From: a virus
Reading direction: 5' to 3' (one strand)
DNA: 64,000 nucleotides
Virus record (IMG/VR): IMGVR_UViG_3300013233_000235
Span: 140,042-204,041 of that record
In this document: in pieces, positions 1-64,000 of the stretch
Layout: each line of letters opens with the position of its first letter
Position numbering within the stretch: position 1 is the stretch's first letter
The notes under the pieces: model-generated
The model's database searches: none
What the model was told of the DNA's origin: nothing
Seen by the model: the letters and a program-made list of their open reading frames with translations, nothing else
Translations under genes and position numbers: made by a program

Positions 1-1744
1 ATATAAGGCCATAGCTAGTGAGTTCCCTGAGTAACTCCACCAACCGCTTGTTACCGACTTTTATACCGTCAGAGGTTATCTCCAGACCGGTGAACACCTT
101 GAGGGCCTTCAACGCAATACCACCTAGGTCCCTGACGGGGGTGTCGGCCAGAGACACATTCAGCTTAGCAGCCCAATCCACATATGTTGTACCACTGGGA
201 ACCATGTCAATACTAACCGGGGGGTATACAGCGTCGTGGGTGGCCATGATGCGACTACGCTGGTATGCGTTCGCGCTACCCGCTACAAGCGTGTGCATCT
301 TGTAACCGGATAGCCGCCACGCCTGCGTTACGCGGGTAAGGTCTGCCGGTGAACTAACAACCCCCATCACCACCTGTAAACTTGCTATATGTTCAGCCAG
401 TGGTAATCCCACAAGGTGGGCATTTATATCGGCCCCATTCAAAAAACGAGCAGATGGGGCAGTCGGCAGGATTAGCGGGGGTACCACCGTATTAACATCC
501 CCGCCGGATACCAGTAGTGATATATACATCATCAAAACAAATCCGTCTGCCGTGGTTAGCATTAGGTCTTCGCGTTGCGGTAACTGTACTGGGTATGCCC
601 CCGGGTATAGGCCGGCGCCGGCGTGCGCCCCCCACGACATCATGATGGCCGAATCCTCGGACATGTAACCATCCAGCGGGCTGTACTCGGCTGTGACGTC
701 GATAATACCCGTTGGCACGCTATCGCCCGTGGTCGCCACAAGGTTGCGCTGGATCTTATTTAGATCTTCGTCCACATATGGTGCGTTGCTAGGATACGTG
801 GATATCAAATCCTGGTACAACTTAACTAGGGGGACTATGGTTTTTTCACCCCCTCTCATAGGCTGCTTAACAACCACCGGTGTGGTTTTTCTACTACCCA
901 TCAGTGCGGACTCATCCTGACTAAGATCATATCGGGACAAAGTTAAGCCAGACGGCCCCACTATATGCTTAACTAATAGATCTAGGGTCGAAGCTTTGCC
1001 AACATTATACCTAATGTATCGGATGTTACGGTATAAAAACAATAGCTGGTCGTTTGACAAATAGGGCATGTATTTATCAAGACCGGCTTCGCTGGCTAAC
1101 CGCGCCGCCATGTGCCAAGTGGATACCTCTAGGGTACCCATGGTTTCCACCCTGCGGGCGGCGATAATATTTGGCAAATGTATGTAAAGAATACCATACA
1201 TCGAGGCCAGATATAGTGGATCGGTAACCATGTATGCGGGCACGTTCCAGCGCACAGAATAACCCTTTAACCACCTGTTAAGATATCTTATTAGACCTGA
1301 CTCGGAGGCACCTATGTACGCTGGATCATGGTAGAGTATCGTAAAATCGTCAGCGGCAATCGCCACATCCACATCCACTGGCCAAAACGCCCTAACCAGC
1401 ACACCCCTATTGGCAGGGTTGGCTGTAATGAGCTCCCGGTGATATATACCACCGGGGCCGTACTCAGCTCTAGTGATCGGGTGGTCGGCAAGAGTAGCCG
1501 CATCCAAACGCATGAGGCTTTTGGTATCAGAAGAGATAATTGTAACCGGGGTATCAGTCGGATGATACATGCCAGATAAATTCAAGTAGTACTTCCAATC
1601 ACGTGGGTCAGTTGATATGACGTAACCCATGGACTCTAGATAATCGTTTTGCTGCTCTATAATGTGCTCTGATTTTATAACCAGGCTTCTGGCTAGTGCA
1701 ATGCAAGAACCCATATATGTTCGGTAATTGGTATCCACACGCAT
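1..1744 (-). CDS. Unrecognised large phage protein, partial (3' end beyond window)
   Basis: One frame on the minus strand stays open from an ATG at 1744 to the window edge (581 codons, no stop), so short ORFs on either strand here are shadows. An AGGAGT lies immediately before this ATG. A GTG two codons later (1738) has better Shine-Dalgarno spacing and could be the real start. The protein begins MRVDTNYRTYMGSC and is rich in Tyr, Leu and Met with no obvious membrane segment or catalytic motif. It is divergent from the portal gene, and its length and position suggest a virion or baseplate-associated protein. That is inference; no family was recognised. Confidence 0.75.
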   Translation of the reverse strand, partial: MRVDTNYRTYMGSCIALARSLVIKSEHIIEQQNDYLESMGYVISTDPRDWKYYLNLSGMYHPTDTPVTIISSDTKSLMRLDAATLADHPITRAEYGPGGIYHRELITANPANRGVLVRAFWPVDVDVAIAADDFTILYHDPAYIGASESGLIRYLNRWLKGYSVRWNVPAYMVTDPLYLASMYGILYIHLPNIIAARRVETMGTLEVSTWHMAARLASEAGLDKYMPYLSNDQLLFLYRNIRYIRYNVGKASTLDLLVKHIVGPSGLTLSRYDLSQDESALMGSRKTTPVVVKQPMRGGEKTIVPLVKLYQDLISTYPSNAPYVDEDLNKIQRNLVATTGDSVPTGIIDVTAEYSPLDGYMSEDSAIMMSWGAHAGAGLYPGAYPVQLPQREDLMLTTADGFVLMMYISLLVSGGDVNTVVPPLILPTAPSARFLNGADINAHLVGLPLAEHIASLQVVMGVVSSPADLTRVTQAWRLSGYKMHTLVAGSANAYQRSRIMATHDAVYPPVSIDMVPSGTTYVDWAAKLNVSLADTPVRDLGGIALKALKVFTGLEITSDGIKVGNKRLVELLRELTSYGLI

Positions 1745-1805
1745 ACTCCTGTATGGGTTAATGGTATCATAATATTCTTAACTAACCCAACCACGGTGAC
1801 CTTAT
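1745..1805. promoter_or_regulatory. Divergent intergenic promoter region
   Basis: This AT-rich gap separates the minus-strand gene at 1744 from the portal-like gene at 1806. It contains GGGTTA...TAACCC inverted arms around a TATCATAATATT core, plausible as back-to-back promoters. It lacks the hairpin cassette found in the accessory regions, which fits a different expression class. Inference from position and composition. Confidence 0.35.
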
Positions 1806-4247
1806 ATGAAATCCAAACGGGATCGGAATAAACACGTCAAGACGGCGGTCAAGGCAAAGGGGCTTATACAAAGCATCGCTATCCCCGCTGACATTTATAG
1901 TGATAGGGCTATAGCGGCCAGCAGGCATAAAACTAAACCCTCGCGGGGTGGGCCATCTAATCTAGATAAGCTTTTAAAAAGGGCATCTGAAAGGGTGGGT
2001 GATAATGCAGCCTTAATGGATTTACTACCCGATATGGAGTTGCTGCAAGAAATTATTGTATCTGGCATAATGTCCCCTAAAGACATGATGACCAATGCGA
2101 TGAACCTATCACTTACCCCGCTGCGGAGTACAGATGTGCGATATTCCACAGACTTGGAGGGTAAGCTGCGGGAGTTTTTCACCACGGATGGCGGGTACAA
2201 CATTAAAGCCAAGGTGCAGATCATCTTAGAGGAGGCACTGTTTAGATACGGCAGTTATACGCTTGTATGTTTGCCAGTAAATCAGCTTGCCAAAATGGCC
2301 GCTGAAGAGAATGCCCGCGATGCCGACCGTAAAAAGATGTATGGCGCCACCGAGAAAGTAACCCACGGGTATCAGGGCATCATGGGTACCGCCCCGAGAC
2401 TGATCACCGGCGATACCATCGATTTCGGTATAACTGTGACGGAGGATGCCACATACCTAGGGTCTAGCAATGTTGATACAGCCACGGCTGACCGCTTTGT
2501 GGACGTCCCCGGCTTCCAAGCCATGTTCGATAAGTCCGTATTAACACTCATGCCCAATGGGGCCGATGCGGTCGACGGCGATACACACCCCATGGTGATA
2601 AAGATACCGGCGGATGCACTTCTGCCAGTCGTCAATCCATATGAGGTGGATGAACCGGTCGGATACTGGGTACCCATATCCCCAAAAACATCGATGCCCA
2701 TAACCCGCACCCGCAAAGACCGTAGCAATAAATTGCTAGATGCCGCGAAGAAGGCCGGTAAAGATGGTCCACTGGGCGATATGTTTAAGGTTTCAGGACT
2801 GGCTACTAATAAATCTAAGCTTGAGGATGTTGATAACGAGGAGTTGTTTATCAACTTTGAGCGATACCTAGATACACAACTAGCCAGGCAATTGAACGAG
2901 AAGGGTGCCGTTGGAGAAGAGCTTGAGGTCGGTAGTAGCAACGACGTATATCGGAGTGTATTCCGGAGAACACTCAAGTCCATGGAGACGCGGTTCCTGT
3001 ACCTTCCCGCCGAGTTAGTTACATGTGTGGCTGTTAAGTACACAGCCGATGGAATGGGTAAGTCGTTACTGGAGGCCGGCAAGACATATGGTATCCTTAG
3101 AGCGGTCTTATTGTTTTCCCGTGTAATGGCCAGCGTGAAGAATTCTGTTGGCCGCACCCGACTGGAAATAACCCTGGAAGAAGACGAGGAGAATCCCTCC
3201 GAGACAATCGAGGCCATACTACAAAACTACGCAGGATATCAGAGTGATATGTTGCCAATGGGTAGCATGAGTATGCCTGACATTGCCCAATCATTAAGAC
3301 GTGCTGGGGTTGAGGTGGCTGTCGATGGGGGGGATAACTGGCCAAACACCAAGACTGATATTGTCGAAGCGGCAAGATCCGGGTACGTACCCGATGAATC
3401 CATTTTGGAAGAACTGACCGCCTTGCAGTACAAGTCATTTGCACTAGACCCGAATATACTGGAGGATGTCATATCCGGTGATACCGCCACACGGGTGTTG
3501 ATTAAGAATAACCTGTTAACCAAGATCCTGGTGGGCTTATCCACTAAGGTGTCAGCCCACCTGACCCGACATGTGCGACAGTATACCAGAGCTTCAGGGG
3601 TGCTTACCAAAATCGTGCGTGATAGTTTGGAGGGCAGTGCCACTAGCGCAGATGTGCTGAGTGTTATAAATAGCATCACTGTCACTCTACCGGAGCCGGA
3701 TGGCGCCCGAATAGAAAGTCATACCGAGGTCTATGAAAAGTACAGCTCGATGATAGACGATGTTGTTGAGGCGCACATCACCGAGGATATGATGTCTGAG
3801 TTGATGGATGGCGATATAGACTCAGGCGTGATAGAGTCACTGCAAATCTCGGTGGCTGCCCATCTTAAACGGGAGTGGATGCGTAAACAGAATGTGATGA
3901 ACGATGTTACGGAGCTACTGTCCGATACCAAGGGTCTAGCCTCGGCCATATCCTCTCACAACAACGATATATTCAGCATGCTCAAGCCGGTGTTGCTTAG
4001 AGCTATGAAGGGTAATAGCAAACTTGATAAAGCCGCCGCCAAGTTGGAGGATAAACTTAGCAACGAGGAAGAGGATAACGAAGATACAGAATCGAGCGGG
4101 AATGAATCCACAGATGAAACGGGTGGTGGAGAGCCAGATGACACCAACCCACCGGATGAAACGGGTGGTGGAGAGCCAGATGACACCAACCCACCGGATG
4201 AAACGGGTGGTGACGGCATGAGCGGCGATGGCCCACCGGACTTATAG
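1806..4247 (+). CDS. Putative portal protein
   Basis: 813 aa. The portal is the dodecameric ring at the capsid vertex through which DNA is packaged and to which the tail joins. The middle of the protein has the layout of myovirus portals: a stretch around residues 400-470 (LPAELVTCVAVKYTADG, then SLLEAGKTYGILRAVLLFSR, then KNSVGRTRLEITL) resembles the T4 gp20-type region in which a 'Y-x-x-G' loop is followed by a helix and a basic 'R-x-x-x-R' strand. The length suits jumbo-phage portals, which are larger than that of T4. The last ~45 residues are an acidic Asp/Glu/Gly/Pro tail built from a tandem 14-residue repeat. The gene is followed at once by a tiny membrane-protein ORF. Identification is by pattern only; another large head/neck protein remains possible. 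Confidence 0.55.
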   Translation: MKSKRDRNKHVKTAVKAKGLIQSIAIPADIYSDRAIAASRHKTKPSRGGPSNLDKLLKRASERVGDNAALMDLLPDMELLQEIIVSGIMSPKDMMTNAMNLSLTPLRSTDVRYSTDLEGKLREFFTTDGGYNIKAKVQIILEEALFRYGSYTLVCLPVNQLAKMAAEENARDADRKKMYGATEKVTHGYQGIMGTAPRLITGDTIDFGITVTEDATYLGSSNVDTATADRFVDVPGFQAMFDKSVLTLMPNGADAVDGDTHPMVIKIPADALLPVVNPYEVDEPVGYWVPISPKTSMPITRTRKDRSNKLLDAAKKAGKDGPLGDMFKVSGLATNKSKLEDVDNEELFINFERYLDTQLARQLNEKGAVGEELEVGSSNDVYRSVFRRTLKSMETRFLYLPAELVTCVAVKYTADGMGKSLLEAGKTYGILRAVLLFSRVMASVKNSVGRTRLEITLEEDEENPSETIEAILQNYAGYQSDMLPMGSMSMPDIAQSLRRAGVEVAVDGGDNWPNTKTDIVEAARSGYVPDESILEELTALQYKSFALDPNILEDVISGDTATRVLIKNNLLTKILVGLSTKVSAHLTRHVRQYTRASGVLTKIVRDSLEGSATSADVLSVINSITVTLPEPDGARIESHTEVYEKYSSMIDDVVEAHITEDMMSELMDGDIDSGVIESLQISVAAHLKREWMRKQNVMNDVTELLSDTKGLASAISSHNNDIFSMLKPVLLRAMKGNSKLDKAAAKLEDKLSNEEEDNEDTESSGNESTDETGGGEPDDTNPPDETGGGEPDDTNPPDETGGDGMSGDGPPDL
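4113..4210 (+). repeat. 42-bp tandem repeat encoding acidic portal tail
   Basis: Two perfect 42-bp copies (4113-4154, 4155-4196) and a 14-bp partial third copy. Each full copy encodes DETGGGEPDDTNPP in frame at the C-terminus of the portal-like protein. Copy number probably varies by slippage. Confidence 0.95.
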
Positions 4248-4256
4248 GGGATGGCA

Positions 4257-4355
4257 ATGGTAATCAGATGTACGGGATTTAACTGGCCCCTCATTACGGT
4301 GCTAATTACGCTGGTCACCAGCGTCATACTGGTCATAGAGTGGGGACGTTGGTAG
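4257..4355 (+). CDS. Very small single-span membrane protein
   Basis: 32 codons from the second of two in-frame ATGs (4251, 4257). The 4257 start has an AGGGG six bases upstream. The product is almost entirely one hydrophobic segment (WPLITVLITLVTSVILVI) ending in EWGRW. It sits between the portal stop and the GTG of the next gene, overlapping the latter by 16 bases, which suggests translational coupling. It could be a small inner-membrane protein of lysis or superinfection type, but the function is unknown. Confidence 0.45.
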   Translation: MVIRCTGFNWPLITVLITLVTSVILVIEWGRW

Positions 4356-4828
4356 CCCCCTCAGGTGATCATATTGCCGCCGTTGACCAGTTTGGTGATA
4401 ATGTGATCCTCTACAATACGGTCAGTCGTACGTACCGCATACTGGCCCCCCGGCTGGGTAATTATACCGTCCTGTGGGAGGGTGACGACCCATCCGAGCC
4501 ACCAGCCCGCGCGGCTGATGGGGTGATCATAAGTTCAACTGGGGATGCCTTCGCAACACTGTATATGTGCGGCCGTGGTATACGCATGGTTAGGGTGGTC
4601 AATATGCACACGGGTGGTGATACATTATCCACCGCCTATCTAACTACGGGTGACCCACCACTGAATCGGATTATTTTATACGGGGATGGGTCAGTAGGGC
4701 TCATTGGGTCTGAGGCCACCTACCCGTATATCGGCACCGGCCCATTGTGCCGGCGATATATGCACAAGTGGTTTTTACCACTTATATCTTTGGGTGTATT
4801 TTTTTATAGGACAGGGTGGACTTTATGA
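4340..4828 (+). CDS. Propeller-like hypothetical protein, C-terminal hydrophobic segment
   Basis: 162 aa from a GTG start that overlaps the stop of the mini-ORF upstream. The N-terminal two-thirds has blade-like 'S-x-x-G-D-x-x-A' strands (APSGDHIAAVDQFGDNVILY; SSTGDAFATLYMCG; YGDGSVGLIGSE) typical of beta-propeller-like proteins and shared by its neighbours. The C-terminus carries a hydrophobic stretch (WFLPLISLGVFFY). It overlaps the next gene by four bases. Function unknown; first member of a run of similar proteins. Confidence 0.6.
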   Translation: MGTLVAPSGDHIAAVDQFGDNVILYNTVSRTYRILAPRLGNYTVLWEGDDPSEPPARAADGVIISSTGDAFATLYMCGRGIRMVRVVNMHTGGDTLSTAYLTTGDPPLNRIILYGDGSVGLIGSEATYPYIGTGPLCRRYMHKWFLPLISLGVFFYRTGWTL

Positions 4829-5010
4829 GTAAATATGGTAAAAAGGTTGGTGGCATGGCCACCACCGTGGTTGTTACTATCGCAAAGCACAAGAAGAAAA
4901 CCATGGCGGCCGTTTTGGCTGTAATCGTGATCATCTTATCAGCCACTGGTGTGGTTGAGTTAAACCCAAGTGATATGCTACAATTACTATCAACCGCTAG
5001 CGACGGTTAA
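4825..5010 (+). CDS. Small membrane protein
   Basis: 61 aa starting at an ATG (MSKYGKKVGG) four bases inside the previous gene, with AGGACAGGGTGG upstream. A Lys-rich stretch (KHKKKT) precedes one clear transmembrane segment (AAVLAVIVIILSATGVV) and a short polar tail, so topology is probably N-in. The size and charge pattern would fit a small holin-like or envelope protein, but no lysin is next to it and the role is open. Confidence 0.6.
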   Translation: MSKYGKKVGGMATTVVVTIAKHKKKTMAAVLAVIVIILSATGVVELNPSDMLQLLSTASDG

Positions 5011-5016
5011 CACCTA

Positions 5017-5042
5017 GCGCACTCTGTCAATGCAGGGTGCGC
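5017..5042 (+). terminator. Hairpin after small membrane gene
   Basis: Inverted repeat GCGCACTCTG / CAGGGTGCGC with a 6-nt loop and one G-T pair, followed by CTTATGCT rather than a strong T run. It may be a transcription attenuator or an mRNA 3' end. Confidence 0.4.
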
Positions 5043-5083
5043 CTTATGCTGATCTTGGCAGACACCTATAGTTGGAATTCAAT

Positions 5084-5962
5084 ATGCATACACAAGAACA
5101 TACAAAAGCCGCGTTAGCGGTACATTTCGGTAAACACCCAGTGGTGGTATTATTAACAGATGCTGGGGATCTGACCATAGCCGTTACTGGCAAGGTGGTT
5201 TTTCATATAACTGGTGTCAGCGCATATCCAACTGTGGCCGTGGACCGGCTCGGTAAGCATGTGTACATGTATGGGATATTCGATGGATTATCCACCCCCA
5301 CGCTGGTGGTTGTGGGATTGGACCCTGTGGCCGTTGTGATTAAAGCCTACGTGGATGTGGACCCACTCCTTGAAGTACACATCGTACCAATCGCCGGACT
5401 CGATGTATATTTGCGTGGCTACCACCCCCGCACTGGTGAGATGGTGGAGTGGGTATTTGGGGATGACCAAGAGTCCGTTGATGAGCAGATGGGTGTCCCA
5501 GCCGATATGGATCTGTGTGATATAAACGTGTACGCAACCCAGCGGCTATACCACGGTAATGGGCAGCTCGCCACAACTTCCAACAACATGCCACCATCCG
5601 CCCCACTGTGCATTCCTGGAATTATGGCCGCTGGGTTTATTTCGGCAACGCAGCTCCACAGCATATCGAATGTGAATGGTGCGTGGTATGCTAATACCAT
5701 CCGCGTGGATCCAATGGCCGTGGATGGACAGCACTTACAGATAACCGGCACAATGCGACTGCCAAATATACCAGACGGGGAACAATACGTCCTGGCGGGC
5801 TGTGGCACAATAGCATACTTACCCGATGGTGTGATAAGTCCGGCTATAACTGTGCACACACATTGCGACCAAGGTCTGTGGTATAGTAACCCACTTGGGT
5901 ACGCCACCAGCGGGAATAAGATACCCAGCCTACTAAATCACACAACAGCCGTGGTAAATTAA
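5084..5962 (+). CDS. Propeller-like hypothetical protein
   Basis: 292 aa from the ATG at 5084 (MHTQEHTKAALAV); an in-frame TTG at 5072 is less likely because a GGAA lies between the two. The sequence is dominated by short beta-strand units (VVVLLTDAGDLTIAVTG; VAVDRLGKHVYMYGIFDG; GCGTIAYLPDGVISPAI) with Asp-Gly turns and no catalytic motif. It belongs to the run of similar proteins between the portal and position 9027. A virion decoration or fibre-accessory role is only a guess. Confidence 0.65.
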   Translation: MHTQEHTKAALAVHFGKHPVVVLLTDAGDLTIAVTGKVVFHITGVSAYPTVAVDRLGKHVYMYGIFDGLSTPTLVVVGLDPVAVVIKAYVDVDPLLEVHIVPIAGLDVYLRGYHPRTGEMVEWVFGDDQESVDEQMGVPADMDLCDINVYATQRLYHGNGQLATTSNNMPPSAPLCIPGIMAAGFISATQLHSISNVNGAWYANTIRVDPMAVDGQHLQITGTMRLPNIPDGEQYVLAGCGTIAYLPDGVISPAITVHTHCDQGLWYSNPLGYATSGNKIPSLLNHTTAVVN

Positions 5963-5980
5963 CACAAAGTTGGGGGTCAT

Positions 5981-6559
5981 ATGCTACAGAAGACCTCTGC
6001 GCTAGAAGTACTTAACCCCAAAGGTCGGTCCAACTCTTCATACCTCACTAAAGATGGTACCATGTTCATCTCACCCAAGGTGGGTATATCTGGGCCGGGT
6101 TTAGTAAGGGTTTTTACGAACGATGGTGACGGGTTTAAGGAAGGCAAGGCTTTGTCACCAGATCTAGCTATCCGTTACATCACATTTGGGGAGACCACAT
6201 ATGCCGACGCTGGCAGAAGACTTATAGTGGTGTCATCCGTTGTTAGAAACAGCGGTGGTGTATCCGCTATGGTGGAGTTGTATGAACCCATCGCCGGCAT
6301 GGGCAGCCGTTGGGGCAAACGCGGCGGCGGTTATATACCGCATGAACTTAACGACTACATGTGTCTATCCATTATTGTGGATGATACAACAAATGTATGC
6401 CACATTGCATATAAACTGAGAGGTAAAGATGGACACATCAGGTATGACTTTAAAAAATCCGGTGGAGGAGATTGGTACTGCGATGGAAAAGCTACAGTGC
6501 GCCCACGTGGACTACCGGCAATCCGTGCTGCGATTAAAAGCCCTGTTACCAGGGGCTGA
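5981..6559 (+). CDS. Propeller-like hypothetical protein
   Basis: 192 aa with a strong GGGGG six bases before the ATG. It contains 'T-x-D-G-T-M-F-I-S' and 'Y-I-T-F-G-E' strands and a 'R-L-I-V-V-S-S-V-V-R' strand of the blade type seen in the neighbouring genes. The last ~75 bases overlap the likely start of the next gene, so the two are probably cotranslated. No family recognised. Confidence 0.6.
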   Translation: MLQKTSALEVLNPKGRSNSSYLTKDGTMFISPKVGISGPGLVRVFTNDGDGFKEGKALSPDLAIRYITFGETTYADAGRRLIVVSSVVRNSGGVSAMVELYEPIAGMGSRWGKRGGGYIPHELNDYMCLSIIVDDTTNVCHIAYKLRGKDGHIRYDFKKSGGGDWYCDGKATVRPRGLPAIRAAIKSPVTRG

Positions 6560-7334
6560 CATCCTAATTGGCACAAGACTTACTACTGACCAGTCGGAGC
6601 TGTACGCCGTACTATCAACCGATGATGGGCTAGTCAGCTACATATACAGTTGCGACGATGGTACTCTTCGAGAGGGCGCGTTCATTAAACACGTCCGCCC
6701 TAAACTGATCCATGATGATCCCGATCATCTGTACAAGGCTATGGCCGTCACTGGTGGGTGTGTGATCACCCCGGTAGAGAAGGGCATCCTGATTACAGAC
6801 TTGTCAAATGGCAGGAACGTGGATGTACTCGTAACACCGTCCCCACCGGATGAGATACAGTTGGCCGGGCCAGGGTACCGCGATATCATTTATACCGGGT
6901 CTAGTGGCGAGACTATGGTGTTCGACACTATTGGCCGCACCACCACATCCGTATTCCCCTCACTGATTGCGCACGCTTTACTCACCGCCGAGGGTGGCTT
7001 CCTAGTGGTAGATAAACACGCCGAGGGTGTGTATGACTACATCCCGGCATTCTACGCTGATGGTCAACTTATCACTGTACACAGTGCGCTACGTATCCCC
7101 GGCGGTGTGTGGGGGCTAAGTGCTGTGACTACCATCGAGTGCGCACATGGCACCACGTTGGTAATCTACCAGATGTCATCCGTATTCCCGGTAACCCCCT
7201 CTATTGTTGTCACCATACCCATTAGTGGTGAAGCCACTATGGAACTCATAATCGATAGCAATGGGTGCTTTAATAACCTTGTACACGCCGATTCTGGCAA
7301 AGACGTTGTAGTAGTTAATGGAGAACCCGTATGA
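6483..7334 (+). CDS. Propeller-like hypothetical protein
   Basis: 283 aa from the ATG at 6483 (MEKLQCAHVDYRQ), downstream of a GGTGGAGGAG; in-frame ATGs at 6429 and 6444 lie deeper inside the preceding gene. The strand pattern is repetitive (ELYAVLSTDDGLVSYIYSCDDG; GGCVITPVEKGILITDLSNG; GGFLVVDKHAEGVYDY), resembling a five- to seven-bladed propeller without a WD40 signature. The stop overlaps the next ATG (7331). Unknown role. Confidence 0.6.
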   Translation: MEKLQCAHVDYRQSVLRLKALLPGADILIGTRLTTDQSELYAVLSTDDGLVSYIYSCDDGTLREGAFIKHVRPKLIHDDPDHLYKAMAVTGGCVITPVEKGILITDLSNGRNVDVLVTPSPPDEIQLAGPGYRDIIYTGSSGETMVFDTIGRTTTSVFPSLIAHALLTAEGGFLVVDKHAEGVYDYIPAFYADGQLITVHSALRIPGGVWGLSAVTTIECAHGTTLVIYQMSSVFPVTPSIVVTIPISGEATMELIIDSNGCFNNLVHADSGKDVVVVNGEPV

Positions 7335-8509
7335 GTGAAAACACGTGTATTGAGAAACTAGAAATACCTGTTAAGGATGATACCGAGTTATCAGCCGCCA
7401 TGAACCGGCGCGGTGAATGCATGATCGGTACAGAAGACGGTAATATGCGCACCATTTGTGTACTCCCATACGACGACGATGAAAACGTGGAACTGTGGAG
7501 TATCAAAACCGGTGACCCAGTGGTCCGCAGACGGGTGCTGTTCAAGATGGCCGCATTCCTATCGGATGGGCAAACACTTGTAGACACCCTTATTTACGGG
7601 CGATTCTTTGTGGCCATGTCAAAGAACCGTATAACCATCCAGGATGTGCTGCGTCGGGCGTCCATCTTTGAAGCCGAGCAGGCCGGTGAGAACGTGGCAT
7701 TAAGGTTGGTTGATGACGACATCGTGGTCTTCACCAGCATCGAGGGGCGCATCGGGGCCACACGGATTAATACCACCACTGGTAGCGATTACGCAGTGTA
7801 CCTACCGAAGCACATCCGTAAACGTCCAAAGGTTTCGCGATGGGTGAGGTGGGTCAAGTCTAAAGAAGGTATGGCTGAGTTCAAACGCAACTACGCTAAA
7901 GGGCCAGACCCTCTTAAAGGGGTGTACACTTTTGACGGAGTAGATGGTAGTGGTAAAACCACACTAATCAATTCGTTAAAGGATCATTATACCGACCTTG
8001 GTGTCGAGGTTATTGTCTTTAACTGGAAGGACTATTTGAACGAATGGTTGGGTGATACAACCACCGAGACCTTAGGGGCTTGTTGGGAAGAGGTAGCCCG
8101 CTTGGTGATTGCTTCCCCAGCGGATGCGCTGGTTCTAGTTGATCGATACGCCATGACGACAGCCGTTTATCAAGGGGATGACTTTAACACGGGGGTTAGT
8201 GACTCTGATGGGGCGTATCAAGTCTACCATGATGCTTACCAACGCATGAACCCCTCTACCTCTTTCATCATGGTGGGTGACGTTACAAAGTTTATCGCCC
8301 GTAGTACCACCGTTGAAGGGGATGCTAACGGGAATAAGGGGTTAGATTTCTACCAGCGCGCACAAACAAGTTACATCATGCTCGGTAGTAAAGCGTGGCA
8401 TAACACCTGCCATATCAATGCCGACAAGCCGGCAGATGAGATCGCAGCGGAGGTACGTAAAACCATCGATGCATGGTTACAAACCAAAACGGAAAAGGAA
8501 GATGTATGA
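7331..8509 (+). CDS. tmk: Thymidylate kinase fused to an N-terminal propeller-like domain
   Basis: 392 aa. The C-terminal half (about 195-392) is a dTMP kinase, which phosphorylates dTMP to dTDP. It has a Walker A GVDGSGKT at residues 203-210 (Lys209), a 'DRYAMTTAVYQG' segment equivalent to the DR-Y/F region that contacts dTMP, and the C-terminal helices of the P-loop kinase fold. The lid is unusual. The first ~180 residues are a beta-rich 'D-G' domain like the upstream genes (MNRRGECMIGTEDG; DDDIVVFTSIEGR), so the kinase appears to have been fused to a member of the local family. Overlaps its neighbours at both ends by 4 bases. Confidence 0.85.
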   Translation: MSENTCIEKLEIPVKDDTELSAAMNRRGECMIGTEDGNMRTICVLPYDDDENVELWSIKTGDPVVRRRVLFKMAAFLSDGQTLVDTLIYGRFFVAMSKNRITIQDVLRRASIFEAEQAGENVALRLVDDDIVVFTSIEGRIGATRINTTTGSDYAVYLPKHIRKRPKVSRWVRWVKSKEGMAEFKRNYAKGPDPLKGVYTFDGVDGSGKTTLINSLKDHYTDLGVEVIVFNWKDYLNEWLGDTTTETLGACWEEVARLVIASPADALVLVDRYAMTTAVYQGDDFNTGVSDSDGAYQVYHDAYQRMNPSTSFIMVGDVTKFIARSTTVEGDANGNKGLDFYQRAQTSYIMLGSKAWHNTCHINADKPADEIAAEVRKTIDAWLQTKTEKEDV

Positions 8510-9027
8510 GTAAGTCATTAGCGTTTAGCATGAAAGAGTTACTACCATTTAAAATGGGCGAGCTTAAACTTAACCGATTGAACCGGTTGACCATGGACGG
8601 CCACCGTATGCCGGGATGTGAGTCGGGGTTCTTTGGTAAAGGTAGCATCAGTTGGGTAGACGGGTCTAATCGCCGAATCATCAGCTATACCAACCCTCGG
8701 TACGCGGCGTTTAGACTTGATGGGCAGAATATCGTAATGCTACAGGGTGAGTACCAGTACCCCGATGGTCGTATCGCCGCAAGTTTGTATTACAATCTTG
8801 ATGGCAAGTTCAAATCACTGGGGCGTTACCACCGTGGCTGTGTTGGGCCATACCTAGTGTTTAGAGACCGGCTGGTTAACACCACAAGCGGCGAAGTGGC
8901 ATTCCCCGGTCGGACTGTTGTAAAGGTATCCATGCCCGGTGATGCCGGCGTGATAAGGGTTGCATTTGAAAATAACCCTACCAGAGATTTCACTGTAAAC
9001 AGGGCTGGCGAGTTAGTTCCTCAATAG
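8506..9027 (+). CDS. Hypothetical protein
   Basis: 173 aa. The start is the ATG of the ATGA overlap with the kinase fusion, with AAGGAAG upstream (MSKSLAFSMKELLPF). Beta-rich, with 'SWVDGSNRRIISYTNPRYAAFRLDGQ' and 'YPDGRIAASLYYNLDGKF' turns related in style to the 19816-21444 triplet. Last gene of the left run; function unknown. Confidence 0.6.
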   Translation: MSKSLAFSMKELLPFKMGELKLNRLNRLTMDGHRMPGCESGFFGKGSISWVDGSNRRIISYTNPRYAAFRLDGQNIVMLQGEYQYPDGRIAASLYYNLDGKFKSLGRYHRGCVGPYLVFRDRLVNTTSGEVAFPGRTVVKVSMPGDAGVIRVAFENNPTRDFTVNRAGELVPQ

Positions 9028-9139
9028 CAGTATAAAGACGGCCCCGAAGGCCACCCATACCCACCGGGCTATTATAAGTCGGGTGTGGCATACAAGGGTG
9101 CCCGATAAACATGGGTACCAACTAAAGGATGTTTGTATT

Positions 9140-9718
9140 ATGAAGTTGTATCACTATTCCGCTAATTCACACGATGTGCTTAAATCTTTATATGCACAGG
9201 CCAAACTTACTGACAAAGAAGCTGAGCGCGCGAATGCCTGGGCAGTAGAAAGTCAGGCAGTCGGGCCCTACCATAAGCATATCGCATTGTTTTTTGAGAA
9301 AGTACCCTTGGACGAGCTTGGGGATATCTACGGCGACTACCATGAGATCTGGTACCACGGTAATGAGATTTACGAACACACCGTGTCTACGGAAGATATG
9401 GCCGATCGACCATACGTGATTACTGAAACCGAAACCCACAGGGCCACCATTGGTGAGTTGTGGGATGATGACTATGCACATCGTGGTAAGTATTACACCA
9501 CCCTAAATAAAAGGCAGCAGGATAATAATGAGCGTGGGCATACCATGTCCGCCATGGTTAAAGCTGCAAAACCTTTTGTCGGTGGCACGCGGGCCGCCTT
9601 CGAGGCCAACCGTGGCAAAGAAGATTTGTTGTACGCAGCCAATGTGCCGCACCTTATGTACTACGCGGGTGCGTTTGAGATACCTGTTCGTAAGATTGAG
9701 AAGGTGACTGTAAAATAG
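9140..9718 (+). CDS. Hypothetical protein, 'KLYHYS' N-terminus
   Basis: 192 aa from the ATG at 9140 behind AAAGGATG; an upstream in-frame start at 9083 has no ribosome site. The N-terminus MKLYHYSANSHDVLKSLYAQ resembles the opening strand of small phage/bacterial proteins with an ADP-ribosyltransferase- or RES-like fold, but I cannot locate a convincing catalytic triad. It stands alone between a weak hairpin region and the first accessory cassette. Function unknown. Confidence 0.65.
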   Translation: MKLYHYSANSHDVLKSLYAQAKLTDKEAERANAWAVESQAVGPYHKHIALFFEKVPLDELGDIYGDYHEIWYHGNEIYEHTVSTEDMADRPYVITETETHRATIGELWDDDYAHRGKYYTTLNKRQQDNNERGHTMSAMVKAAKPFVGGTRAAFEANRGKEDLLYAANVPHLMYYAGAFEIPVRKIEKVTVK

Positions 9719-9730
9719 CAGTAATAAGTC

Positions 9731-9756
9731 AGCCCCTTCGGGGGCTTTCTTTTTTA
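9731..9756 (+). terminator. Rho-independent terminator of cassette 1
   Basis: AGCCCC-TTCG-GGGGCT hairpin followed by TTCTTTTTT. The same element, with changed stem sequences, opens almost every cassette. Confidence 0.9.
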
Positions 9757-9831
9757 TTTGTTTCCATACATTTTCAGAACCATATAACTACTATGAAGAG
9801 GCATCTTGATCTCTTACATTGGAGTTTAGTT
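9757..9831 (+). promoter_or_regulatory. Cassette 1: promoter, 5' hairpin and RBS
   Basis: ATTTGTTTCCATACATT block, CATATAACTACTATG core, hairpin with arms AAGAGG (9796-9801) and TCTCTT (9810-9815) closing with a G-U pair around loop CATCTTGA, then GGAG and the ATG at 9832. The hairpin probably lies at the extreme 5' end of the mRNA. Confidence 0.85.
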
Positions 9832-10440
9832 ATGAATGACTTATTAATGCGCTTAGTTGTCACCAGTGGTGTTAAGCTGAGATGTGACCACCGGGTGGTT
9901 GCGGTATCGCCCGATCGAGCCTGTACGTGGGCGGCGATACTAACCATTGGGGCTGAACACCCCATCCTCCCAACCATGGGTGGTTGGGATAATGTCCACG
10001 CCGTCCCACTAGCCACACCCGGTCGGGGGGTGCTAAACGACAACGATGCCACCCGACGGTTTACCCAGGCGATCGTAGATGGGGTCGGGCGTGGGCACGG
10101 GCTTCTATCAGACCGTACACGTGCCATACAGGGCCTCAACATGGGTGTGAGACTGCCGGAGTTGTTTGAGGGATACATGTGGTCAAAACTGGCCACAAGA
10201 CATGGGCTGGGTAACAGCCGGGCACTTTTTTACGCTGCATACGGGCTGTGCGAGCGGCAGGGCGACTGGTGGGAGGTACTGACCCACATGGAAGAGTACC
10301 AGCGTAGCGCACGCCAGCTTGTTGGGTTGGCTGGTGTGCGTACAGGGGGGGATCACGGGCTACTGTATATGAACAGTCGCCCGGAGTTACGAGATGCTGC
10401 ATTGGACACACTCATCGAGTATGTAAGGGGGGTGAAATGA
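9832..10440 (+). CDS. Hypothetical protein of the 'CTW' family
   Basis: 202 aa. The start is the ATG behind the cassette GGAG; an in-frame leader ATG at 9793 is part of the hairpin and not counted. Residues ~30-60 (SPDRACTWAAILTIGAEHPIL) match segments of the products at 16344 (PDRPCTWRTLHRLARTYPIV), 17680 (DDASCSWYTMRRLALLHPQV) and 19103 (GMSWISLGRIITNNPIL), defining a paralogous family. Helical, with no metal site visible. Four-base overlap with the next HTH gene, so probably a DNA-binding or regulatory operon partner; inference. Confidence 0.65.
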   Translation: MNDLLMRLVVTSGVKLRCDHRVVAVSPDRACTWAAILTIGAEHPILPTMGGWDNVHAVPLATPGRGVLNDNDATRRFTQAIVDGVGRGHGLLSDRTRAIQGLNMGVRLPELFEGYMWSKLATRHGLGNSRALFYAAYGLCERQGDWWEVLTHMEEYQRSARQLVGLAGVRTGGDHGLLYMNSRPELRDAALDTLIEYVRGVK

Positions 10441-11366
10441 GTAGGGTGGTTAAAGAGCAGTTCGGCCCACTCCACGAGATGTTGCTCGCATCAATGTCAT
10501 CCCATGGGCGTAACCGGCTGGTAAGTATGACCGGCATGGGTGTGGACGGCACCTGGTGGGATAGGGTGCTCACAAAGGGCCGTCGCATCACACCAACGAA
10601 GTTGTGGTCCTACCTGGATAACGTCTACGATCCCGCAAAGGACCCCTTTACCCCCCGTGAACTTATTGATGCCGCTATTGAGTGGGACTGGGGGGTAGGG
10701 GTAACACCAACCAATGCTGCGGCCACGAGCCCCATCGTTAAGGAGTTCTGGTGGATCAGGGTTAACCACCACATCAGCACTACCCAGCTGTGTAGGTCCA
10801 TACACATGTGCTCAAGCCAAGTGTACAACATGGAGTCCGGCGACCGAGGGTGCTCATTAGAGCACAGCCTGCAACTGGCAGAGGCATTTATAAGCATCGG
10901 TGTAAGCAGAGAGTTGGTAGCCGCCGCCATTCTCAGATCTTTCTGCCCAGATCCTCGCCGTCATGCGCTGATGGGTACCGTGCTGAACATACTGGTTATG
11001 AGCCGGTGTACGTTAGCACCACTGCTGCTGATCATGGGTGGGCCTGATCTAACCAGAGCCCGCTTCCTGACTGGAGAGGGTGTTTCAATAACCACCATTG
11101 CGGCATGGACCCGGCATGCTACAAATAAGTATAGAGAGTTACGATCTATACTGGAGACGGGGGCCGTTGGTAACAGGCAGGTATTGTGGGAGGCACTTAT
11201 GATGAGGGATGTGCCCCAAGGTGGATTGGCAAAACACCTCGGTACAAACCCACGCCTATTTAAATACATGCTAGCCATAGGCCGAGGGGTTGGGGAATTG
11301 GATCTCACTCCGATCCAAAATATGCCATTGCGGGACGATGTTATAACGGGGGTTTACGTATGCTAA
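10437..11366 (+). CDS. Predicted helix-turn-helix protein
   Basis: 309 aa. Residues ~100-150 (VNHHISTTQLCRSIHMCSSQVYNMESGDRGCSLEHSLQLAEAF) have the spacing of a Cro/C1 (XRE) HTH: a helix, a short turn, a recognition helix and the 'N-x-E-x-G-x-R' exit. A second helix-rich region (MMRDVPQGGLAKHLGTNPRLFKYML, ~245-270) could be another HTH. Translationally coupled on both sides. Probably a DNA-binding regulator; target unknown. Confidence 0.6.
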   Translation: MSRVVKEQFGPLHEMLLASMSSHGRNRLVSMTGMGVDGTWWDRVLTKGRRITPTKLWSYLDNVYDPAKDPFTPRELIDAAIEWDWGVGVTPTNAAATSPIVKEFWWIRVNHHISTTQLCRSIHMCSSQVYNMESGDRGCSLEHSLQLAEAFISIGVSRELVAAAILRSFCPDPRRHALMGTVLNILVMSRCTLAPLLLIMGGPDLTRARFLTGEGVSITTIAAWTRHATNKYRELRSILETGAVGNRQVLWEALMMRDVPQGGLAKHLGTNPRLFKYMLAIGRGVGELDLTPIQNMPLRDDVITGVYVC

Positions 11367-11749
11367 ATACGCTGGTTAAGCAGGGGCCGTTCACGGTCCC
11401 TACCGGTCTATCGGATAGAGCGCTACTGAGGGTAATATCGGCCAATATACCCCACATCCCCACCATGCACCGTGACCCCGCCGCAGTGGTGGTGGCATTG
11501 GCCATGGTGTGGGGAAGCATGTGCACAGAAGATCGACGAGATCTGTATGCCAACTACAGGACTGGATTGGACATTTACTTATGTCCAGACGAATACGCTG
11601 TCAAAATAAATGGGTTGAAATCACCCATAGTCGCAGCCGAATGCGGTATGTGGGTCAGATCACTACCAGCGGATGTCCGCAAACGGCTTACCCACATGGT
11701 GAGTAAAGCCATATCGAAATACCGGGCGGATACCCCGCCACCAACATAG
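11360..11749 (+). CDS. Small hypothetical protein
   Basis: 129 aa, ATG behind GGGGGTTTACGT and overlapping the previous gene by 7 bases. Predominantly helical (SDRALLRVISANIPHIP; VVVALAMVWGSMC; LPADVRKRLTHMVSKAISKY). Third gene of the first HTH operon; no recognised domain. Confidence 0.6.
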   Translation: MLNTLVKQGPFTVPTGLSDRALLRVISANIPHIPTMHRDPAAVVVALAMVWGSMCTEDRRDLYANYRTGLDIYLCPDEYAVKINGLKSPIVAAECGMWVRSLPADVRKRLTHMVSKAISKYRADTPPPT

Positions 11750-11778
11750 GGTGCACATTGCGTCCCGAGGAGCTAGTA

Positions 11779-12543
11779 ATGATTAAAACTGTAGAAGAAC
11801 TGAATGAAGTATTGCCCGAGGGCTACCTCGCCGAGATTGGTGAGGGTAGTGGGGATGACACACACCACCAGCTTACCGTGATGAGAGGGGATGCACTGAT
11901 CATTAAGTATCTGTACAATGCCAACAGGTTCCCTAACATCTGGGTAGATGGGGACTACCTCGCCATTGTACAAAGCATAGACCGTAGCTGCATCCGGTTC
12001 TATCGGTTGGACATGGTGGGACAGGGGATGCTCTACAGCCTCATCTTCACCGGGTATGTGTTCGAGGTACCCGTGAGTATGTTAGAGGATGTGGTGGCCA
12101 CTCTACGGGCTTTAGAACTGGCTATAACTGCATACACCCCTGGCTTGGTGGACGTCGAGTACGCATCTTTGGCGCCGGGGGCATCCGCGATGTTTAAACA
12201 CATGGCTGTATCAAGGGGGTTCATACAGAAGAACCGTGGGGCAAGGTTGCACAGCGATTACTACATCCGTGACCCCGAGAATGGTGTGTCGCTGTATGAG
12301 AACACACTTTACCGGGAGGGCCGATGGTTTGGAGAAGGGGAGTACACAACGTTCGACGTGCGTATGGATGCTACCCGCTGGTCTATCTCTAACAGGATTC
12401 GCACAGGCACTGGTAAGAGTATCAGTCAGTGCATCAACGTGTATCGCCCAGAGCTGGCGCCTGGCCAGGCAGCCATGGTGTCGCTCATAAACGAATCACA
12501 CATGGTGGAGTTATTAGCTAACTCCACTGTTGTGGTTGCATAG
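11779..12543 (+). CDS. Hypothetical protein
   Basis: 254 aa from the ATG at 11779 (MIKTVEELNEVLPEGYLAEIGEG), which has GAGGAG eight bases upstream; an in-frame codon at 11758 is too early. Mixed alpha/beta with an acidic N-terminus and no motif that I recognise. Last gene before the terminator at 12593. Confidence 0.65.
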   Translation: MIKTVEELNEVLPEGYLAEIGEGSGDDTHHQLTVMRGDALIIKYLYNANRFPNIWVDGDYLAIVQSIDRSCIRFYRLDMVGQGMLYSLIFTGYVFEVPVSMLEDVVATLRALELAITAYTPGLVDVEYASLAPGASAMFKHMAVSRGFIQKNRGARLHSDYYIRDPENGVSLYENTLYREGRWFGEGEYTTFDVRMDATRWSISNRIRTGTGKSISQCINVYRPELAPGQAAMVSLINESHMVELLANSTVVVA

Positions 12544-12592
12544 TGGGCACGGGGCTTTCTTAACCGTAAGCCCCATAGCTGTGTATGTGATG

Positions 12593-12617
12593 GCCCCCTC
12601 GGGGGCTTTCTTTTTTA
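12593..12617 (+). terminator. Terminator of cassette 2
   Basis: GCCCCC-TC-GGGGGC hairpin followed by TTTCTTTTTT. A second, weaker GGGGCTT...AAGCCCC hairpin lies just upstream (12551-12574). Confidence 0.9.
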
Positions 12618-12692
12618 TTTGTTTCCATACATTTTCAGAACTATATAACTTGTATGAAGAGACATCTTGATCTCTTGTATAGGAGTTTAGTT
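12618..12692 (+). promoter_or_regulatory. Cassette 2: promoter, 5' hairpin and RBS
   Basis: CTATATAACTTGTATG core; hairpin arms AAGAGA (12657-12662) and TCTCTT (12671-12676), loop CATCTTGA; AGGAG, then ATG at 12693. Confidence 0.9.
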
Positions 12693-13430
12693 ATGAGTAA
12701 AATGGTTAACTCGCTTAAGAAGGTGCCCAATACACCACGCAATTTCATGCACGAGGGGCGCCTTAGAAACCTCTTGGTACATATGCGGGAGTCGGACCCA
12801 TCCGCTATTACGCCAGAGAACATGTTCGTCATGGCGGACATCCCGGTAGATTTTACCCGGCTGGCTTTACCCGAGATCCACGCCAGTGGTGCGACCCAGC
12901 CGATTTCTATCGCCGCCCTGACACGTCTTATCAACGGTGTCCAAATTGGCCGCATACGGTCGACAGATGGGTCGTTTGTGGTGGCTGCCTTTCCTAGATG
13001 GTATGATTCGGGCGCTGGTGCTATTAGCGTCGCCATATGTGTGGAAGGGGCGACAAATTCGGCTCTGGATATTAACATTATACATGGTCGGCGTATACTC
13101 CATGTTGCATGTGGGCATAAGCGGGCGTGGATAATCACGGATCTGGGTGCATGGCTTGTAGGCTGGGATGTCGATAGCCAGGGATCTGTACATATCCAGG
13201 AAGGGGCGGTACCACTCGGCGATGGGGGCCCATTGTACAACACTCGCATCCAGATGATCTATAATGCGGATGTGGATGAAGATAACAATCTTACATACAC
13301 GGCCGTATGCTATAATGGGGGGGAACCAACCGCTGCATACGAGGTCTGCGTATCCCCGATGACAGGTCAACACGATGCACCGTCCGATATGAGTGTGTCC
13401 GAATTGATGGACACACTTAAAACAAACTAA
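12693..13430 (+). CDS. Hypothetical protein, paralogue of 62263-63030
   Basis: 245 aa. Shares an ordered set of segments with the product at 62263: 'ADIPVDFTRLALP' versus 'ADIPSDFVELLMP'; 'WIITDLGAWLVGWDVDSQG' versus 'WLITDAGAWLYRCGTDSGG'; 'GGPLYNTRIQMIYNADV' versus 'GGPLGGRVVNMVYSADV'; and a C-terminal 'YEVCVSPM...SVSELMDTL'. The WIITDLGAW strand also recalls propeller blades. Beta-rich; function unknown. The next gene follows after 10 bases. Confidence 0.7.
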   Translation: MSKMVNSLKKVPNTPRNFMHEGRLRNLLVHMRESDPSAITPENMFVMADIPVDFTRLALPEIHASGATQPISIAALTRLINGVQIGRIRSTDGSFVVAAFPRWYDSGAGAISVAICVEGATNSALDINIIHGRRILHVACGHKRAWIITDLGAWLVGWDVDSQGSVHIQEGAVPLGDGGPLYNTRIQMIYNADVDEDNNLTYTAVCYNGGEPTAAYEVCVSPMTGQHDAPSDMSVSELMDTLKTN

Positions 13431-13440
13431 GGAGTTAGAC

Positions 13441-13845
13441 ATGAACCGAGTAAGCTTAGTGAGAGCGCTAAAAGAGTTTTGTAAGTCCACGGGCACCAAG
13501 CTATCCGATTACGTGGTAGGTGCAGGTGGTGCCATGATGTTGGAGAGTCGCACTTTGCGCTCCGAAACCGATGATGTGGATGTTGCTACTTCACACCGGG
13601 TGTGGGATCTGTTGTACAAGTTACCACACCGGGAAGAGTATTTCGGGGACACTGAGATACGTGCCTTTGGCAAAGTGGATGTACACCTGGTTGATAACCC
13701 GGTGGTTATTGAAACACTGGTATCAAAAGAGGGTGTCATATATTGGGACCCTGAGACCGTGCTACGGTTCAAGCAATACCTCAACAGAGATAAGGATCAG
13801 AAGGATATAACCGCCCTAAAGAAGTACATCGCTAGTAATAAGTAA
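13441..13845 (+). CDS. Nucleotidyltransferase-fold protein
   Basis: 134 aa with AAGGAG upstream of the ATG. The arrangement G-A-G-G-A-M-M-L (27-34) followed by S-E-T-D-D-V-D-V (41-48) is the helix-turn plus 'DxD' metal site of DNA polymerase beta-like nucleotidyltransferases. A further acidic strand (GKVDVHLVD) and the terminal 'FKQYLNRDKDQKDITALKKYI' helix are like the AbiEii/MNT class that carries 'R-x-K-D-x-x-D-x-x-x-L'. Such proteins transfer NMPs to RNA or protein and occur in toxin-antitoxin systems. Which substrate applies here cannot be read from the sequence. Confidence 0.65.
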   Translation: MNRVSLVRALKEFCKSTGTKLSDYVVGAGGAMMLESRTLRSETDDVDVATSHRVWDLLYKLPHREEYFGDTEIRAFGKVDVHLVDNPVVIETLVSKEGVIYWDPETVLRFKQYLNRDKDQKDITALKKYIASNK

Positions 13846-13851
13846 TAAGTC

Positions 13852-13876
13852 AGCCCCTTCGGGGGCTTTCCTTTTT
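13852..13876 (+). terminator. Terminator of cassette 3
   Basis: AGCCCC-TTCG-GGGGCT hairpin followed by TTCCTTTTT. Confidence 0.9.
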
Positions 13877-13954
13877 ATTTGTTTCCATCAATTCTTAGAA
13901 CTATATAACTTGTATGAAGAGACACTTTGATCTCTTATTGTGAAGGATGTTGAT
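13877..13954 (+). promoter_or_regulatory. Cassette 3: promoter, 5' hairpin and RBS
   Basis: CTATATAACTTGTATG core; arms AAGAGA (13917-13922) and TCTCTT (13931-13936), loop CACTTTGA; then GAAGGATG before the ATG at 13955. The segment between hairpin and start has diverged from the other copies and contains an in-frame TGA. Confidence 0.85.
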
Positions 13955-14047
13955 ATGAGTAAAGTATGTAAGAACCCCACAGGCCCAAATGGCCGGGTTA
14001 GTTACGGACTCGCCCACGGTACCACCCTCTCCAACGAGCCACACTAG
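13955..14047 (+). CDS. Very small hypothetical protein
   Basis: 30 codons (MSKVCKNPTGPNGRVSYG...) directly behind the cassette 3 ribosome site. It begins with the MSK that most cassette-driven proteins share. It may be a real leader gene or a degraded remnant; the next gene starts 13 bases after its stop. Confidence 0.4.
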   Translation: MSKVCKNPTGPNGRVSYGLAHGTTLSNEPH

Positions 14048-14060
14048 GGATAAAGGCGCA

Positions 14061-14690
14061 ATGACCAACCATAGGGTTAGCCCCAACTACACACCCCCAG
14101 CAACCCCGCTAGGCGATTATCTGCGTGCCGTCATGGCGCACCAGGATATAACCTGGAGGGGACTTTCCAATCGCGTGGGATGTACACCCATCTCATTGGC
14201 CGCCATCGCATCAGGTGAATCCCGCTTTCCGGATGTATCCCAAGAAAACCTTCTGATGTATTGTAAACACGTTTACAAAGATAGGTTTTGTAAGGATGCT
14301 TGGCGCAGAGCTATGTCCGGCATACCAACGGGTAATAAGGAGGTGCACGCAGCAATGGCCACCCCTTTGGGGGACGCTATGCGGGAGTTCCGCCGAGAGC
14401 ATGGGATCACCTATAGCCAGTTCGCCCGCATGTGTGGTATCAATCACACGTACCTGCGGTCAATCGAGCGTGGTAAAGTGAAACTTAGCTTTGCCAACGG
14501 CGTTTATATATCAAAAGGTATACGCGCCAATGGGGACCTAGATGTGGCAGCGACACGCCTACTTGATTTGGTGTCTAGCACCATGGTGCAACCCACTTAC
14601 ACGGATATGGCTATTAGAATATCCGCCCTTAATGAAACCAAACAACGCAGGCTTTCTGACCTGCTACTTAAGTTGGAGACAGAGAAATGA
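14061..14690 (+). CDS. Double XRE-type helix-turn-helix protein
   Basis: 209 aa from the ATG at 14061 (AAAGG upstream). It contains two Cro/C1-type HTH domains arising from an internal duplication. The first runs from ~14 to 68 (ATPLGDYLRAVMAHQDITWRG...ISLAAIASGES), the second from ~98 to 150 (ATPLGDAMREFRREHGITYSQ...TYLRSIERGKV). Both open with the same ATPLGD. A C-terminal helix (LNETKQRRLSDLLLKLETEK) may dimerise. Likely a transcription regulator or DNA-binding protein; four-base overlap with another HTH gene. Confidence 0.85.
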   Translation: MTNHRVSPNYTPPATPLGDYLRAVMAHQDITWRGLSNRVGCTPISLAAIASGESRFPDVSQENLLMYCKHVYKDRFCKDAWRRAMSGIPTGNKEVHAAMATPLGDAMREFRREHGITYSQFARMCGINHTYLRSIERGKVKLSFANGVYISKGIRANGDLDVAATRLLDLVSSTMVQPTYTDMAIRISALNETKQRRLSDLLLKLETEK

Positions 14691-14929
14691 ATAATGCCGT
14701 AACAAGATACATCAAACAGTTCGTACCAATGCATCCCGAGCGGATTTCCAAGATGGGTAAGGCCATCGGGTGGGATGGTAATGAGCTATACCACTGGCTG
14801 CGTGGTGAACGCCCAAACCCATCCTTGGCGTACATGGAGCGGATCTCCCGTTACCTGAGCCGGGGTAACCCTGAGTTTGAACCAATCCGGTTCGATCAGC
14901 TAATAGAAGGAGTGAACAAACGTGATTGA
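14687..14929 (+). CDS. Small XRE-like helix-turn-helix protein
   Basis: 80 aa; almost the whole protein is one HTH unit: 'RISKMGKAIGWDGNELYHWLRGERPNPSLAYMERISRYL', with the recognition helix followed by the 'R-G-E-R-P-N-P-S' exit typical of Cro/C1 family members. Overlaps both neighbours. Confidence 0.75.
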   Translation: MNNAVTRYIKQFVPMHPERISKMGKAIGWDGNELYHWLRGERPNPSLAYMERISRYLSRGNPEFEPIRFDQLIEGVNKRD

Positions 14930-15440
14930 GAAAACAGATGTAAGAAAGCTGTGGCTCATGGGTCGCATGGCCGGTATGGTTGACACCATCCGTGGTGAGC
15001 GGATGGCTGGTAATATACACATACCCATTGGGGAGCATATGCGGGATGGTGTGTACAAGCACCAGTTTGTGAACGATAAGCTGGTACGGTCCATTGCGCA
15101 GATCCGAGCGGTGATATTGGCGGCCTTAGTCGCCCCACCGGCTGAGTACCTGCCGATACTGGCACTGCTGAGCCCCGAAAACCCCGTCCCATATGGTAAA
15201 GGTTGGCCTGAAGAGTATGCCCCCGTGCATATGGCGGTGCACGGGTGCTACTTACTAAACACCCCCCTGCTATTGACCGAATTGGTGGAGGTGGTTACCT
15301 ACAGCCTCTTCGACATCCCTGATGAAAACATGGATGTGGCCATTGCCGCGATTCGGTCCTACTACGCTATGGGGGCCACCGGGGAGTCGCTAGCATTGTA
15401 CGAGGCATTAGAGGTCTATGACACCATCCCAAAAGGGTAG
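14922..15440 (+). CDS. Hypothetical helical protein
   Basis: 172 aa from a GTG with AAGGAG seven bases upstream. All-helical, with no HTH that I can recognise, yet embedded in the HTH operon with overlaps at both ends. Possible partner or cofactor of the neighbouring DNA-binding proteins; inference from context only. Confidence 0.6.
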   Translation: MIEKTDVRKLWLMGRMAGMVDTIRGERMAGNIHIPIGEHMRDGVYKHQFVNDKLVRSIAQIRAVILAALVAPPAEYLPILALLSPENPVPYGKGWPEEYAPVHMAVHGCYLLNTPLLLTELVEVVTYSLFDIPDENMDVAIAAIRSYYAMGATGESLALYEALEVYDTIPKG

Positions 15441-15687
15441 ATGCACATTGCCCCCAACCTCACCATGTGGTGCATGGTTGGATAAGCGTGTACGTGAGGG
15501 GGTGATAACTAGGGGCCAGTGGGTGGCTGCACTACCCATCGCGTATGGTACCTGGAGGAAGATCGAACTGGGTCGTATCCCCATTACCGAGGCGACAGCC
15601 ATGCGCCTACAGCGGACTGTTATACGTGTGTTGGGTCACGACCACTTAGATAGTTGGTGGGGTTGTGTTAACACACACCCGCTGTAA
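15418..15687 (+). CDS. Small helix-turn-helix protein
   Basis: Up to 89 aa. The HTH is at 'VREGVITRGQWVAALPIAYGTWRKIELGRIPITEATAMRLQRTV'. The annotated ATG lies inside the previous gene; a TTG at 15478 in the same frame is an alternative that would retain the whole HTH. Last gene before a strong terminator. Confidence 0.6.
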   Translation: MTPSQKGRCTLPPTSPCGAWLDKRVREGVITRGQWVAALPIAYGTWRKIELGRIPITEATAMRLQRTVIRVLGHDHLDSWWGCVNTHPL

Positions 15688-15700
15688 ATTGCGGCATAAC

Positions 15701-15733
15701 AAGACTCCCTTAATCGGGAGTCTTTCTTTTTTA
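15701..15733 (+). terminator. Terminator of cassette 4
   Basis: AAGACTCCC / GGGAGTCTT hairpin with a 7-nt loop and TTTCTTTTTT. The stem sequence differs completely from the GCCCC class, so the terminator position is conserved rather than its sequence. Confidence 0.9.
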
Positions 15734-15808
15734 TTTGTTTCCATACATTCTTAAGACTATATAACTTGTATGAAGAGACGCATTGATCTCTTGTATAGGA
15801 GTTTAGTT
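15734..15808 (+). promoter_or_regulatory. Cassette 4: promoter, 5' hairpin and RBS
   Basis: CTATATAACTTGTATG core; arms AAGAGA (15773-15778) and TCTCTT (15787-15792), loop CGCATTGA; AGGAG; ATG at 15809. Confidence 0.9.
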
Positions 15809-16351
15809 ATGAACGAAGAATTATCTAAAGCGTGTGCATCCATAGCGGATACCCCGCAGTTGGAATTGACATTTGATGTCAACCGCATTAGCGGTATGCC
15901 CGATGGGACAAGTGCCAATATCTTGTCACGATTGTTGGGTGTTCCGCTATCATTCCTAACTGCGGTTGCCGGGGTGAGTTGCAAGAAAGCCGCTCTGGCG
16001 AATATTTGCACAGCAGTAACACGCCCCGGCCTATCGGTGGTATACGCCGTACGGGGCGGTACACTGCATGTACAATTCTTGGTTGCTGGGGAGTACGAGC
16101 ATCTACGGATAGATGCCCCTGAGGATCCCATTCTAGGCATGGGGGTGTCGGGGTTAACCGCATGGGTGGTTACCACACAGGGTGTCTACAAACACCAGTT
16201 GAATGACTTCGAGCCCCCGCAAGTGTTTACATACCCTATAACGGGTATAACGGGCATGGCGGTAAGTGGTACGGGGATCATCATTGATGTCTTGCTGCCC
16301 GACGGTGTTGAGCGATCAATGCATCTGCGTGTGGAGGCCGATAGTGAATAA
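15809..16351 (+). CDS. Hypothetical protein, distant relative of the 12693/62263 family
   Basis: 180 aa. The C-terminal half carries the 'LTAWVVTTQGVYKHQLNDFEPPQVFTYPITGITGMAVSG' strand pair that corresponds in place to 'WIITDLGAWLVGWDVDSQG' of 12693. Beta-rich, no active site seen. Overlaps the next gene by eight bases. Confidence 0.6.
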   Translation: MNEELSKACASIADTPQLELTFDVNRISGMPDGTSANILSRLLGVPLSFLTAVAGVSCKKAALANICTAVTRPGLSVVYAVRGGTLHVQFLVAGEYEHLRIDAPEDPILGMGVSGLTAWVVTTQGVYKHQLNDFEPPQVFTYPITGITGMAVSGTGIIIDVLLPDGVERSMHLRVEADSE

Positions 16352-16967
16352 GTCCATATTAATGGTCTGCGACCCCAAGATCTTTGCTGTGCAGGATCGG
16401 TATCTGGTAACCAGACCTGACAGACCCTGTACGTGGAGAACACTGCATCGGCTGGCCCGCACTTACCCAATCGTTGACAGATACCTAAGTGTTGGGTGCC
16501 TGCTGCCAAATCCTGCCCCACACCGCCGTAGCAAGTTCATAGACGAAGGCACCGCCGAACTGTACGGCATTATCGCAGACTATGTGGCCAGTGGGTACGC
16601 CCACTATAAGTTCGGAGTAGAGGTCGCCAAACACCTGCGCGCCACCACATGTGTGCAGAGCATGAGTGGTACGCTGAACTGGCTGGCTATCTTACCACAC
16701 GTCTATCCGGAGTTACGCCCACTTGTGTTAAAGATACATGGCTTGGATGGGTTAGATAGCGTTATGGTTGCTAAGGCCGTGCGGTTAGCTATAAGCATAT
16801 CTAAGTACAGGCACCGCCGGACCACCTATTCCGAGGTATACGGAATAACGCCAGCAAACGAACGACAGTTGTTCAGCAGAGGATACACCTGCAAACATAA
16901 AGAAAAGATTATATCTAACCTAAAAGAGGGGGGCGAGTTATGGGATACATCATCGGTTCTATGGTAA
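16344..16967 (+). CDS. Hypothetical protein of the 'CTW' family
   Basis: 207 aa from a GTG with GGAGG six bases upstream. Residues ~22-43 (RPDRPCTWRTLHRLARTYPIV) match the products at 9832 and 17680. The C-terminal region has a helix pair (YSEVYGITPANERQLFSRGYTCKHKEKI) that could be an HTH, matching 'YTAMYGLTNREVSSVFSIG' in 17680 and 'YREVYGLDKQQAKAACELVW' in 19103. Part of a five-gene overlapping operon. Confidence 0.65.
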   Translation: MNKSILMVCDPKIFAVQDRYLVTRPDRPCTWRTLHRLARTYPIVDRYLSVGCLLPNPAPHRRSKFIDEGTAELYGIIADYVASGYAHYKFGVEVAKHLRATTCVQSMSGTLNWLAILPHVYPELRPLVLKIHGLDGLDSVMVAKAVRLAISISKYRHRRTTYSEVYGITPANERQLFSRGYTCKHKEKIISNLKEGGELWDTSSVLW

Positions 16968-17680
16968 AGAGGCTACGGGAAGTACAAGGGCTATCTGTAA
17001 AGGGCATGGCCCTCTTATACGGGGTTGGTCACCAAAGTCTCCGTAATGCCGAACACGGGGTTTACTCGCTAACCCCGGATGCTTTCCAAAGTATCGCAAT
17101 GGCTAGCGAGGAAGTGTATGCTAAAGCGGGGTTTACAAGGGCAGAGATGGCCACTGCCGCTGCTGACATGTACCTGGCTAGACACCGTGAAGTCATGAAA
17201 GACTTCTCATCGAAGAAGGTTGGGCCACGTAAAGAGTATAAGGTGCTGTTACGTAACGCTCGCCTGAATGGACACATATCGTCAACGCTGCTAGCCCAAG
17301 AAATGGGCATAACCCCATACAACTTCGGTCAGTTGGAATGCGCGGGGAGATCTGTTAAGGGCCCCATGTTACACCGATGGTTATTAGCACTTGAACAATA
17401 CCAGTGTGAGCGGCCCGTGCTTATAGAGATAGTGGCTGCCAGATATGGGATCTCTATAAGTATAGCTGGGGAGGTGTTCAACCAGATATACAGTGCTATC
17501 CTGGCCAGCGGTATCACCACCCAACGGTACCTTAAAGAAACGGGTACCCGGTCAACTACGCTACAGGTGCTGAATGTGCACCGCAGGGTGATGTGGAACA
17601 TGTGCATGGCCCACAATCGGTGGGTGGACGATAATGGTTTATTAGGCGATAGTTGTAAAATAAATATGGAGGAGCTATAA
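16940..17680 (+). CDS. XRE-like helix-turn-helix protein
   Basis: 246 aa with GAGGGGGG before the ATG. N-terminal HTH at ~8-55 (MVKRLREVQGLSVKGMALLYGVGHQSLRNAEHGVYSLTPD) has the canonical Cro/C1 spacing. A second copy at ~95-150 (RLNGHISSTLLAQEMGITPYNFGQLECAG) is degenerate. It overlaps its neighbours at both ends. A DNA-binding role is likely. Confidence 0.75.
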   Translation: MGYIIGSMVKRLREVQGLSVKGMALLYGVGHQSLRNAEHGVYSLTPDAFQSIAMASEEVYAKAGFTRAEMATAAADMYLARHREVMKDFSSKKVGPRKEYKVLLRNARLNGHISSTLLAQEMGITPYNFGQLECAGRSVKGPMLHRWLLALEQYQCERPVLIEIVAARYGISISIAGEVFNQIYSAILASGITTQRYLKETGTRSTTLQVLNVHRRVMWNMCMAHNRWVDDNGLLGDSCKINMEEL

Positions 17681-18348
17681 TGAACATTGGTTTACAACGG
17701 GCGCTGGCAGGGTCCATAACGGGTGTGGTCAGCGAGACTGCCCGGCGCGCCATACAGCGGGACGATGCATCTTGCAGTTGGTACACAATGCGTAGACTGG
17801 CCCTACTGCATCCGCAGGTTGGTACAGCACTCAACCTTAACAGGCTGCTACCCACGGTCATTCGCAACACCACCTCGCAGACGGTGTGTGATAACACCGG
17901 GGAGTTCTACAGCGAGATCAGTACACGGCTTAAGATAACACATGCAGACCACCCTGATCTGGAGGCGTGTCTGCGCCACCTGGGTACAGACACGCTGAGA
18001 CCGCACCCTGCCGATGCGATCAACTGGGTAAATATGCGTTACTCACCTGGGCACCTGTGGACCCTATTTGGCAAGATGTACGGACTAGGCGAGTTATCTA
18101 CCCACCATCTGAAGCAAGCTGTGTGGCTGGCTGCCGCCCTGGGCACGTACACGGTTCTGCCCAAAGATTACACGGCAATGTATGGGCTCACCAACCGTGA
18201 GGTCAGTTCGGTATTCTCCATTGGGCGAGGGACTAGAGAAAAGTTGGCGGCCCTGGATAAATGGTCCCAGGTGTCTCCACGGGTCTCAGCCCATGGGGAC
18301 CTGCCCATATTAACGCACTGGCTGATGTTATTGCAACTACACTCGTAA
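17680..18348 (+). CDS. Hypothetical protein of the 'CTW' family
   Basis: 222 aa; its ATG shares a base with the upstream TAA and has GGAG ahead. DDASCSWYTMRRLALLHPQV near residues 27-46 and 'DYTAMYGLTNREVSSVFSIGRGTREKL' near 168-195 align with the products at 9832/16344 and 19103. The second segment looks like an HTH. Probably a DNA-binding paralogue. Confidence 0.65.
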   Translation: MNIGLQRALAGSITGVVSETARRAIQRDDASCSWYTMRRLALLHPQVGTALNLNRLLPTVIRNTTSQTVCDNTGEFYSEISTRLKITHADHPDLEACLRHLGTDTLRPHPADAINWVNMRYSPGHLWTLFGKMYGLGELSTHHLKQAVWLAAALGTYTVLPKDYTAMYGLTNREVSSVFSIGRGTREKLAALDKWSQVSPRVSAHGDLPILTHWLMLLQLHS

Positions 18349-18407
18349 CAAACAAATCTGGGTATACTACCCTAACTAACGCCGCAGATGCGGCAAGGAT
18401 ATTGACT

Positions 18408-19106
18408 ATGGAAAACCAAAGAATAGAAGCAGTTGAAACCAATGCGGCAATTTTAGAGGTCATGTTAAACTGCGGGTATGACCCCACCTACAGTCACGAC
18501 ATGGCCGCAGGCCGGGTGACATTGGCCGACGCGACATTGGCCCGCATACACGCGGAGGACCACCGTATACCCGCCCCCCTCCGCCGTATTGTCGGCGGGA
18601 TTGACGAGCTGGTAGATCAGGAGCTGAATAGATTGGGGCACACGGCGGTCTCAGTGGAAGCCAATCTTGGCAAAGGCCTATGCTATTGGGCCGGATGGAA
18701 ATATAGGTATGTCAAAAGTGGTCAACGTATGTATCACGCACCAGCCCCCGTGGACATGTTGCTAGAGGCACACAGGATGTCTGGGGAGGCTGTGGATACC
18801 GGCTTACTGAAAGCCGTGCTCACAGTGGACGTATACAGCGACCGAGTGCAACGTATGGCTGTGGCGGCCACGATGTTCCGGACGGCCTACACACTGTCTC
18901 ATCCAGAGATGGCTGTGGCTGTAGGGTTGGAAAGGCCCGAGCTAGGGCGCTACCTATGTATGGGTGGGGATGAGTCGGGTGTACTGTTAGATGCGTCCAA
19001 GACGTTTTATCGGTACATGTGGACTCACCGGGTTAAGCTTGGCGAGCTCGTCCCCGACTGGCTCAACCCTGTTGATTTCAACAGCGCTTATGGTGAATCG
19101 ATATGA
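18408..19106 (+). CDS. Hypothetical protein in HTH operon
   Basis: 232 aa from the ATG at 18408 (MENQRIEAVETNAAILEVML), AAGGATATTG upstream; the open frame extends back to 18261 inside the previous gene without a better start. Helical, with 'AVAVGLERPELGRYLCMGGDESG' near 185-207 in the position of a possible HTH. Overlaps the next gene by four bases. Confidence 0.55.
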   Translation: MENQRIEAVETNAAILEVMLNCGYDPTYSHDMAAGRVTLADATLARIHAEDHRIPAPLRRIVGGIDELVDQELNRLGHTAVSVEANLGKGLCYWAGWKYRYVKSGQRMYHAPAPVDMLLEAHRMSGEAVDTGLLKAVLTVDVYSDRVQRMAVAATMFRTAYTLSHPEMAVAVGLERPELGRYLCMGGDESGVLLDASKTFYRYMWTHRVKLGELVPDWLNPVDFNSAYGESI

Positions 19107-19696
19107 ATGAGTTGCTGACGAAGGTCTTGGGTGACCGCCAGCTAAACTTGACCCCGTCTGAAGAGAGGGCTATTTATACACCCGGCGTCGGTATGAGCTG
19201 GATAAGTCTTGGCAGGATTATCACCAATAACCCCATCCTGATGGGGCAGGGCTATTACGCCCATCTGTCAGCTGTACACTGCGATCCAAAAACATGCGTG
19301 TTAGTGGGTGGGGATGAGATGTCTACGGCTCTGGCTATCTCGATGAAAGAGTTAGCTACCTATGGTGATTCCACGTCATTGGATAACCATAAGTACTTCC
19401 TATCCAGGGGTGCCAAGCCTACTGGCATCATGGCGAGCTTGTGGATATACCACTTAGAGCGACATGGCATAACCAGTGCATCAGCGCTGTACAGAGAGGT
19501 GTATGGCCTAGATAAGCAACAGGCTAAGGCGGCGTGCGAGCTTGTCTGGGTGACCACCATGCGTGGGAGGACGGTCAGCAGGATCGCCAGCTATGCGGGT
19601 TACCGCGCCAAAGAGGTTTCCCAACTATGGGTGGTTGGGGCAAAGTCGTCCAAGAAGGATGAGGTAATCCACCGTTTACGGGAACTCATGGGGTAG
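19103..19696 (+). CDS. Hypothetical protein of the 'CTW' family
   Basis: 197 aa. 'GVGMSWISLGRIITNNPILMGQGYY' (~29-53) and 'ALYREVYGLDKQQAKAACELVW' correspond to the two conserved blocks of 16344 and 17680. 'TVSRIASYAGYRAKEVSQLWVVGAKSSKKDEVIHRL' at the C-terminus has HTH-like spacing. Last gene of the operon. Confidence 0.6.
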   Translation: MNELLTKVLGDRQLNLTPSEERAIYTPGVGMSWISLGRIITNNPILMGQGYYAHLSAVHCDPKTCVLVGGDEMSTALAISMKELATYGDSTSLDNHKYFLSRGAKPTGIMASLWIYHLERHGITSASALYREVYGLDKQQAKAACELVWVTTMRGRTVSRIASYAGYRAKEVSQLWVVGAKSSKKDEVIHRLRELMG

Positions 19697-19716
19697 TTAA
19701 CCCCCAGAATAAAGTT

Positions 19717-19740
19717 AGCCCTTCGGGGCTTTCTTTTTTA
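19717..19740 (+). terminator. Terminator of cassette 5
   Basis: AGCCC-TTCG-GGGCT hairpin and TTCTTTTTT. Confidence 0.9.
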
Positions 19741-19815
19741 TTTGTTTCCCTATATTCTTAGAACTATATAACTTGTATGAAGAGACACTTTGATCTCTTG
19801 TATAGGAGTTTAGTT
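19741..19815 (+). promoter_or_regulatory. Cassette 5: promoter, 5' hairpin and RBS
   Basis: TTTCCCTATATTCTTAGAAC block, CTATATAACTTGTATG core; arms AAGAGA (19780-19785) and TCTCTT (19794-19799), loop CACTTTGA; AGGAG; ATG at 19816. Confidence 0.9.
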
Positions 19816-20403
19816 ATGAGCGATTTTCTGACACACAGGTGTCACATGTTAAGTACACGCACCACCACCGGGGGGTCCGAGATGACCACCATCGACGGCC
19901 TTGATCTACCACGGGCGGTTAACGTAGGCGGGCATATTGAGTTGAAGAGAGGGGGTGTTACATATCGCACTGATAAGCATCCGCCTTGGAAGCCCTTTAC
20001 AGTGTTGTCAAGCTCGGGACGCCACGCCAACGGGGTATTGTTGGAAATGCACTGCGGGTGCGATGGCACATACCCGTATGTCCTGTTTATCGATGGTCGG
20101 TGCCACGTACTAGGTAAACATTTTGGTGACATCCCAGAGAATGGTTGCGTGTTTGAACAGGGTCTCTGGATGTACGGCCATGGTCTTCTAGACTACCATG
20201 AGTCTGTGGTTATAGCCATCGGTGAGTACACCGGCACCAAACCTAAGCGGCAGCTCAACTACAAGGTAATTGCAATGGATACCCCCAAACAAGAGTTCGT
20301 AATAGAGATTATACCCAATGCTGAAAATAGCATTGTGTATCAATTGCGGGTAACCCTGCCAGCGTGGGGTCCCCGCGCACAAGTGATACAACGCGTTAAG
20401 TAA
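19816..20403 (+). CDS. Hypothetical protein, triplet member 1
   Basis: 195 aa. 'CDGTYPYVLFIDGRCHVLGKHFGDIPENGCVFEQGLWMYGHGLLDYHES' near the middle is the block shared with the two genes downstream. Preceded by 'TTIDGLDLPRAVNVGGHIEL'. Beta-rich, possibly a single-sheet or partial propeller. Function unknown. Confidence 0.65.
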   Translation: MSDFLTHRCHMLSTRTTTGGSEMTTIDGLDLPRAVNVGGHIELKRGGVTYRTDKHPPWKPFTVLSSSGRHANGVLLEMHCGCDGTYPYVLFIDGRCHVLGKHFGDIPENGCVFEQGLWMYGHGLLDYHESVVIAIGEYTGTKPKRQLNYKVIAMDTPKQEFVIEIIPNAENSIVYQLRVTLPAWGPRAQVIQRVK

Positions 20404-20434
20404 TACACACACGGTATATACCAGGAGCTTAATT

Positions 20435-20866
20435 ATGAAAAACGAACAAGCATTAAAAGACAAATTGCTGTATGTTAAAGCGGAGTCCGTAAAAACGATC
20501 TCCTCCACGTTCGCCAATGGGGATCGTATCAGTCATCTGGAGGTGGACGGCATGCATATCCAGGGGCTGGATGGGTCGTCCGACGGGCGGATCGGGTGGA
20601 GTGACGGCGTCAACACATGGGTGAGCCAGCCATACCCGCTTTACCATAAAGCGGTCGGTGGACCCCAACGCTGCGGTGGGGGGCACAACCACATTGGGGT
20701 TATACTCCGCGTAAGGGATGGTGGTAGACGTCATCGGCTGTGCCTAGTTTACCGTGGCGCTGTGTACTACACTGGCGGGCTGGTTAAGAAAACCGGTGAT
20801 GACATCCTATTCAAGAACCTACTTTGGGTTGGTGGTGTGGGTCCACGGCCAGTGCCCCAGTCGTGA
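20435..20866 (+). CDS. Hypothetical protein, triplet member 2
   Basis: 143 aa, CAGGAG before the ATG. Carries 'VDGMHIQGLDGSSDGRIGWSDG' and 'RLCLVYRGAVYYTGGLVKKTGDDILFKNLLWVGGVGPRP', matching members 1 and 3 in order but shorter at the C-terminus. Stop overlaps the GTG of member 3. Confidence 0.65.
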   Translation: MKNEQALKDKLLYVKAESVKTISSTFANGDRISHLEVDGMHIQGLDGSSDGRIGWSDGVNTWVSQPYPLYHKAVGGPQRCGGGHNHIGVILRVRDGGRRHRLCLVYRGAVYYTGGLVKKTGDDILFKNLLWVGGVGPRPVPQS

Positions 20867-21444
20867 GCCAGTCGGAGTGGATGACACCCTACCAATCATT
20901 CCTGATAAGTGTCTCCCCCCAACCCCCCGATGGTGACATTATCTGCATTGATGGGCATCCCCTGCCCAATATAGGGCGTGTCGGCAACGGGTTAACCCTG
21001 GACATATCCGGTGAGCCATGGGTGACGGGTCCCCACCCGCCGTACGTGATGCTCAATGGGGTGCCAGGTGGCATCGCCATCGTATTGGTGTTCCGATGTG
21101 ATGATCTTGGCACGATGGTCATCGTTGATAAAGGCGGCCCGGTTATAATGGGGAGGTTAGTCAGGGAGGTCCCCGCGTGTGGTCCAAATGGCACAATTGT
21201 TTGTGAGCAGCGTGTGTGGTTACACGGCTTGGGGCACACCGACCTACACGGGCAGCTAAAGAAAGCCGTTAAATACACCCGGACGTGGGATGCGATCTGC
21301 ATTAGCACAGCCAACGTCAAGTCTGAGTGGGTTATCACAGCCACCAGGGGTTGGCCCACCAATCCCGACGTAGTGGATAACCCATGGGAGCCAACGTATC
21401 TGTGCCGTTGGGAAGATGCCCACTGGGCATTTGCACGTATGTAA
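20863..21444 (+). CDS. Hypothetical protein, triplet member 3
   Basis: 193 aa from the GTG in the GTGA overlap; an ATG at 20881 with GGAG is an alternative start. 'ICIDGHPLPNIGRVGNGLTLDISGEPWVTGPHPPY' and 'MVIVDKGGPVIMGRLVREVPACGPNGTIVCEQRVWLHGLGHTDLHGQ' match the blocks of members 1 and 2. Probably a tandem duplication; no activity predicted. Confidence 0.65.
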   Translation: MSQSEWMTPYQSFLISVSPQPPDGDIICIDGHPLPNIGRVGNGLTLDISGEPWVTGPHPPYVMLNGVPGGIAIVLVFRCDDLGTMVIVDKGGPVIMGRLVREVPACGPNGTIVCEQRVWLHGLGHTDLHGQLKKAVKYTRTWDAICISTANVKSEWVITATRGWPTNPDVVDNPWEPTYLCRWEDAHWAFARM

Positions 21445-21449
21445 TTAGT

Positions 21450-21473
21450 TAGCCCTTCGGGGCTTTCTTTTTT
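21450..21473 (+). terminator. Terminator of cassette 6
   Basis: AGCCC-TTCG-GGGCT hairpin and TTCTTTTTT. Confidence 0.9.
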
Positions 21474-21549
21474 ATTTGCTTCCCTATATTCTTAAGCCTA
21501 TATAACTTGTATGAAGAGACGCATTGATCTCTTGTATAGGAGTTTAGTT
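21474..21549 (+). promoter_or_regulatory. Cassette 6: promoter, 5' hairpin and RBS (DNA ligase)
   Basis: TTCCCTATATTCTTAAGCC block, CTATATAACTTGTATG core; arms AAGAGA (21514-21519) and TCTCTT (21528-21533), loop CGCATTGA; AGGAG; ATG at 21550. Nearly identical to cassette 11, which drives a ligase paralogue. Confidence 0.9.
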
Positions 21550-23481
21550 ATGAGTGAAAGATATATCAGAGATCTGAGCCTTAAGTTACAGAGGTGGACA
21601 GATGCGTATGCAAGTGGCACCCCACTTGTGTCAGATAGTTTATACGATGCCGTCCATAAGGAGTTGGACAAAGCGGTCGGCGGATCGGCTGAGAAGTTCG
21701 TACCGCAGACCCTGACAGTGGCCACCACTGGTAAGCACCGCGTCCCCATGACCACTCTCAAAGATGTTTACACGATTGAGGATATTGGCAGATTCGTGAA
21801 TGGTTTTCCAGAGGGTACCCGCTTTATAGCGGAGCCAAAGATGGATGGGATGGCTATCAGCCTAACATATGAAAACGGCGATCTGGTCAAAGGGTTAACC
21901 CGGGGTGATTATGTTAATGGGGAGCTCTGTACTGAATCCATCAGCTACGTCCCAAGCGTGCCTATAACACTCGGTCTGGATATCGATATGGAGGTTCGGG
22001 GTGAGCTTGTTGTTACCCACGAAAGCTTTACACCAGACATGGGTGTATCGCCACGCAACTTTGCCGCAGGCAGCCTTATGAAGGGGGACCAAGAGCGGAA
22101 CAAGCATCTAACGTTCATCCCATACGCTGTGACAGTGGCGCGCGGTGAATACGGGGAGTTAACAAGTCTGCACGACAAACTCATGTGGCTGGGGACCATC
22201 GGGTTCCAAACCAATCCGGCCAAGATACTGCTGGGCACCCGCGTACAAATCATCGATTGGATGAAGGATATGCATGAAAGTTGTGACCCGCAGGCACGGC
22301 CAGAAGCTTACATGTGCGCGATTGATGGGTTAGTGCTAAAGGTCGATGACTCTGAGCTGTTTGCCGACGCTGGTGGTACCAGCAAGCACCCCCACGGGGC
22401 GATCGCCTTTAAGTACAACTCAGCTAGCGCTGTCACCACGATCGTGGCTGTGGAGGAGTCTATGGGCCGCTTTGGCGAGATAACTCCAGTGGCTATCGTG
22501 GAGCCTGTGACCATCGATGGTAATGTGGTTACCCGTGCCACCCTCCACAACTACGCCAAGGTTCTAAGCAAGGGTGTATTCATTGGTGGGGAATGCGTAC
22601 TGATGCGGGCAGGTGGTGTGATACCGGACCTGGTTGCTATGACGGAGAATGTTGACAAGTTGCCAATCGTATCCCCGCCATCTGTATGCCCAAGCTGTGG
22701 TGCCGCAACAATCGTCACCGCCGACCTTATCAACACCACCTGTAGTAGAGAAGACTGGTCGGAATGTAAGGCGCGTGCGGTGCGTACTGGGGCATACATC
22801 GTGTCTAAGAAGGTGCTAAATATACAGGGGCTTGGTGGAAAGACTATCGAGAAGTTGTATGACCTTGGTGTCAAGTTAACCACCTTGCACCATGTGCTGA
22901 CACTTTCCAAGGATGATCTGGTAAAGGCCGCAGGTAACGCTATGGGGAAAAAGGTATATGACCGCATCCAGTCGGCGGCTGAGATGTCATGCCAAACATT
23001 CATAAAGGCCATGTGCATAAAGGAAATCGGCAACCATGCATCCGTTATATTGTCCGAGCATGTGGGTCACCACCCCCAGGGTTTTCTCGACTTATCGGGG
23101 GAATCTATCGGGCTTATCAATGGTTTAGCCGAAGATGAAGTTGGGCATTTGGTGGAATTCTTTGGCGATACCGCGAGGCAAGCGGCGGCATGGCGTGGTC
23201 ATGATCTGGTGACAGACCCTATGTCGCCTGAAGATGACCCCGCTAATAAAAACGCTGATGAGTTGGTAGCTAGGTTCAGCAACGCTGGATTCGATACGTC
23301 TCACAAGGTGTGTGTAACCGGATCGTTTGAGGGTTGTAACCGCGATGATATTCACAAGGCCCTAAGCAACGCTGGGTTCACACCCACGAAATCAGCCAGT
23401 GCGAATACCGCCCTAATAGCCGGCGATAAACCGTCGGCATCAAAGGTGGATAAATCGGGCGCGATGTTCTGTGCGTTTTAA
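21550..23481 (+). CDS. ligA: NAD+-dependent DNA ligase
   Basis: 643 aa, close to full bacterial LigA length. It seals nicks using NAD+, forming ligase-AMP on Lys97. Domains in order: Ia with 'YASGTPLVSDSLYD' (20-33); adenylation domain with AEPKMDG (catalytic Lys97) and 'MEVRGEL'; OB fold ('RATLHNY...GVFIGGECVLMRAGGVIP'); Cys4 zinc finger at Cys380, Cys383, Cys398 and Cys406; helix-hairpin-helix region (ALGxx-like 'MCIKEIGNHASVIL'); and a C-terminal BRCT domain (~585-643, HKVCVTGSFEG). All catalytic motifs look intact. Start chosen behind the cassette ribosome site; a leader ATG at 21511 is inside the hairpin. Confidence 0.97.
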   Translation: MSERYIRDLSLKLQRWTDAYASGTPLVSDSLYDAVHKELDKAVGGSAEKFVPQTLTVATTGKHRVPMTTLKDVYTIEDIGRFVNGFPEGTRFIAEPKMDGMAISLTYENGDLVKGLTRGDYVNGELCTESISYVPSVPITLGLDIDMEVRGELVVTHESFTPDMGVSPRNFAAGSLMKGDQERNKHLTFIPYAVTVARGEYGELTSLHDKLMWLGTIGFQTNPAKILLGTRVQIIDWMKDMHESCDPQARPEAYMCAIDGLVLKVDDSELFADAGGTSKHPHGAIAFKYNSASAVTTIVAVEESMGRFGEITPVAIVEPVTIDGNVVTRATLHNYAKVLSKGVFIGGECVLMRAGGVIPDLVAMTENVDKLPIVSPPSVCPSCGAATIVTADLINTTCSREDWSECKARAVRTGAYIVSKKVLNIQGLGGKTIEKLYDLGVKLTTLHHVLTLSKDDLVKAAGNAMGKKVYDRIQSAAEMSCQTFIKAMCIKEIGNHASVILSEHVGHHPQGFLDLSGESIGLINGLAEDEVGHLVEFFGDTARQAAAWRGHDLVTDPMSPEDDPANKNADELVARFSNAGFDTSHKVCVTGSFEGCNRDDIHKALSNAGFTPTKSASANTALIAGDKPSASKVDKSGAMFCAF

Positions 23482-23497
23482 ATAGCAGTATAAAGTC

Positions 23498-23525
23498 AGC
23501 CCCGATTAAGGGGCTTTCTTTTTTA
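23498..23525 (+). terminator. Terminator of cassette 7
   Basis: AGCCCC / GGGGCT hairpin with a 6-nt GATTAA loop, followed by TTCTTTTTT. Confidence 0.9.
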
Positions 23526-23600
23526 TTTGTTTCGCCCATATGTCAGAACTATATAACTACTATGAAGAGACACTTTGATCTCTTACTTTGGAGTTTAGTT
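23526..23600 (+). promoter_or_regulatory. Cassette 7: promoter, 5' hairpin and RBS
   Basis: TTTCGCCCATATGTCAGAAC block, CTATATAACTACTATG core; arms AAGAGA (23565-23570) and TCTCTT (23579-23584), loop CACTTTGA; GGAG; ATG at 23601. Confidence 0.9.
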
Positions 23601-24284
23601 ATGAGTAAAGTAAACGTAGATGTAACCCCCGCGATGGTAGAAACCTCATTAGCGGTATGCCTGTCCCGGAATGGTGGTACCAGTGTGCGGGAGTTTGTCG
23701 AAAAGACCAGCGCCTACTGGAAAGCCATCTTGACTGAAGAGGCTGGGGAGGTGCTGTGCGAATTGGGCATAAAGCCCTGGAAACCTCTTAAGAAGGTGAA
23801 CGCACTGCTGGAATGCGCAGACTTGTATTACACGTTACTGGCTGCCGCACACCAGCCCGGCTCGGGGGTAGGTAACGTGTACGAATCCGTGGCAGATTGG
23901 ATGTCGGCACCACCGCGCGATGACATCCCCGAGGGGTTGGTTGACAAAGGCCTCACGCTGGTACACGTGGCGTCAGATCCGATGAGTACGGTCGCCGACA
24001 AGTTGGGGGAGACCGCCATGATAATGGTGGCGATCCTCAAACAGTTGGGGTACTCCCCCGCCGACATGCTTGGGGCGTTCAAATGGAAGAACGCATTGGT
24101 AGAACGACGGTACGAGTTTACACCGACAACTGATGGGAAGGTCGTTATCTACAACAGCGGGGTGATGTCCGATGATACCGCGCTGGGCCACATCATCCGT
24201 GAGCGGGATCTCGCGATGGATCTCCATAAACCATACATGGAGATGTGCGGGGAGATCCGCAACCGTCTGGCACCTGTAAAATAG
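23601..24284 (+). CDS. All-alpha NTP pyrophosphatase, dimeric dUTPase/MazG-like
   Basis: 227 aa. It has the pattern of dimeric dUTPases and MazG-type enzymes, which hydrolyse dUTP or other NTPs to NMP and pyrophosphate with Mg2+ bound by acidic helices: 'TEEAGEVLCELGIKPWK' (Glu46, Glu47, Glu50, Trp60, Lys61), 'LLECADLYYTLL' (Glu71, Asp74), and a later 'LGYSPADMLGAFKWKNALVERRYEF' like the 'Y-x-x-K-N-x-x-N-R-x-R' substrate segment. It would keep uracil out of phage DNA. Family is by motif spacing; the substrate is inferred. Confidence 0.65.
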   Translation: MSKVNVDVTPAMVETSLAVCLSRNGGTSVREFVEKTSAYWKAILTEEAGEVLCELGIKPWKPLKKVNALLECADLYYTLLAAAHQPGSGVGNVYESVADWMSAPPRDDIPEGLVDKGLTLVHVASDPMSTVADKLGETAMIMVAILKQLGYSPADMLGAFKWKNALVERRYEFTPTTDGKVVIYNSGVMSDDTALGHIIRERDLAMDLHKPYMEMCGEIRNRLAPVK

Positions 24285-24293
24285 CAGCATAAG

Positions 24294-24323
24294 TAGACCC
24301 CCTATTAAGGGGTCTATTCTTTT
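24294..24323 (+). terminator. Terminator of cassette 8
   Basis: TAGACCCC / GGGGTCTA hairpin around CTATTAA, followed by TTCTTTTT. Confidence 0.9.
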
Positions 24324-24426
24324 TATGTAAATCTGGAATCAACGTATTTTCAATGACATATAACTAAAATGGATATAGGCGTTTTGACTTATATCTATTA
24401 ATGGCTTAACAGCCAGGAGTTTTACT
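24324..24426 (+). promoter_or_regulatory. Cassette 8: variant-type promoter, 5' hairpin and RBS
   Basis: ACATATAACTAAAATG core; hairpin arms GATATAGG (24372-24379) and CTTATATC (24388-24395), eight pairs including one G-U, around loop CGTTTTGA. A second hairpin TGGCT-TAAC-AGCCA (24402-24415) abuts the AGGAG; ATG at 24427. Nearly identical to cassette 10. Confidence 0.85.
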
Positions 24427-24768
24427 ATGACAAATCTAAAAGCGTTAGTAGTGTTCACAAATCAGTCATCCACCTATCCAGGTGTAAGCCGGTTGGTACA
24501 CAAGGCGTTAGATGGGTACAATGTTGGAGTTATGAGTATCGGTACCGTGGACCTGGAAAACAATGCGGAGGATAGAGCAATGATGGTACAACTGTTGCAG
24601 AGAAAGCAGCACGAATACAATCGGGTTGTTTACATCGATGGGGGGGATGGGAAGGCTTCTCATACCGTAGCATCCCACGCAGGTGCGTGGGATATGGTAA
24701 TCCACGTGAATGCAGACAAAGTGGTAACAGGTTGCAGTAGATCATGGGGTGAGGATATCACCCTATAA
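24427..24768 (+). CDS. Small hypothetical protein
   Basis: 113 aa (MTNLKALVVFTNQSSTYPG). Alternating strands and helices (LKALVVFTN; YNVGVMSIGTV; YNRVVYIDGGDG; WDMVIHVNA) suggest a small Rossmann-like or flavodoxin-like alpha/beta fold, but no signature loop is present. Single-gene unit between two cassettes. Confidence 0.65.
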   Translation: MTNLKALVVFTNQSSTYPGVSRLVHKALDGYNVGVMSIGTVDLENNAEDRAMMVQLLQRKQHEYNRVVYIDGGDGKASHTVASHAGAWDMVIHVNADKVVTGCSRSWGEDITL

Positions 24769-24772
24769 AGTC

Positions 24773-24798
24773 AGCCCCTTCGGGGGCTTTCTTTTTTA
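24773..24798 (+). terminator. Terminator of cassette 9
   Basis: AGCCCC-TTCG-GGGGCT hairpin and TTCTTTTTT. Confidence 0.9.
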
Positions 24799-24894
24799 TT
24801 TGTTTCCATACATTTTCAGAACTATATAACTTGTATGATAGAATAACCACATCACCTATTGACCACTATACTCTGGGTAACAAAAGGATGCTGT
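24799..24894 (+). promoter_or_regulatory. Cassette 9: promoter without the standard hairpin
   Basis: CATTTTCAGAAC block and CTATATAACTTGTATG core are intact, but the AAGAGA/TCTCTT arms are missing. The leader is replaced by an unrelated ~55-base segment ending AAAGGATG before the ATG at 24895. It may show the breakpoint where a cassette was joined to the propeller-like array. Confidence 0.75.
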
Positions 24895-25212
24895 ATGAAC
24901 ACTATACAAGTAGAAGGAAAGATGTACCCAGTGATCGATATGTCAACCCACCCCACAAATGGGCTCATGCTCGTGGCTTTCGCCAAAGGTGTGGCGGTGG
25001 TTAGACAGGACGCACTAGGTACCAATTATGTGGATGTGGTTATACCTTACCAGGTCCCTAACCCTAGGGACATCAGGGTCCATGTAAATGCGGCTTTATC
25101 AAATGGCTATTTTTCGGCCGACTTAACCTATACGCACGTGGGCACCCCATGTACGTTCAACCTAATAATCCCAGCAATGGGGGGAACAGATGATGAAACA
25201 CACATTCGGTAG
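24895..25212 (+). CDS. Small propeller-like hypothetical protein
   Basis: 105 aa from the ATG at 24895 with AAAGGATG upstream (an in-frame TTG at 24859 is rejected). Blade-like strands 'GLMLVAFAKGVAVVRQDALG' and 'YFSADLTYTHVG'. Overlaps the next gene by 23 bases. First gene of the second propeller-like array. Confidence 0.6.
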   Translation: MNTIQVEGKMYPVIDMSTHPTNGLMLVAFAKGVAVVRQDALGTNYVDVVIPYQVPNPRDIRVHVNAALSNGYFSADLTYTHVGTPCTFNLIIPAMGGTDDETHIR

Positions 25213-26026
25213 TAGATTAACAATGGGCAAAGTTGCCTTTAAGGATGACGATAACTACATCGCCATCGAGGAGGTAGTAGAAGATGGCGCTGCTAAATAC
25301 GTCATGCTGGCATACGCGGGCGGCCAACAGCGGTACCAGATGGTTCGTATGCCGACATCACCAGAGCGGTGGCGTGGGGCTGCGGTATACATGCGAGGGG
25401 GTGCATATGTGGCACACATCTCCAGACACCTGGTTACCGGGGAACACGGTATCCTGATACGACTGTTCCTGGCCACGGGTGGTTATGTGGGCCAGTGTTA
25501 CCAGCAGGATAGTGGTAACACCAGCGCAATAGGCCATAAGGCGTTGGACCACGCCGTCGAGTCCATCATCGCTGGGTCGGCCCCGGTGTTACTGGCCGGG
25601 CATGATGCTTATCCGATGGATCTTAATGAAGGTATGGATTATATTGAGGCCGACAACCCGGGTGTTGACACAGTGCAGGTGGCCGGCGATGGTAGCCTGG
25701 ATATCAGTGCCTACCACGGCGACGTGTTATTCACCGTAGAGCGCACGGGCGACGATGGTAATCTGGTGAGACACAGTGTCCGTAAACACAGCCGTACAGA
25801 TGGGGCGATTAGTGACAATGGTGATTATCTGGTGCTGGTGCAGCGCAAGCTTGTAAAGACATCATTTATCACCCGACTGCTCACTTACAAGACAACACAG
25901 AATGGGTTAATGCCTATCTCCACAGCAACTGTGGGTAAGCACGGGGGGTATTTCTCAAAGGCCGAGTTGTCAGTGCGCCTAGGTAAATTTGTAGATGCCT
26001 CCATGGCATACGTTAACTACAATTAA
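25190..26026 (+). CDS. Propeller-like hypothetical protein
   Basis: 278 aa; GGGGG stands before two adjacent ATGs (25190, 25193). Strand-turn units such as 'YIAIEEVVEDGAAKYVMLAYAGG', 'GDGSLDISAYHGDVLFTVERTGDDG' and 'ISDNGDYLVLVQRK' repeat at intervals suiting propeller blades. Followed by a strong terminator. Function unknown. Confidence 0.6.
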   Translation: MMKHTFGSRLTMGKVAFKDDDNYIAIEEVVEDGAAKYVMLAYAGGQQRYQMVRMPTSPERWRGAAVYMRGGAYVAHISRHLVTGEHGILIRLFLATGGYVGQCYQQDSGNTSAIGHKALDHAVESIIAGSAPVLLAGHDAYPMDLNEGMDYIEADNPGVDTVQVAGDGSLDISAYHGDVLFTVERTGDDGNLVRHSVRKHSRTDGAISDNGDYLVLVQRKLVKTSFITRLLTYKTTQNGLMPISTATVGKHGGYFSKAELSVRLGKFVDASMAYVNYN

Positions 26027-26055
26027 AAAATGGCCCGTTTGGGCCCTTTTTTTTT
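26025..26055 (+). terminator. Rho-independent terminator
   Basis: GGCCC-GTTT-GGGCC hairpin flanked by an A run on the left and nine Ts on the right. Separates 25190 from 26094. Confidence 0.9.
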
Positions 26056-26093
26056 AGTCCGGTATTAAACCTTAATGCATAGGGAAGATGTAA

Positions 26094-26432
26094 ATGAAAG
26101 CCATATTGCGAGTGGATAGTGTGAGTAAAGTGAGCGTGGATCGAATGGGTGCAGGTACGTTGACCACGACTCTTACAGGTGGCCGCACACACCAGGTTAG
26201 TACAGACGGGTTGAGCAATGCTGACATAACGGCTTTGCGTGCTAACAAATACGGGGTGGTTTATAGTGATGGTAGCATCTTGTTGCTGAGCATCAGGGAC
26301 TTGATACACTTAGCTTTGGCTGCACTCGATGACGATATAAATAACAATCTACCATTACTCAGGATGGTTGGCCAATCTGTGGAGCATGGTGGTAGTGCCA
26401 CCGCCGCTATCCTACTAGAGTTGGGGATCTGA
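26094..26432 (+). CDS. Small hypothetical protein
   Basis: 112 aa, GGGAAG upstream. A beta-rich N-terminus (ILRVDSVSKVSVDRMGAGTLTTTL; YGVVYSDGSILLLS) and helical C-terminus. Leads the 26-29.8 kb operon; the next gene begins three bases after its stop. Unknown. Confidence 0.6.
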   Translation: MKAILRVDSVSKVSVDRMGAGTLTTTLTGGRTHQVSTDGLSNADITALRANKYGVVYSDGSILLLSIRDLIHLALAALDDDINNNLPLLRMVGQSVEHGGSATAAILLELGI

Positions 26433-26434
26433 CT

Positions 26435-27535
26435 GTGGCTAATAGTTACGTAAGCGGGCTATTAAAGCGGAAGGTGTATAAACATATAACCGATGCATCC
26501 GGTGACGGGGTTGTAACAATGGCGTTCACACCCACCGACGGCGGGGGGGCCCTAGCCATCAGGCGTAGAGACGCCGCCGGTGTACGAGTTGTATCACTGG
26601 ATACATCTATAACACATGTGGGTGAGTACTTTACAGGTATGGCGGCCATAAGCGGTGATGGAAACTTGGCGATAATAATCACATCGGTTGGGGATAGTCA
26701 TAAAGTCCGCATGTACCGTTACGATGGTAGCACGTATCGGGATGTTGGTACGCATACGTTGGCAACTGGTGGTGGATTACACACCGGCATCAACTTAAGT
26801 TGGACCGGTGTTACCTACGTACTCCATTCCAACCTAACCCCCTGGGAAGCACCCAGTGCAATCGTAGTAACCAATGTCAACGGCAGCCCAGAGGTAATAG
26901 GGCAGGCGGGCGTGGGCTACGTATCCATATCTGATGATGGTACACAGATGCTAGGGGTGAGTCGCTGTTCTGCCACAGATGTTGGTAAGGCGGTTATCTA
27001 CGACCTATCTGGCGGAACTGTCGCCACCATGGCTAACCTGAGCATGGCTATACCTGGTGGGGCTAAAATACCCCACGCCGCAGGCACTATGTCTGGTAAC
27101 GGTAAGAGTGTGGTTATTCCTATGTACACCATGCCGAGAGCGGGTGGTAGGGATGGTATATCTGCACTAATGCGGTTCACTAAATCCGACGCCACCGGGG
27201 CGTGGGAATACATGGGTGCTGTCAACTTATACAGCGGGTGTATAACCCCCCCATTGCTGGAGAGTACCACATCTATAGTCAGCTGTTACACAGGTGAACA
27301 TATGTGCATAGCTGGGGTGGATGATGGTGGTGAAACCATGATCCGTTTTTATAAATACGCTACCCCTAGGTGGTTAATGGTAGAACACTCCATCGACAAT
27401 GGTTCAGTGCTATCCGCTATGCGTAGGCTACCGCCTATGTACCTGCGCAGTCATGGGGATCAGGCCTTGCTTGTTAGAGCCACCAATTCTGGTGTAATGG
27501 AAGTCACAATGTTTTACGACCAATTCGGGGGATAA
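26435..27535 (+). CDS. Beta-propeller-like protein
   Basis: 366 aa from a GTG start. At least five 'I/V-S-x-D-G-x-x' blades are visible: 'AAISGDGNLAIIITSVGDSHKVRMYRYDG', 'VSISDDGTQMLGVSRC...GKAVIYDLSGG', 'GTMSGNGKSVVIPMY'. The blades resemble those in the FG-GAP tail fibres at 33219-39001. It might bind carbohydrate or decorate the virion, but no evidence beyond fold style. Confidence 0.65.
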   Translation: MANSYVSGLLKRKVYKHITDASGDGVVTMAFTPTDGGGALAIRRRDAAGVRVVSLDTSITHVGEYFTGMAAISGDGNLAIIITSVGDSHKVRMYRYDGSTYRDVGTHTLATGGGLHTGINLSWTGVTYVLHSNLTPWEAPSAIVVTNVNGSPEVIGQAGVGYVSISDDGTQMLGVSRCSATDVGKAVIYDLSGGTVATMANLSMAIPGGAKIPHAAGTMSGNGKSVVIPMYTMPRAGGRDGISALMRFTKSDATGAWEYMGAVNLYSGCITPPLLESTTSIVSCYTGEHMCIAGVDDGGETMIRFYKYATPRWLMVEHSIDNGSVLSAMRRLPPMYLRSHGDQALLVRATNSGVMEVTMFYDQFGG

Positions 27536-27539
27536 CAAC

Positions 27540-28667
27540 ATGGTAACCATAACTAAAGCAGCCATTCTAGATGGTATAGATATCGGTGTCACAGATATAG
27601 CGGTGTCATTGGATGGGTCCTTAATGCTGGTCGGTGATGCAGCCGTTGGCACGGTACACGTCTACGATTATGGCCCAACTGGATACACCCTCACGGAGAA
27701 GCTGCACCCCCCGGGTATTAGAAACTTCGGATACGCCCTTGGAATAAGCCCTGATAATACCACAATCATTATCGGGTCGTCTGTGGCACTCATCGGCGAC
27801 CAGGTGCTATCCCCTGAGAGGGCCTTCGCAACCATCCTAGAACGGCCTCTAGGGGCTCTATTCTTTATGGAGTCAGCTTTCATCGATGTTGGCCTTAACG
27901 GCCTAACACCGGCATGCTATAGCTTCTCAGCGGATGGTCTCACCTTATCTATTGCGGCAGCCCGACTCCAGGGTGAGGTATTCATGTTCGAGGGGGAAGA
28001 GACCGCTGTTACTGGTGACGACCCCCTATCCGTGCAGATCTACAAGTACGGGCTTGCAGCAGGATGGGCTATTGAGAAAGAATATGTGGTGGGTAATATG
28101 GATAACCTCCGCCAAGCTTATGGTGGGACGGCATGGTTAGACCCCCTGGGCACATCTATCTGGATGACCACCAATTGGGGTTGGGGTGCCGGCTCTGGCA
28201 CACGCTTACATCGGGCAGAAATGGTTAGTGGTTTTTGGGCACCACCGGTGCTGGTGGTGCCGGACATCGGCGATACGATCGTGTACTCCACCACCCCCAC
28301 GACCATGCTGTATAGTGACACTAGCCGCGTACCAGGGTTAGGCTGTGCATACACTCTCCCACTCCCACCGCCAATGGGCGCACTGCCGGCATTACTGCCA
28401 AAGCCCGCAGGCGCTGATCCATTAATGTATGCTAAGAATGTAGCCATCTCACCAGATGGTGCACTTATAGCAACAACATCTAGACGCGAGGATGCGATAA
28501 CTGGCAACATACATATCACCCGTGGCGGGACATACCTTGGGGCGATATGGGTACGCAATGTTAAAGAGACTGATTACGGGGAGATAATCCGACTTGTAAA
28601 CACCCCACTTGGATACAGAGTCATCACGAATGAGGGCGCTAGCGTAAATATATACGAGTGCGTTTAA
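27540..28667 (+). CDS. Beta-propeller-like protein
   Basis: 375 aa, GGGGGATAAC upstream. Blades include 'IAVSLDGSLMLVGDAAVGTVHVYDYG', 'LGISPDNTTIIIGSSVAL', 'FSADGLTLSIAAARLQGEVFMFEG' and 'VAISPDGALIATTSRREDAITGN'. The last is close to 'VAISPDKQRLAVSASREDANG' in the fibre at 37316, linking this array to the tail fibres. Probably seven-bladed; role unknown. Confidence 0.7.
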   Translation: MVTITKAAILDGIDIGVTDIAVSLDGSLMLVGDAAVGTVHVYDYGPTGYTLTEKLHPPGIRNFGYALGISPDNTTIIIGSSVALIGDQVLSPERAFATILERPLGALFFMESAFIDVGLNGLTPACYSFSADGLTLSIAAARLQGEVFMFEGEETAVTGDDPLSVQIYKYGLAAGWAIEKEYVVGNMDNLRQAYGGTAWLDPLGTSIWMTTNWGWGAGSGTRLHRAEMVSGFWAPPVLVVPDIGDTIVYSTTPTTMLYSDTSRVPGLGCAYTLPLPPPMGALPALLPKPAGADPLMYAKNVAISPDGALIATTSRREDAITGNIHITRGGTYLGAIWVRNVKETDYGEIIRLVNTPLGYRVITNEGASVNIYECV

Positions 28668-28687
28668 ACATAACACTGGAGAGAGAT

Positions 28688-29752
28688 ATGCGTATAGTTG
28701 TAAATGGCCCACCGATGTATGGGAGGCACATGGCGTCTTCCGACGATGGTACGATGCTGGCAATAGGTATGGTTGGGGACGCTAGAATAGAGGGTGTCCC
28801 TGTATGGGTAGTGGACCTATACCACGTTGTTATGGGTAAACCCAAACTTATAGACAGGCTGACCGGGCAGTGCGGTGAAGGCACCCCCAGAATAACAGAT
28901 CTGGTCATGGCTGATTACGGTCAGAGATTAACCATATCCAGTTCAACGGGGGTAACCACTTACCACATATGGCCGCATGGGGCCAAGAAGCGTCCAGATG
29001 TGAGTGAGTCTTACTGCTATGATGCTAAGGTGGCTATTAGCTCTGATGGTGGCACCATTATGGCAAGTCGGACGAGTGCCACGGCGTACGGTGGTATAGC
29101 TAGTAGACTCGGCATCATGAAGCCCCATGAACACCCAGACTTACTACCACGGTATTTTAAATCGGTCAAGGGTAAAGTCAGGGTTATATCCGGTGGCGTT
29201 TCCAACGATGGTACGACTATCGCGGTAGCCACAACGATGTGGTGTGACGGCCGATACCTAGCTAACCAACTAGCCATATGTGGTAATTGTGGGGATATAC
29301 GTAAATACCCTGTTGACACATTCTCCCCGGATACCCCACCGGTGCTGTCCACTGGTGGTGGGACAGTATGGCTATCCCAGGGTGCGGGCGGTAGAAGCAT
29401 AAACATCTATACCAAAGATGGTAAGTCGAGACTGTTTATGTTACTCCCTGATAACCTGACTGTTGTTGGCCGGGTGTGTCTAAGTGTCACACAGCGGTAC
29501 CTATATATCGGCGTGTTCGACGCCAGCATTGGGAGTACCCAGGTGTGGATGGTAAGCACGGCTCGGCGGGAATATACCCCGCTACCGAATAAAATCTTCG
29601 GATTGAACCTACCTTATCCGGGTGTTACAGCTTGGTCCGTTGGGACAAGCGGGTTATACATGCTATCGGGTGACACCAACATGGTGTACCTTGAAAAGAC
29701 TACGGGCATTAGCCCTTTAACACTAAGTTCTCTAAGGAGTTGTGATGAGTAA
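28688..29752 (+). CDS. Beta-propeller-like protein
   Basis: 354 aa from the ATG at 28688 (GGAGAGAG upstream). Repeated 'SSDGGTIMASRTSATAYGG', 'VSNDGTTIAVATTMWCDGR' and 'ASSDDGTMLAIGMVGDARIEG' blades. The final codons overlap the next gene. Same class as the two preceding genes. Confidence 0.65.
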   Translation: MRIVVNGPPMYGRHMASSDDGTMLAIGMVGDARIEGVPVWVVDLYHVVMGKPKLIDRLTGQCGEGTPRITDLVMADYGQRLTISSSTGVTTYHIWPHGAKKRPDVSESYCYDAKVAISSDGGTIMASRTSATAYGGIASRLGIMKPHEHPDLLPRYFKSVKGKVRVISGGVSNDGTTIAVATTMWCDGRYLANQLAICGNCGDIRKYPVDTFSPDTPPVLSTGGGTVWLSQGAGGRSINIYTKDGKSRLFMLLPDNLTVVGRVCLSVTQRYLYIGVFDASIGSTQVWMVSTARREYTPLPNKIFGLNLPYPGVTAWSVGTSGLYMLSGDTNMVYLEKTTGISPLTLSSLRSCDE

Positions 29753-30005
29753 CGCCTTCAACGGGTACTTCGATAACACCATCAGTGGTGACCACGGTAG
29801 AAGGCACGCCCTTAAGGGCGATGCTGTTATGGCCACCTTCATACAACTGGACGATACGGGCCTATGGCTGTACAGCGAAGAGGATACAAGATCCGAGCAG
29901 CTGTGGGCACTGCTAGCCCACTACACTTCCACCACCGGTAGCACATCCATACAGAAAATGTACAAGGAACTAATGGGGTGGGCTGAACATAACCTAGAGG
30001 TTTAA
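29745..30005 (+). CDS. Small hypothetical protein
   Basis: 86 aa, AAGGAG upstream, overlapping the previous stop. Opening 'FNGYFDNTISGDHGRRHALKGDAVMATFIQLDDTGLWLYSEED' is followed by a helical C-terminus. Position next to a spike-like gene suggests a baseplate role, by context only. Confidence 0.6.
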   Translation: MSNAFNGYFDNTISGDHGRRHALKGDAVMATFIQLDDTGLWLYSEEDTRSEQLWALLAHYTSTTGSTSIQKMYKELMGWAEHNLEV

Positions 30006-30008
30006 CAC

Positions 30009-30929
30009 ATGAGTATTATATCGATATACTCGTTGGGCACCGTGGCTGAGAACAAGCTTCCGGACACCGATGTGGTAGAGATATACCCCAATGAAACATT
30101 ACCACTAATGGATGGGGAACTTGATGTATCCATATCGCCGGTCGAGTCATCTGGCATCGATCGTGAGGGCCGAGGTTACACAGCATCTGCTAATGTGGCT
30201 AACACCCTGTCGTGCAAATGGTTAAAGAGTACCTTTAGAGACACGTGCCCCGATGTAAGGCGCGGTGAGCGCGTGCTAATCATCAACATCGGCAACAGTA
30301 TGGATTTCTGGTTCATACCGTTGGGGCTGGATGACCACTTGCGGAGGTTGGAGACCGTGCGCTTCTCTATCAGCGCATTCCCAGAAAACGAGGATGAGGA
30401 CCCCAGTGTAGATAACAGATATTTCATTGAGCTAAGTTCTCACAAAAAGACTATAACAGTTAGTACCTCTATGCGGAATGGTGAAGTCGCTAGTTATGTC
30501 ATGCAGTTGAACATGGATATAGGCCATGCGACCCTGGTGGATAACACCGAACAGATCATCCAGATGGACACCGCCAATAAGCACATCTGGGCCCAAAACA
30601 GTGAGAAGGTATTGGCCGAGCTTAATAAGCGTGACCTTAAGTTACAAACACCAGATGGATCAGAGATCCATATGCGTGGGGCTGACATACTTGCGCATAA
30701 CGGCAATGGTGTAAAATTCGAGATGGTGGGGTCAAATACAACATCGACCTCACCCGGTAACCACGTGGTTAATGCCACTAACCATATTGTCAATGCTAAG
30801 ACTTTCCATAACAAACCCGTGATTGGCGGGAAGGCCACATACGGAAAGATCAATGCTGGCAAAGTCAGTGCTGGCCAGATTGGGGTAGGCATCCTCGTAG
30901 CAGGTAAGTTTAACTATCCAAAACCATAA
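30009..30929 (+). CDS. Putative baseplate spike/puncturing protein
   Basis: 306 aa. The N-terminal half is a mixed beta domain (~1-150) that could be an OB-like or phage-late-control-type fold. From ~205 onward the sequence becomes a regular beta-prism or helix (LQTPDGSEIHMRGADILAH..., then 'NHVVNATNHIVNAKTFHNKPVIGGKATYGKINAGKVSAGQIGVG') typical of gp5/VgrG-like spike tips. It would pierce the outer membrane during DNA delivery. No lysozyme domain. Ends in a perfect terminator palindrome shared with the convergent gene. Confidence 0.55.
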   Translation: MSIISIYSLGTVAENKLPDTDVVEIYPNETLPLMDGELDVSISPVESSGIDREGRGYTASANVANTLSCKWLKSTFRDTCPDVRRGERVLIINIGNSMDFWFIPLGLDDHLRRLETVRFSISAFPENEDEDPSVDNRYFIELSSHKKTITVSTSMRNGEVASYVMQLNMDIGHATLVDNTEQIIQMDTANKHIWAQNSEKVLAELNKRDLKLQTPDGSEIHMRGADILAHNGNGVKFEMVGSNTTSTSPGNHVVNATNHIVNAKTFHNKPVIGGKATYGKINAGKVSAGQIGVGILVAGKFNYPKP

Positions 30930-30968
30930 ATAACACCCAGAGCCACATCGGCTCTGGGTGTTATTTAT
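30926..30968. terminator. Bidirectional terminator
   Basis: A perfect 19-bp palindrome (arms 30926-30944 and 30950-30968, 5-nt loop ACATC) flanked by A/T runs. It lies between convergent genes and includes the stop codon of the upstream one. Confidence 0.9.
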
Positions 30969-30985
30969 GTTTAAAAGGTGTGTTA

Positions 30986-31456
30986 CTAACACATGCGGAT
31001 GATTGGTATACCCATGTAATTGGCCACACCTCTGGCACAGGCCTGTGCCTGATTTTTAGTGCTGTCACTAGGTGCAACCATTAACCCAGCGGACCTCACA
31101 TCCGTGGCCTGAAAGCCCTCGTCCCCAATTACAGACATTACCGTGGCCGATACCGCATTCTGGAAGGCCGTATTAGCAGTTGTTAGTTCTCTAACAATAC
31201 CGTGGGTCTCTAAGAATTTGGCGACCTCTTGCGTTTCATAGCGGGTTGGCGTGAATGTGCCGGGCCTCGCTTTAGCCGTCCATAAGTCGGCCGAACCACC
31301 CTCCTCGACACATATTTGCATTAAGGCATCATTGCCGTCGGGCACCTCGGTTAGCCGGATTTGCCAGCCCTTGGCAATCTGTCCCTTGACAACCGCCCGC
31401 ATGTAATCCATGTTTTTAAGCACATACGCGTTACTACACATTATCGTACAATACAT
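30986..31456 (-). CDS. Hypothetical protein
   Basis: 156 aa. 'GWQIRLTEVPDGNDALMQICVEEGG' and 'MSVIGDEGFQATDVRSAGLMVAPSDS' are unremarkable alpha/beta. AGGAG precedes the start by 10 bases. It is the promoter-distal gene of the long minus-strand fibre block; a virion or chaperone role is inferred from place only. Confidence 0.6.
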   Translation of the reverse strand: MYCTIMCSNAYVLKNMDYMRAVVKGQIAKGWQIRLTEVPDGNDALMQICVEEGGSADLWTAKARPGTFTPTRYETQEVAKFLETHGIVRELTTANTAFQNAVSATVMSVIGDEGFQATDVRSAGLMVAPSDSTKNQAQACARGVANYMGIPIIRMC

Positions 31457-31469
31457 CTAGGTAAATCTC

Positions 31470-32810
31470 CTATACCGATCCGGCATTAATATCCCCAACA
31501 TATATCTCGTCAGGTGGGTAGACCACAGTTGGTATTGTGTCGCTATCGCGGCAATCGATTATATCACTAGCGCTAATGGTGACTGGGATTACAGCGGTCC
31601 CATCGCCATCATCAGTCTCTAATAACGCCTCGGTGTCGTCACCATAGCCCACATCGGTATCTACCACAACTGTATCATCAGAAGAAGCGACATCATCGGT
31701 GGTGGTACTGGCGTCACCAACACTTGTATCGGCAGACTCGCCGGTGGCATCGGTTGTGGCCGTGGCATCTTCTGCGGATGCACCGCCGGTATCAGAAGAC
31801 CCATCGGTGCTATCAGTGGTGGCGTCATTGGATGTGTCCACACTATCCGTAGATACATCGCCGGCATCGGAGGTGCTGGCGTTATCACCATCGCTTGTAC
31901 CGACATCTGTGGACGTGACATCATCGGCCGGGACCTCTGTTACCACCTCCACCCCATCATCTGAAGACGCAGTTATGGTGGATGACCCATCCTCGTGCAC
32001 TTCCTCGGTAGTAGTGGTGGTGGTAACGGTTTCAGACCCGTTAGCTTCGACCACATGCACTTCCTCGGTAGTGGTGGTTGATGTAACCTGTGTAGTTGGG
32101 TGGTTAGTGATGTGGCTGTTTATGGTCTCCCTTAGGGCGGAGACCTCCACCTTAAGGTTCTCGTTGTCGGATATCAATTGCTGTAAGTGGTAGAAATACA
32201 GGTTAACATCTTCCCGCATTCTGCCAAGTAACTGCAATGTACGACCGTCTTGCTCGCGCAATGCCTGACCCGATGTGGCCAGCGGCCTGGCGTCCACCAT
32301 CGCCTGGGTCATTTTATCGATGGCATCGGTGAGTGGGTTAAGCTTCTCGACATCATCGATGGTGTGTGTATGTGGACCGGGTGGGTACAACCCCGGGAGA
32401 TTACGGATATGGCTAAATACAACCACCCTATCGGCCGCTAATCGGATAGCATCCCTGAGATTACGCAGCAGCTCATCGGATGTACCCTCGTACCCACCCA
32501 CCAATTGGCAGGTCAGTAGCAGTTCCCCATACACCGCAGGATTTATTAACTCGATGGCAGTTGCAGCTTCGTGCCCTGTTGCTGCTACCACTTCAGGCTC
32601 AATGCCTAGAAAGCGGTAGTCCACCCCTAGCACCAATGGGGCGCTATCCAACGGTCTACGTAGATAATGACCCTTGGTGTAAAATATACCCTCATTGCAG
32701 ATGATGATACGGCTTCCATCCTCAGCTGCATTGTGGGGCTCGTCAACAACTAAGTTGGCGGGGTTTTTTGCCGACTCATCGTAATGCCGTTTAAATATAC
32801 CGGTAACCAT
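31470..32810 (-). CDS. Tail fibre/structural protein with Ser/Thr/Asp-rich tail
   Basis: 446 aa with AGGGGGTGATAC before the ATG. The N-terminal ~200 residues hold 'PGLYPPGPHTHTIDDVEKLNPLTDAIDKM', a His-containing turn common in phage fibre heads, then a coiled-coil-like helix (~190-235). After ~240 comes a low-complexity T/E/S/D/G segment (TTTTEEVHV repeated, then D-x-S/T runs) to ~400. The tail may be flexible or heavily acidic on the virion surface. Function as fibre component is inferred. Confidence 0.65.
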   Translation of the reverse strand: MVTGIFKRHYDESAKNPANLVVDEPHNAAEDGSRIIICNEGIFYTKGHYLRRPLDSAPLVLGVDYRFLGIEPEVVAATGHEAATAIELINPAVYGELLLTCQLVGGYEGTSDELLRNLRDAIRLAADRVVVFSHIRNLPGLYPPGPHTHTIDDVEKLNPLTDAIDKMTQAMVDARPLATSGQALREQDGRTLQLLGRMREDVNLYFYHLQQLISDNENLKVEVSALRETINSHITNHPTTQVTSTTTTEEVHVVEANGSETVTTTTTTEEVHEDGSSTITASSDDGVEVVTEVPADDVTSTDVGTSDGDNASTSDAGDVSTDSVDTSNDATTDSTDGSSDTGGASAEDATATTDATGESADTSVGDASTTTDDVASSDDTVVVDTDVGYGDDTEALLETDDGDGTAVIPVTISASDIIDCRDSDTIPTVVYPPDEIYVGDINAGSV

Positions 32811-32820
32811 GTATCACCCC

Positions 32821-33213
32821 CTAGGCTGTGTCGCCGAACCATCTAACCCGTAGATATCCGTAAACAGAAACGGCCATGTACATGGACTTACGACGGATAG
32901 GCTGTATGCCACCGAGCTTCATGGATTCATTAAAAATCCGGTTGGCTTTGGCCCAGCCCCAGCCTTCATCCAATGCATAGTCGTGAAGACATGCCTCAAT
33001 GAAATACCGATCGATGGGCGGGAATAAACCCCACATCACGCGAAGTGTGCTGGCGCCATCCGTGATAAACCCTTTGGGGATAGTGATCCCACTCGCTTGG
33101 TCCTTATATTCTTCAACAAAGAGGTATAGGACCCGGCCACCAATCTTGTTTGGTATGATAGGTTGTACAGGGATCGGCGTATGGTCGGAAATATCGTATT
33201 TACTCTTATACAT
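32821..33213 (-). CDS. DUF1353-family phage protein
   Basis: 130 aa. It has the DUF1353 pattern: 'IPKGFITDGASTLRVMWGLFPPIDRYFIEACLHDYALDEGWGWAKANRIFNESMKLGG', i.e. G-F-x-T-D-G-A-S, L-F-P-P, and H-D-Y before an 'A-x-R-I-F' helix. Members are common in tailed phages near tail or lysis genes; their activity is not established. Placed inside the fibre operon. Confidence 0.85.
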   Translation of the reverse strand: MYKSKYDISDHTPIPVQPIIPNKIGGRVLYLFVEEYKDQASGITIPKGFITDGASTLRVMWGLFPPIDRYFIEACLHDYALDEGWGWAKANRIFNESMKLGGIQPIRRKSMYMAVSVYGYLRVRWFGDTA

Positions 33214-33218
33214 ATTGG

Positions 33219-34937
33219 TTATCCAAGTAAGAAGGCATTGCCGGCATCCGTTAGACCAGTGTCGGACCCTGGGGCCCCCACTATGCCACGTGCACCATCG
33301 CCTGATAAAGATACAGCGGTGCCGAGATAATCAGCGGCTAGAGAGCCTGTGACGCCTAGCTCGACACCGGCCAACCAGGTCCCTGAAACGTCAGCGAATG
33401 TGTACACCAGCCCGGCGTCATTGGCAGAGGAATCCGACATTGGACAACCCACAATAATGGCCAGTCCGTCGCCAGACATCCCCACTGCGTGACCAAACTG
33501 GTCATTTAGAGCAGGGGTGGGTGCTGTAAGAGTGGCCGCTAATGTGGGCACGCCTGTAACCACGTTGAACACATATGCGGCACCGCCACCAGACACAGCG
33601 GAATCATCGCCCTCCGCGCCGATAACCACGCGGTCACCAGCGGCGCTTATGGCCGAACTTATGCCGAACTTATCGTAAGCCGACACACCAGTCGCCGTCA
33701 GGGTGCCAGATGGGCTCCAAGCACCAGATGTGGATGTGTACACAAACCCCGTACCGGAATCAATACCTAAGGTGGCATCAGTGGGTGCTGTTATTACGGC
33801 GGTAACCCCTTGATCGGCTATCGCAACGCTGTAACCAAAGTAACCACCCTGCGACAGCACGGCCGGCACGATGTTGGCGGACTGTACATATGCGCCAGTC
33901 ACATCCGCGGTAAAGACATATACAGTGCCCACGGTTGTCAATAAACCATTACTCTTCGTGGGTGAGCCAATGATGATCTCATTGGTAACCCCTGCGATCG
34001 CAACGCTGTATCCGAACCATCCGATATCCGTGTGGTCTGTGGGTATCAGCTCCTGTGTAACTGCGTAACCTGTGCCAGCATCCGTAATCACGTAAGCTTT
34101 ACCAGCCCCAGCAACTCCGGCCGCATTGACATCGTTACTAGCACCCACCACGATAACACTGCCATCGGCATTGACATCGATAGAGGAGCCAAAATATGCC
34201 GAAGGTGCGGCTGACGGGCTAGTTAACCGGGCAACCTCAACCCATATGTTGGATACGAGTTTTAGTATGAAAACCGCACCACCGCTTGCTGACGTATTGG
34301 AGTCTGTTGGGGCGCCTATTACGGCTACATCACCGCTGTCACTAATAACCACCGCGCTACCATACCCACCCGATGTGGATGCCAAGCTTGGTGGTAGTGT
34401 AGATATAACCCCATTGATTGCCAGTGCATCCACGATGAAGCTGCTAACGGGGCCCCAATTAGAAAGACCCCCCGAAACCGCCTCGTGTTTGATGCGTACG
34501 AAATGTTCGACAGATGGTGCTAGCTGGATACCCGCCACACCCAGATCGTAAACACCGGTATTACCTGCTTGTCTACCACTCGCGTGTACGATGGTGGTAA
34601 AGGCGAGATCTGTGGCGATCTCTATAAACATGGCAGCCATGGTTTCAGACGTAAGATCTGTGGCAATGCCATTGAAAGCGCCACTACGGATAATGGGGCT
34701 CTGGTTTATACTGACGGCGGTGTTGGCCGGGCTAGCTACAACTGGGGCGCCAATGCCGGTAACCACATTACCCTTGATATCATGCCCACCGGCTTTAACG
34801 CCATCATGGATGGTTATCACGGGTGGGTTGCGACCATAGTCAATGATCAACTCATCCCGTATACCGGTTATGTTTGCCATGTTACCGGATATGCACGACT
34901 TCCATAAGAAATCGCCTAATAAAAATCTAGTACTCAT
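33219..34937 (-). CDS. FG-GAP repeat tail fibre (tandem copy 1)
   Basis: 572 aa. N-terminal attachment-like segment with 'ELIIDYGRNPPVITIHDGVKAGG', then 'APVVASPANTAVSINQSPIIRSGAFNG' leading an Ig-like domain (~50-170). From ~190 to the end there are about seven FG-GAP/propeller repeats ('VVISDSGDVAVIGAPTDSNTSASGGAVFIL', 'AVGMSGDGLAIIVGCPMSDSSANDAGLVYTF'). It would form a host-binding fibre head. Paralogous to the next two fibres, with which it is cotranscribed. Confidence 0.8.
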   Translation of the reverse strand: MSTRFLLGDFLWKSCISGNMANITGIRDELIIDYGRNPPVITIHDGVKAGGHDIKGNVVTGIGAPVVASPANTAVSINQSPIIRSGAFNGIATDLTSETMAAMFIEIATDLAFTTIVHASGRQAGNTGVYDLGVAGIQLAPSVEHFVRIKHEAVSGGLSNWGPVSSFIVDALAINGVISTLPPSLASTSGGYGSAVVISDSGDVAVIGAPTDSNTSASGGAVFILKLVSNIWVEVARLTSPSAAPSAYFGSSIDVNADGSVIVVGASNDVNAAGVAGAGKAYVITDAGTGYAVTQELIPTDHTDIGWFGYSVAIAGVTNEIIIGSPTKSNGLLTTVGTVYVFTADVTGAYVQSANIVPAVLSQGGYFGYSVAIADQGVTAVITAPTDATLGIDSGTGFVYTSTSGAWSPSGTLTATGVSAYDKFGISSAISAAGDRVVIGAEGDDSAVSGGGAAYVFNVVTGVPTLAATLTAPTPALNDQFGHAVGMSGDGLAIIVGCPMSDSSANDAGLVYTFADVSGTWLAGVELGVTGSLAADYLGTAVSLSGDGARGIVGAPGSDTGLTDAGNAFLLG

Positions 34938-34942
34938 TATGA

Positions 34943-36598
34943 TTATCCGAGTGCATAAACCGCACCGGCCTCGTTGCCATTTGTACCTTCACCGAAAGCG
35001 CCGACAGCGCCAACTGTACCATCGTTGCCGATAGCCCCGGAGAAGCCATAGTAGTCATAGCTACTGCTATTAGAAGCTGTTAGCTCAGACCCAGACTGTG
35101 CCCATGCGCCACTATCCTTAGTGAACACGTAGGCTGACCCACGGTAACTGGCGCTAGCATAGGACCCAATCAAGATTGTGCTGCCATCCCCACTTATATT
35201 AACGCTGCGTCCAAAGTTATCACCGGCGGCGATCTCACTCGGCACTATTCGGATAGCCGGGCCCCAAGTGTTAGTGGCCAAGTCTTGCTCAAAGATGTAC
35301 GCACCACCAGCATTGCTGCCATTGATGTCTTCCCCATAAGCCCCAACCACGGCAACTGAACCATCCGCTGAGATATCCACCGAGAACCCAAAGTAACCGT
35401 ATAGCTCGGGGTTAGGGGTGCTAAGCGTGGCCACCTCCGGCCAGTTGCTACCCTGGTTCTCGAAGATGGTGACCTCACCACCATCGCCAACTAAGGTGTC
35501 AGACAGATAGGATCCGGCTATGATGAAGTTCGTGTCACCCGATATGCTTACAGACGTGCCAAGATGATCACCAGTGGTATGGTTCCCAGGATTCAACTCC
35601 GTGCCGCTATCCCAATTGCCAACACCGCCTTCGAATACCCATACGTTGCCAGACGATGTACCATTAACATCATCAAGGTCGGCACCGATTACACAGAAGA
35701 TTCCGTCATCGCTCAGTCTGACATCGATGCCAAATTGATCACTATCGTTACCCGTACCGGCGAGCAGGTCCTGTTCGGCCCAGCCACCATTATCCTCGAA
35801 GATTATAACAGCACCATCATCATTACCACCGTCATCAAACAGGGGGGCACCTACTGCACAGATCGTACCATCGAAGTTGAGGGCCACACTGTAGCCAAAG
35901 TGGTCGACTGGGTTGGAGTTCTTAGGATCACTTTCCAGGATATCGTTCCACACCCATTTGCCGGCAACCGACTTGTAAATATCTACAGCCCCTTCATCCG
36001 TTTGGTTATTATCCCCTAGGTAGGAGCCCACGGCCATGGTGCTATTGTCACCCGAGATTGCGATGGAGTGCCCTGACCTATCCCCGCCAGCGGGGTTGGC
36101 TGGGTATACAATTTCGATCTCTTTTGATAACGCGGCAGCGACTGTCGTAAATGACGTGACAGCAGACCAAGCCGAGATGGGGGCTAGATTACTTTCGAAA
36201 CGCACACGGATGTAATATGCCAACCCTTGGGTGAGTACCACCCCGGCCTGTGCCATATCGTGGCTGTTAAGATCGGTCAACCCCACAGTGCTATACACCG
36301 TGGTCGCAAAGGTCGGGTCCAGACTTAGCTCATAGTAACTCAAGATGTGTGCGCCGTCGCCCACCATGGTGCCCGTTGTGACAATTGGCGCAACAACGAT
36401 TCCACTCGACCCATCTAAAGGGGAGGTGATGATAGGGGCCGCAATGGTGAATCCTACGGCCACAATGCCGTTACCACCCACGGTTGACCCATCTTGGATG
36501 TGCATGGGTCCGCGACCTTCCCGAATGGTTAGGCACCCGGTGGGGCCCACGTAAGTGGACTCCGAGGCTGCGGTCATGGTTTTTATTTGTACACGCAT
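34943..36598 (-). CDS. FG-GAP repeat tail fibre (tandem copy 2)
   Basis: 551 aa, same architecture: 'GCLTIREGRGPMHIQDGSTVGGNG' at the N-terminus, 'APIITSPLDGSSGIVVAPIV' at the Ig-like domain, and repeats such as 'IAISGDNSTMAVGSYLGDNNQTDEGAVDIY' and 'SVDISADGSVAVVGAYGEDINGSNAGGAYIF'. Asp-rich loops could bind calcium as in integrin-type propellers. Separated by 5 bases from copy 1. Confidence 0.8.
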   Translation of the reverse strand: MRVQIKTMTAASESTYVGPTGCLTIREGRGPMHIQDGSTVGGNGIVAVGFTIAAPIITSPLDGSSGIVVAPIVTTGTMVGDGAHILSYYELSLDPTFATTVYSTVGLTDLNSHDMAQAGVVLTQGLAYYIRVRFESNLAPISAWSAVTSFTTVAAALSKEIEIVYPANPAGGDRSGHSIAISGDNSTMAVGSYLGDNNQTDEGAVDIYKSVAGKWVWNDILESDPKNSNPVDHFGYSVALNFDGTICAVGAPLFDDGGNDDGAVIIFEDNGGWAEQDLLAGTGNDSDQFGIDVRLSDDGIFCVIGADLDDVNGTSSGNVWVFEGGVGNWDSGTELNPGNHTTGDHLGTSVSISGDTNFIIAGSYLSDTLVGDGGEVTIFENQGSNWPEVATLSTPNPELYGYFGFSVDISADGSVAVVGAYGEDINGSNAGGAYIFEQDLATNTWGPAIRIVPSEIAAGDNFGRSVNISGDGSTILIGSYASASYRGSAYVFTKDSGAWAQSGSELTASNSSSYDYYGFSGAIGNDGTVGAVGAFGEGTNGNEAGAVYALG

Positions 36599-36610
36599 AT
36601 GTTACCCCTA

Positions 36611-37306
36611 CTAAACTGAGGTTGATTGCAGGTTATCGTGCAAGGCCTTAGATATGTTCAGTGCCCGTAGATCTGGCTCCGTCATCCCGTCCAGTAACCG
36701 ATCAATGGAGGCTGCCGCATTAAACACCTTCCCACGATTAATGAGGATGGCTTTGTAAAGAGCCTGTGCAGCAGCCAAGGTATCAATGGTCAAATATCCA
36801 CGCTCGAACGATGGGATCGCCCCGGGTGCGTCATTGCCCACCGACGGCATGATCCCAGAGAATAAGGTAACCTCGCCGAAGCCTTCAGTGTATGCGTAGA
36901 CGACTCCGCTGACATCCGATACAGCTTGGCTGCCAGACTTAATAAGCAGACCATCATACATGAACCGTGCCTTCAATGTGTTGATCCGGGCCTGCTTCAG
37001 TTGCATACGTCTTTTTGCTAACAGTTCCATGACTGTCAAATCCCTAGCTGCTCGCACAACAGTGATTAGTGAGTCTTCAGCAATCCGATCAACTGTCACC
37101 AGTTTCTGCCAATCCTCGCAGGGTGGCGTGGTGGTGGTGATAGGGATGATCTTAAGCACATTCGCTAGTTGTAGCGCCCCGCTTAAGACCCGTGGTACCA
37201 GGTCAGCAGGTACCCCGTATTTACCGCACACTTCTTTAACTGCGTCCATGGTGTATTCCATTGGACCAGCTACCCGTAACGTACCTCTATAGATCTCGCA
37301 ATACAT
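36611..37306 (-). CDS. Hypothetical protein between fibre copies
   Basis: 231 aa; begins MYCEIYRG, like MYCTIMCS of the gene at 30986. Mostly helical with a Ser/Gly-rich C-terminal segment (PGAIPSFERGYLTIDTLAAAQALYKAIL). It interrupts the tandem fibres, so it could be a chaperone or accessory fibre, but there is no motif to support this. Confidence 0.6.
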   Translation of the reverse strand: MYCEIYRGTLRVAGPMEYTMDAVKEVCGKYGVPADLVPRVLSGALQLANVLKIIPITTTTPPCEDWQKLVTVDRIAEDSLITVVRAARDLTVMELLAKRRMQLKQARINTLKARFMYDGLLIKSGSQAVSDVSGVVYAYTEGFGEVTLFSGIMPSVGNDAPGAIPSFERGYLTIDTLAAAQALYKAILINRGKVFNAAASIDRLLDGMTEPDLRALNISKALHDNLQSTSV

Positions 37307-37315
37307 GTCTTATAC

Positions 37316-39001
37316 CTACCCTAAAATTAATGCGCTACCAGCGCTGGCTAACAATGTGCTATCAGATGGCGCGCCGGCTATGACGTAATCACCATCTTTG
37401 GAACACCCAATGCTGCTTCCAAGCAACCCTCCGGCACCCGTGGTGGAACTCACAATGGGTGGTAATGCCGTCCACGCCCCGCTGACCAATTTATAGATGG
37501 CTACGGCGCCGGTGCTTGCCCCTGACACGGCGTTAGTTACATAAGGGGTGCCTACAAACAATAACCCCACATCGTGGGCTACGGCCATTGCATACTGCCC
37601 ACCAGAGACATCCACAGCAGTAAGAGCCGCGATGGTTGCTGTCCACACACCCGGCGCCGATTCAGCGTAGATGTGAATGGTGCGCGTACCTGGCTCCGAT
37701 ACGAATAAGTGGCCCGAACCCTTATCGAACTCCACAGTGTCACCGTAAAAGGCGTCAAGTGTGGGGGTGGCCGAAAATAGTTCGGCTTCTGTCCACAGTG
37801 TTCCGCTCTTTGTGTACACGAATGCCCGGCCATAGATCGATGTCAACGCCCCCTGGTTGGTACCTACAGCGATAGCGGTGCCATCAAAGTTGATACTAAC
37901 CGAATTACCATACCGCTGATAAACAGTGGATGTGGTGGGGGTGAGTTCCGCCGACCATACCCACAGGCCTGTATTGTTTTTAACGTACACCAGTGCGGCA
38001 CCAACCAGGTTATAATCGATGCGCCCTAAGACCATGGTGTTACCATCGCCAGAGATATCGATAGACATACCAAGTAGGCCCGATGGGATCGCTGTTGGTG
38101 ATGTGATGGTCTGTTTAAGTACGAAGAATCCAGAACTGTCTGGGCTGTAAACGTATACCGCCCCAGCATTGGTAATCGTCGCACCGGTGGTGTCATCCAA
38201 GTATGGTGCGCTTACAATCAGATCTCCCGACGGGGTGAATGTAATCGCCGTGCCGTAATAGTCATACGCCACCGGGTTGGGGTCTGTAAGTTTCTGTGTC
38301 TCCACGTACTGCCCGTTTACCATGGCGCTGATGTATACAGACCCTGCATCAGCCAGACCGTTGGCATCTTCTCGACTTGCGCTAACGGCTAACCGTTGTT
38401 TATCCGGGGATATCGCTACGGCCGACCCAAGGCCATCCCCCGCTGCTATATCACTGCTCTTGAATACCTGTAACTCCAAGCTGGGTGTGGAGGCCGCGAC
38501 AGTGAAGCTTATCGGCGTAGACCATTCGCTGACACCACCAGTTTTAGAGGTGTGTTTTACACGGGCGTATATAACACCCACTGGTAGAGTTGCGCCAACT
38601 TCTAGCAGATTGATACTCGTTAGATTGACGCTATCTTCCCCTGAGAAGTACGTACTGGTTAAAAAGGTGCTATCTGTACTGATCTCCCAGATGGCCCCGG
38701 CTTGCGTGTCTGCGCTGCGATCCTCTTTAATGCCATTGAACTGACTGGTCATGAGCAATGGGCTAGGCAGGACGCCTGTAAGGCCGTTCAATGGGGATGT
38801 GATCACAGGGGTGGCCACCCCATTGATACCGAAGGACCCGAGTGGGTATCCACCGGGGGTGCTGCCATCACCGATACGTAGTCTCGGCAATGTGTCTCTC
38901 CAATCGATGAATAGTTCTCGATCAAGCTGGACGCTATTAAACATCAGATTGTCTTGGTAGCTTTTTAAAGGTACCGGTGTTGTAAGTAGTAATGTAGGCA
39001 T
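37316..39001 (-). CDS. FG-GAP repeat tail fibre (tandem copy 3)
   Basis: 561 aa: 'RELFIDWRDTLPRLRIGDGSTPGGYPLG' is the classic fibre N-terminal signature; 'TPVITSPLNGLTGVLPSPLLMTSQFNG' starts the Ig-like domain; repeats include 'AVAISPDKQRLAVSASREDANGLADAGSVYI' and 'SIGCSKDGDYVIAGAPSDSTLLASAGSALIL'. Homologous over its whole length to copies 1 and 2. Likely receptor-binding set. Confidence 0.8.
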   Translation of the reverse strand: MPTLLLTTPVPLKSYQDNLMFNSVQLDRELFIDWRDTLPRLRIGDGSTPGGYPLGSFGINGVATPVITSPLNGLTGVLPSPLLMTSQFNGIKEDRSADTQAGAIWEISTDSTFLTSTYFSGEDSVNLTSINLLEVGATLPVGVIYARVKHTSKTGGVSEWSTPISFTVAASTPSLELQVFKSSDIAAGDGLGSAVAISPDKQRLAVSASREDANGLADAGSVYISAMVNGQYVETQKLTDPNPVAYDYYGTAITFTPSGDLIVSAPYLDDTTGATITNAGAVYVYSPDSSGFFVLKQTITSPTAIPSGLLGMSIDISGDGNTMVLGRIDYNLVGAALVYVKNNTGLWVWSAELTPTTSTVYQRYGNSVSINFDGTAIAVGTNQGALTSIYGRAFVYTKSGTLWTEAELFSATPTLDAFYGDTVEFDKGSGHLFVSEPGTRTIHIYAESAPGVWTATIAALTAVDVSGGQYAMAVAHDVGLLFVGTPYVTNAVSGASTGAVAIYKLVSGAWTALPPIVSSTTGAGGLLGSSIGCSKDGDYVIAGAPSDSTLLASAGSALILG

Positions 39002-39006
39002 ATTCC

Positions 39007-39225
39007 CTAACCATCCTCTTTTTCAGGCACTCCAGTGAAGAAGGAGCTTTTATCGTCACCAACGCAGTAAGATACCAACGCAGATAACGCCGTATAGTTC
39101 ATAATAATAGCGTCTGTATTTTCGGCATTGGTCCTACTGCCGGATAATTCGCTATTCTCACGCATGTATTTACCAGCCATATTGTACCAGTTGGTAAAAT
39201 ACTCAATGTCTTTCTCAGTGCGCAT
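39007..39225 (-). CDS. Small hypothetical protein
   Basis: 72 aa; AAGGATGTATA before the ATG, overlapping the previous gene by 11 bases. Helical, acidic at the C-terminus (VPEKEDG). Probably a small tail or assembly factor by context. Confidence 0.55.
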   Translation of the reverse strand: MRTEKDIEYFTNWYNMAGKYMRENSELSGSRTNAENTDAIIMNYTALSALVSYCVGDDKSSFFTGVPEKEDG

Positions 39226-39436
39226 TATACATCCTTTCTAATTTGGCATAGTAGGCTTGTAAGTACTGAGTGTTCTTAGAGAACCACCTCATCACCTCGG
39301 GGTCATTTATCTCCGCCACCGACAATGCTGCTGACTCCATCTTCAATATGTCCAACACCCGCAGTATCTCACCATAGATGTCTGGCTTTTTTGTGAGGGT
39401 GGACAAGTTGGCAAACATTATATCTTCTCTAGCCAT
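39215..39436 (-). CDS. Small hypothetical helical protein
   Basis: 73 aa; AAGGAG seven bases upstream of the ATG. 'YGEILRVLDILKMESAALSVAEINDPEVMRWFSKNTQYLQAYYAKLERMY' is a continuous helical pair. Follows the terminator hairpins at 39470-39554. Confidence 0.55.
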   Translation of the reverse strand: MAREDIMFANLSTLTKKPDIYGEILRVLDILKMESAALSVAEINDPEVMRWFSKNTQYLQAYYAKLERMYNAH

Positions 39437-39469
39437 ATCGGGCTCCTTACCTGTAACGCATATAAAACA

Positions 39470-39554
39470 CGAGGTGGGGAAACCCCACCTCGCGCCCTAG
39501 AATGGCCACTATGGGCTCTTCCCTTTCTAATAACCACGTTACCAAAATAACGTG
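39470..39554 (-). terminator. Two hairpins between fibre genes
   Basis: CCACGTTA / TAACGTGG (39533-39554) lies directly downstream of the fibre gene ending at 39573. CGAGGTGGGG / CCCCACCTCG with an AAA loop (39470-39492) follows. Neither has a long T run on the minus strand; they may be processing or partial termination sites. Confidence 0.6.
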
Positions 39555-39572
39555 GGTGTAACTAGCGGAACC

Positions 39573-40592
39573 TTATACCAAGGCATCCATTTCCTGCACA
39601 GACAGGCGAACCTGTGCTGCTTGGAACATGCTCATGCTGAAGGACTTGGTCACTGAATCCAGAGAGGTTAACACCTGGGTGTTAATCCACTTGCTGGTAG
39701 CAGGATCAAGCATCATTGCATTCACATTCAAGAAGTCACCAGAAAGACCATGGATCTCACTGTGGACCGCTTTAGCAGTAATGGAATCGTAGGTGTAAAC
39801 CTTACCATTGATTTTACCCATCAGTGCTGCGGCACCGGCACCGGCTTCGCTTTTCAGCTCGTTGATGGCGGCGGTCAGACTGGAGTGATCAGTTGTGGTA
39901 AGAGTGGTGATGTCACCGGTTACGATACCCTGTGCTGTCTCGTAATCAGTCAATGCTTTGTTAGCATCGACGATTGCTTGATCAACGGTCTGGCGGTAAG
40001 AGGCTAAGTCGCTAGCAGCGCCTTCTGCAACACCGGCCACTTCATTGATAGCACCAACCAGGTCGCTTTTATATGAAGTGGTAAGGTTAGCAACATCGCC
40101 CATATCAGCAACGATGTTGTTGATGGCAGCCTGCACTTCACCAAGAGTATCCATCGCAGCGGTAGCACCACTAACAACAGATTCTTTCATGGTTGCGATT
40201 TTGCTATCCATCAACTGGGTAAGCGTATCCGCGATGTTTTGATCAGCATTGATTGCATTTGAAATCTCAATCAAGGTGTTCAACGCATCAGGTGCGCCAC
40301 CGATCAAAGCTTGGATCTCACTACGGAATGAACCAGCGACGGTCGCATCACCATTGACTTGGTCAACAACCAATTTCAGCGCAGCCAATTCGGATACCGT
40401 GGCGAAGGTCTGTACGACAATGGCACCATTGACATCCAAAGAACTCAAACGCATGACTTTATCAGTGGTATTGTACCAGATACGACCAGCAACAATCGGA
40501 GATGGATCAACTGACAACTGCTCAGCATTCAGATCTTCGATCGCAGAACCTGGTACCAGGCTGATTCCATTAAACTGTTGATACTTTGACAT
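39573..40592 (-). CDS. Tail fibre protein
   Basis: 339 aa: N-terminal 'QFNGISLVPGSAIEDLNAEQLSVDPSPIVAGRIWYNTTDKVMRL' is a common fibre/structural opening. It is followed by long trimeric coiled-coil-like stretches (LTTSYKSDLVGAINEVAG; LTTTDHSSLTAAINELKS) and a small C-terminal domain. The 'AINE' heptad signature is typical of phage fibre shafts. Probably a short fibre or a connector. Confidence 0.75.
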   Translation of the reverse strand: MSKYQQFNGISLVPGSAIEDLNAEQLSVDPSPIVAGRIWYNTTDKVMRLSSLDVNGAIVVQTFATVSELAALKLVVDQVNGDATVAGSFRSEIQALIGGAPDALNTLIEISNAINADQNIADTLTQLMDSKIATMKESVVSGATAAMDTLGEVQAAINNIVADMGDVANLTTSYKSDLVGAINEVAGVAEGAASDLASYRQTVDQAIVDANKALTDYETAQGIVTGDITTLTTTDHSSLTAAINELKSEAGAGAAALMGKINGKVYTYDSITAKAVHSEIHGLSGDFLNVNAMMLDPATSKWINTQVLTSLDSVTKSFSMSMFQAAQVRLSVQEMDALV

Positions 40593-40658
40593 AGGTAAAT
40601 CCTTAAAAGGTATGATTAAGGTCCCATTCCCATTCCCTGCCCGTCACATGCATTCGCA

Positions 40659-40910
40659 CTAACGGGGCTTTTTACCCAGAGCTCTGTCGCGGTATCTACG
40701 TAAAGTCAGAAGAACGCGATCAGTAGACAAACAACACGAGTTTGTGTGCCTTGTATACCACTCATCTTCAGGAACACTACTCTTGTAGACATAGCAATTC
40801 GTATCCAAATCGTAGCGTAACAGCTCGTTACTAGGGTCAGCCCCTATGAAAGCCGCAAAGTGCATGTTCTTTGACGGTACAGAGATTTCGTACGGTTTTT
40901 CCTTGCTCAT
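40659..40910 (-). CDS. Small hypothetical protein
   Basis: 83 aa (MSKEKPYEISVPSKNMHFAAF); basic C-terminus (LRRYRDRALGKKPR), two adjacent cysteines. Sits alone between fibre genes with spacers on both sides. Unknown. Confidence 0.6.
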   Translation of the reverse strand: MSKEKPYEISVPSKNMHFAAFIGADPSNELLRYDLDTNCYVYKSSVPEDEWYTRHTNSCCLSTDRVLLTLRRYRDRALGKKPR

Positions 40911-40950
40911 TTTAAACTCCGCATATCATTAAAAATAATGCACCACAGTA

Positions 40951-43557
40951 TTAGACTTTTCCAAGGTCAATGGTGTCATTCACAGTGAGCACATCTGCGA
41001 CCTTGATGGCCCCTATATTAACCAATGCGTCGATGGCCGCTTGTACCGATACTGGTACCGCCGTATCAAGCTGGCCAGCAATTAGCAAAGGCGCCTGGTT
41101 AGCCACCTCGCTGTTTACTAATGCTGGTACTTGGCTGGTCACCTCGGCTGGTAACTTAGCAGAAACCTCAGTGGGTAGTCCTGCCGCAACAGCGGTGGTT
41201 ACAGCACCGGGCAGTTTGGAATCCACATCCGTGGTTACAGCGCCGGGGACAACGGCATTGACAGCGGTTGTTATCAGAGCCGGAGCTTGGTTAGCCACCT
41301 CGGCTGGTAGTTTAGCAGCAACCTCGGTGCCCACAGATGTGCCAATCTGGCCAGTCACCTCGGCTGGCAGTTTAGCAGCAACTTCTGTGGTTACAGCGCC
41401 TGGTACTGCCGTATTTACAGCGGTTGTTATCAGGGCTGGTGCCTGTTTAGTCACTTCGGCTGGTAACTTAAGACCAACTTCCGTTGCCACCAGTGGTGTG
41501 GCTTGGTTAGCCACCTCGGCTGGTAACACATTACCCACTTCTGTTGCAACGGAGGTGCCAATCTGCGTACCAACTTCCGCCGGTAGTTTAGCAGCAACTT
41601 CTGTGGTTAATGCTGCTGGTAACTGGGTACCAACTTCCGCCGGTAGTTTAGCAGCAACTTCTGTGGTTACGGCGCCTGGTACCGCCGTATTTACAGCGGT
41701 TGTTATCAGAGCCGGAGCTTGGTTAGCCACCTCGGCTGGTAGTTTAGCAGCAACTTCCGTTGCTACCAAGGGTGTGGCTTGGTTAGCCACCTCGGCTGGT
41801 AACACATTACCCACCTCTGTTGCAACGGAGGTGCCAATCTGGCCAGTCACCTCGGCTGGCAGTTTAGCAGCAACTTCTGTGGTTAATGCTGCTGGTAACT
41901 GGGTACCAACTTCCGCCGGTAACTTAGCAGCAACTTCTGCGGTTACAGCGGTGGGTAGCTGCTTAGTAACCTCAGTACCAACGACTGTGCTAAGTTGTAG
42001 CGCCACGGTGTCGGTGATAATGGGGGTCGCCAGCGTGGCGATCTCAGTGGCTAGGTTAGCCGATAACTGTTTGGTTACCTCGGCCGACACACTGGTTGGC
42101 AACGCCGCTGCTAGGGCTGTGGTAATCTCTGTAGGTAATTTGGTACCTAGCTGGTTGGCGATATCCACGGTGATCTGGTCCGTCAACTGTGTTGTTACCT
42201 CCGCCGTAACAGCGGCCGGTAACAGCTTGCCAATCTCCACAGTGATGCTATTACCGATTTGTGCACCCACCTCAATCGCAACCAGATTAGGGAGGTTTGC
42301 CACCATATACACTGCCACCTCATTAGCGAGGTTTGTACCTAAGGTGTTGGTTATGATGGTGGTGAGATTACCCAGGTCGGTGGCCTGCTGTGCCGTGATG
42401 TTCTGGATGTGCGCCGGTAAGGCTAGTTGTACACCCAGTGTGTCAATAGCCGCCCCTACTGCATTCGCAACCACGGTTGGCAAGGTGTCTGCCACAAACG
42501 CCGTCAATGCGGTACTAACACCGGCATTAACACTATCCGGTATAGTGACGCTCTTTATAGAGTTCATGGATGTGGTGACAGCTGCCGCCACGTTATCCGC
42601 TATAACCGTGGACTGATTAACCAGGTCTGTAACAAGTTGCTGACTTATATCGCTAAAGTAAGCTGGCGGGGAGTATGGTGCTGGTAGCTTCCCAACCTCT
42701 GTGTTAACTGTGGCCTGGATCTGGCCTGGAATATCTTCAATCGTGAGTTTTCTTCCGACCTCCGCTGTGACAGCATCTGCCAATGTTGCACTACCCAGTT
42801 GCTTGGTAACCTCCGCTGATACCCCAGCCGGAAGTGTGTTGGCTAGCAAGGGGTCCCACAACGTTGTTAATGCCGCCGACACCTTACCGGGAATGTCTTG
42901 GGCAGTTAGTGCACCAACCAGCTGCGTGGCTATCTTACCGGGGATGTCTTGGGCTGTAAGGCTAGTTAGTACCTGTGCGGCCACAGCCTCACCAAGCCTG
43001 TTATTGAGGCCCAGTGTGATACCATCCGTGACTGCTTGTGCGATGGTGCCCGGCAGGTTCAGTGTGGTTATCTGGGACGTAACCTCTGTACCGATCTGTA
43101 AAGGCACGTTCATGGCGGTGAAGGCGGTGGTTATCTGGTTGCTGACCTCTGTGGGTATGGTTGTACTCTTTAACAGAGTTACCGCGGTATCAAGCAACAG
43201 CTTGCTGGTAGTGTCAACCACTGTGCGTAACGCCTTAAGATCGGTGACGTCCGCAGCTGTCATCAACTGAATATGCGATGGCAGTATTGTGGTTAGATCG
43301 ATGTTACCAACTGCGGTGGCAGCGGCAGCATCCACGGTGCTGTTAATACCATTTACAGCGGCAACCACATCGGCCGATAGCAACCCCAGATCAATCCACG
43401 GGGAGTTTGCAATACCTGGGCTAAACCATAGTGAGCCATCCACGGTGATAAGGGCTGGCATTGATATAACAGTCGGTGTTGGCGGCACGGCCGCGTATAC
43501 CGGTAGTACGAAGTCTGACTTAAACTCCAACCGGCTTAGTACTTGAATGCTTGGCAT
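40951..43557 (-). CDS. Long repetitive tail fibre (868 aa)
   Basis: 868 aa. After an N-terminal ~100 residues ('ALITVDGSLWFSPGIANSPWIDLG'), almost the whole protein is Ala/Val/Thr-rich. It is built from degenerate 'T-E-V-A-A-K-L-P-A-E-V' units, strongest at ~540-830, which look like short helices separated by Pro. This implies a long, flexible or rod-like shaft. The complementary strand is also open for 548 codons, a by-product of the repeat composition. Confidence 0.8.
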   Translation of the reverse strand: MPSIQVLSRLEFKSDFVLPVYAAVPPTPTVISMPALITVDGSLWFSPGIANSPWIDLGLLSADVVAAVNGINSTVDAAAATAVGNIDLTTILPSHIQLMTAADVTDLKALRTVVDTTSKLLLDTAVTLLKSTTIPTEVSNQITTAFTAMNVPLQIGTEVTSQITTLNLPGTIAQAVTDGITLGLNNRLGEAVAAQVLTSLTAQDIPGKIATQLVGALTAQDIPGKVSAALTTLWDPLLANTLPAGVSAEVTKQLGSATLADAVTAEVGRKLTIEDIPGQIQATVNTEVGKLPAPYSPPAYFSDISQQLVTDLVNQSTVIADNVAAAVTTSMNSIKSVTIPDSVNAGVSTALTAFVADTLPTVVANAVGAAIDTLGVQLALPAHIQNITAQQATDLGNLTTIITNTLGTNLANEVAVYMVANLPNLVAIEVGAQIGNSITVEIGKLLPAAVTAEVTTQLTDQITVDIANQLGTKLPTEITTALAAALPTSVSAEVTKQLSANLATEIATLATPIITDTVALQLSTVVGTEVTKQLPTAVTAEVAAKLPAEVGTQLPAALTTEVAAKLPAEVTGQIGTSVATEVGNVLPAEVANQATPLVATEVAAKLPAEVANQAPALITTAVNTAVPGAVTTEVAAKLPAEVGTQLPAALTTEVAAKLPAEVGTQIGTSVATEVGNVLPAEVANQATPLVATEVGLKLPAEVTKQAPALITTAVNTAVPGAVTTEVAAKLPAEVTGQIGTSVGTEVAAKLPAEVANQAPALITTAVNAVVPGAVTTDVDSKLPGAVTTAVAAGLPTEVSAKLPAEVTSQVPALVNSEVANQAPLLIAGQLDTAVPVSVQAAIDALVNIGAIKVADVLTVNDTIDLGKV
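41130..41960 (-). repeat. Degenerate repeats encoding KLPAEV units
   Basis: Direct repeats around AAATGACTTCGGC-like cores ('cggctggtaacttagcagcaa' variants) encode the AAKLPAEV(T/G)(x) units of the long fibre. Some 100-bp stretches are duplicated almost exactly (for example 41290-41400 and 41700-41760), pointing to recombination-driven expansion. Confidence 0.8.
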
Positions 43558-43558
43558 G

Positions 43559-45250
43559 TTATCTCCTTATCTTCGCCTTTAAGAACGAGGGGTTGGCTAG
43601 AATGGCGCGGATATTATTTGCATCGACAATCTCCACGCGCATGGCGTCTCTTCTCCACACGTTATCAATATCTAACACGTAGATCTCGACTTCCGGGATG
43701 TCTTCATTAAGCTGGTGGTTAATCAAATGGATAGATTTAGCCACATCAGATGTGTACCGGTATACCCCATCCGTGATTGTTTTAATTGCTAGCTCGGTAC
43801 TGATTAGCCGGCTAGTAACAGTCACCATGGATGCATCAACTTCCGTCATCCGATCCATGAGTAACAGATGCTCATTATGCGCAACTATGTGCTCGTTACC
43901 AATCTCTTCCAAGATGGGTTGTACGACTATCCTGCTATTCACACCGGTGGGTGTTTCAAAGGATATGGTGTTGAGCCCACGCATAGACAAACGCACCATC
44001 TCCATAGCGAACTGGCCATTCGACCCTTCAACCCACAAAGTGGCTGTCACAAAACCGGTATTGAGTCTGTGGTTATAGATGGTCGAGGTACTGGGTGCCG
44101 TGGTGCGACCGATGTACGCGTTCTGCAATGGTGCTTGTATAATGGCGCGTATATTTACGGCCACATCGGTGGTTACCACGATATTCTTACCATCGACCAT
44201 CCGCGTGCTGGCGACAGCCCTACGCCATACACCCTGATCGTTAACCCATAAACACATCGATGGGTACATGGTGTTAAGGTTATGCACCATGGGGTGGTCA
44301 GTTTTAGGGACCAGGGATTCATATATGAAAGAACCTGTCCCCATCAGACGCACGGTTATTCTTACGCGCAATGGCTCGTCAGATGTAATAACCACTACAT
44401 CGGGGTGGGTCATCGCCACATCCGATAGTGGGATACTGAACAGCCCATCCGAGTCCTGCGCCCACACCTGCACATCTAAATCGTAACTATTCAGACCGTG
44501 TACAAACGTGTGAACCAACTCGGCGGTGTCGCTGCTATAGGCCTTACCGCTGGATAATGGTACTTGTGCGAAATACCCGTTCTCGATGGTGTTCTTAATG
44601 GATGCCTGTAACTCCAACAGTGCGTTGAACTCGTTGCGCATTGCTAAGAAATCACCAAGGACCGTTGCCTGCTGCACGTCCAGTGTGGACTGGCGAAGCT
44701 CCAGGTCGGTCACCTGCTTGATACCCACAGTGTCCGCTTGTGGGGCAAGTGGTTTTACAGCCTCTTTTATGGCCTCGATGCCCTGCGTTAATGCGGAGCA
44801 TGCTAAGTCATTGTTAAGAAGTGGATTTGTATGACGCGTGTTATATTCCAGGTTTCCCCGGAATGATAGCCACGTGGCTGGGTCCAGCTTATCGAATGGG
44901 GCACTGTTAATTGAATCCAGCAGACCTTGGTCAACATACCCTGTACCAACCGCCTGGTAACGTACACGGATGTACTTGTAAGCGCCCCTGATTACTAGGT
45001 AGCTATACACCTCCTCCGATGTCACCTCGCTGACAGACAAGAACATGGGAGAGAAGAATACATCACGCTGAGCTATAAGGGGGGTCCAGACAGGTATTGT
45101 TAGGGAATCCCCACCCTCAACTATCAGACCCCTGCGGTAAAAAGCACCGGCTGACAAGATGACACCCACTGACGATGTCAGCGAGTGTATCTCATCGGGT
45201 ATAAGGTTATCCACACTAGCAGCGGTGTGGTCGTACGAATAAGTAGCCAT
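43559..45250 (-). CDS. Virion structural protein, 'NLIPxEIH' family
   Basis: 563 aa. Opens with 'AASVDNLIPDEIHSLTSSVGVIL', shared with the following gene ('PENLIPNEVHTITAANGVSL'). Later repeats of 'H-x-L-N-T/S' modules (VHGLNSYDLDVQVWAQD; VHNLNTMYPSMCLWVNDQGVW; NHRLNTGFVTATLWVEGSNGQ; NHQLNEDIPEVEIYVLDIDNVW) suggest four tandem beta domains of a fibre or baseplate wedge. It abuts the 868-aa fibre by one base. Confidence 0.75.
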   Translation of the reverse strand: MATYSYDHTAASVDNLIPDEIHSLTSSVGVILSAGAFYRRGLIVEGGDSLTIPVWTPLIAQRDVFFSPMFLSVSEVTSEEVYSYLVIRGAYKYIRVRYQAVGTGYVDQGLLDSINSAPFDKLDPATWLSFRGNLEYNTRHTNPLLNNDLACSALTQGIEAIKEAVKPLAPQADTVGIKQVTDLELRQSTLDVQQATVLGDFLAMRNEFNALLELQASIKNTIENGYFAQVPLSSGKAYSSDTAELVHTFVHGLNSYDLDVQVWAQDSDGLFSIPLSDVAMTHPDVVVITSDEPLRVRITVRLMGTGSFIYESLVPKTDHPMVHNLNTMYPSMCLWVNDQGVWRRAVASTRMVDGKNIVVTTDVAVNIRAIIQAPLQNAYIGRTTAPSTSTIYNHRLNTGFVTATLWVEGSNGQFAMEMVRLSMRGLNTISFETPTGVNSRIVVQPILEEIGNEHIVAHNEHLLLMDRMTEVDASMVTVTSRLISTELAIKTITDGVYRYTSDVAKSIHLINHQLNEDIPEVEIYVLDIDNVWRRDAMRVEIVDANNIRAILANPSFLKAKIRR

Positions 45251-46234
45251 CTAACCCACCTTCATTATTGATAGACCGCAGGCTATGCCAGGGCCAGCAA
45301 TGACGCATGTCACGGGAACGCCATCGGATGACTGAACCTCCAAACCTATAATCTGATTTGTAGATACTCCAACAACAGACCCGTAAATGGGGGATGTTGT
45401 AACCGGTAGGCCATCTATAACGTAACGGAATATGCCCCTCAGTTTTGTACCATCAACATCCAGAATGGTGGGGTTGCCAGCCATGTTCACCATATAGGTG
45501 CCACTGACACCCGGTTTAATAACTACCCCGGTGGGCACCCACGTATTTTCGCCAATGTTTCCGAGGTCCTTGGAAGCACTACCCGTATTAGCTTGGAAGT
45601 AAATCTGTCTACTGGACTCTGTCGCCTGGACGACGGATTCAGCGAGGGTGCGCATGCTAGACACGATTGGGAAAACCAGTGAATCATTTAGATCCTGGAT
45701 ATCGGACATGCTGATGTTGCGCGACGGATTCTCTAGAGCGACAGCCATGCCGGCCATCGCCTCTAGAATTCTTGGTACACCGTCTATGGATGTGAAGGGT
45801 ACATTGTGCGGAGTGTGTGGGAAGGTTGCTGGTACGTCGGCGATTGCATCCCAGTCGGTCGTGGTCAGTGCGGTCAGTGTGTCCAGACCCTGTTTCACGA
45901 TCTGTGGGACCACATCAGCCAATTCCCCACCGAGCGTCCTATAGACTAATACGTAAGACCCGCTGGTGGTGGGGTCCATGAAACCGAACCCCCCAACCAC
46001 GCGCTTATTCGTATTATCGGTGGCGGTTTCGTACGGATAGGCCATGAATATCTCATTGCCTTCTGTTAGAACTGTTCCTGATTCCTTATCAATCACCACC
46101 AAGCTATCCGCGTAAAACGGGGACACATCTGGTATGACGTAATTCAGTGAAACCCCGTTAGCGGCGGTTATGGTATGAACTTCGTTTGGGATCAAATTCT
46201 CCGGCAACGTCCCCAGTGGATCGAATGGGTACAT
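45251..46234 (-). CDS. Virion structural protein, 'NLIPxEIH' family
   Basis: 327 aa with AGGAG eight bases before the ATG. Same N-terminal motif as the gene after it, then helical connectors and a C-terminal beta domain (GENTWVPTGVVIKPGVSGTYMVNMAGNPTILDVDG). First gene of the minus-strand fibre block; the divergent promoter region lies at 46235-46293. Confidence 0.7.
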   Translation of the reverse strand: MYPFDPLGTLPENLIPNEVHTITAANGVSLNYVIPDVSPFYADSLVVIDKESGTVLTEGNEIFMAYPYETATDNTNKRVVGGFGFMDPTTSGSYVLVYRTLGGELADVVPQIVKQGLDTLTALTTTDWDAIADVPATFPHTPHNVPFTSIDGVPRILEAMAGMAVALENPSRNISMSDIQDLNDSLVFPIVSSMRTLAESVVQATESSRQIYFQANTGSASKDLGNIGENTWVPTGVVIKPGVSGTYMVNMAGNPTILDVDGTKLRGIFRYVIDGLPVTTSPIYGSVVGVSTNQIIGLEVQSSDGVPVTCVIAGPGIACGLSIMKVG

Positions 46235-46293
46235 ATTTCTCTCCTTATATGGGTGGTTCGCATATAATTAAATTGAATGGAACAGTGATTATT
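46235..46293. promoter_or_regulatory. Divergent intergenic region
   Basis: Separates the first fibre gene (minus) from 46294 (plus). Contains AAGGAG for the minus gene and ATATAATTAAATTGAATGG, an AT-rich core without the cassette hairpin. Probably divergent late promoters. Confidence 0.35.
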
Positions 46294-47514
46294 ATGTTTG
46301 AATTGGTAAAAATATACGTACGTACCGGCCGAAAGTGGGAGACCATATCGGCGGACGGACTGGCGGTTGGTGACCTTTTAGATGGTTATCGGGAGACGCG
46401 GCTTATCATATTAGGCTCGGGGGTCCCCATCACCACTGTTGATCTTAAAACACTTTGTATCGGCATCCCCGCAGAGGAATCCACCATGGGCATCGTGGCC
46501 TGGCTGGGCCTGCTCCAATCCATACCTAGGGACGCTGTTGTAAACCATCGCCGGCTAACCGAACTCGGTAAGATGCGGGTATCCAACGTATCCAACTATG
46601 CGGTATCTGTTGGCATTGGGGATGGCAGCCATGGGGATGGGGGTAGCGTGGCTATCGCCAGTGGGGCTGATATAATCATGCGGAACACTTCTGACGACGA
46701 CGTCACCAGTTACTTGCAGGAGAACTGCTTATTCTGCATTAACGGGTACGTGTTGACAAGCACGCTGGTGGGTGACAATCTGGTTATAGACCTGGGAGCA
46801 CCTTTCGCATGGGCCAACAGCCCTCGCCCATACACCGTAGATATTATCGACCTGAGTGAGCTAGGTTCGTGGGAGTGGGTACCATTTGCCGACTGTGCAT
46901 TGACCAGACAGCCTGATATGGATGCTGATCGCATACTCAACCATAGTCGGGTGCATGTCAACATCCCAAACCTCCATGAGTACACACCCATTGTGATACT
47001 GGATGGGATGCCCCACTTCTTAGATGGTACCTACGATGTGGTCAGTAAAGATACGCTGGAGATAACATTGGACCATACCAGGGTTACGGCCAACGTAATG
47101 AACTACCCCATTAGCCGTAACCTCACTGGCAATAAGACAAGTGGGTTTGTCTCCTATGACTTCGATCCGATTATGTACATGGGCGTACCTCAGAGTGGCA
47201 TGCTACTTATCAAGAATACAGACATCAACCTAGATATAACCCACCTCGGTGGCACGGGTATACCCGGTATGTACACCACTGGCGCACCAACCGACGGGCT
47301 GTTAATTGATACGCGTGGCAGGCCACATAGTTACCAATACGGGTTATCTAACGGTTACATCTGGGGGGTTACATGTAACCTCGGTTACCGTAAGGGGGAT
47401 CTGATGGAGGGGCAGTTTGGTGTGACGTACCGTGGGCACGTCCCCGTTGATGACAAACACCCTCGTTTAGAGGATGCACGGCTGTTGAACCTATACACAC
47501 TGACTTCGGTATAA
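46294..47514 (+). CDS. Virion structural protein
   Basis: 406 aa from the ATG at 46294 (MFELVKIYVRTGRKWETISADGL); the open frame extends back into the divergent gene but that part is non-coding. Mixed beta, with 'VPITTVDLKTLCIGIPAEE' and 'MLLIKNTDINLDITHLGGTGIPGM' segments. Single-gene unit closed by a palindromic terminator. Virion role inferred from context. Confidence 0.6.
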   Translation: MFELVKIYVRTGRKWETISADGLAVGDLLDGYRETRLIILGSGVPITTVDLKTLCIGIPAEESTMGIVAWLGLLQSIPRDAVVNHRRLTELGKMRVSNVSNYAVSVGIGDGSHGDGGSVAIASGADIIMRNTSDDDVTSYLQENCLFCINGYVLTSTLVGDNLVIDLGAPFAWANSPRPYTVDIIDLSELGSWEWVPFADCALTRQPDMDADRILNHSRVHVNIPNLHEYTPIVILDGMPHFLDGTYDVVSKDTLEITLDHTRVTANVMNYPISRNLTGNKTSGFVSYDFDPIMYMGVPQSGMLLIKNTDINLDITHLGGTGIPGMYTTGAPTDGLLIDTRGRPHSYQYGLSNGYIWGVTCNLGYRKGDLMEGQFGVTYRGHVPVDDKHPRLEDARLLNLYTLTSV

Positions 47515-47546
47515 AAGAACCCACGCCCGTTTGGGCGTGGGTTCTT
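47515..47546. terminator. Bidirectional terminator
   Basis: Perfect 14-bp palindrome (47515-47528 and 47533-47546, loop GTTT) between convergent genes, with short A and T tracts. Confidence 0.85.
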
Positions 47547-47551
47547 ATGAG

Positions 47552-48154
47552 CTATACCGCGATTTCTATCAATGATGCTTCCAATAATGCCACTTGCCGC
47601 TCTAGTCGTGTGCACCGATCCCGCCAGTGTTTCACTTCGGCATGACTGGAGGTTCTAGCGGCAATGGAGCCAGCCCTAGCCGCCAATAGCTTTGCCATAG
47701 CAGCTGGGCTAATAGCCTTCGAAGTCGGATAACGGTGGGTGGTTACTTTCGGAGCAACCCCTATAAGGTCACTAATGACATCTGATAACTGGGCTTTAAC
47801 CTCACCCAATAACACGTCGTCGGGCAGTAACCCGATATCAATGGAGAGTATGATGTCATTTACCGTGGCTGATATACCCGGTGGTGCCCCGACTATCAGC
47901 GAGCTGGGCATGGCTAGCCTAGCACTGGATATCACGCTGGACAACGTTATAATTTTAACGCCAGCCACCTTGTCAGCATCATACTTGGATTTGGACAAGC
48001 CGTTGGCCAAGTAATACGTGGGGTACACGTCGATACCCCTAGCCACCAGTGATGTAAAATCCTCGATGGCGGTGCACTTGTAAGACCCAGTGGGGTCTAT
48101 GTTAAACGGTGGTTCTAATACATAGACCCCCGATGCATCGATGAGTGGTATCAT
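47552..48154 (-). CDS. Hypothetical virion-associated protein
   Basis: 200 aa. N-terminus 'IDASGVYVLEPPFNIDPTGSYKCTAIEDF', C-terminal coiled coil (HWRDRCTRLERQVALLEASLIEIAV). It follows 48157 after two bases. The coiled coil suggests oligomerisation; structural role inferred. Confidence 0.6.
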   Translation of the reverse strand: MIPLIDASGVYVLEPPFNIDPTGSYKCTAIEDFTSLVARGIDVYPTYYLANGLSKSKYDADKVAGVKIITLSSVISSARLAMPSSLIVGAPPGISATVNDIILSIDIGLLPDDVLLGEVKAQLSDVISDLIGVAPKVTTHRYPTSKAISPAAMAKLLAARAGSIAARTSSHAEVKHWRDRCTRLERQVALLEASLIEIAV

Positions 48155-48156
48155 TA

Positions 48157-49452
48157 TCAGGCTCCGACTGGTAATGCTGCGAGATAACTCTCCCTAAGCA
48201 TGATGCGATGTTTAACGCCGTTGGTGATGTAAGCGATGTAGGCCAGCTCGCCATCCTGCATTAATTCCATACCTTGCGTCAGCGGCATTATGTTACCGAC
48301 CACCCTTACCGTTTCAGCTAACCGTAACCCTTCCTCGATCATGCGTATAGCATCGATGGTGGGGGTTTTTAATTTGGATAGGTTGGAGTCATTTACCCGG
48401 ATGTTAGCATAGTCCGGGTACAGTTCACGGAAGGGCGTATTGGCCCCAGTACCATCGGGAAATGTTAGAAACGCTATGGACTTATACATGGCCACAGTCG
48501 TATCGACGTCCACATCAGGATCTATCACTGCCGGGTATCGGACATTCAGCGCTTTTTCTCTGAAGTTGAACGGATTCACCATTGGCGAATATGCGTATGG
48601 TGTGGGCCCACTTGACCTGATAGCCTCACAGTCCCATGCTGGGATGATGGTTATCGAGTCTTGTATGATGATGTCTGGTATTCGGGATTGCCAGTATGCC
48701 GGTGTCTCGCCGGTGCGCCGTAGGACATATGTCCGGATAGCATCCAGTTGTTTTTGTGGATCGAGTGCCTGCTCTCCGAAACATACTAGCAACCATGTTA
48801 ACATCATGGATCTGCTGGTGTTTGGATCGATCCATTTAAGGTTCATGGTTTTAGCAGCAGTCATCGGGTCATTACCGGCAGTATCCTGCTGGGCATTAAC
48901 CCGATCCTCATAACTAACCTGGCTCGCAATGGTGGAGACCGTTGAATAGGATTGTTTGAGGTCATTGATGTCCGCAATGGGTGGTACCACCCTGATCTCA
49001 TACCCCCCATACTCTGATGAGAAATAACTATCGGCTAACCACACTTTCACATCTGACACGGCACCACCCGCATTATGTGTCCATGCCACCCATGCTGGGT
49101 ACTCAGCCCCATCAGCCACAATCACGGGGCCTGTGGATATGTTTGTTAAGCCGGGGTTTCTAGCTGAGATGATGTTTAGGTAGTTACCACCGCTAGAAGC
49201 ATTGATGATAAAGTCATCGAGTGTGGATAGCATATCCGTACTCGTAACCTCGGGGATGTCGTTCTCGACACCTTCCACGGCACATGAGAATACTGTTACA
49301 CCGATACTATCGTACTGCCGTGATGCCAGCTCTATTTGATGTGTGCTGAATGTCCGTGAGCGTCTAGAAAGCTCCCCGATTGGAGAGGTTTTTCCGGACA
49401 CCCGATCCAGCAATTTGTTGATTGTGCAAAATGCCCTAATTTTATAACCCAT
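48157..49452 (-). CDS. Virion structural protein
   Basis: 431 aa from the ATG at 49452 (MGYKIRAFCTINKLLDRV), which has GGTGA upstream; ten extra codons to 49482 lack a ribosome site. Contains 'FSTHQIELASRQYDSIGVTVFSCAVEG' and a long alpha/beta body with no enzyme motif. Likely a baseplate or tail component, by position among virion genes. Confidence 0.6.
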   Translation of the reverse strand: MGYKIRAFCTINKLLDRVSGKTSPIGELSRRSRTFSTHQIELASRQYDSIGVTVFSCAVEGVENDIPEVTSTDMLSTLDDFIINASSGGNYLNIISARNPGLTNISTGPVIVADGAEYPAWVAWTHNAGGAVSDVKVWLADSYFSSEYGGYEIRVVPPIADINDLKQSYSTVSTIASQVSYEDRVNAQQDTAGNDPMTAAKTMNLKWIDPNTSRSMMLTWLLVCFGEQALDPQKQLDAIRTYVLRRTGETPAYWQSRIPDIIIQDSITIIPAWDCEAIRSSGPTPYAYSPMVNPFNFREKALNVRYPAVIDPDVDVDTTVAMYKSIAFLTFPDGTGANTPFRELYPDYANIRVNDSNLSKLKTPTIDAIRMIEEGLRLAETVRVVGNIMPLTQGMELMQDGELAYIAYITNGVKHRIMLRESYLAALPVGA

Positions 49453-49507
49453 AATGTTCACCATAAGTGGATGTGCGTACATAGAAATAACACAAAAAGG
49501 ATTGATT

Positions 49508-49954
49508 ATGAATATGGCTATTGATAGAGGTTACATGTGTTTCATATGGGAGACCACAACTGTGCGCACCAAAGCTATCGTACTTGGTTCAGTATGGGCG
49601 CTAATACTGATTACGCTGGCATCCATATTTTTACCAGCATCGGATGTCACCGCTAACACAATAACCACCATGACGCCTGAAGTAGTTAAGGCTGATATGC
49701 CACCTATCGTGGAAGTTATGACCATGCCCGCCCTGGAAACACCCACGGTGAACAAACAACCCCCAGTGGCACAAGTGCAACCACCCAAGGTAAAGCCGAC
49801 TGTGATCAGCCAGCCTAAGAAGGCACCCGAAGTCACTGTAAAATGTACACCCACCCGGGCACCACCGGCTGTTAGCCCACCCGCTAAGATTAATAATCAC
49901 GCCAATCTTAATAGAATGAACAGACTTAACAAACTACTAAACCAATACAGATAG
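49508..49954 (+). CDS. Membrane-anchored proline-rich protein, possible i-spanin
   Basis: 148 aa. Short cytoplasmic N-terminus, one transmembrane segment (about 22-44: AIVLGSVWALILITLASIFLP), then a periplasmic Pro/Lys/Thr-rich region (QPPVAQVQPPKVKPTVISQP) and a C-terminal polar helix. It is followed 8 bases later by a lipoprotein gene. The pair looks like inner- and outer-membrane spanins that fuse the membranes in lysis, though proline-rich anchors are also TonB-like and no endolysin is adjacent. Confidence 0.45.
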   Translation: MNMAIDRGYMCFIWETTTVRTKAIVLGSVWALILITLASIFLPASDVTANTITTMTPEVVKADMPPIVEVMTMPALETPTVNKQPPVAQVQPPKVKPTVISQPKKAPEVTVKCTPTRAPPAVSPPAKINNHANLNRMNRLNKLLNQYR

Positions 49955-49962
49955 GAACTTTT

Positions 49963-50256
49963 ATGCGACTACCCTTGCTTATCACCGCATCCCTTCTAAG
50001 TGGGTGCATGAACATCACCTATAACCGCCCACCACCTGCGCCAACCCCTGTGCCTGAAAAGAAGTGTGTGGTACAGGAATCCGATTATATTAAACTGGTA
50101 GGTCTTTCAGCCGGCTCTTTACCAGAAGCCCTTGATGATCCTACTGATGCCGCCTATGAGGCTTACGCCACTGCTTTAATAACCGTACTGTTGACGTATC
50201 GTCAATCCGCATCCATCTTGATCAAAGGACTCACCGCCCGTGCCGAATGTAATTGA
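49963..50256 (+). CDS. Small lipoprotein, possible o-spanin
   Basis: 97 aa with a signal-peptidase II lipobox 'LLSGC' (Cys15) after a short hydrophobic signal, followed by a Pro-rich start (NRPPPAPTPVPEKKC) and a helical C-terminus. Consistent with an outer-membrane lipoprotein of Rz1 type. Its stop overlaps the GTG start of the RNase H gene. Confidence 0.6.
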   Translation: MRLPLLITASLLSGCMNITYNRPPPAPTPVPEKKCVVQESDYIKLVGLSAGSLPEALDDPTDAAYEAYATALITVLLTYRQSASILIKGLTARAECN

Positions 50257-51640
50257 GTCTAACGATGATGGCGTGCCAGGTATACTTGTGGACTTTGATG
50301 TTCCGGCAACTGTGGCTAAGCATGTGGATATATTTACCGATGGCGGGGCAAAGCCTTCCCATGGTTCCGCAGGATGGGGTTTCTGGGCAGAGGACTCAGA
50401 TGGTACAACTTATAGTGCGCACGGGTACTTGGGTAGTATGTCTACCAACAACCGTGCTGAGCTACGTGCATTTAAGCGCGCACTACAGATGACGATACAC
50501 ATGGGATGGAAAAATATTACCATCTTGTCCGACTCAGAGTATGTAATCAAGGGTACTAAATGGGCCAGAGATAAATGGCGTAATAATAAGTGGCTTAAAC
50601 CCAATGGTGATGCGGTGCCTAACAAAGACTATTGGGTGTCCATACTCGATCTAGAGGATATACTCAAGGTTGAGGGCGTCAAGTGCGCTGTTAAGAAGGT
50701 AAAGGGCCACAGTGGTAAAGATGATGGTAATAATAAAGCCGACATGCTGGCCACACTGGGTAGGCTAGATGGCGAAGGTGGTGATTTCACTGAGTCAATG
50801 GTTGTGGCTAAGACCGGCGATGCACCGGTCAAAGTGAAGTCAGCTAAGTTCAATAAGATGTTGTCAGGCAAGAGGTTGTTCTTTATGGTCAACTCACCCG
50901 CACCAGTGGCCCCTGAAGGACGTACGGCGTATTACCAGACATCTTATCAGGATGAGGTAAAAGATGCCCCAGGCGAAGATCTAGGTGTGGACTTCGGTAG
51001 CACCACTTACTCTGTGCTACACTCTGTTGAGCCCATTGCGGAAGTGGAAGCAGTGTTGGAATATCAGCATGCGGTCACTCCAGATGATTTTGTTAGCCCA
51101 GTCATGATGTACCTAAGTAATGTGACCAAACCAAACGTGTGGCATGAGTTGGGTAACTACGGTAACAACCGTCTGAAGCACAAGCGTTTATCCGCTCGCA
51201 TGGTCGATGGCTTACCAATCACACGCTTTCTACGACCCCCGCGTAATGCGTATAGAGCACTAGACAAAATGGCTGACTTAGATCAGATCCTACATACGGT
51301 GTTATCAAGCGAGGATAACAACTACGAGATTACAGATATAACAGAAGAGCTGTACACAACGTCCGCCAAAGGTGTGCGTAAGATCAGTGATCTATTTAAG
51401 GAGCCTAGGCTACCTGTCAGCACCACATATGGCGGTAAGGACATAAAACTCAACCTAGTGGTCGGCATAGACCTACCTCCCAAGAACAACATGAGTGCCA
51501 TAGGTAAAGCCACCGGCGACCTAGAAGTACTACTTGTTAAATACGAGTCATACGACGATGGTTTTAGATACTGCGTTGTCATCAAATCCGAACAAGGCGA
51601 AGCAATATATTCCAGTCCCGCTAACTTAGAGGTGGCATAA
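50240..51640 (+). CDS. rnhA: Ribonuclease HI with long C-terminal extension
   Basis: 466 aa from a GTG overlapping the previous gene. Residues ~27-180 are RNase HI, which cleaves RNA in RNA-DNA hybrids: catalytic Asp34 (FTDGGA), Glu74 (NNRAEL), Asp98 (LSDSEYV), His157 (KGHSGKDD) and Asp168 (NNKADMLA) are all present. The ~290 residues that follow are not RNase H and are alpha/beta with no recognised domain; known HI enzymes are ~155 aa. It may remove Okazaki primers; the extension could tether it. Confidence 0.9.
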   Translation: MPNVIESNDDGVPGILVDFDVPATVAKHVDIFTDGGAKPSHGSAGWGFWAEDSDGTTYSAHGYLGSMSTNNRAELRAFKRALQMTIHMGWKNITILSDSEYVIKGTKWARDKWRNNKWLKPNGDAVPNKDYWVSILDLEDILKVEGVKCAVKKVKGHSGKDDGNNKADMLATLGRLDGEGGDFTESMVVAKTGDAPVKVKSAKFNKMLSGKRLFFMVNSPAPVAPEGRTAYYQTSYQDEVKDAPGEDLGVDFGSTTYSVLHSVEPIAEVEAVLEYQHAVTPDDFVSPVMMYLSNVTKPNVWHELGNYGNNRLKHKRLSARMVDGLPITRFLRPPRNAYRALDKMADLDQILHTVLSSEDNNYEITDITEELYTTSAKGVRKISDLFKEPRLPVSTTYGGKDIKLNLVVGIDLPPKNNMSAIGKATGDLEVLLVKYESYDDGFRYCVVIKSEQGEAIYSSPANLEVA

Positions 51641-51647
51641 CGCCACC

Positions 51648-51676
51648 CCCACCCATGGTGCTAGGCCATGGGTGGG
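51648..51676. terminator. Hairpin between convergent genes
   Basis: 11-bp palindrome (51648-51658 and 51666-51676, CCCACCCATGG / CCATGGGTGGG). No T run, so termination is likely but not certain. Confidence 0.6.
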
Positions 51677-51687
51677 AGTTATGCATG

Positions 51688-53277
51688 TTATTTGTAGATT
51701 TCTTTAATTTCCTCTAATGAGGTTTCTAGGGCAGTTTTCATAACCCACTCCCTACCCATGAGCATGTGTTTTTCGGTTATCATGCTTACCACCTCTAGAT
51801 GCTTGGTAAGCTTTGCGAAGAAACTGCTTAGTGTGCGTAAGAGTGCGGTGCGTGCATCCATTGTCCACTGCACAACCGCGATGATTGGCGAGCCAATGGG
51901 GTTGGAATCACCCTTGCGCGATTTCTCTAACCCCTCCATGGTTTTCTCAAGATGTTTTACTATCTTCTCAATCGTGTTGGCGGCCTTTTCTATACGCTTA
52001 TCCATTGAGGCGTAATACGCGATTGCAACCTTGGGGGGTATGGGAAGGTAATCAATTTTGTCGACCTCAATCGCAGCAGCCTCAACACCCGTTTGTGGGG
52101 TTGCGGTAAGGGATTCCTCATCTACACTCAGCCCTATACGCATTGTCCCAGGTAGTGAGTCGTAGTAATACTCTGTTACACCAGGGGTGTTAACAGCGTG
52201 TTCCTTTTTAAACAGTTCTAGTAGTTGTGTATCCACCACCTCCTCACGCCAGCTCACGAGGTCAGCAAACATCTGATTAGCAGCATCCTCATGCCTTGCT
52301 TCCTGATCGGGCGACAACTGTTTGTGGGTTGGTGAGCCTTTCTTAATCCTGCCTGGAATCTTATTGGCGGCCTTATCCTCGATAAATAGTTTAAACCCTT
52401 CCATTGCAGAATCGCCCAGTTTTTCAGCGGACTCGGTTATTTTCACAACGGCATCTAGTAGGGCACCATGATCGGCCAGGGTGTCCTCGAATCCTTGGAA
52501 GTTACCAATCTTACCATGGTCCTCAAGCGTTAGCACCCTACCCATATCCTTAAACAGACCCTTGTGCTTATTCCGGTAATCGACATCCAGTGGGAAGAAT
52601 GTAGCTGACGCAATGATCTTGGCCTTTTCGCTATCTTCGCCATAAGCTTTTATGACTTCCAATTCCATCGCAGCGTGTTTATCCTCGGCATGCTTCAGTG
52701 CGTCGGTTAGCTTCTTTAGCTCGGCTTTGGCTTTGGCTTCCTCGGCTTTACTGGCGTTCTTAACAGCTTCTTCAGCGGCTTTAATGCGCTCTTCCGTTGG
52801 GATGACGGCTGTTAGATCGCCGATGTTATCTTGCACATTAGCTATGTTAGCATTAGCGCGGTCACGCCGGTTAGACCGTTCCCCGGTTTTACCGCCGCTT
52901 GGTGTCTTAGACTTCTCGTATGCACCACCTGAAGCACCAGACTTACCAGACGAACTACCGCCGAACATGAACGTTAATGCTCTGGCGATCCACTTTAGAA
53001 TGCGCCCGATCAGGCTGACAATAGCCCCCCATACGCCTTTAATCATAGAGCCGATACCCTGGCACCCGGCGTGGTATTCACTACTCTTTTTAAGCACCAC
53101 ATCGATGGCAGCATCGTATTGCTCAGGCCCAACATCAATGTCTTCGAATGTCATCGCCTCATCTAGCAGTGCCTGTAGGCCCGCTGCTGATTCCTGCTGG
53201 GCATTGGCTGTTTCGATTTCCAGTTCGTCGGCATAGTCCACCAGCGTGCGTCGGTGTAAGTCTTCAATGTATCCCAT
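51688..53277 (-). CDS. Probable internal head/virion protein
   Basis: 529 aa. N-terminal helices (MGYIEDLHRRTLVDYADELEIETANAQQ), a hydrophobic or amphipathic stretch at ~85-107 (MIKGVWGAIVSLIGRILKWIARALTFMFGG), a Gly/Ser/Lys linker (~108-140), a Lys/Glu/Ala-rich coiled coil (~165-210), then a helical C-terminal domain. This profile resembles ejected or internal head proteins of large phages. It could alternatively be a membrane-active protein. Confidence 0.6.
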   Translation of the reverse strand: MGYIEDLHRRTLVDYADELEIETANAQQESAAGLQALLDEAMTFEDIDVGPEQYDAAIDVVLKKSSEYHAGCQGIGSMIKGVWGAIVSLIGRILKWIARALTFMFGGSSSGKSGASGGAYEKSKTPSGGKTGERSNRRDRANANIANVQDNIGDLTAVIPTEERIKAAEEAVKNASKAEEAKAKAELKKLTDALKHAEDKHAAMELEVIKAYGEDSEKAKIIASATFFPLDVDYRNKHKGLFKDMGRVLTLEDHGKIGNFQGFEDTLADHGALLDAVVKITESAEKLGDSAMEGFKLFIEDKAANKIPGRIKKGSPTHKQLSPDQEARHEDAANQMFADLVSWREEVVDTQLLELFKKEHAVNTPGVTEYYYDSLPGTMRIGLSVDEESLTATPQTGVEAAAIEVDKIDYLPIPPKVAIAYYASMDKRIEKAANTIEKIVKHLEKTMEGLEKSRKGDSNPIGSPIIAVVQWTMDARTALLRTLSSFFAKLTKHLEVVSMITEKHMLMGREWVMKTALETSLEEIKEIYK

Positions 53278-53288
53278 TCTAAATCCCC

Positions 53289-54101
53289 TTAAATGATTTC
53301 TGTGAGTTTGTCCAGACTATCGCTGAATGCACTATTTAGAGCAGTGATGTTATGATGCACCACTGCCAGCATCTCGATCTCTTTTGCGAGTGTTAACATG
53401 GTGGTGGCCAACATGGTGGTGGTGGCCTTGTTTTCGCTCACTATGCGGTCATCCCCTTTAGCGGCGGCAACATATGCCACTACTGCTTTACCAAGGGTGG
53501 CATCGTACTCGGCTAGCTTCTTCACGTTCACCTCGGCCATCACCACATTGATCTCATCAATGACTTTACCGGCTTCGATTAACTCGAACTGGCTATCATA
53601 GATCTCTTCCGCTTTAACGGCCGATTTAGGGCTATTAGCCTTGCGTTTAAAGTAAGGGGCCATATCTTTCCGGATGTCTCTCACATTCGCGTAAGACATA
53701 CCCTTAGGGTCCCATACCCGAAGCTGTTCGGTGGTGGTGGTAACCGCGTGTTTGAAGTATGTGGTAAGGGGCTGGATCAGGCGCTCGTTGACATCACTGA
53801 GTTCTGTTATAGCGCTGAGTAACACCCGGGAATAGTCCAGGATGAAACCGCTGAACGTAACCGGTTTATAGAGAATCGTGCCATTAAACGCCGCAGGGCT
53901 AAACGCCTTAAGGTCACTTTCCATACTACGGCCGATGGACACCACGTCTTGTACATCGTGGGCCATAGAGTCTAGGCCATATCGGGTGCGATTGGCTAGT
54001 ACGCGTATATTCTTTTTTAGGAATCCCTGGATATCTTCTGTCACCCCTTGCATACCTGGGTCACTATCTTCGTTTAAAACGTTTCTGATGGAAATGGTCA
54101 T
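53289..54101 (-). CDS. Probable internal head/virion protein
   Basis: 270 aa from the ATG at 54101 (MTISIRNVLNEDSDPG), GGAG eight bases upstream; the open frame to 54176 has no ribosome site. All-helical, with 'FLKKNIRVLANRTRYGLDSMAHDVQDVV' and a C-terminal coiled coil. Cotranscribed with 51688, so probably in the same particle; function unknown. Confidence 0.6.
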   Translation of the reverse strand: MTISIRNVLNEDSDPGMQGVTEDIQGFLKKNIRVLANRTRYGLDSMAHDVQDVVSIGRSMESDLKAFSPAAFNGTILYKPVTFSGFILDYSRVLLSAITELSDVNERLIQPLTTYFKHAVTTTTEQLRVWDPKGMSYANVRDIRKDMAPYFKRKANSPKSAVKAEEIYDSQFELIEAGKVIDEINVVMAEVNVKKLAEYDATLGKAVVAYVAAAKGDDRIVSENKATTTMLATTMLTLAKEIEMLAVVHHNITALNSAFSDSLDKLTEII

Positions 54102-54193
54102 TATTAGGTCTCCGTCTAATTCCATAAATATCCAGCATTTACCGGATCTAATGTGAGTAATACACTTAACATACAATCAGCAAGGGCGCTAAC
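54102..54193. promoter_or_regulatory. Divergent intergenic region
   Basis: AT-rich gap between the internal-head gene (minus) and the RecA-like gene (plus). Contains CCATAAATATCCAG and AATACACTTAACATACAAT as candidate promoter cores; lacks the cassette. Confidence 0.3.
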
Positions 54194-55609
54194 ATGTTTG
54201 ACAATATACCATCCGCATTACCGTTAATACCATACCCCAACGTGGGCTGTCTTATGGATATACCCACCGCCTACTCCGTACTTGGTTCTAAGGGTGAGTC
54301 TATATTGGTAGGTGGGCAAGTGCCCATCTTCTCCGTCGCAGGCCCTGGGAACGTAGGTAAGTCCGAGTTAACTAATTACCGTGTTTGTACGGTAATTGGT
54401 AGATACAAGAATAGCTTCGGCATGGTCTATGATACGGAGGTGTCTGCGCAATACAGTCGTTATGTGCGCGCACTGAGTAGATTCCCCGAGTTTGACGGTA
54501 TGGATCTAACTATAGACAATCCCCGGTTTAAGTTAGTTGTATCCGGTGACATGTTAGGGGATGCGTGGTTCGAGGGTATACGCACGGTTCTTACCAAATC
54601 CCGTATGTCCGCTAATCGTAAGACCGAGGCGACACCATTTCTGCGTACAGATGGGTCTATCCTAAAGTGGCCCGCACCATGGGTTTTCGATATTGACTCC
54701 CTGTCTATGTTCAAGGGGGCCGCCCAGACAAAGCAGTTAGACGATAACACTATCGGATCATCTGAACAGAACACCGTATTCATGGGCGATGGCAAGACCA
54801 AGACCTTACTCATGACGATCTTGCCAAACCTTGCCCATAAGAGTTCGACCTCCTGGCTGGCGGTTGCACACGTGGGCACCACCATCAAGATGGAGAAATA
54901 CGCACCCGATGCGCCCAAGCTGACGTTTGCAAAATCGGGTATTAAGAAGAAAGGTGTTCCGCCCATCTTCGACAGCATCAACGGTATGTTGATCGAGATA
55001 GCTGGCACCACGGTGTGTACTAACTCCAGCAGTGATAAGTCGGCCAGGTTCCCTCTACGCGAAGAAGATCGTAGTAAGAAGGGTACGGCTATCGATCTAA
55101 ACGTAATGCGTGGTGTGACCACCCGTAACAAGTACGGCAACAGCGGCCAGACTTGGAACTTCGTAACATCCCAGCGTGATGGTCTTAATGTTGAGCTTAC
55201 AGAGTTCCTGTACGTCAAGGATGCTGAGGGGTATGATGTTGGATTTGGCCTTAGCGGATCTAATACTAACTACGTGCTCGATCTAGCACCGGATACCAAG
55301 TTACAGCGCACCAACGTGCGCATCAAATTACAGACTACACCGATGTTGCGTAGGGCATTAACCATTACGGCCGACCTGTTGCAGATCAAGCTATTGTGGG
55401 GTCCTGAGAAAATCGATCCGGACCTATTATGTGACCCAGCGACACTCTACGCCGATCTTAAGGCTATGGGGTATAACTGGGATGAGTTACTTGACACCCG
55501 TGAGTACTGGCTATATGACCAGTACTCAAAGAAGGAAAAGCCATTCCTCTCTACCATAGATCTTCTGCGGATGCGCAAAGGGTTGTACAAACCATATTGG
55601 ATGAAATAA
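54194..55609 (+). CDS. RecA/UvsX-like ATPase
   Basis: 471 aa. Walker A 'AGPGNVGKSEL' with Lys56, then 'MVYDTEVSAQYS' where RecA-type proteins have the D-T/E-E catalytic segment, and 'TSWLAVAHVG' as the Walker B-like strand. Later, 'LNVMRGVTTRNKYGNSGQTWNFVTSQRDGLN' resembles the RecA/UvsX 'V-x-x-K-N-K-x-x-P' loop. It would promote strand exchange in recombination-dependent replication. Identification is from motif order; a packaging ATPase or other P-loop enzyme cannot be excluded. Confidence 0.6.
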   Translation: MFDNIPSALPLIPYPNVGCLMDIPTAYSVLGSKGESILVGGQVPIFSVAGPGNVGKSELTNYRVCTVIGRYKNSFGMVYDTEVSAQYSRYVRALSRFPEFDGMDLTIDNPRFKLVVSGDMLGDAWFEGIRTVLTKSRMSANRKTEATPFLRTDGSILKWPAPWVFDIDSLSMFKGAAQTKQLDDNTIGSSEQNTVFMGDGKTKTLLMTILPNLAHKSSTSWLAVAHVGTTIKMEKYAPDAPKLTFAKSGIKKKGVPPIFDSINGMLIEIAGTTVCTNSSSDKSARFPLREEDRSKKGTAIDLNVMRGVTTRNKYGNSGQTWNFVTSQRDGLNVELTEFLYVKDAEGYDVGFGLSGSNTNYVLDLAPDTKLQRTNVRIKLQTTPMLRRALTITADLLQIKLLWGPEKIDPDLLCDPATLYADLKAMGYNWDELLDTREYWLYDQYSKKEKPFLSTIDLLRMRKGLYKPYWMK

Positions 55610-55610
55610 C

Positions 55611-55958
55611 ATGTGTGATATCAATGATAGAATCTACGATGCTCTGGATGAGCATGTGGAGGGCTTAGCGGCCGAGTTATACATTACGGACATTCGCTCT
55701 AACTTGGGTGACCCCGCCATGGTCGGTGAATGGTACTTGGAGAAAGATTTGATCAAGTACAATGCTATTTACTGGGGGTTACAGGTTAGCCGCATCTGTG
55801 GGAACGATGAACGGTTCAGTGCCGACTCCCTCGCCTATACCGATTCGGTCGATGGATTCATGGCGGTATTTAACACCCGTGTACTGCCTTACCTAGTTAG
55901 TGATAGCATGAACTGTTGCGCGGTCATAGCCCCGCCCACGGTGAATGGCAATGTCTAG
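55611..55958 (+). CDS. Small hypothetical protein
   Basis: 115 aa, begins one base after the previous stop. Helical and acidic (MCDINDRIYDALDEHVEGLAAELY). Overlaps the next gene. Unknown. Confidence 0.6.
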   Translation: MCDINDRIYDALDEHVEGLAAELYITDIRSNLGDPAMVGEWYLEKDLIKYNAIYWGLQVSRICGNDERFSADSLAYTDSVDGFMAVFNTRVLPYLVSDSMNCCAVIAPPTVNGNV

Positions 55959-56619
55959 GGCCAAGGTTGAGAAGTTCTGGCTTGAGGCCATCCGCGAGTT
56001 GGAGGATGGTGATGTGAACGTGGACATCCATAAAGAATTGCTTAAAGGGCTGTCCAATAAAGAATTTGAACAGCTGATGCAAAACTTTAGAGATAAGGTT
56101 GAGTACCCGTCAATGGTGGTACCCAATGGTGCGGAGTTCACACTCAATACTGCCCGCAGTCGTAAAGTTGGGGAACGGCTTGGAGTCAACTTTTTTCAGC
56201 GCATCGTTTACACAGATCCCGCCACCGGTGAAACAATCGTGACACCTGAGAAGTACATCGTGTCTCACCAAACTGCCCGTCGCCAAAAGGAGCATTTGAT
56301 CAAGAAGCAATCCATACCAGAGGGGGACTCTGTTATCGATGCCGCCACTGGTCAGGTAACTGGGGCTGATAAAGGCTCACGGATGTCTCTCCCAGAACTA
56401 CAGGCACTCGAAGGTAAGCGTATGCACGCTGGCCTAGCTGAGACCACCCATATACGCGGCGGTGATGGGAAGGCATTACAAGCCATGCGTAAATCGATCC
56501 AACAAACTGGTAGGTTTAGCCTAGCCCCTATTCAGGCGGCAGGTACTAAGACTACATCCACACAAACCATGCGTGCAACATTGATAGCAATGTTACTGGA
56601 TACCGAAATTGGAAAGTAA
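55945..56619 (+). CDS. Hypothetical protein with RNA polymerase beta-like segment
   Basis: 224 aa (ATGs at 55945 and 55951). The stretch 'PEKYIVSHQTARRQKEHLI...TGQVTGADKGSRMSLPELQALEGKRM' (~100-165) resembles the conserved beta-subunit block 'Y-x-x-x-L-x-H-x-x-x-D-K-x-H-x-R-x-x-G...G-G-Q-R-x-G-E-M-E-x-x-A-L', ending in an L-x-x-x-A-L-like helix. The protein is much shorter than the beta subunits of known phage RNA polymerases and no catalytic aspartates are expected in this half. Could be a fragment or chance. Confidence 0.5.
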   Translation: MAMSRAKVEKFWLEAIRELEDGDVNVDIHKELLKGLSNKEFEQLMQNFRDKVEYPSMVVPNGAEFTLNTARSRKVGERLGVNFFQRIVYTDPATGETIVTPEKYIVSHQTARRQKEHLIKKQSIPEGDSVIDAATGQVTGADKGSRMSLPELQALEGKRMHAGLAETTHIRGGDGKALQAMRKSIQQTGRFSLAPIQAAGTKTTSTQTMRATLIAMLLDTEIGK

Positions 56620-57055
56620 AACCGTTGTTGTAGACATGCAGTACCTTAATCGGCTTTTGGCTGTCTGTATAAAGCGGTTATACCCCGTGGAGGGCTACGG
56701 GCAATGTACCCGCGAATTGCTGTTCCATTACCGATATATGCCGCACACCGACATCGCAGTTGACGGTGATGCACTCAATGTCTTGGAGAGGGAAGCTGCG
56801 GGCGTATTCCAACCGTATGCGACAAGGCTCCTAGCAGATTACTTAATCGAAATATCCTTCGTCGGACACACACTGGAGACCATATGCGATATACTGGGCA
56901 GTGGCAGTGGCCCATACTTTTCTGCGGATACCCGTGAGGACGGAATAGAGGCTGTGACAACCGCCTTTGCAGATAGACCCACACTACTTGTATCTAGGTT
57001 AGCGAGCATGCTTGGGGAGGCTGATATGGCCTATATGGGTATAACCAATGGGTAA
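56609..57055 (+). CDS. Hypothetical protein
   Basis: Up to 148 aa; start uncertain (TTG at 56609, or ATG at 56636 with no clear ribosome site). Helical. Overlaps its neighbours, so translationally coupled in the RecA-like operon. Confidence 0.55.
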   Translation: MESKTVVVDMQYLNRLLAVCIKRLYPVEGYGQCTRELLFHYRYMPHTDIAVDGDALNVLEREAAGVFQPYATRLLADYLIEISFVGHTLETICDILGSGSGPYFSADTREDGIEAVTTAFADRPTLLVSRLASMLGEADMAYMGITNG

Positions 57056-57764
57056 GCTGAAGAGGGTATTAGTAACATTAGACTCCCTACTGGATACGAG
57101 ACTGGGCACAGTGGCGTTACTTAACCCAGACTGGGCAGAAGCACTTCTTAATTCGGGTGGCTATCAGCGGCGGATAGGGAACAAGCTTAGCCGCATATGT
57201 CCGATGATTGATGATGATGCCGTGGATGAGGCTTGGGCTGCGCGCAGTGTGTCGTCCTTATTGCGCTCTGGGCCAACTCCGATCATGGCGGTCTTACGAG
57301 GCTCTGTGGCTGAATTCGCACTGCCTGGAGAACATGGGTCGCCGGGTCACCAGCTTGAGATCGTTGTGAACTACCACCCATACCTGCTTACGGAGGAGGA
57401 GCTGGTAATGCAACGGGATATAATAAAGACCGTTACAGGGTGTCATAAGGTGCGACATGTGTTCGTACCACTTGATGAGTTTTCGCCTGATACATTCGAC
57501 CCATATGAGTCTGTGGTGTACCATGAGCTGGATGACTGGATGACGATGTTCTACAGTCGGTTTGCCGGGCACACGCCACGGGATGTGACCTTCTATTATC
57601 CGGAGATTGTTCTGGCTAAAGAGGATGAGTATAAAAAGATGCCTGATGGTTTTGCCCCAACAATGCTGTTGCCATACATTGCTGAGTTAGGGGTTGTACC
57701 AGTGGCTAGACCTTTATACGAGTACAGCCTACTTACAGAAAGACCGTATAGCGATGATACGTGA
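57048..57764 (+). CDS. Hypothetical protein
   Basis: 238 aa (MGKLKRVLVTLDSLLDTRLG). N-terminal strand-loop 'KRVLVTLDSLLDTRLGTVA' with an Asp at the end of the first strand recalls HAD-like or polynucleotide-kinase-type phage proteins, but the remaining motifs are not identifiable. Last gene of the operon, followed by a terminator. Confidence 0.6.
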   Translation: MGKLKRVLVTLDSLLDTRLGTVALLNPDWAEALLNSGGYQRRIGNKLSRICPMIDDDAVDEAWAARSVSSLLRSGPTPIMAVLRGSVAEFALPGEHGSPGHQLEIVVNYHPYLLTEEELVMQRDIIKTVTGCHKVRHVFVPLDEFSPDTFDPYESVVYHELDDWMTMFYSRFAGHTPRDVTFYYPEIVLAKEDEYKKMPDGFAPTMLLPYIAELGVVPVARPLYEYSLLTERPYSDDT

Positions 57765-57768
57765 CATA

Positions 57769-57796
57769 GACAGGCGGTAACCCGCCTGTCTTTTTT
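57769..57796 (+). terminator. Rho-independent terminator
   Basis: GACAGGCGG / CCGCCTGTC with TAAC loop, followed by six Ts. Confidence 0.9.
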
Positions 57797-58181
57797 ATTT
57801 GTTTATAAGGTCGTCATAGTTAAGCTCAACATCCATCCCCTCCATCTCAGTGGCATCCACTATCTCATTGTTTATACGGTCCAGGCTGGCTACCACTTTA
57901 ACGGTGCGGCCTTCACCATTCTCAATGCGGCGCGGTGGTGGTACGAGCTTAGCTGCTTGTACCAGGGCTGCTGCTAGTGCCGCCACGCTATCATTTGATT
58001 CTTTGTCGATAAGCATGCGCTGCCTGTCTGTGGCCGTCTTAGCCATATCGGTTAATAACCGGCGGTGCTCCTTAGGGTCGTCAATGTTACGTAACAGAGC
58101 ATAACGACGTCTGGTCACATCTTCGATCTGGGCGTGGGGATTAGATATGAGTTCATCAGTGCTGTGCTTATTATCAGTCAT
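57795..58181 (-). CDS. Small hypothetical protein
   Basis: 128 aa from the ATG at 58181 (MTDNKHSTDELISNPHAQIEDVTRRR), AGGAG before it; longer in-frame starts are unsupported. Long helix pair (EHRRLLTDMAKTATDRQRMLIDKESNDSVAALAAALVQAAKLV) and an acidic C-terminus. The layout is reminiscent of small terminase subunits, but no DNA-binding motif is clear. Unknown. Confidence 0.6.
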   Translation of the reverse strand: MTDNKHSTDELISNPHAQIEDVTRRRYALLRNIDDPKEHRRLLTDMAKTATDRQRMLIDKESNDSVAALAAALVQAAKLVPPPRRIENGEGRTVKVVASLDRINNEIVDATEMEGMDVELNYDDLINK

Positions 58182-58305
58182 GTTTTTCTCCTGGGGGTCT
58201 ATACTATCGCAATCTGGAATCAAGCATATCTCAATGACATATAACTAAAATGGATATAGGCGTTTTGACTTATATCACTATGGCTTAACAGCCAGGAGTT
58301 TTACT
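58182..58305 (+). promoter_or_regulatory. Cassette 10: variant-type promoter, 5' hairpin and RBS
   Basis: ACATATAACTAAAATG core; hairpin arms GATATAGG (58253-58260) and CTTATATC (58269-58276), loop CGTTTTGA; second hairpin TGGCT-TAAC-AGCCA (58281-58294); AGGAG; ATG at 58306. Differs from cassette 8 at only a few bases. No preceding terminator, because the upstream gene is divergent. Confidence 0.85.
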
Positions 58306-58611
58306 ATGACAAATTCAAATGGTCTTATCGTTACCACATCCCCCACCGCGTTACCACAGGGTGTCGCCGAACAGATCGGGTGCGCAGACGCCCTAACCAT
58401 CAACTTATCCTACCGCAGCCGTGGTAGTGAGCGGATGGATGCGATACTTGATGCACTGATGAGCGGGTTGCATAGCAGCCGTACACTTCTAACCGAATGC
58501 CCCGAGGAGGCGGCCCTGGGCACATGCCACGGCTACCGCATTATGACCCCCCTGCCGGATGGGTCCTATAGCCTGGTATCCCCGGGAGGGTTAGTAGAAA
58601 TCCTCTCGTAA
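58306..58611 (+). CDS. Small hypothetical protein
   Basis: 101 aa (MTNSNGLIVTTSPTALPQG). Shares the MTN start and the leader with 24427 but not the rest of the sequence. Mixed fold; two Cys. Unknown. Confidence 0.6.
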   Translation: MTNSNGLIVTTSPTALPQGVAEQIGCADALTINLSYRSRGSERMDAILDALMSGLHSSRTLLTECPEEAALGTCHGYRIMTPLPDGSYSLVSPGGLVEILS

Positions 58612-58615
58612 AGTC

Positions 58616-58641
58616 AGCCCCTTCGGGGGCTTTCTTTTTTA
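58616..58641 (+). terminator. Terminator of cassette 11
   Basis: AGCCCC-TTCG-GGGGCT hairpin and TTCTTTTTT. Confidence 0.9.
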
Positions 58642-58716
58642 TTTGTTTCCCTATATTCTTAAGCCTATATAACTTGTATGAAGAGACGCATTGATCTCTT
58701 ACTTTGGAGTTTAGTT
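58642..58716 (+). promoter_or_regulatory. Cassette 11: promoter, 5' hairpin and RBS
   Basis: TTTCCCTATATTCTTAAGCC block, CTATATAACTTGTATG core; arms AAGAGA (58681-58686) and TCTCTT (58695-58700), loop CGCATTGA; GGAG; ATG at 58717. Upstream block and loop are the same as in the ligase cassette. Confidence 0.9.
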
Positions 58717-60207
58717 ATGAGTAAGTATCCAGATGTGCGCAAGGCCGAAGTGGTGTCCAAACTGCTAAGTCATGCTTGTTCCAGCTATTACGCTGGCACC
58801 CCTATTCTATCGGATTATGAGTATGACATGATTCGAAACGACGAGGGCGATTGGCTACGTACAACCGGTGCGGTTGCCGTAATGTACACCTCTATCCCCA
58901 TCCGCACCAAGGTTGACAATCTGGGGTGGTCATATGTGCCGCAACCGGTGGAGTGGTGCCCAGAGCCCGATATGATTAATCGCAACTACCGGTGGTGCGC
59001 TTTGTATGCGCACATACCCATACCTGTGGGTAAGATTGTCATAGCGAGATGGGTGGGTGGCAAGTTGGTGGACATCATCACCCCGCCCATTAACGGCTGG
59101 GTTACCGACCTATCACACCTCATCGGTAAATGCGACCTACCCATGGATGTTACAAAATCCTGGGGTGATGCGGATCTACACGTGTTGGGCACGCTGGCAC
59201 CGAGCGACGCCGTTACGTATAAGTTCCGTCGCATACCAGTGCACATCGGGGACCCCCTATCCGACGTCCCCGAAGTCACCCGGGCCATTGCTGCCACCAT
59301 CGGCTTTGATACGATCCAGACCACGATAATAGATGTGGATGATCGTAAAGATTGGGCGTTATCTGAGGGAGATTTGCTGTATGCCACGCAGCCCGTACCA
59401 TTCGAGGGTAATGGTTTTTTACCGGGGCTGGTGCGTGTGGCGGGGTATTCCGCCACACACTGGGGTAACGCCAAGGTCGTAGACGGTAGTGCGGTGTCAC
59501 AGGTTAATAGTCTGATAAACACACGGGGGCAGTTTATCAAGCCCGTTACCCAAGTTCAGGTGGTGTGCCCGGCATGTGGCGGTGAGGTAAGAAGCGTAGA
59601 CCTAGTCAGCGAGTTTGTCTCGGATGTCACCATAGATGGTGGCATCCTACATCAGTGTTTGCGGGCTGAAAGTGACAGCGAGTGCTGCCCTGGCCAGTTG
59701 GCCGCTGCCATCATGGCGTTACCATTTGCGTATCGCCCTGAGCATCGGGATGAAAATATCCACGGCGTCATATTACGTGGTGACCACAATACTGTGGCGG
59801 GGTATTCTGATGGGGACTTGACGGTGGATTACAATAGTTGGCGACATCTGTTGCAATCACCGCCGCCAAATTTGGTTGCCACTCACCGGGATTTCTGGGC
59901 GTGCTTGGAGCAGATGGTTAAAGAGGGTTTATCTAAGCGGGCCTACGCAGACGCCATGGTCAAAATGTATACCGGTGTAACATTCACACCCCTGGCCGAC
60001 ATGGACATACGCCGCATTGGTTCAGCTACACCCAAGCTGCTAGTGGCTGCGTTTGAAAAGGATCCACTCTTGGCTGAGTTTATGGATGTCAGTGAGGACA
60101 CGTTGTCCGTCGGGGAAGACTACAAAGGCACTGTTGGCATAGACCTCACCACAGCTAGTGGTATACAGGAGTTTCACGCATACGCCATTAAGAACCTATT
60201 GAGTTAA
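58717..60207 (+). CDS. LigA-derived pseudo-ligase 1
   Basis: 496 aa. Domain Ia signature 'YYAGTPILSDYEYD' (24-37) equals 'YASGTPLVSDSLYD' of the true ligase. In the position of AEPKMDG the sequence is 'ALYAHIPI', so the catalytic lysine is gone; the following 'GGKLVDIITPPINGWVTDL' and 'ADLHVLGTL' still follow the adenylation-domain order. Zinc finger CPACG (Cys284, Cys287), Cys314 and Cys323/324 (CCPGQ, as CPAQ in LigA). HhH-like 'MDIRRIGSATPKLLVAAF'. No BRCT. It cannot form ligase-AMP; it may bind DNA, NAD or a partner. Confidence 0.8.
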   Translation: MSKYPDVRKAEVVSKLLSHACSSYYAGTPILSDYEYDMIRNDEGDWLRTTGAVAVMYTSIPIRTKVDNLGWSYVPQPVEWCPEPDMINRNYRWCALYAHIPIPVGKIVIARWVGGKLVDIITPPINGWVTDLSHLIGKCDLPMDVTKSWGDADLHVLGTLAPSDAVTYKFRRIPVHIGDPLSDVPEVTRAIAATIGFDTIQTTIIDVDDRKDWALSEGDLLYATQPVPFEGNGFLPGLVRVAGYSATHWGNAKVVDGSAVSQVNSLINTRGQFIKPVTQVQVVCPACGGEVRSVDLVSEFVSDVTIDGGILHQCLRAESDSECCPGQLAAAIMALPFAYRPEHRDENIHGVILRGDHNTVAGYSDGDLTVDYNSWRHLLQSPPPNLVATHRDFWACLEQMVKEGLSKRAYADAMVKMYTGVTFTPLADMDIRRIGSATPKLLVAAFEKDPLLAEFMDVSEDTLSVGEDYKGTVGIDLTTASGIQEFHAYAIKNLLS

Positions 60208-60273
60208 ACGCGGCGTGTGTTGCTACACCGCATCCCCATCCTGGGGGTGTGTACTACATAAAGGGTATATTAC

Positions 60274-60726
60274 ATGACTAAAGTTATTGCGGTAATGCTG
60301 TTGTTATTTACATCACAGGTGTTAGCTGAAGAAATTGGTTCGGTTAACACGGCGTTTAAATTGTTTGGCTCTAGTGACCGCATCGTTATCGAAGCCTTTG
60401 ATGACCCCAAAGTGGCTGGTATCAGCTGCCACCTAAGTCGGGCTGTCAAGGGTGGGTTAAGCGGGGCCATTGGGTTTGCCACCGATTCTTCGGATGCGTC
60501 TATAGCCTGTAGACAGGTCGGCCCAATCGTCGTTAAGGGTAAGCTTAAGGACGGTGAGTCGGTATTCTCTAAAAGCACATCCTTTCTATTCAAGAAGATG
60601 CGGGTGGTGCGTTTCTTAGATACCACACGTAACGTATTCATATACCTGACATATAGCGATAAACTGATCGATGGTAGTCCAAAGAATTCCATCTCATCAG
60701 TACCCATCGTTGTATGGAATAAGTGA
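60274..60726 (+). CDS. creA: CreA family periplasmic protein
   Basis: 150 aa. Signal peptide 1-18 (VIAVMLLLFTSQVLA, cut before EEIGS), then the CreA pattern in order: 'EIGSVNTAFKLFGSSDRIVIEAFDDPKVAGISCHLSRA', 'GLSGAIGFATDSSDASIACRQVGPI', 'FKKMRVVRFLDTTRNVFIYLTYSDKLIDGSPKNSISSVPI'. Both conserved cysteines are kept, and the length matches E. coli CreA. Its biochemical role is not established. Placed between pseudo-ligases without its own cassette; probably acquired from a host. Confidence 0.95.
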   Translation: MTKVIAVMLLLFTSQVLAEEIGSVNTAFKLFGSSDRIVIEAFDDPKVAGISCHLSRAVKGGLSGAIGFATDSSDASIACRQVGPIVVKGKLKDGESVFSKSTSFLFKKMRVVRFLDTTRNVFIYLTYSDKLIDGSPKNSISSVPIVVWNK

Positions 60727-60732
60727 TTAGTT

Positions 60733-60756
60733 AGCCCTTCGGGGCTTTCTTTTTTA
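60733..60756 (+). terminator. Terminator of cassette 12
   Basis: AGCCC-TTCG-GGGCT hairpin and TTCTTTTTT. Confidence 0.9.
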
Positions 60757-60834
60757 TTTGTTTCGCGCATGTATCAGAACTATATAACTTGTATGAAGAG
60801 ACACTTTGATCTCTTATAGCGAAAGGGTTTAATT
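60757..60834 (+). promoter_or_regulatory. Cassette 12: promoter, 5' hairpin and RBS
   Basis: TTTCGCGCATGTATCAGAAC block, CTATATAACTTGTATG core; arms AAGAGA (60796-60801) and TCTCTT (60810-60815), loop CACTTTGA; GAAAGGG; ATG at 60835. Leader frame is stopped by TAG right after the hairpin. Confidence 0.9.
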
Positions 60835-62151
60835 ATGAATGATTCAAATAGTAGCATGTATACCGACGCCTTCATCCGCCGGTCTTTAAAGAAAGCCCAC
60901 CTTGCGCACAGCCATGGTGAGACATCTGAGATGGCCGATGATCAGTATGACCAACTGATGTTTGTGTTGCACCAACGGGTCGGATCATTCCAACCGCTGC
61001 GACAGGCTTACCCAACACACGCCCCTGTAGAGGGTACGCCCGTCGAGCGCATAAAACGGGTGATGGGTATGTACCGGTTCACACTACCGGATGATACCCG
61101 GGTATATGCCCACTGGGGTGAGCAGATTATCGCAGCTGTTTACACGGGGGGTGTGTTAACTGCGGTGGGGGCTGAATCCAAGTGGTCCCAGGACCCCGGT
61201 GAGCTGGCAGAGGTTGGCATCCCCCCGGCTATCCCCCACATCGGCGATGCCGTTGTATACGGGTGGTCCAATAAAGTCACCGGCCGCTTCGAAGCCGTTT
61301 GTTTAAAGGCTGCCCAGTCACCCAGTCTGGAAGCGTTAGGATTCGACACCCCTCCCGCAGTGAATCCATTACTGGTATCATTACCAGCCATCAGTGTGGT
61401 CGGCGACAGGTTCCACACAACCTCCTACCATATAAACGATATCCTGGATTTTCCACCCACGATGGTATTCCCAGATGGTACCCCGGTCGATGCCCATAAC
61501 ACCGAGCTTGATTTCGACGGAACCTTCAAGTCAGATTCCCCGGATACCCACTCATGCCCAGCATGTGGTGGGGATGTTACTAAGCTTGATGGTAATGGTG
61601 TATACCAGTGCATCGTGGCAGCGGCCGGTTTACCGGGTGAGTGCCCCGGTCCGATGACGGCCATGATGAGTCTCGGTTCAGAGCTAGCCAAACTTTGCAG
61701 ATATACCCCAGACATGCCGGTGGGTTATACATTTGGGGATATGGCTCTGGAGTTTGATTTACCATTGATGGCGCTACAAGACTGGTTGCAGCGCATGCTG
61801 TTGATACACGGTACGGAGGATAACCACATCCCATACCGCACATATGCGGAAACTATGGCGGCCATCGCTGACAAAGATATGGTTAGCCGTATCGAGATGT
61901 ATCTGGGTGATATCCGGGTTATAGACATCTCTCCGGATAAGGTTATCCGGTTATCCAGCACCCTCACGCGGGGGGTTCAGCGCCTTGTTAACAACGCACT
62001 GCTGTCGTCAACTGCGTATGACCTGCTAATCCCACATGGGGATGCTGGTCCCGCAAATCTCGATGTGGATGATTTGCGGGACCATCCCGTCATTCTAGCG
62101 TTGCTGGAAGAGGCGCAAGATGCTGAAGCACGCCGCGCTGTTAATCTATAA
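60835..62151 (+). CDS. LigA-derived pseudo-ligase 2
   Basis: 438 aa. N-terminal 'MADDQYDQLMFVLHQRVG' aligns with 'VSDSLYDAVHKELDKAVG' of the ligase. 'DTRVYAHWGEQIIAAVYTGG' takes the place of 'GTRFIAEPKMDGMAISLTYE', with KMDG changed to WGEQ. 'SLEALGFDTP' matches the ligase 'LGTIGFQTNP' region and 'GTPVDAHNTELDFDG' lies where the OB fold begins. Zinc finger Cys241, Cys244 (CPACG), Cys259, Cys270. Helical C-terminus, no BRCT. Ligation-incompetent paralogue; function unknown. Confidence 0.75.
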   Translation: MNDSNSSMYTDAFIRRSLKKAHLAHSHGETSEMADDQYDQLMFVLHQRVGSFQPLRQAYPTHAPVEGTPVERIKRVMGMYRFTLPDDTRVYAHWGEQIIAAVYTGGVLTAVGAESKWSQDPGELAEVGIPPAIPHIGDAVVYGWSNKVTGRFEAVCLKAAQSPSLEALGFDTPPAVNPLLVSLPAISVVGDRFHTTSYHINDILDFPPTMVFPDGTPVDAHNTELDFDGTFKSDSPDTHSCPACGGDVTKLDGNGVYQCIVAAAGLPGECPGPMTAMMSLGSELAKLCRYTPDMPVGYTFGDMALEFDLPLMALQDWLQRMLLIHGTEDNHIPYRTYAETMAAIADKDMVSRIEMYLGDIRVIDISPDKVIRLSSTLTRGVQRLVNNALLSSTAYDLLIPHGDAGPANLDVDDLRDHPVILALLEEAQDAEARRAVNL

Positions 62152-62161
62152 GTAACAAGTC

Positions 62162-62187
62162 AGCCCCTTCGGGGGCTTTCTTTTTTA
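62162..62187 (+). terminator. Terminator of cassette 13
   Basis: AGCCCC-TTCG-GGGGCT hairpin and TTTCTTTTTT. Confidence 0.9.
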
Positions 62188-62262
62188 TTTGTTTCCATAC
62201 ATTCTCAAGACTATATAACTTGTATGAAGAGACACTTTGATCTCTTATAGTGGAGTTTAGTT
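62188..62262 (+). promoter_or_regulatory. Cassette 13: promoter, 5' hairpin and RBS
   Basis: TTTCCATACATTCTCAAGAC block, CTATATAACTTGTATG core; arms AAGAGA (62227-62232) and TCTCTT (62241-62246), loop CACTTTGA; GGAG; ATG at 62263. TAG follows the hairpin in the leader frame. Confidence 0.9.
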
Positions 62263-63030
62263 ATGAGTAAAGATACAGTGTGCAGTCTTACAGGTGATCC
62301 TGCTGACTCGCTGGTTACTTCCGATACCCCGCCTAGCCACTTTGCATCCCGCGATAGGCTGCGTAATTTTGTGTCTGTGCTGTGTGCCACGGGTGTTGTA
62401 AGGTTAAATGTTGGGGCTCTTTATTACCATGCGGATATTCCGTCCGACTTCGTCGAGCTGCTAATGCCGCACACCAGGGCTGGTGGCAAAGTTAAGGTAA
62501 AGCCTGATTTGGTAAATATGTCAACCGATATACGCATGTTAAGGCGCGATTCGGGGTCATCGTCACATGGAGTCATGGTGGCACCCATATCGACCACTGG
62601 TGCAGAGTTGCACGTGGCCGTATGCATGGAGGATGATGCAGGGTCTATTACAACCGAATTGTCTGTCAAAGGGTCCACCCTACTAGAGATAGCCTTTGAT
62701 GTAACATTTGGGGTAGGCCACCTATGGTTGATTACGGATGCTGGGGCGTGGCTGTACAGATGTGGGACCGACAGCGGTGGTAAGTTGCGAGCACCCGTTC
62801 CTTCCGAGCCGCGTGGGGGTGGTGGCCCATTGGGTGGCCGGGTGGTTAACATGGTCTATAGTGCGGATGTGAATACTGCGGGTGTGTTGGTATATTCTGC
62901 GGCCAATATCGGCATCGGGGTACAGGGAAAGACTTATGAGGTGACCATGTCTCCGGAAGGTGATGGCCAGGTCGGCGCCGGCGTGACCATGGGTGAAATG
63001 CTGGCTAATATATCGGGCAGCGAGGGGTGA
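62263..63030 (+). CDS. Hypothetical protein, paralogue of 12693-13430
   Basis: 255 aa. 'YHADIPSDFVELLMPHTRAGG', 'HLWLITDAGAWLYRCGTDSGG', 'GGGPLGGRVVNMVYSADVNTAGVLVY' and 'YEVTMSPEGDGQVGAGVTMGEMLANI' align in order with the earlier gene. The N-terminal 40 residues differ. Beta-rich, no catalytic motif; its presence 50 kb away with its own cassette suggests duplication of the whole unit. Confidence 0.7.
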   Translation: MSKDTVCSLTGDPADSLVTSDTPPSHFASRDRLRNFVSVLCATGVVRLNVGALYYHADIPSDFVELLMPHTRAGGKVKVKPDLVNMSTDIRMLRRDSGSSSHGVMVAPISTTGAELHVAVCMEDDAGSITTELSVKGSTLLEIAFDVTFGVGHLWLITDAGAWLYRCGTDSGGKLRAPVPSEPRGGGGPLGGRVVNMVYSADVNTAGVLVYSAANIGIGVQGKTYEVTMSPEGDGQVGAGVTMGEMLANISGSEG

Positions 63031-63076
63031 TGCGTCCGCACTTTGCGGTTTAAGGTGCACCCCCTCCTATAAAGTT

Positions 63077-63101
63077 AGCCCCTTCGGGGCTTTCTTTTTT
63101 A
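63077..63101 (+). terminator. Terminator of cassette 14
   Basis: AGCCCC-TTC-GGGGCT hairpin and TTCTTTTTT. Confidence 0.9.
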
Positions 63102-63176
63102 TTTGCTTCCATACATTCTTAGAACTATATAACTACTATGAAGAGACACTTTGATCTCTTATATAGGAGTTTAGTT
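63102..63176 (+). promoter_or_regulatory. Cassette 14: promoter, 5' hairpin and RBS
   Basis: CTTCCATACATTCTTAGAAC block, CTATATAACTACTATG core; arms AAGAGA (63141-63146) and TCTCTT (63155-63160), loop CACTTTGA; AGGAG; ATG at 63177. Confidence 0.9.
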
Positions 63177-64000
63177 ATGAGTAAAGATACAGCGTGTAAT
63201 CCCGTAGATGATTACGCACGTACCGCCCTGATAAAGGCCCATTACGAGTATGACTGCAACATACCCACCGGTTTATCAGATTGGCAGTACGATCGGATGA
63301 TGGCCAAGTTATATCCACAGGGTACGCCCTTTACACCCGGTATTAGCGTGTACCGTGCCATACAGCATACCCCCAGGAATACCCACGTAGATCGAATACC
63401 ACGGGTATTGGGGGTGCGCGGTAGTATGCACAATACCCCACATACGCGTGTGTATGCCTACAGTGGCGAGACGATTATTGCCTTACAATACATGGGTGGG
63501 GAACTTGTGGGAACGTGTGCGGAGTCCGATTATATCCCTGATTCGGCCATAGATCCGATTGATGCGCCCTCTGATATACCCGCTGTCACCGCAATCGTGG
63601 TGTACGGGTGGGTCGAGGAGAGTGGCGGTGGGTTTAGGGCGATCTGTGTGGCCAATGGTGATACGTGGTCCCTAAAGGAGCTGGGGTTTACCACGCCGGA
63701 TGATGCCACAGACCTATACGAGTCGTACAAGCCCACAATCGCGGTGACGTCGGATGTTTTCAGCACGGCTGTTTGCCACTTACCAGATGATTCCCCACAC
63801 ACGATATGTCGGGAGTTCCTACCTGACGGTACCCCCGTGGATGCCCATAACACCATGCTGGATTTTGACGGTAAGTACACCAGTAATCGTGTGGATGATT
63901 ATGCCTGCCCAGCCTGTGGCGGTAAAGTTGAAAGCACTGAAGAGGATGATGTGTACTACTGTATAAACGCTATGCGGGGCGTTGCTGGGGGTTGCCCCGG
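63177..64000 (+). CDS. LigA-derived pseudo-ligase 3, partial (3' end beyond window)
   Basis: At least 274 codons, open to the window edge. 'TGLSDWQYDRMMAKL' is the Ia signature. 'HTRVYAYSGETIIALQYMGGEL' replaces the ligase 'GTRFIAEPKMDGMAISLTYENGDL', KMDG becoming SGET. 'TWSLKELGFTTPDDA' and 'GTPVDAHNTMLDFDG' match pseudo-ligase 2 closely. Zinc finger begins CPACGG and ends with CPG at the last bases. Nearest relative is the gene at 60835. Confidence 0.75.
   Translation, partial: MSKDTACNPVDDYARTALIKAHYEYDCNIPTGLSDWQYDRMMAKLYPQGTPFTPGISVYRAIQHTPRNTHVDRIPRVLGVRGSMHNTPHTRVYAYSGETIIALQYMGGELVGTCAESDYIPDSAIDPIDAPSDIPAVTAIVVYGWVEESGGGFRAICVANGDTWSLKELGFTTPDDATDLYESYKPTIAVTSDVFSTAVCHLPDDSPHTICREFLPDGTPVDAHNTMLDFDGKYTSNRVDDYACPACGGKVESTEEDDVYYCINAMRGVAGGCP

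Follow-up and report, generated by a model that had tools for sequence, protein, structure and literature searches.

Organization and phage setting of the locus

The window analyzed, i.e., the whole stretch of 64,000 nt, comprises bases 140042 to 204041 of the 204,041-base IMG/VR record IMGVR_UViG_3300013233_000235. Its three operons, A to C, consist of about a dozen small genes packed closely together, which overlap by ATGA or by short stretches and have plausible ribosome sites. An earlier note on this DNA had described three such units, and they do exist, but with wider limits than it gave: as set by early-promoter-like cores at 9780, 13901, and 15757, they span 9780 to 12543, 13901 to 15687, and 15757 to 19696. 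Operon A therefore takes in the gene at 11779, with no further early core between 9780 and 12641, and operon C begins at its core with the gene at 15809 and not at 16344. For C4, a start at 18408 is more likely than one at 18261 because AAGGA lies just upstream, and an 88-nt overlap disappears with the change. The features, with the members of the paralogous family described below labeled CTW, are as follows.

9780..9800, +, early-promoter-like core of operon A, CCATATAACTACTATGAAGAG, with a terminator-like hairpin and a T-run ahead of it
9832..10440, +, A1, CTW family member, 202 aa, pI 8.5 (pairwise comparison and leave-one-out profile)
10437..11366, +, A2, 309 aa, basic, possible Cro/C1 HTH at residues 113-161 (HTH_31 E = 0.0061, below cut-off; HTH_VI 0.0075)
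11360..11749, +, A3, 129 aa, basic orphan without HTH evidence
11779..12543, +, A4, 254 aa, acidic orphan that ends operon A
13901..13921, +, early-promoter-like core of operon B
13955..14047, +, B1, possible 30-aa leader ORF
14061..14690, +, B2, two tandem Cro/C1-type HTHs (residues about 14-74 and 99-157), pI 9.6 (Pfam above cut-off, internal repeat)
14687..14929, +, B3, 80 aa, probable HTH (HTH_31 E = 0.0038, below cut-off)
14922..15440, +, B4, 172 aa, acidic orphan, no HTH
15418..15687, +, B5, 89 aa, pI 10.1, HTH-like (by likeness to B2 only, 0 of 2,000 shuffles)
15757..15777, +, early-promoter-like core of operon C
15809..16351, +, C0, 180 aa, acidic orphan, first gene of operon C
16344..16967, +, C1, CTW family member, 207 aa, pI 9.5
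16940..17680, +, C2, 246 aa, N-terminal Cro/C1-type HTH at residues 2-62 (Pfam HTH_3, local fold matches)
17680..18348, +, C3, CTW family member, 222 aa, modeled as all-helical
18408..19106, +, C4, 232 aa, acidic orphan (start shifted from 18261 on ribosome-site grounds)
19103..19696, +, C5, CTW family member, 197 aa, pI 9.1

Ten of the 12 locus proteins compared have a pI of >8.4, against 8 of the 54 remaining proteins of ≥100 aa in the window (Fisher p = 1e-5, in a comparison chosen after the values had been seen); the two that are not basic are B4 (14922) and C4 (18408). As a post hoc comparison, this basic bias has a supportive role only for a nucleic-acid-binding reading of the locus.

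Judged by its genes, the phage is a divergent relative of the RNAP-encoding (phiKZ-like) jumbo phages, since it has a gp129-like gene, an RNAP beta-like gene, and a weak tubulin-like gene. We took a multisubunit phage RNAP together with a gp129-like virion protein as the mark of a phiKZ-like jumbo phage, and both are present in the record. The gene at 1806-4247 is akin to phiKZ gp129-like virion proteins (22-28% identity), its product having IMG/VR relatives at just 23-30% identity; positions 134331-135833 of the record encode an RNA polymerase beta-like protein (29% identity, E = 1e-65). The phage-tubulin-like (PhuZ/TubZ-like) gene near record position 62847 is recognized weakly (TubZ_C_2, E = 8e-4, below cut-off) and has a GGTSGASGS motif. 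A single-sequence chimallin query (PhiPA3 gp053) against the phage's own, possibly incomplete record gave no match. Elsewhere in the window, 21511-23481 encodes the one recognizable NAD-dependent DNA ligase. The long genes at 58678-60207 and 60835-62151 have in common a CxxCG zinc-finger-like stretch (E = 0.002), the former with a ligase-like start, and no Pfam ligase domain was found in either; they may be diverged non-catalytic ligase paralogs. The - strand has three long paralogs at 33219-39001 (29-31% identity), whose position and repeat content hint at a possible tail-fibre-like nature.

Putative early promoters at the operon boundaries

The core CTATATAACTnnTATGAAGAG (≤3 mismatches) occurs 11 times in the window (9780-63145), with 0 copies expected in shuffled sequence, and 23 times in the whole 204-kb record, always on the + strand; no other IMG/VR contig has one in the form searched. 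It consists of an AT-rich TATATAAC, six bases, and a G, and one copy heads each of operons A, B, and C. The early promoters of the virion RNAP (vRNAP) in phiKZ-related phages likewise have an AT-rich block-(6N)-G form, are repeated, and head operons (PMC7598289, PMC5312081). We defined such a promoter as a conserved AT-rich block of ~10 nt with a start site 6 nt downstream, placed ahead of operons and repeated in the genome, and in sequence form TATATAAC-(6N)-G, with its 23 copies on one strand, agrees with this definition. Because the cores share the published vRNAP promoter form, operons A to C are predicted to be immediate-early genes, with transcription by the virion RNAP as the natural inference.

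A terminator-like hairpin with a T-run lies 5' of almost every core, and most cores are situated between such a hairpin and a gene start. On the 3' side there is a conserved palindrome, AAGAG-10 nt-CTCTT, intact at 21 of the 23 cores. In full, it reads AAGAG(A)-N-(T)CTCTT (AAGAGACACTTTGATCTCTT), with 5-bp arms and an overall length of 20 bp, and begins at the predicted transcription start of nearly every cassette; its arms could also fold as a 5' RNA hairpin just ahead of the ribosome site. Most virion-RNAP early operons are probably marked by the resulting terminator-promoter-palindrome boundary, which recurs ~23 times in the record, each time on the + strand. A recurring reading frame, MKRxxDLLxxSLVM, runs from the upstream ATG of the leader. 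If transcription starts at the G of the core, this ATG would not be transcribed whole, and the downstream ATGs would therefore be the real starts.

Cro/C1-type HTH domains

We regarded a Cro/C1-type (XRE) HTH as secure when Pfam HTH_3 or HTH_31 was matched above the gathering score. Among the locus proteins, B2 and C2 alone reach this score, with B3 and A2 below the cut-off. B2 (14061) passes the cut-offs of HTH_3 (1.8e-9) and HTH_31 (1e-9), also matches HTH_26 (1.1e-5), and has its HTH recognized by PHROGs, PDB sequences, and PADLOC. Its first half repeats its own HTH (score 52 against a shuffle mean of 21; 0 of 2,000 shuffles), which, together with the Pfam matches, bears out the proposal of two HTHs in this protein. 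The HTH proposed for C2 (16940) is likewise upheld, HTH_3 being matched above the cut-off (2.3e-5). Compared with the compact five-helix fold of XRE domains, the modeled N terminus of C2 has helices at 3-16, 20-27, 31-38, 46-53, and 57-62 and gives local matches to XRE structures (e.g., 8tac; 51 columns, 1.4 A) with a probability near 1, but with E values of about 0.1-0.5 and a mean pLDDT of 48.

Three further HTHs had been suggested, for 14687, 15418, and, as probable, 10437, and these are candidates. B3 (14687) and A2 (10437) give HTH_31 signals (0.0038 and 0.0061) that fall below the cut-off, while B5 (15418) aligns to the HTH of B2 (0 of 2,000 shuffles) but has no Pfam match. Pfam and other sequence searches found no HTH in A3 (11360), B4 (14922), or C4 (18408), and no Pfam HTH was matched by B5, A3, B4, C4, or the four CTW proteins. 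By sequence, then, two HTH proteins with three Cro/C1-type domains (B2, C2) are certain and up to three more (B3, A2, B5) are possible, so that the dozen DNA-binding proteins of the earlier note are an overcount, at least twofold. A scan of the whole record for HTH_3 and HTH_31 recovered just 14061, 14687, and 16940. Since 32 phiKZ-like records show 0 to 3 HTH_3 matches each, two or three clear HTH genes are at the upper end of normal for such records.

Extra HTHs spotted by eye in A2, C2, C4, C0, and the CTW proteins received no support from Pfam searches with fragments. A home-made HTH mask placed cores of A2, C0, C2, C3, and C5 at or above the 95% level of shuffles; it was tuned by eye and is not relied on, and none of these candidates exceeded shuffled controls with a local profile. 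Searches of 50,697 phage records gave weak HTH-core similarity and nothing else for B2, and nothing significant for A2 and C4. Peptide-pattern scans of IMG/VR with C2, B2, and LigA recovered no relatives.

A family of four paralogous proteins

A1, C1, C3, and C5 (9832, 16344, 17680, and 19103) had been said to share a CTW block, a claim that would fall if the blocks failed to align statistically. On running this check, we found that the blocks do align: pairwise E values are 3e-14 for C1-C3, 1e-5 for A1-C1, and 7e-5 for A1-C5, with composition shuffles in agreement for all three pairs, and leave-one-out profiles regained the omitted member in every case (C1, 3e-17; C3, 4e-10; C5, 3e-9; A1, 2e-8). 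No other locus protein was convincingly recovered by these profiles. By sequence, the four proteins are thus a genuine paralogous family. Just ten columns are invariant across them, including W34, P45, W116, G135, and L136 of 17680. The C-terminal 'V/M-Y-G-L/I' block also attributed to the family proved to be two merged sites, near residues 135 and 168 of 17680; what holds of it is the G135-L136 pair, invariant in all four, with the 'VYGL' of 19103 corresponding to the first site. Likeness of A2 to B4 and of B4 to C5 (~1 and 9 of 2,000 shuffles) was not significant given the 120 pairs tested, and shuffle comparison gave no support for A2, C2, and C4 being homologous, a relationship that would imply a duplicated CTW+HTH module.

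The family has four copies in this record, with no further copy in the rest of the phage. The CTW profile recovered no relative from 44 phiKZ-like records, the sole match (E = 0.018, 41 positions within a 2465-codon frame) being judged chance. Nothing significant was found with C3 and C5 in 50,697 phage records, and no relatives were found with C1 and C3 in IMG/VR peptide-pattern scans or with C5 in a species-genome scan. None of the CTW proteins matched a Pfam HTH, a PHROG, or a PDB sequence. Modeled by AlphaFold from the alignment of all four sequences, C3 (17680) is helical throughout (pLDDT 65, pTM 0.62), and its helices between 141 and 198, which include some of the best-predicted residues, follow an HTH-like order. 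The model has no significant fold match in the PDB or the viral library, and the family is for this reason new to the collections searched. For the HTH character suggested for these proteins, the structure prediction is neutral, speaking neither for nor against it; an HTH recognizable by sequence or fold, which we required for counting them as HTH proteins, was not found.

Other early cassettes also contain duplicated families (12654-13430/62263-63030, E = 9e-16; 19777-20403/20824-21444, E = 8e-7), and early-gene duplication is therefore general here and not specific to HTH genes.

Possible functions

The products of operons A to C are most likely early proteins that bind DNA or RNA and have the host as their target. 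In its full form, to which we give somewhat less than even confidence, this reading holds that they are immediate-early accessory operons of a phiKZ-like jumbo phage whose products bind host nucleic acid, chiefly the chromosome, and reshape or silence host expression. Once the DNA enters the cell, the virion RNAP would transcribe the operons from their TATATAAC-(6N)-G cores, as the motif suggests. The products would include at least two proteins with the three Cro/C1-type HTH domains, one of them with a local fold match, and the four members of the expanded, basic, all-helical orphan CTW family, for which nucleic acid binding is predicted from charge and operon company. In the cytoplasm, both kinds would most likely bind host nucleic acid, mainly the host chromosome, and alter host gene expression or silence it in the course of takeover. 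A role of this sort has been proposed for gp094 of the nucleus-forming Erwinia phage RAY: this accessory XRE protein is bound to the host chromosome in an H-NS-like pattern, and the authors of that work speculate on host-gene regulation (PMC10299810). What makes host takeover plausible is the combination of vRNAP-type cores, mostly basic DNA-binding or orphan proteins, and the precedent of an XRE protein of a nucleus-forming phage on host DNA; the acidic orphans B4, C4, A4, and C0 do not fit a DNA-binding role.

A serious rival, though we hold it to be unlikely, is that the HTH proteins are feedback regulators that shut off the phage's own early operons through the AAGAG(A)-N-(T)CTCTT palindrome. 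Cro/C1 proteins usually bind palindromic operators, and as nearly all cores share the palindrome (intact at 21 of 23), one regulator could control all of them. However, the RNA hairpin that the arms could form would explain their conservation without a protein, the invariance of the arms makes DNA and RNA roles inseparable, and the DNA of phiKZ-like phages is probably shielded at the early stage of infection. The idea of a superinfection-immunity set, which the earlier note had offered beside host takeover, or of a lysogeny repressor set draws on the Cro/C1-type HTH domains as a typical feature of phage repressors. It lacks specific support and is very improbable, given that PHROG and Pfam matches span the HTH core only and reveal no repressor oligomerization or protease domain, that the operons are codirectional with no divergent repressor/Cro pair seen, and that phiKZ-like phages are lytic.

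Antitoxin-like or counter-defence factors that neutralize or repress host toxin-antitoxin or defence operons are suggested by matches of B2 and C2 to HipB-type and HigA/MqsA-type antitoxins in NCBIfam (far below cut-off), of B2 to CapH and C-proteins in PADLOC, by two tandem HigA-like genes in a relative, and by a gene weakly like the DUF6036 nucleotidyltransferase family just upstream of operon B. We consider this improbable: all the matches are generic to the shared HTH core, none reaches a specific family cut-off, and no toxin partner was recognized in the same operon. The small gene in question (13441-13845; E = 9e-4, below cut-off) lies directly upstream of operon B, yet in a separate cassette. 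Alternatively, the CTW family might act on ribosomes or RNA, with the HTH neighbors as unrelated passengers; early phiKZ proteins such as phiKZ014 are on ribosomes immediately after infection (PMC10914614), and the CTW proteins are basic, with an all-helical modeled member that has no HTH match. This appears rather unlikely, as no sequence or fold kinship to known ribosome-binding proteins was found, and an HTH gene in operon C and a possible one in operon A are interspersed with the CTW genes.

Action of the early products on host nucleic acid thus remains our preferred reading. Its more ambitious extension, that the CTW proteins are a new early, basic, all-helical nucleic-acid-binding family that arose by in-phage duplication and works with HTH partners in combinatorial nucleoid remodeling or transcription control in giant phages, is speculative and has a low probability in our estimate. 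Nucleus-forming jumbo phages need the host subdued before their nucleus takes shape, and for most of the accessory genes that they express early no function is known. If the early assignment holds, the locus would offer a small, testable set, namely, two HTH proteins that are certain and three that are candidates, together with the orphan family of four, and the promoter motif should mark most of this phage's early operons.

Comparison with known systems

Like the vRNAP early operons of phiKZ, AR9, and phiR1-37 (PMC7598289, PMC5312081), the predicted early operons described here are headed by a recurring AT-rich core with a G after six further bases, in a phage that encodes a multisubunit RNAP, as these phages do. 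They differ in the sequence of the core, TATATAAC, and in the conserved 20-bp palindrome that comes after it.

In the phiKZ-like record IMGVR_UViG_3300048854_000232, three HTH_3 matches lie within about 4 kb, comparable to the HTH set here; two of the XRE genes are HigA/VapI-like and all three are single-domain, unlike B2 with its tandem HTHs, and the CTW profile finds nothing in that record. In this related jumbo-phage contig (243500-252000; ORFs 2284, 5482, and 5823), two HigA-like XRE genes stand in tandem with a third nearby, and no toxin-like partner was noticed.

RAY gp094 and the locus proteins are alike as Cro/C1 proteins (gp094 has an HTH_3 domain) and predicted DNA binders, gp094 belonging to the accessory genome of a phiKZ-like phage. 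BLAST detects no similarity of gp094 to B2 or C2, the Pfam family alone being held in common. The RAY protein comes from one gene of 96 aa, whereas here B2 carries two HTHs and C2 extends into a long C-terminal part.
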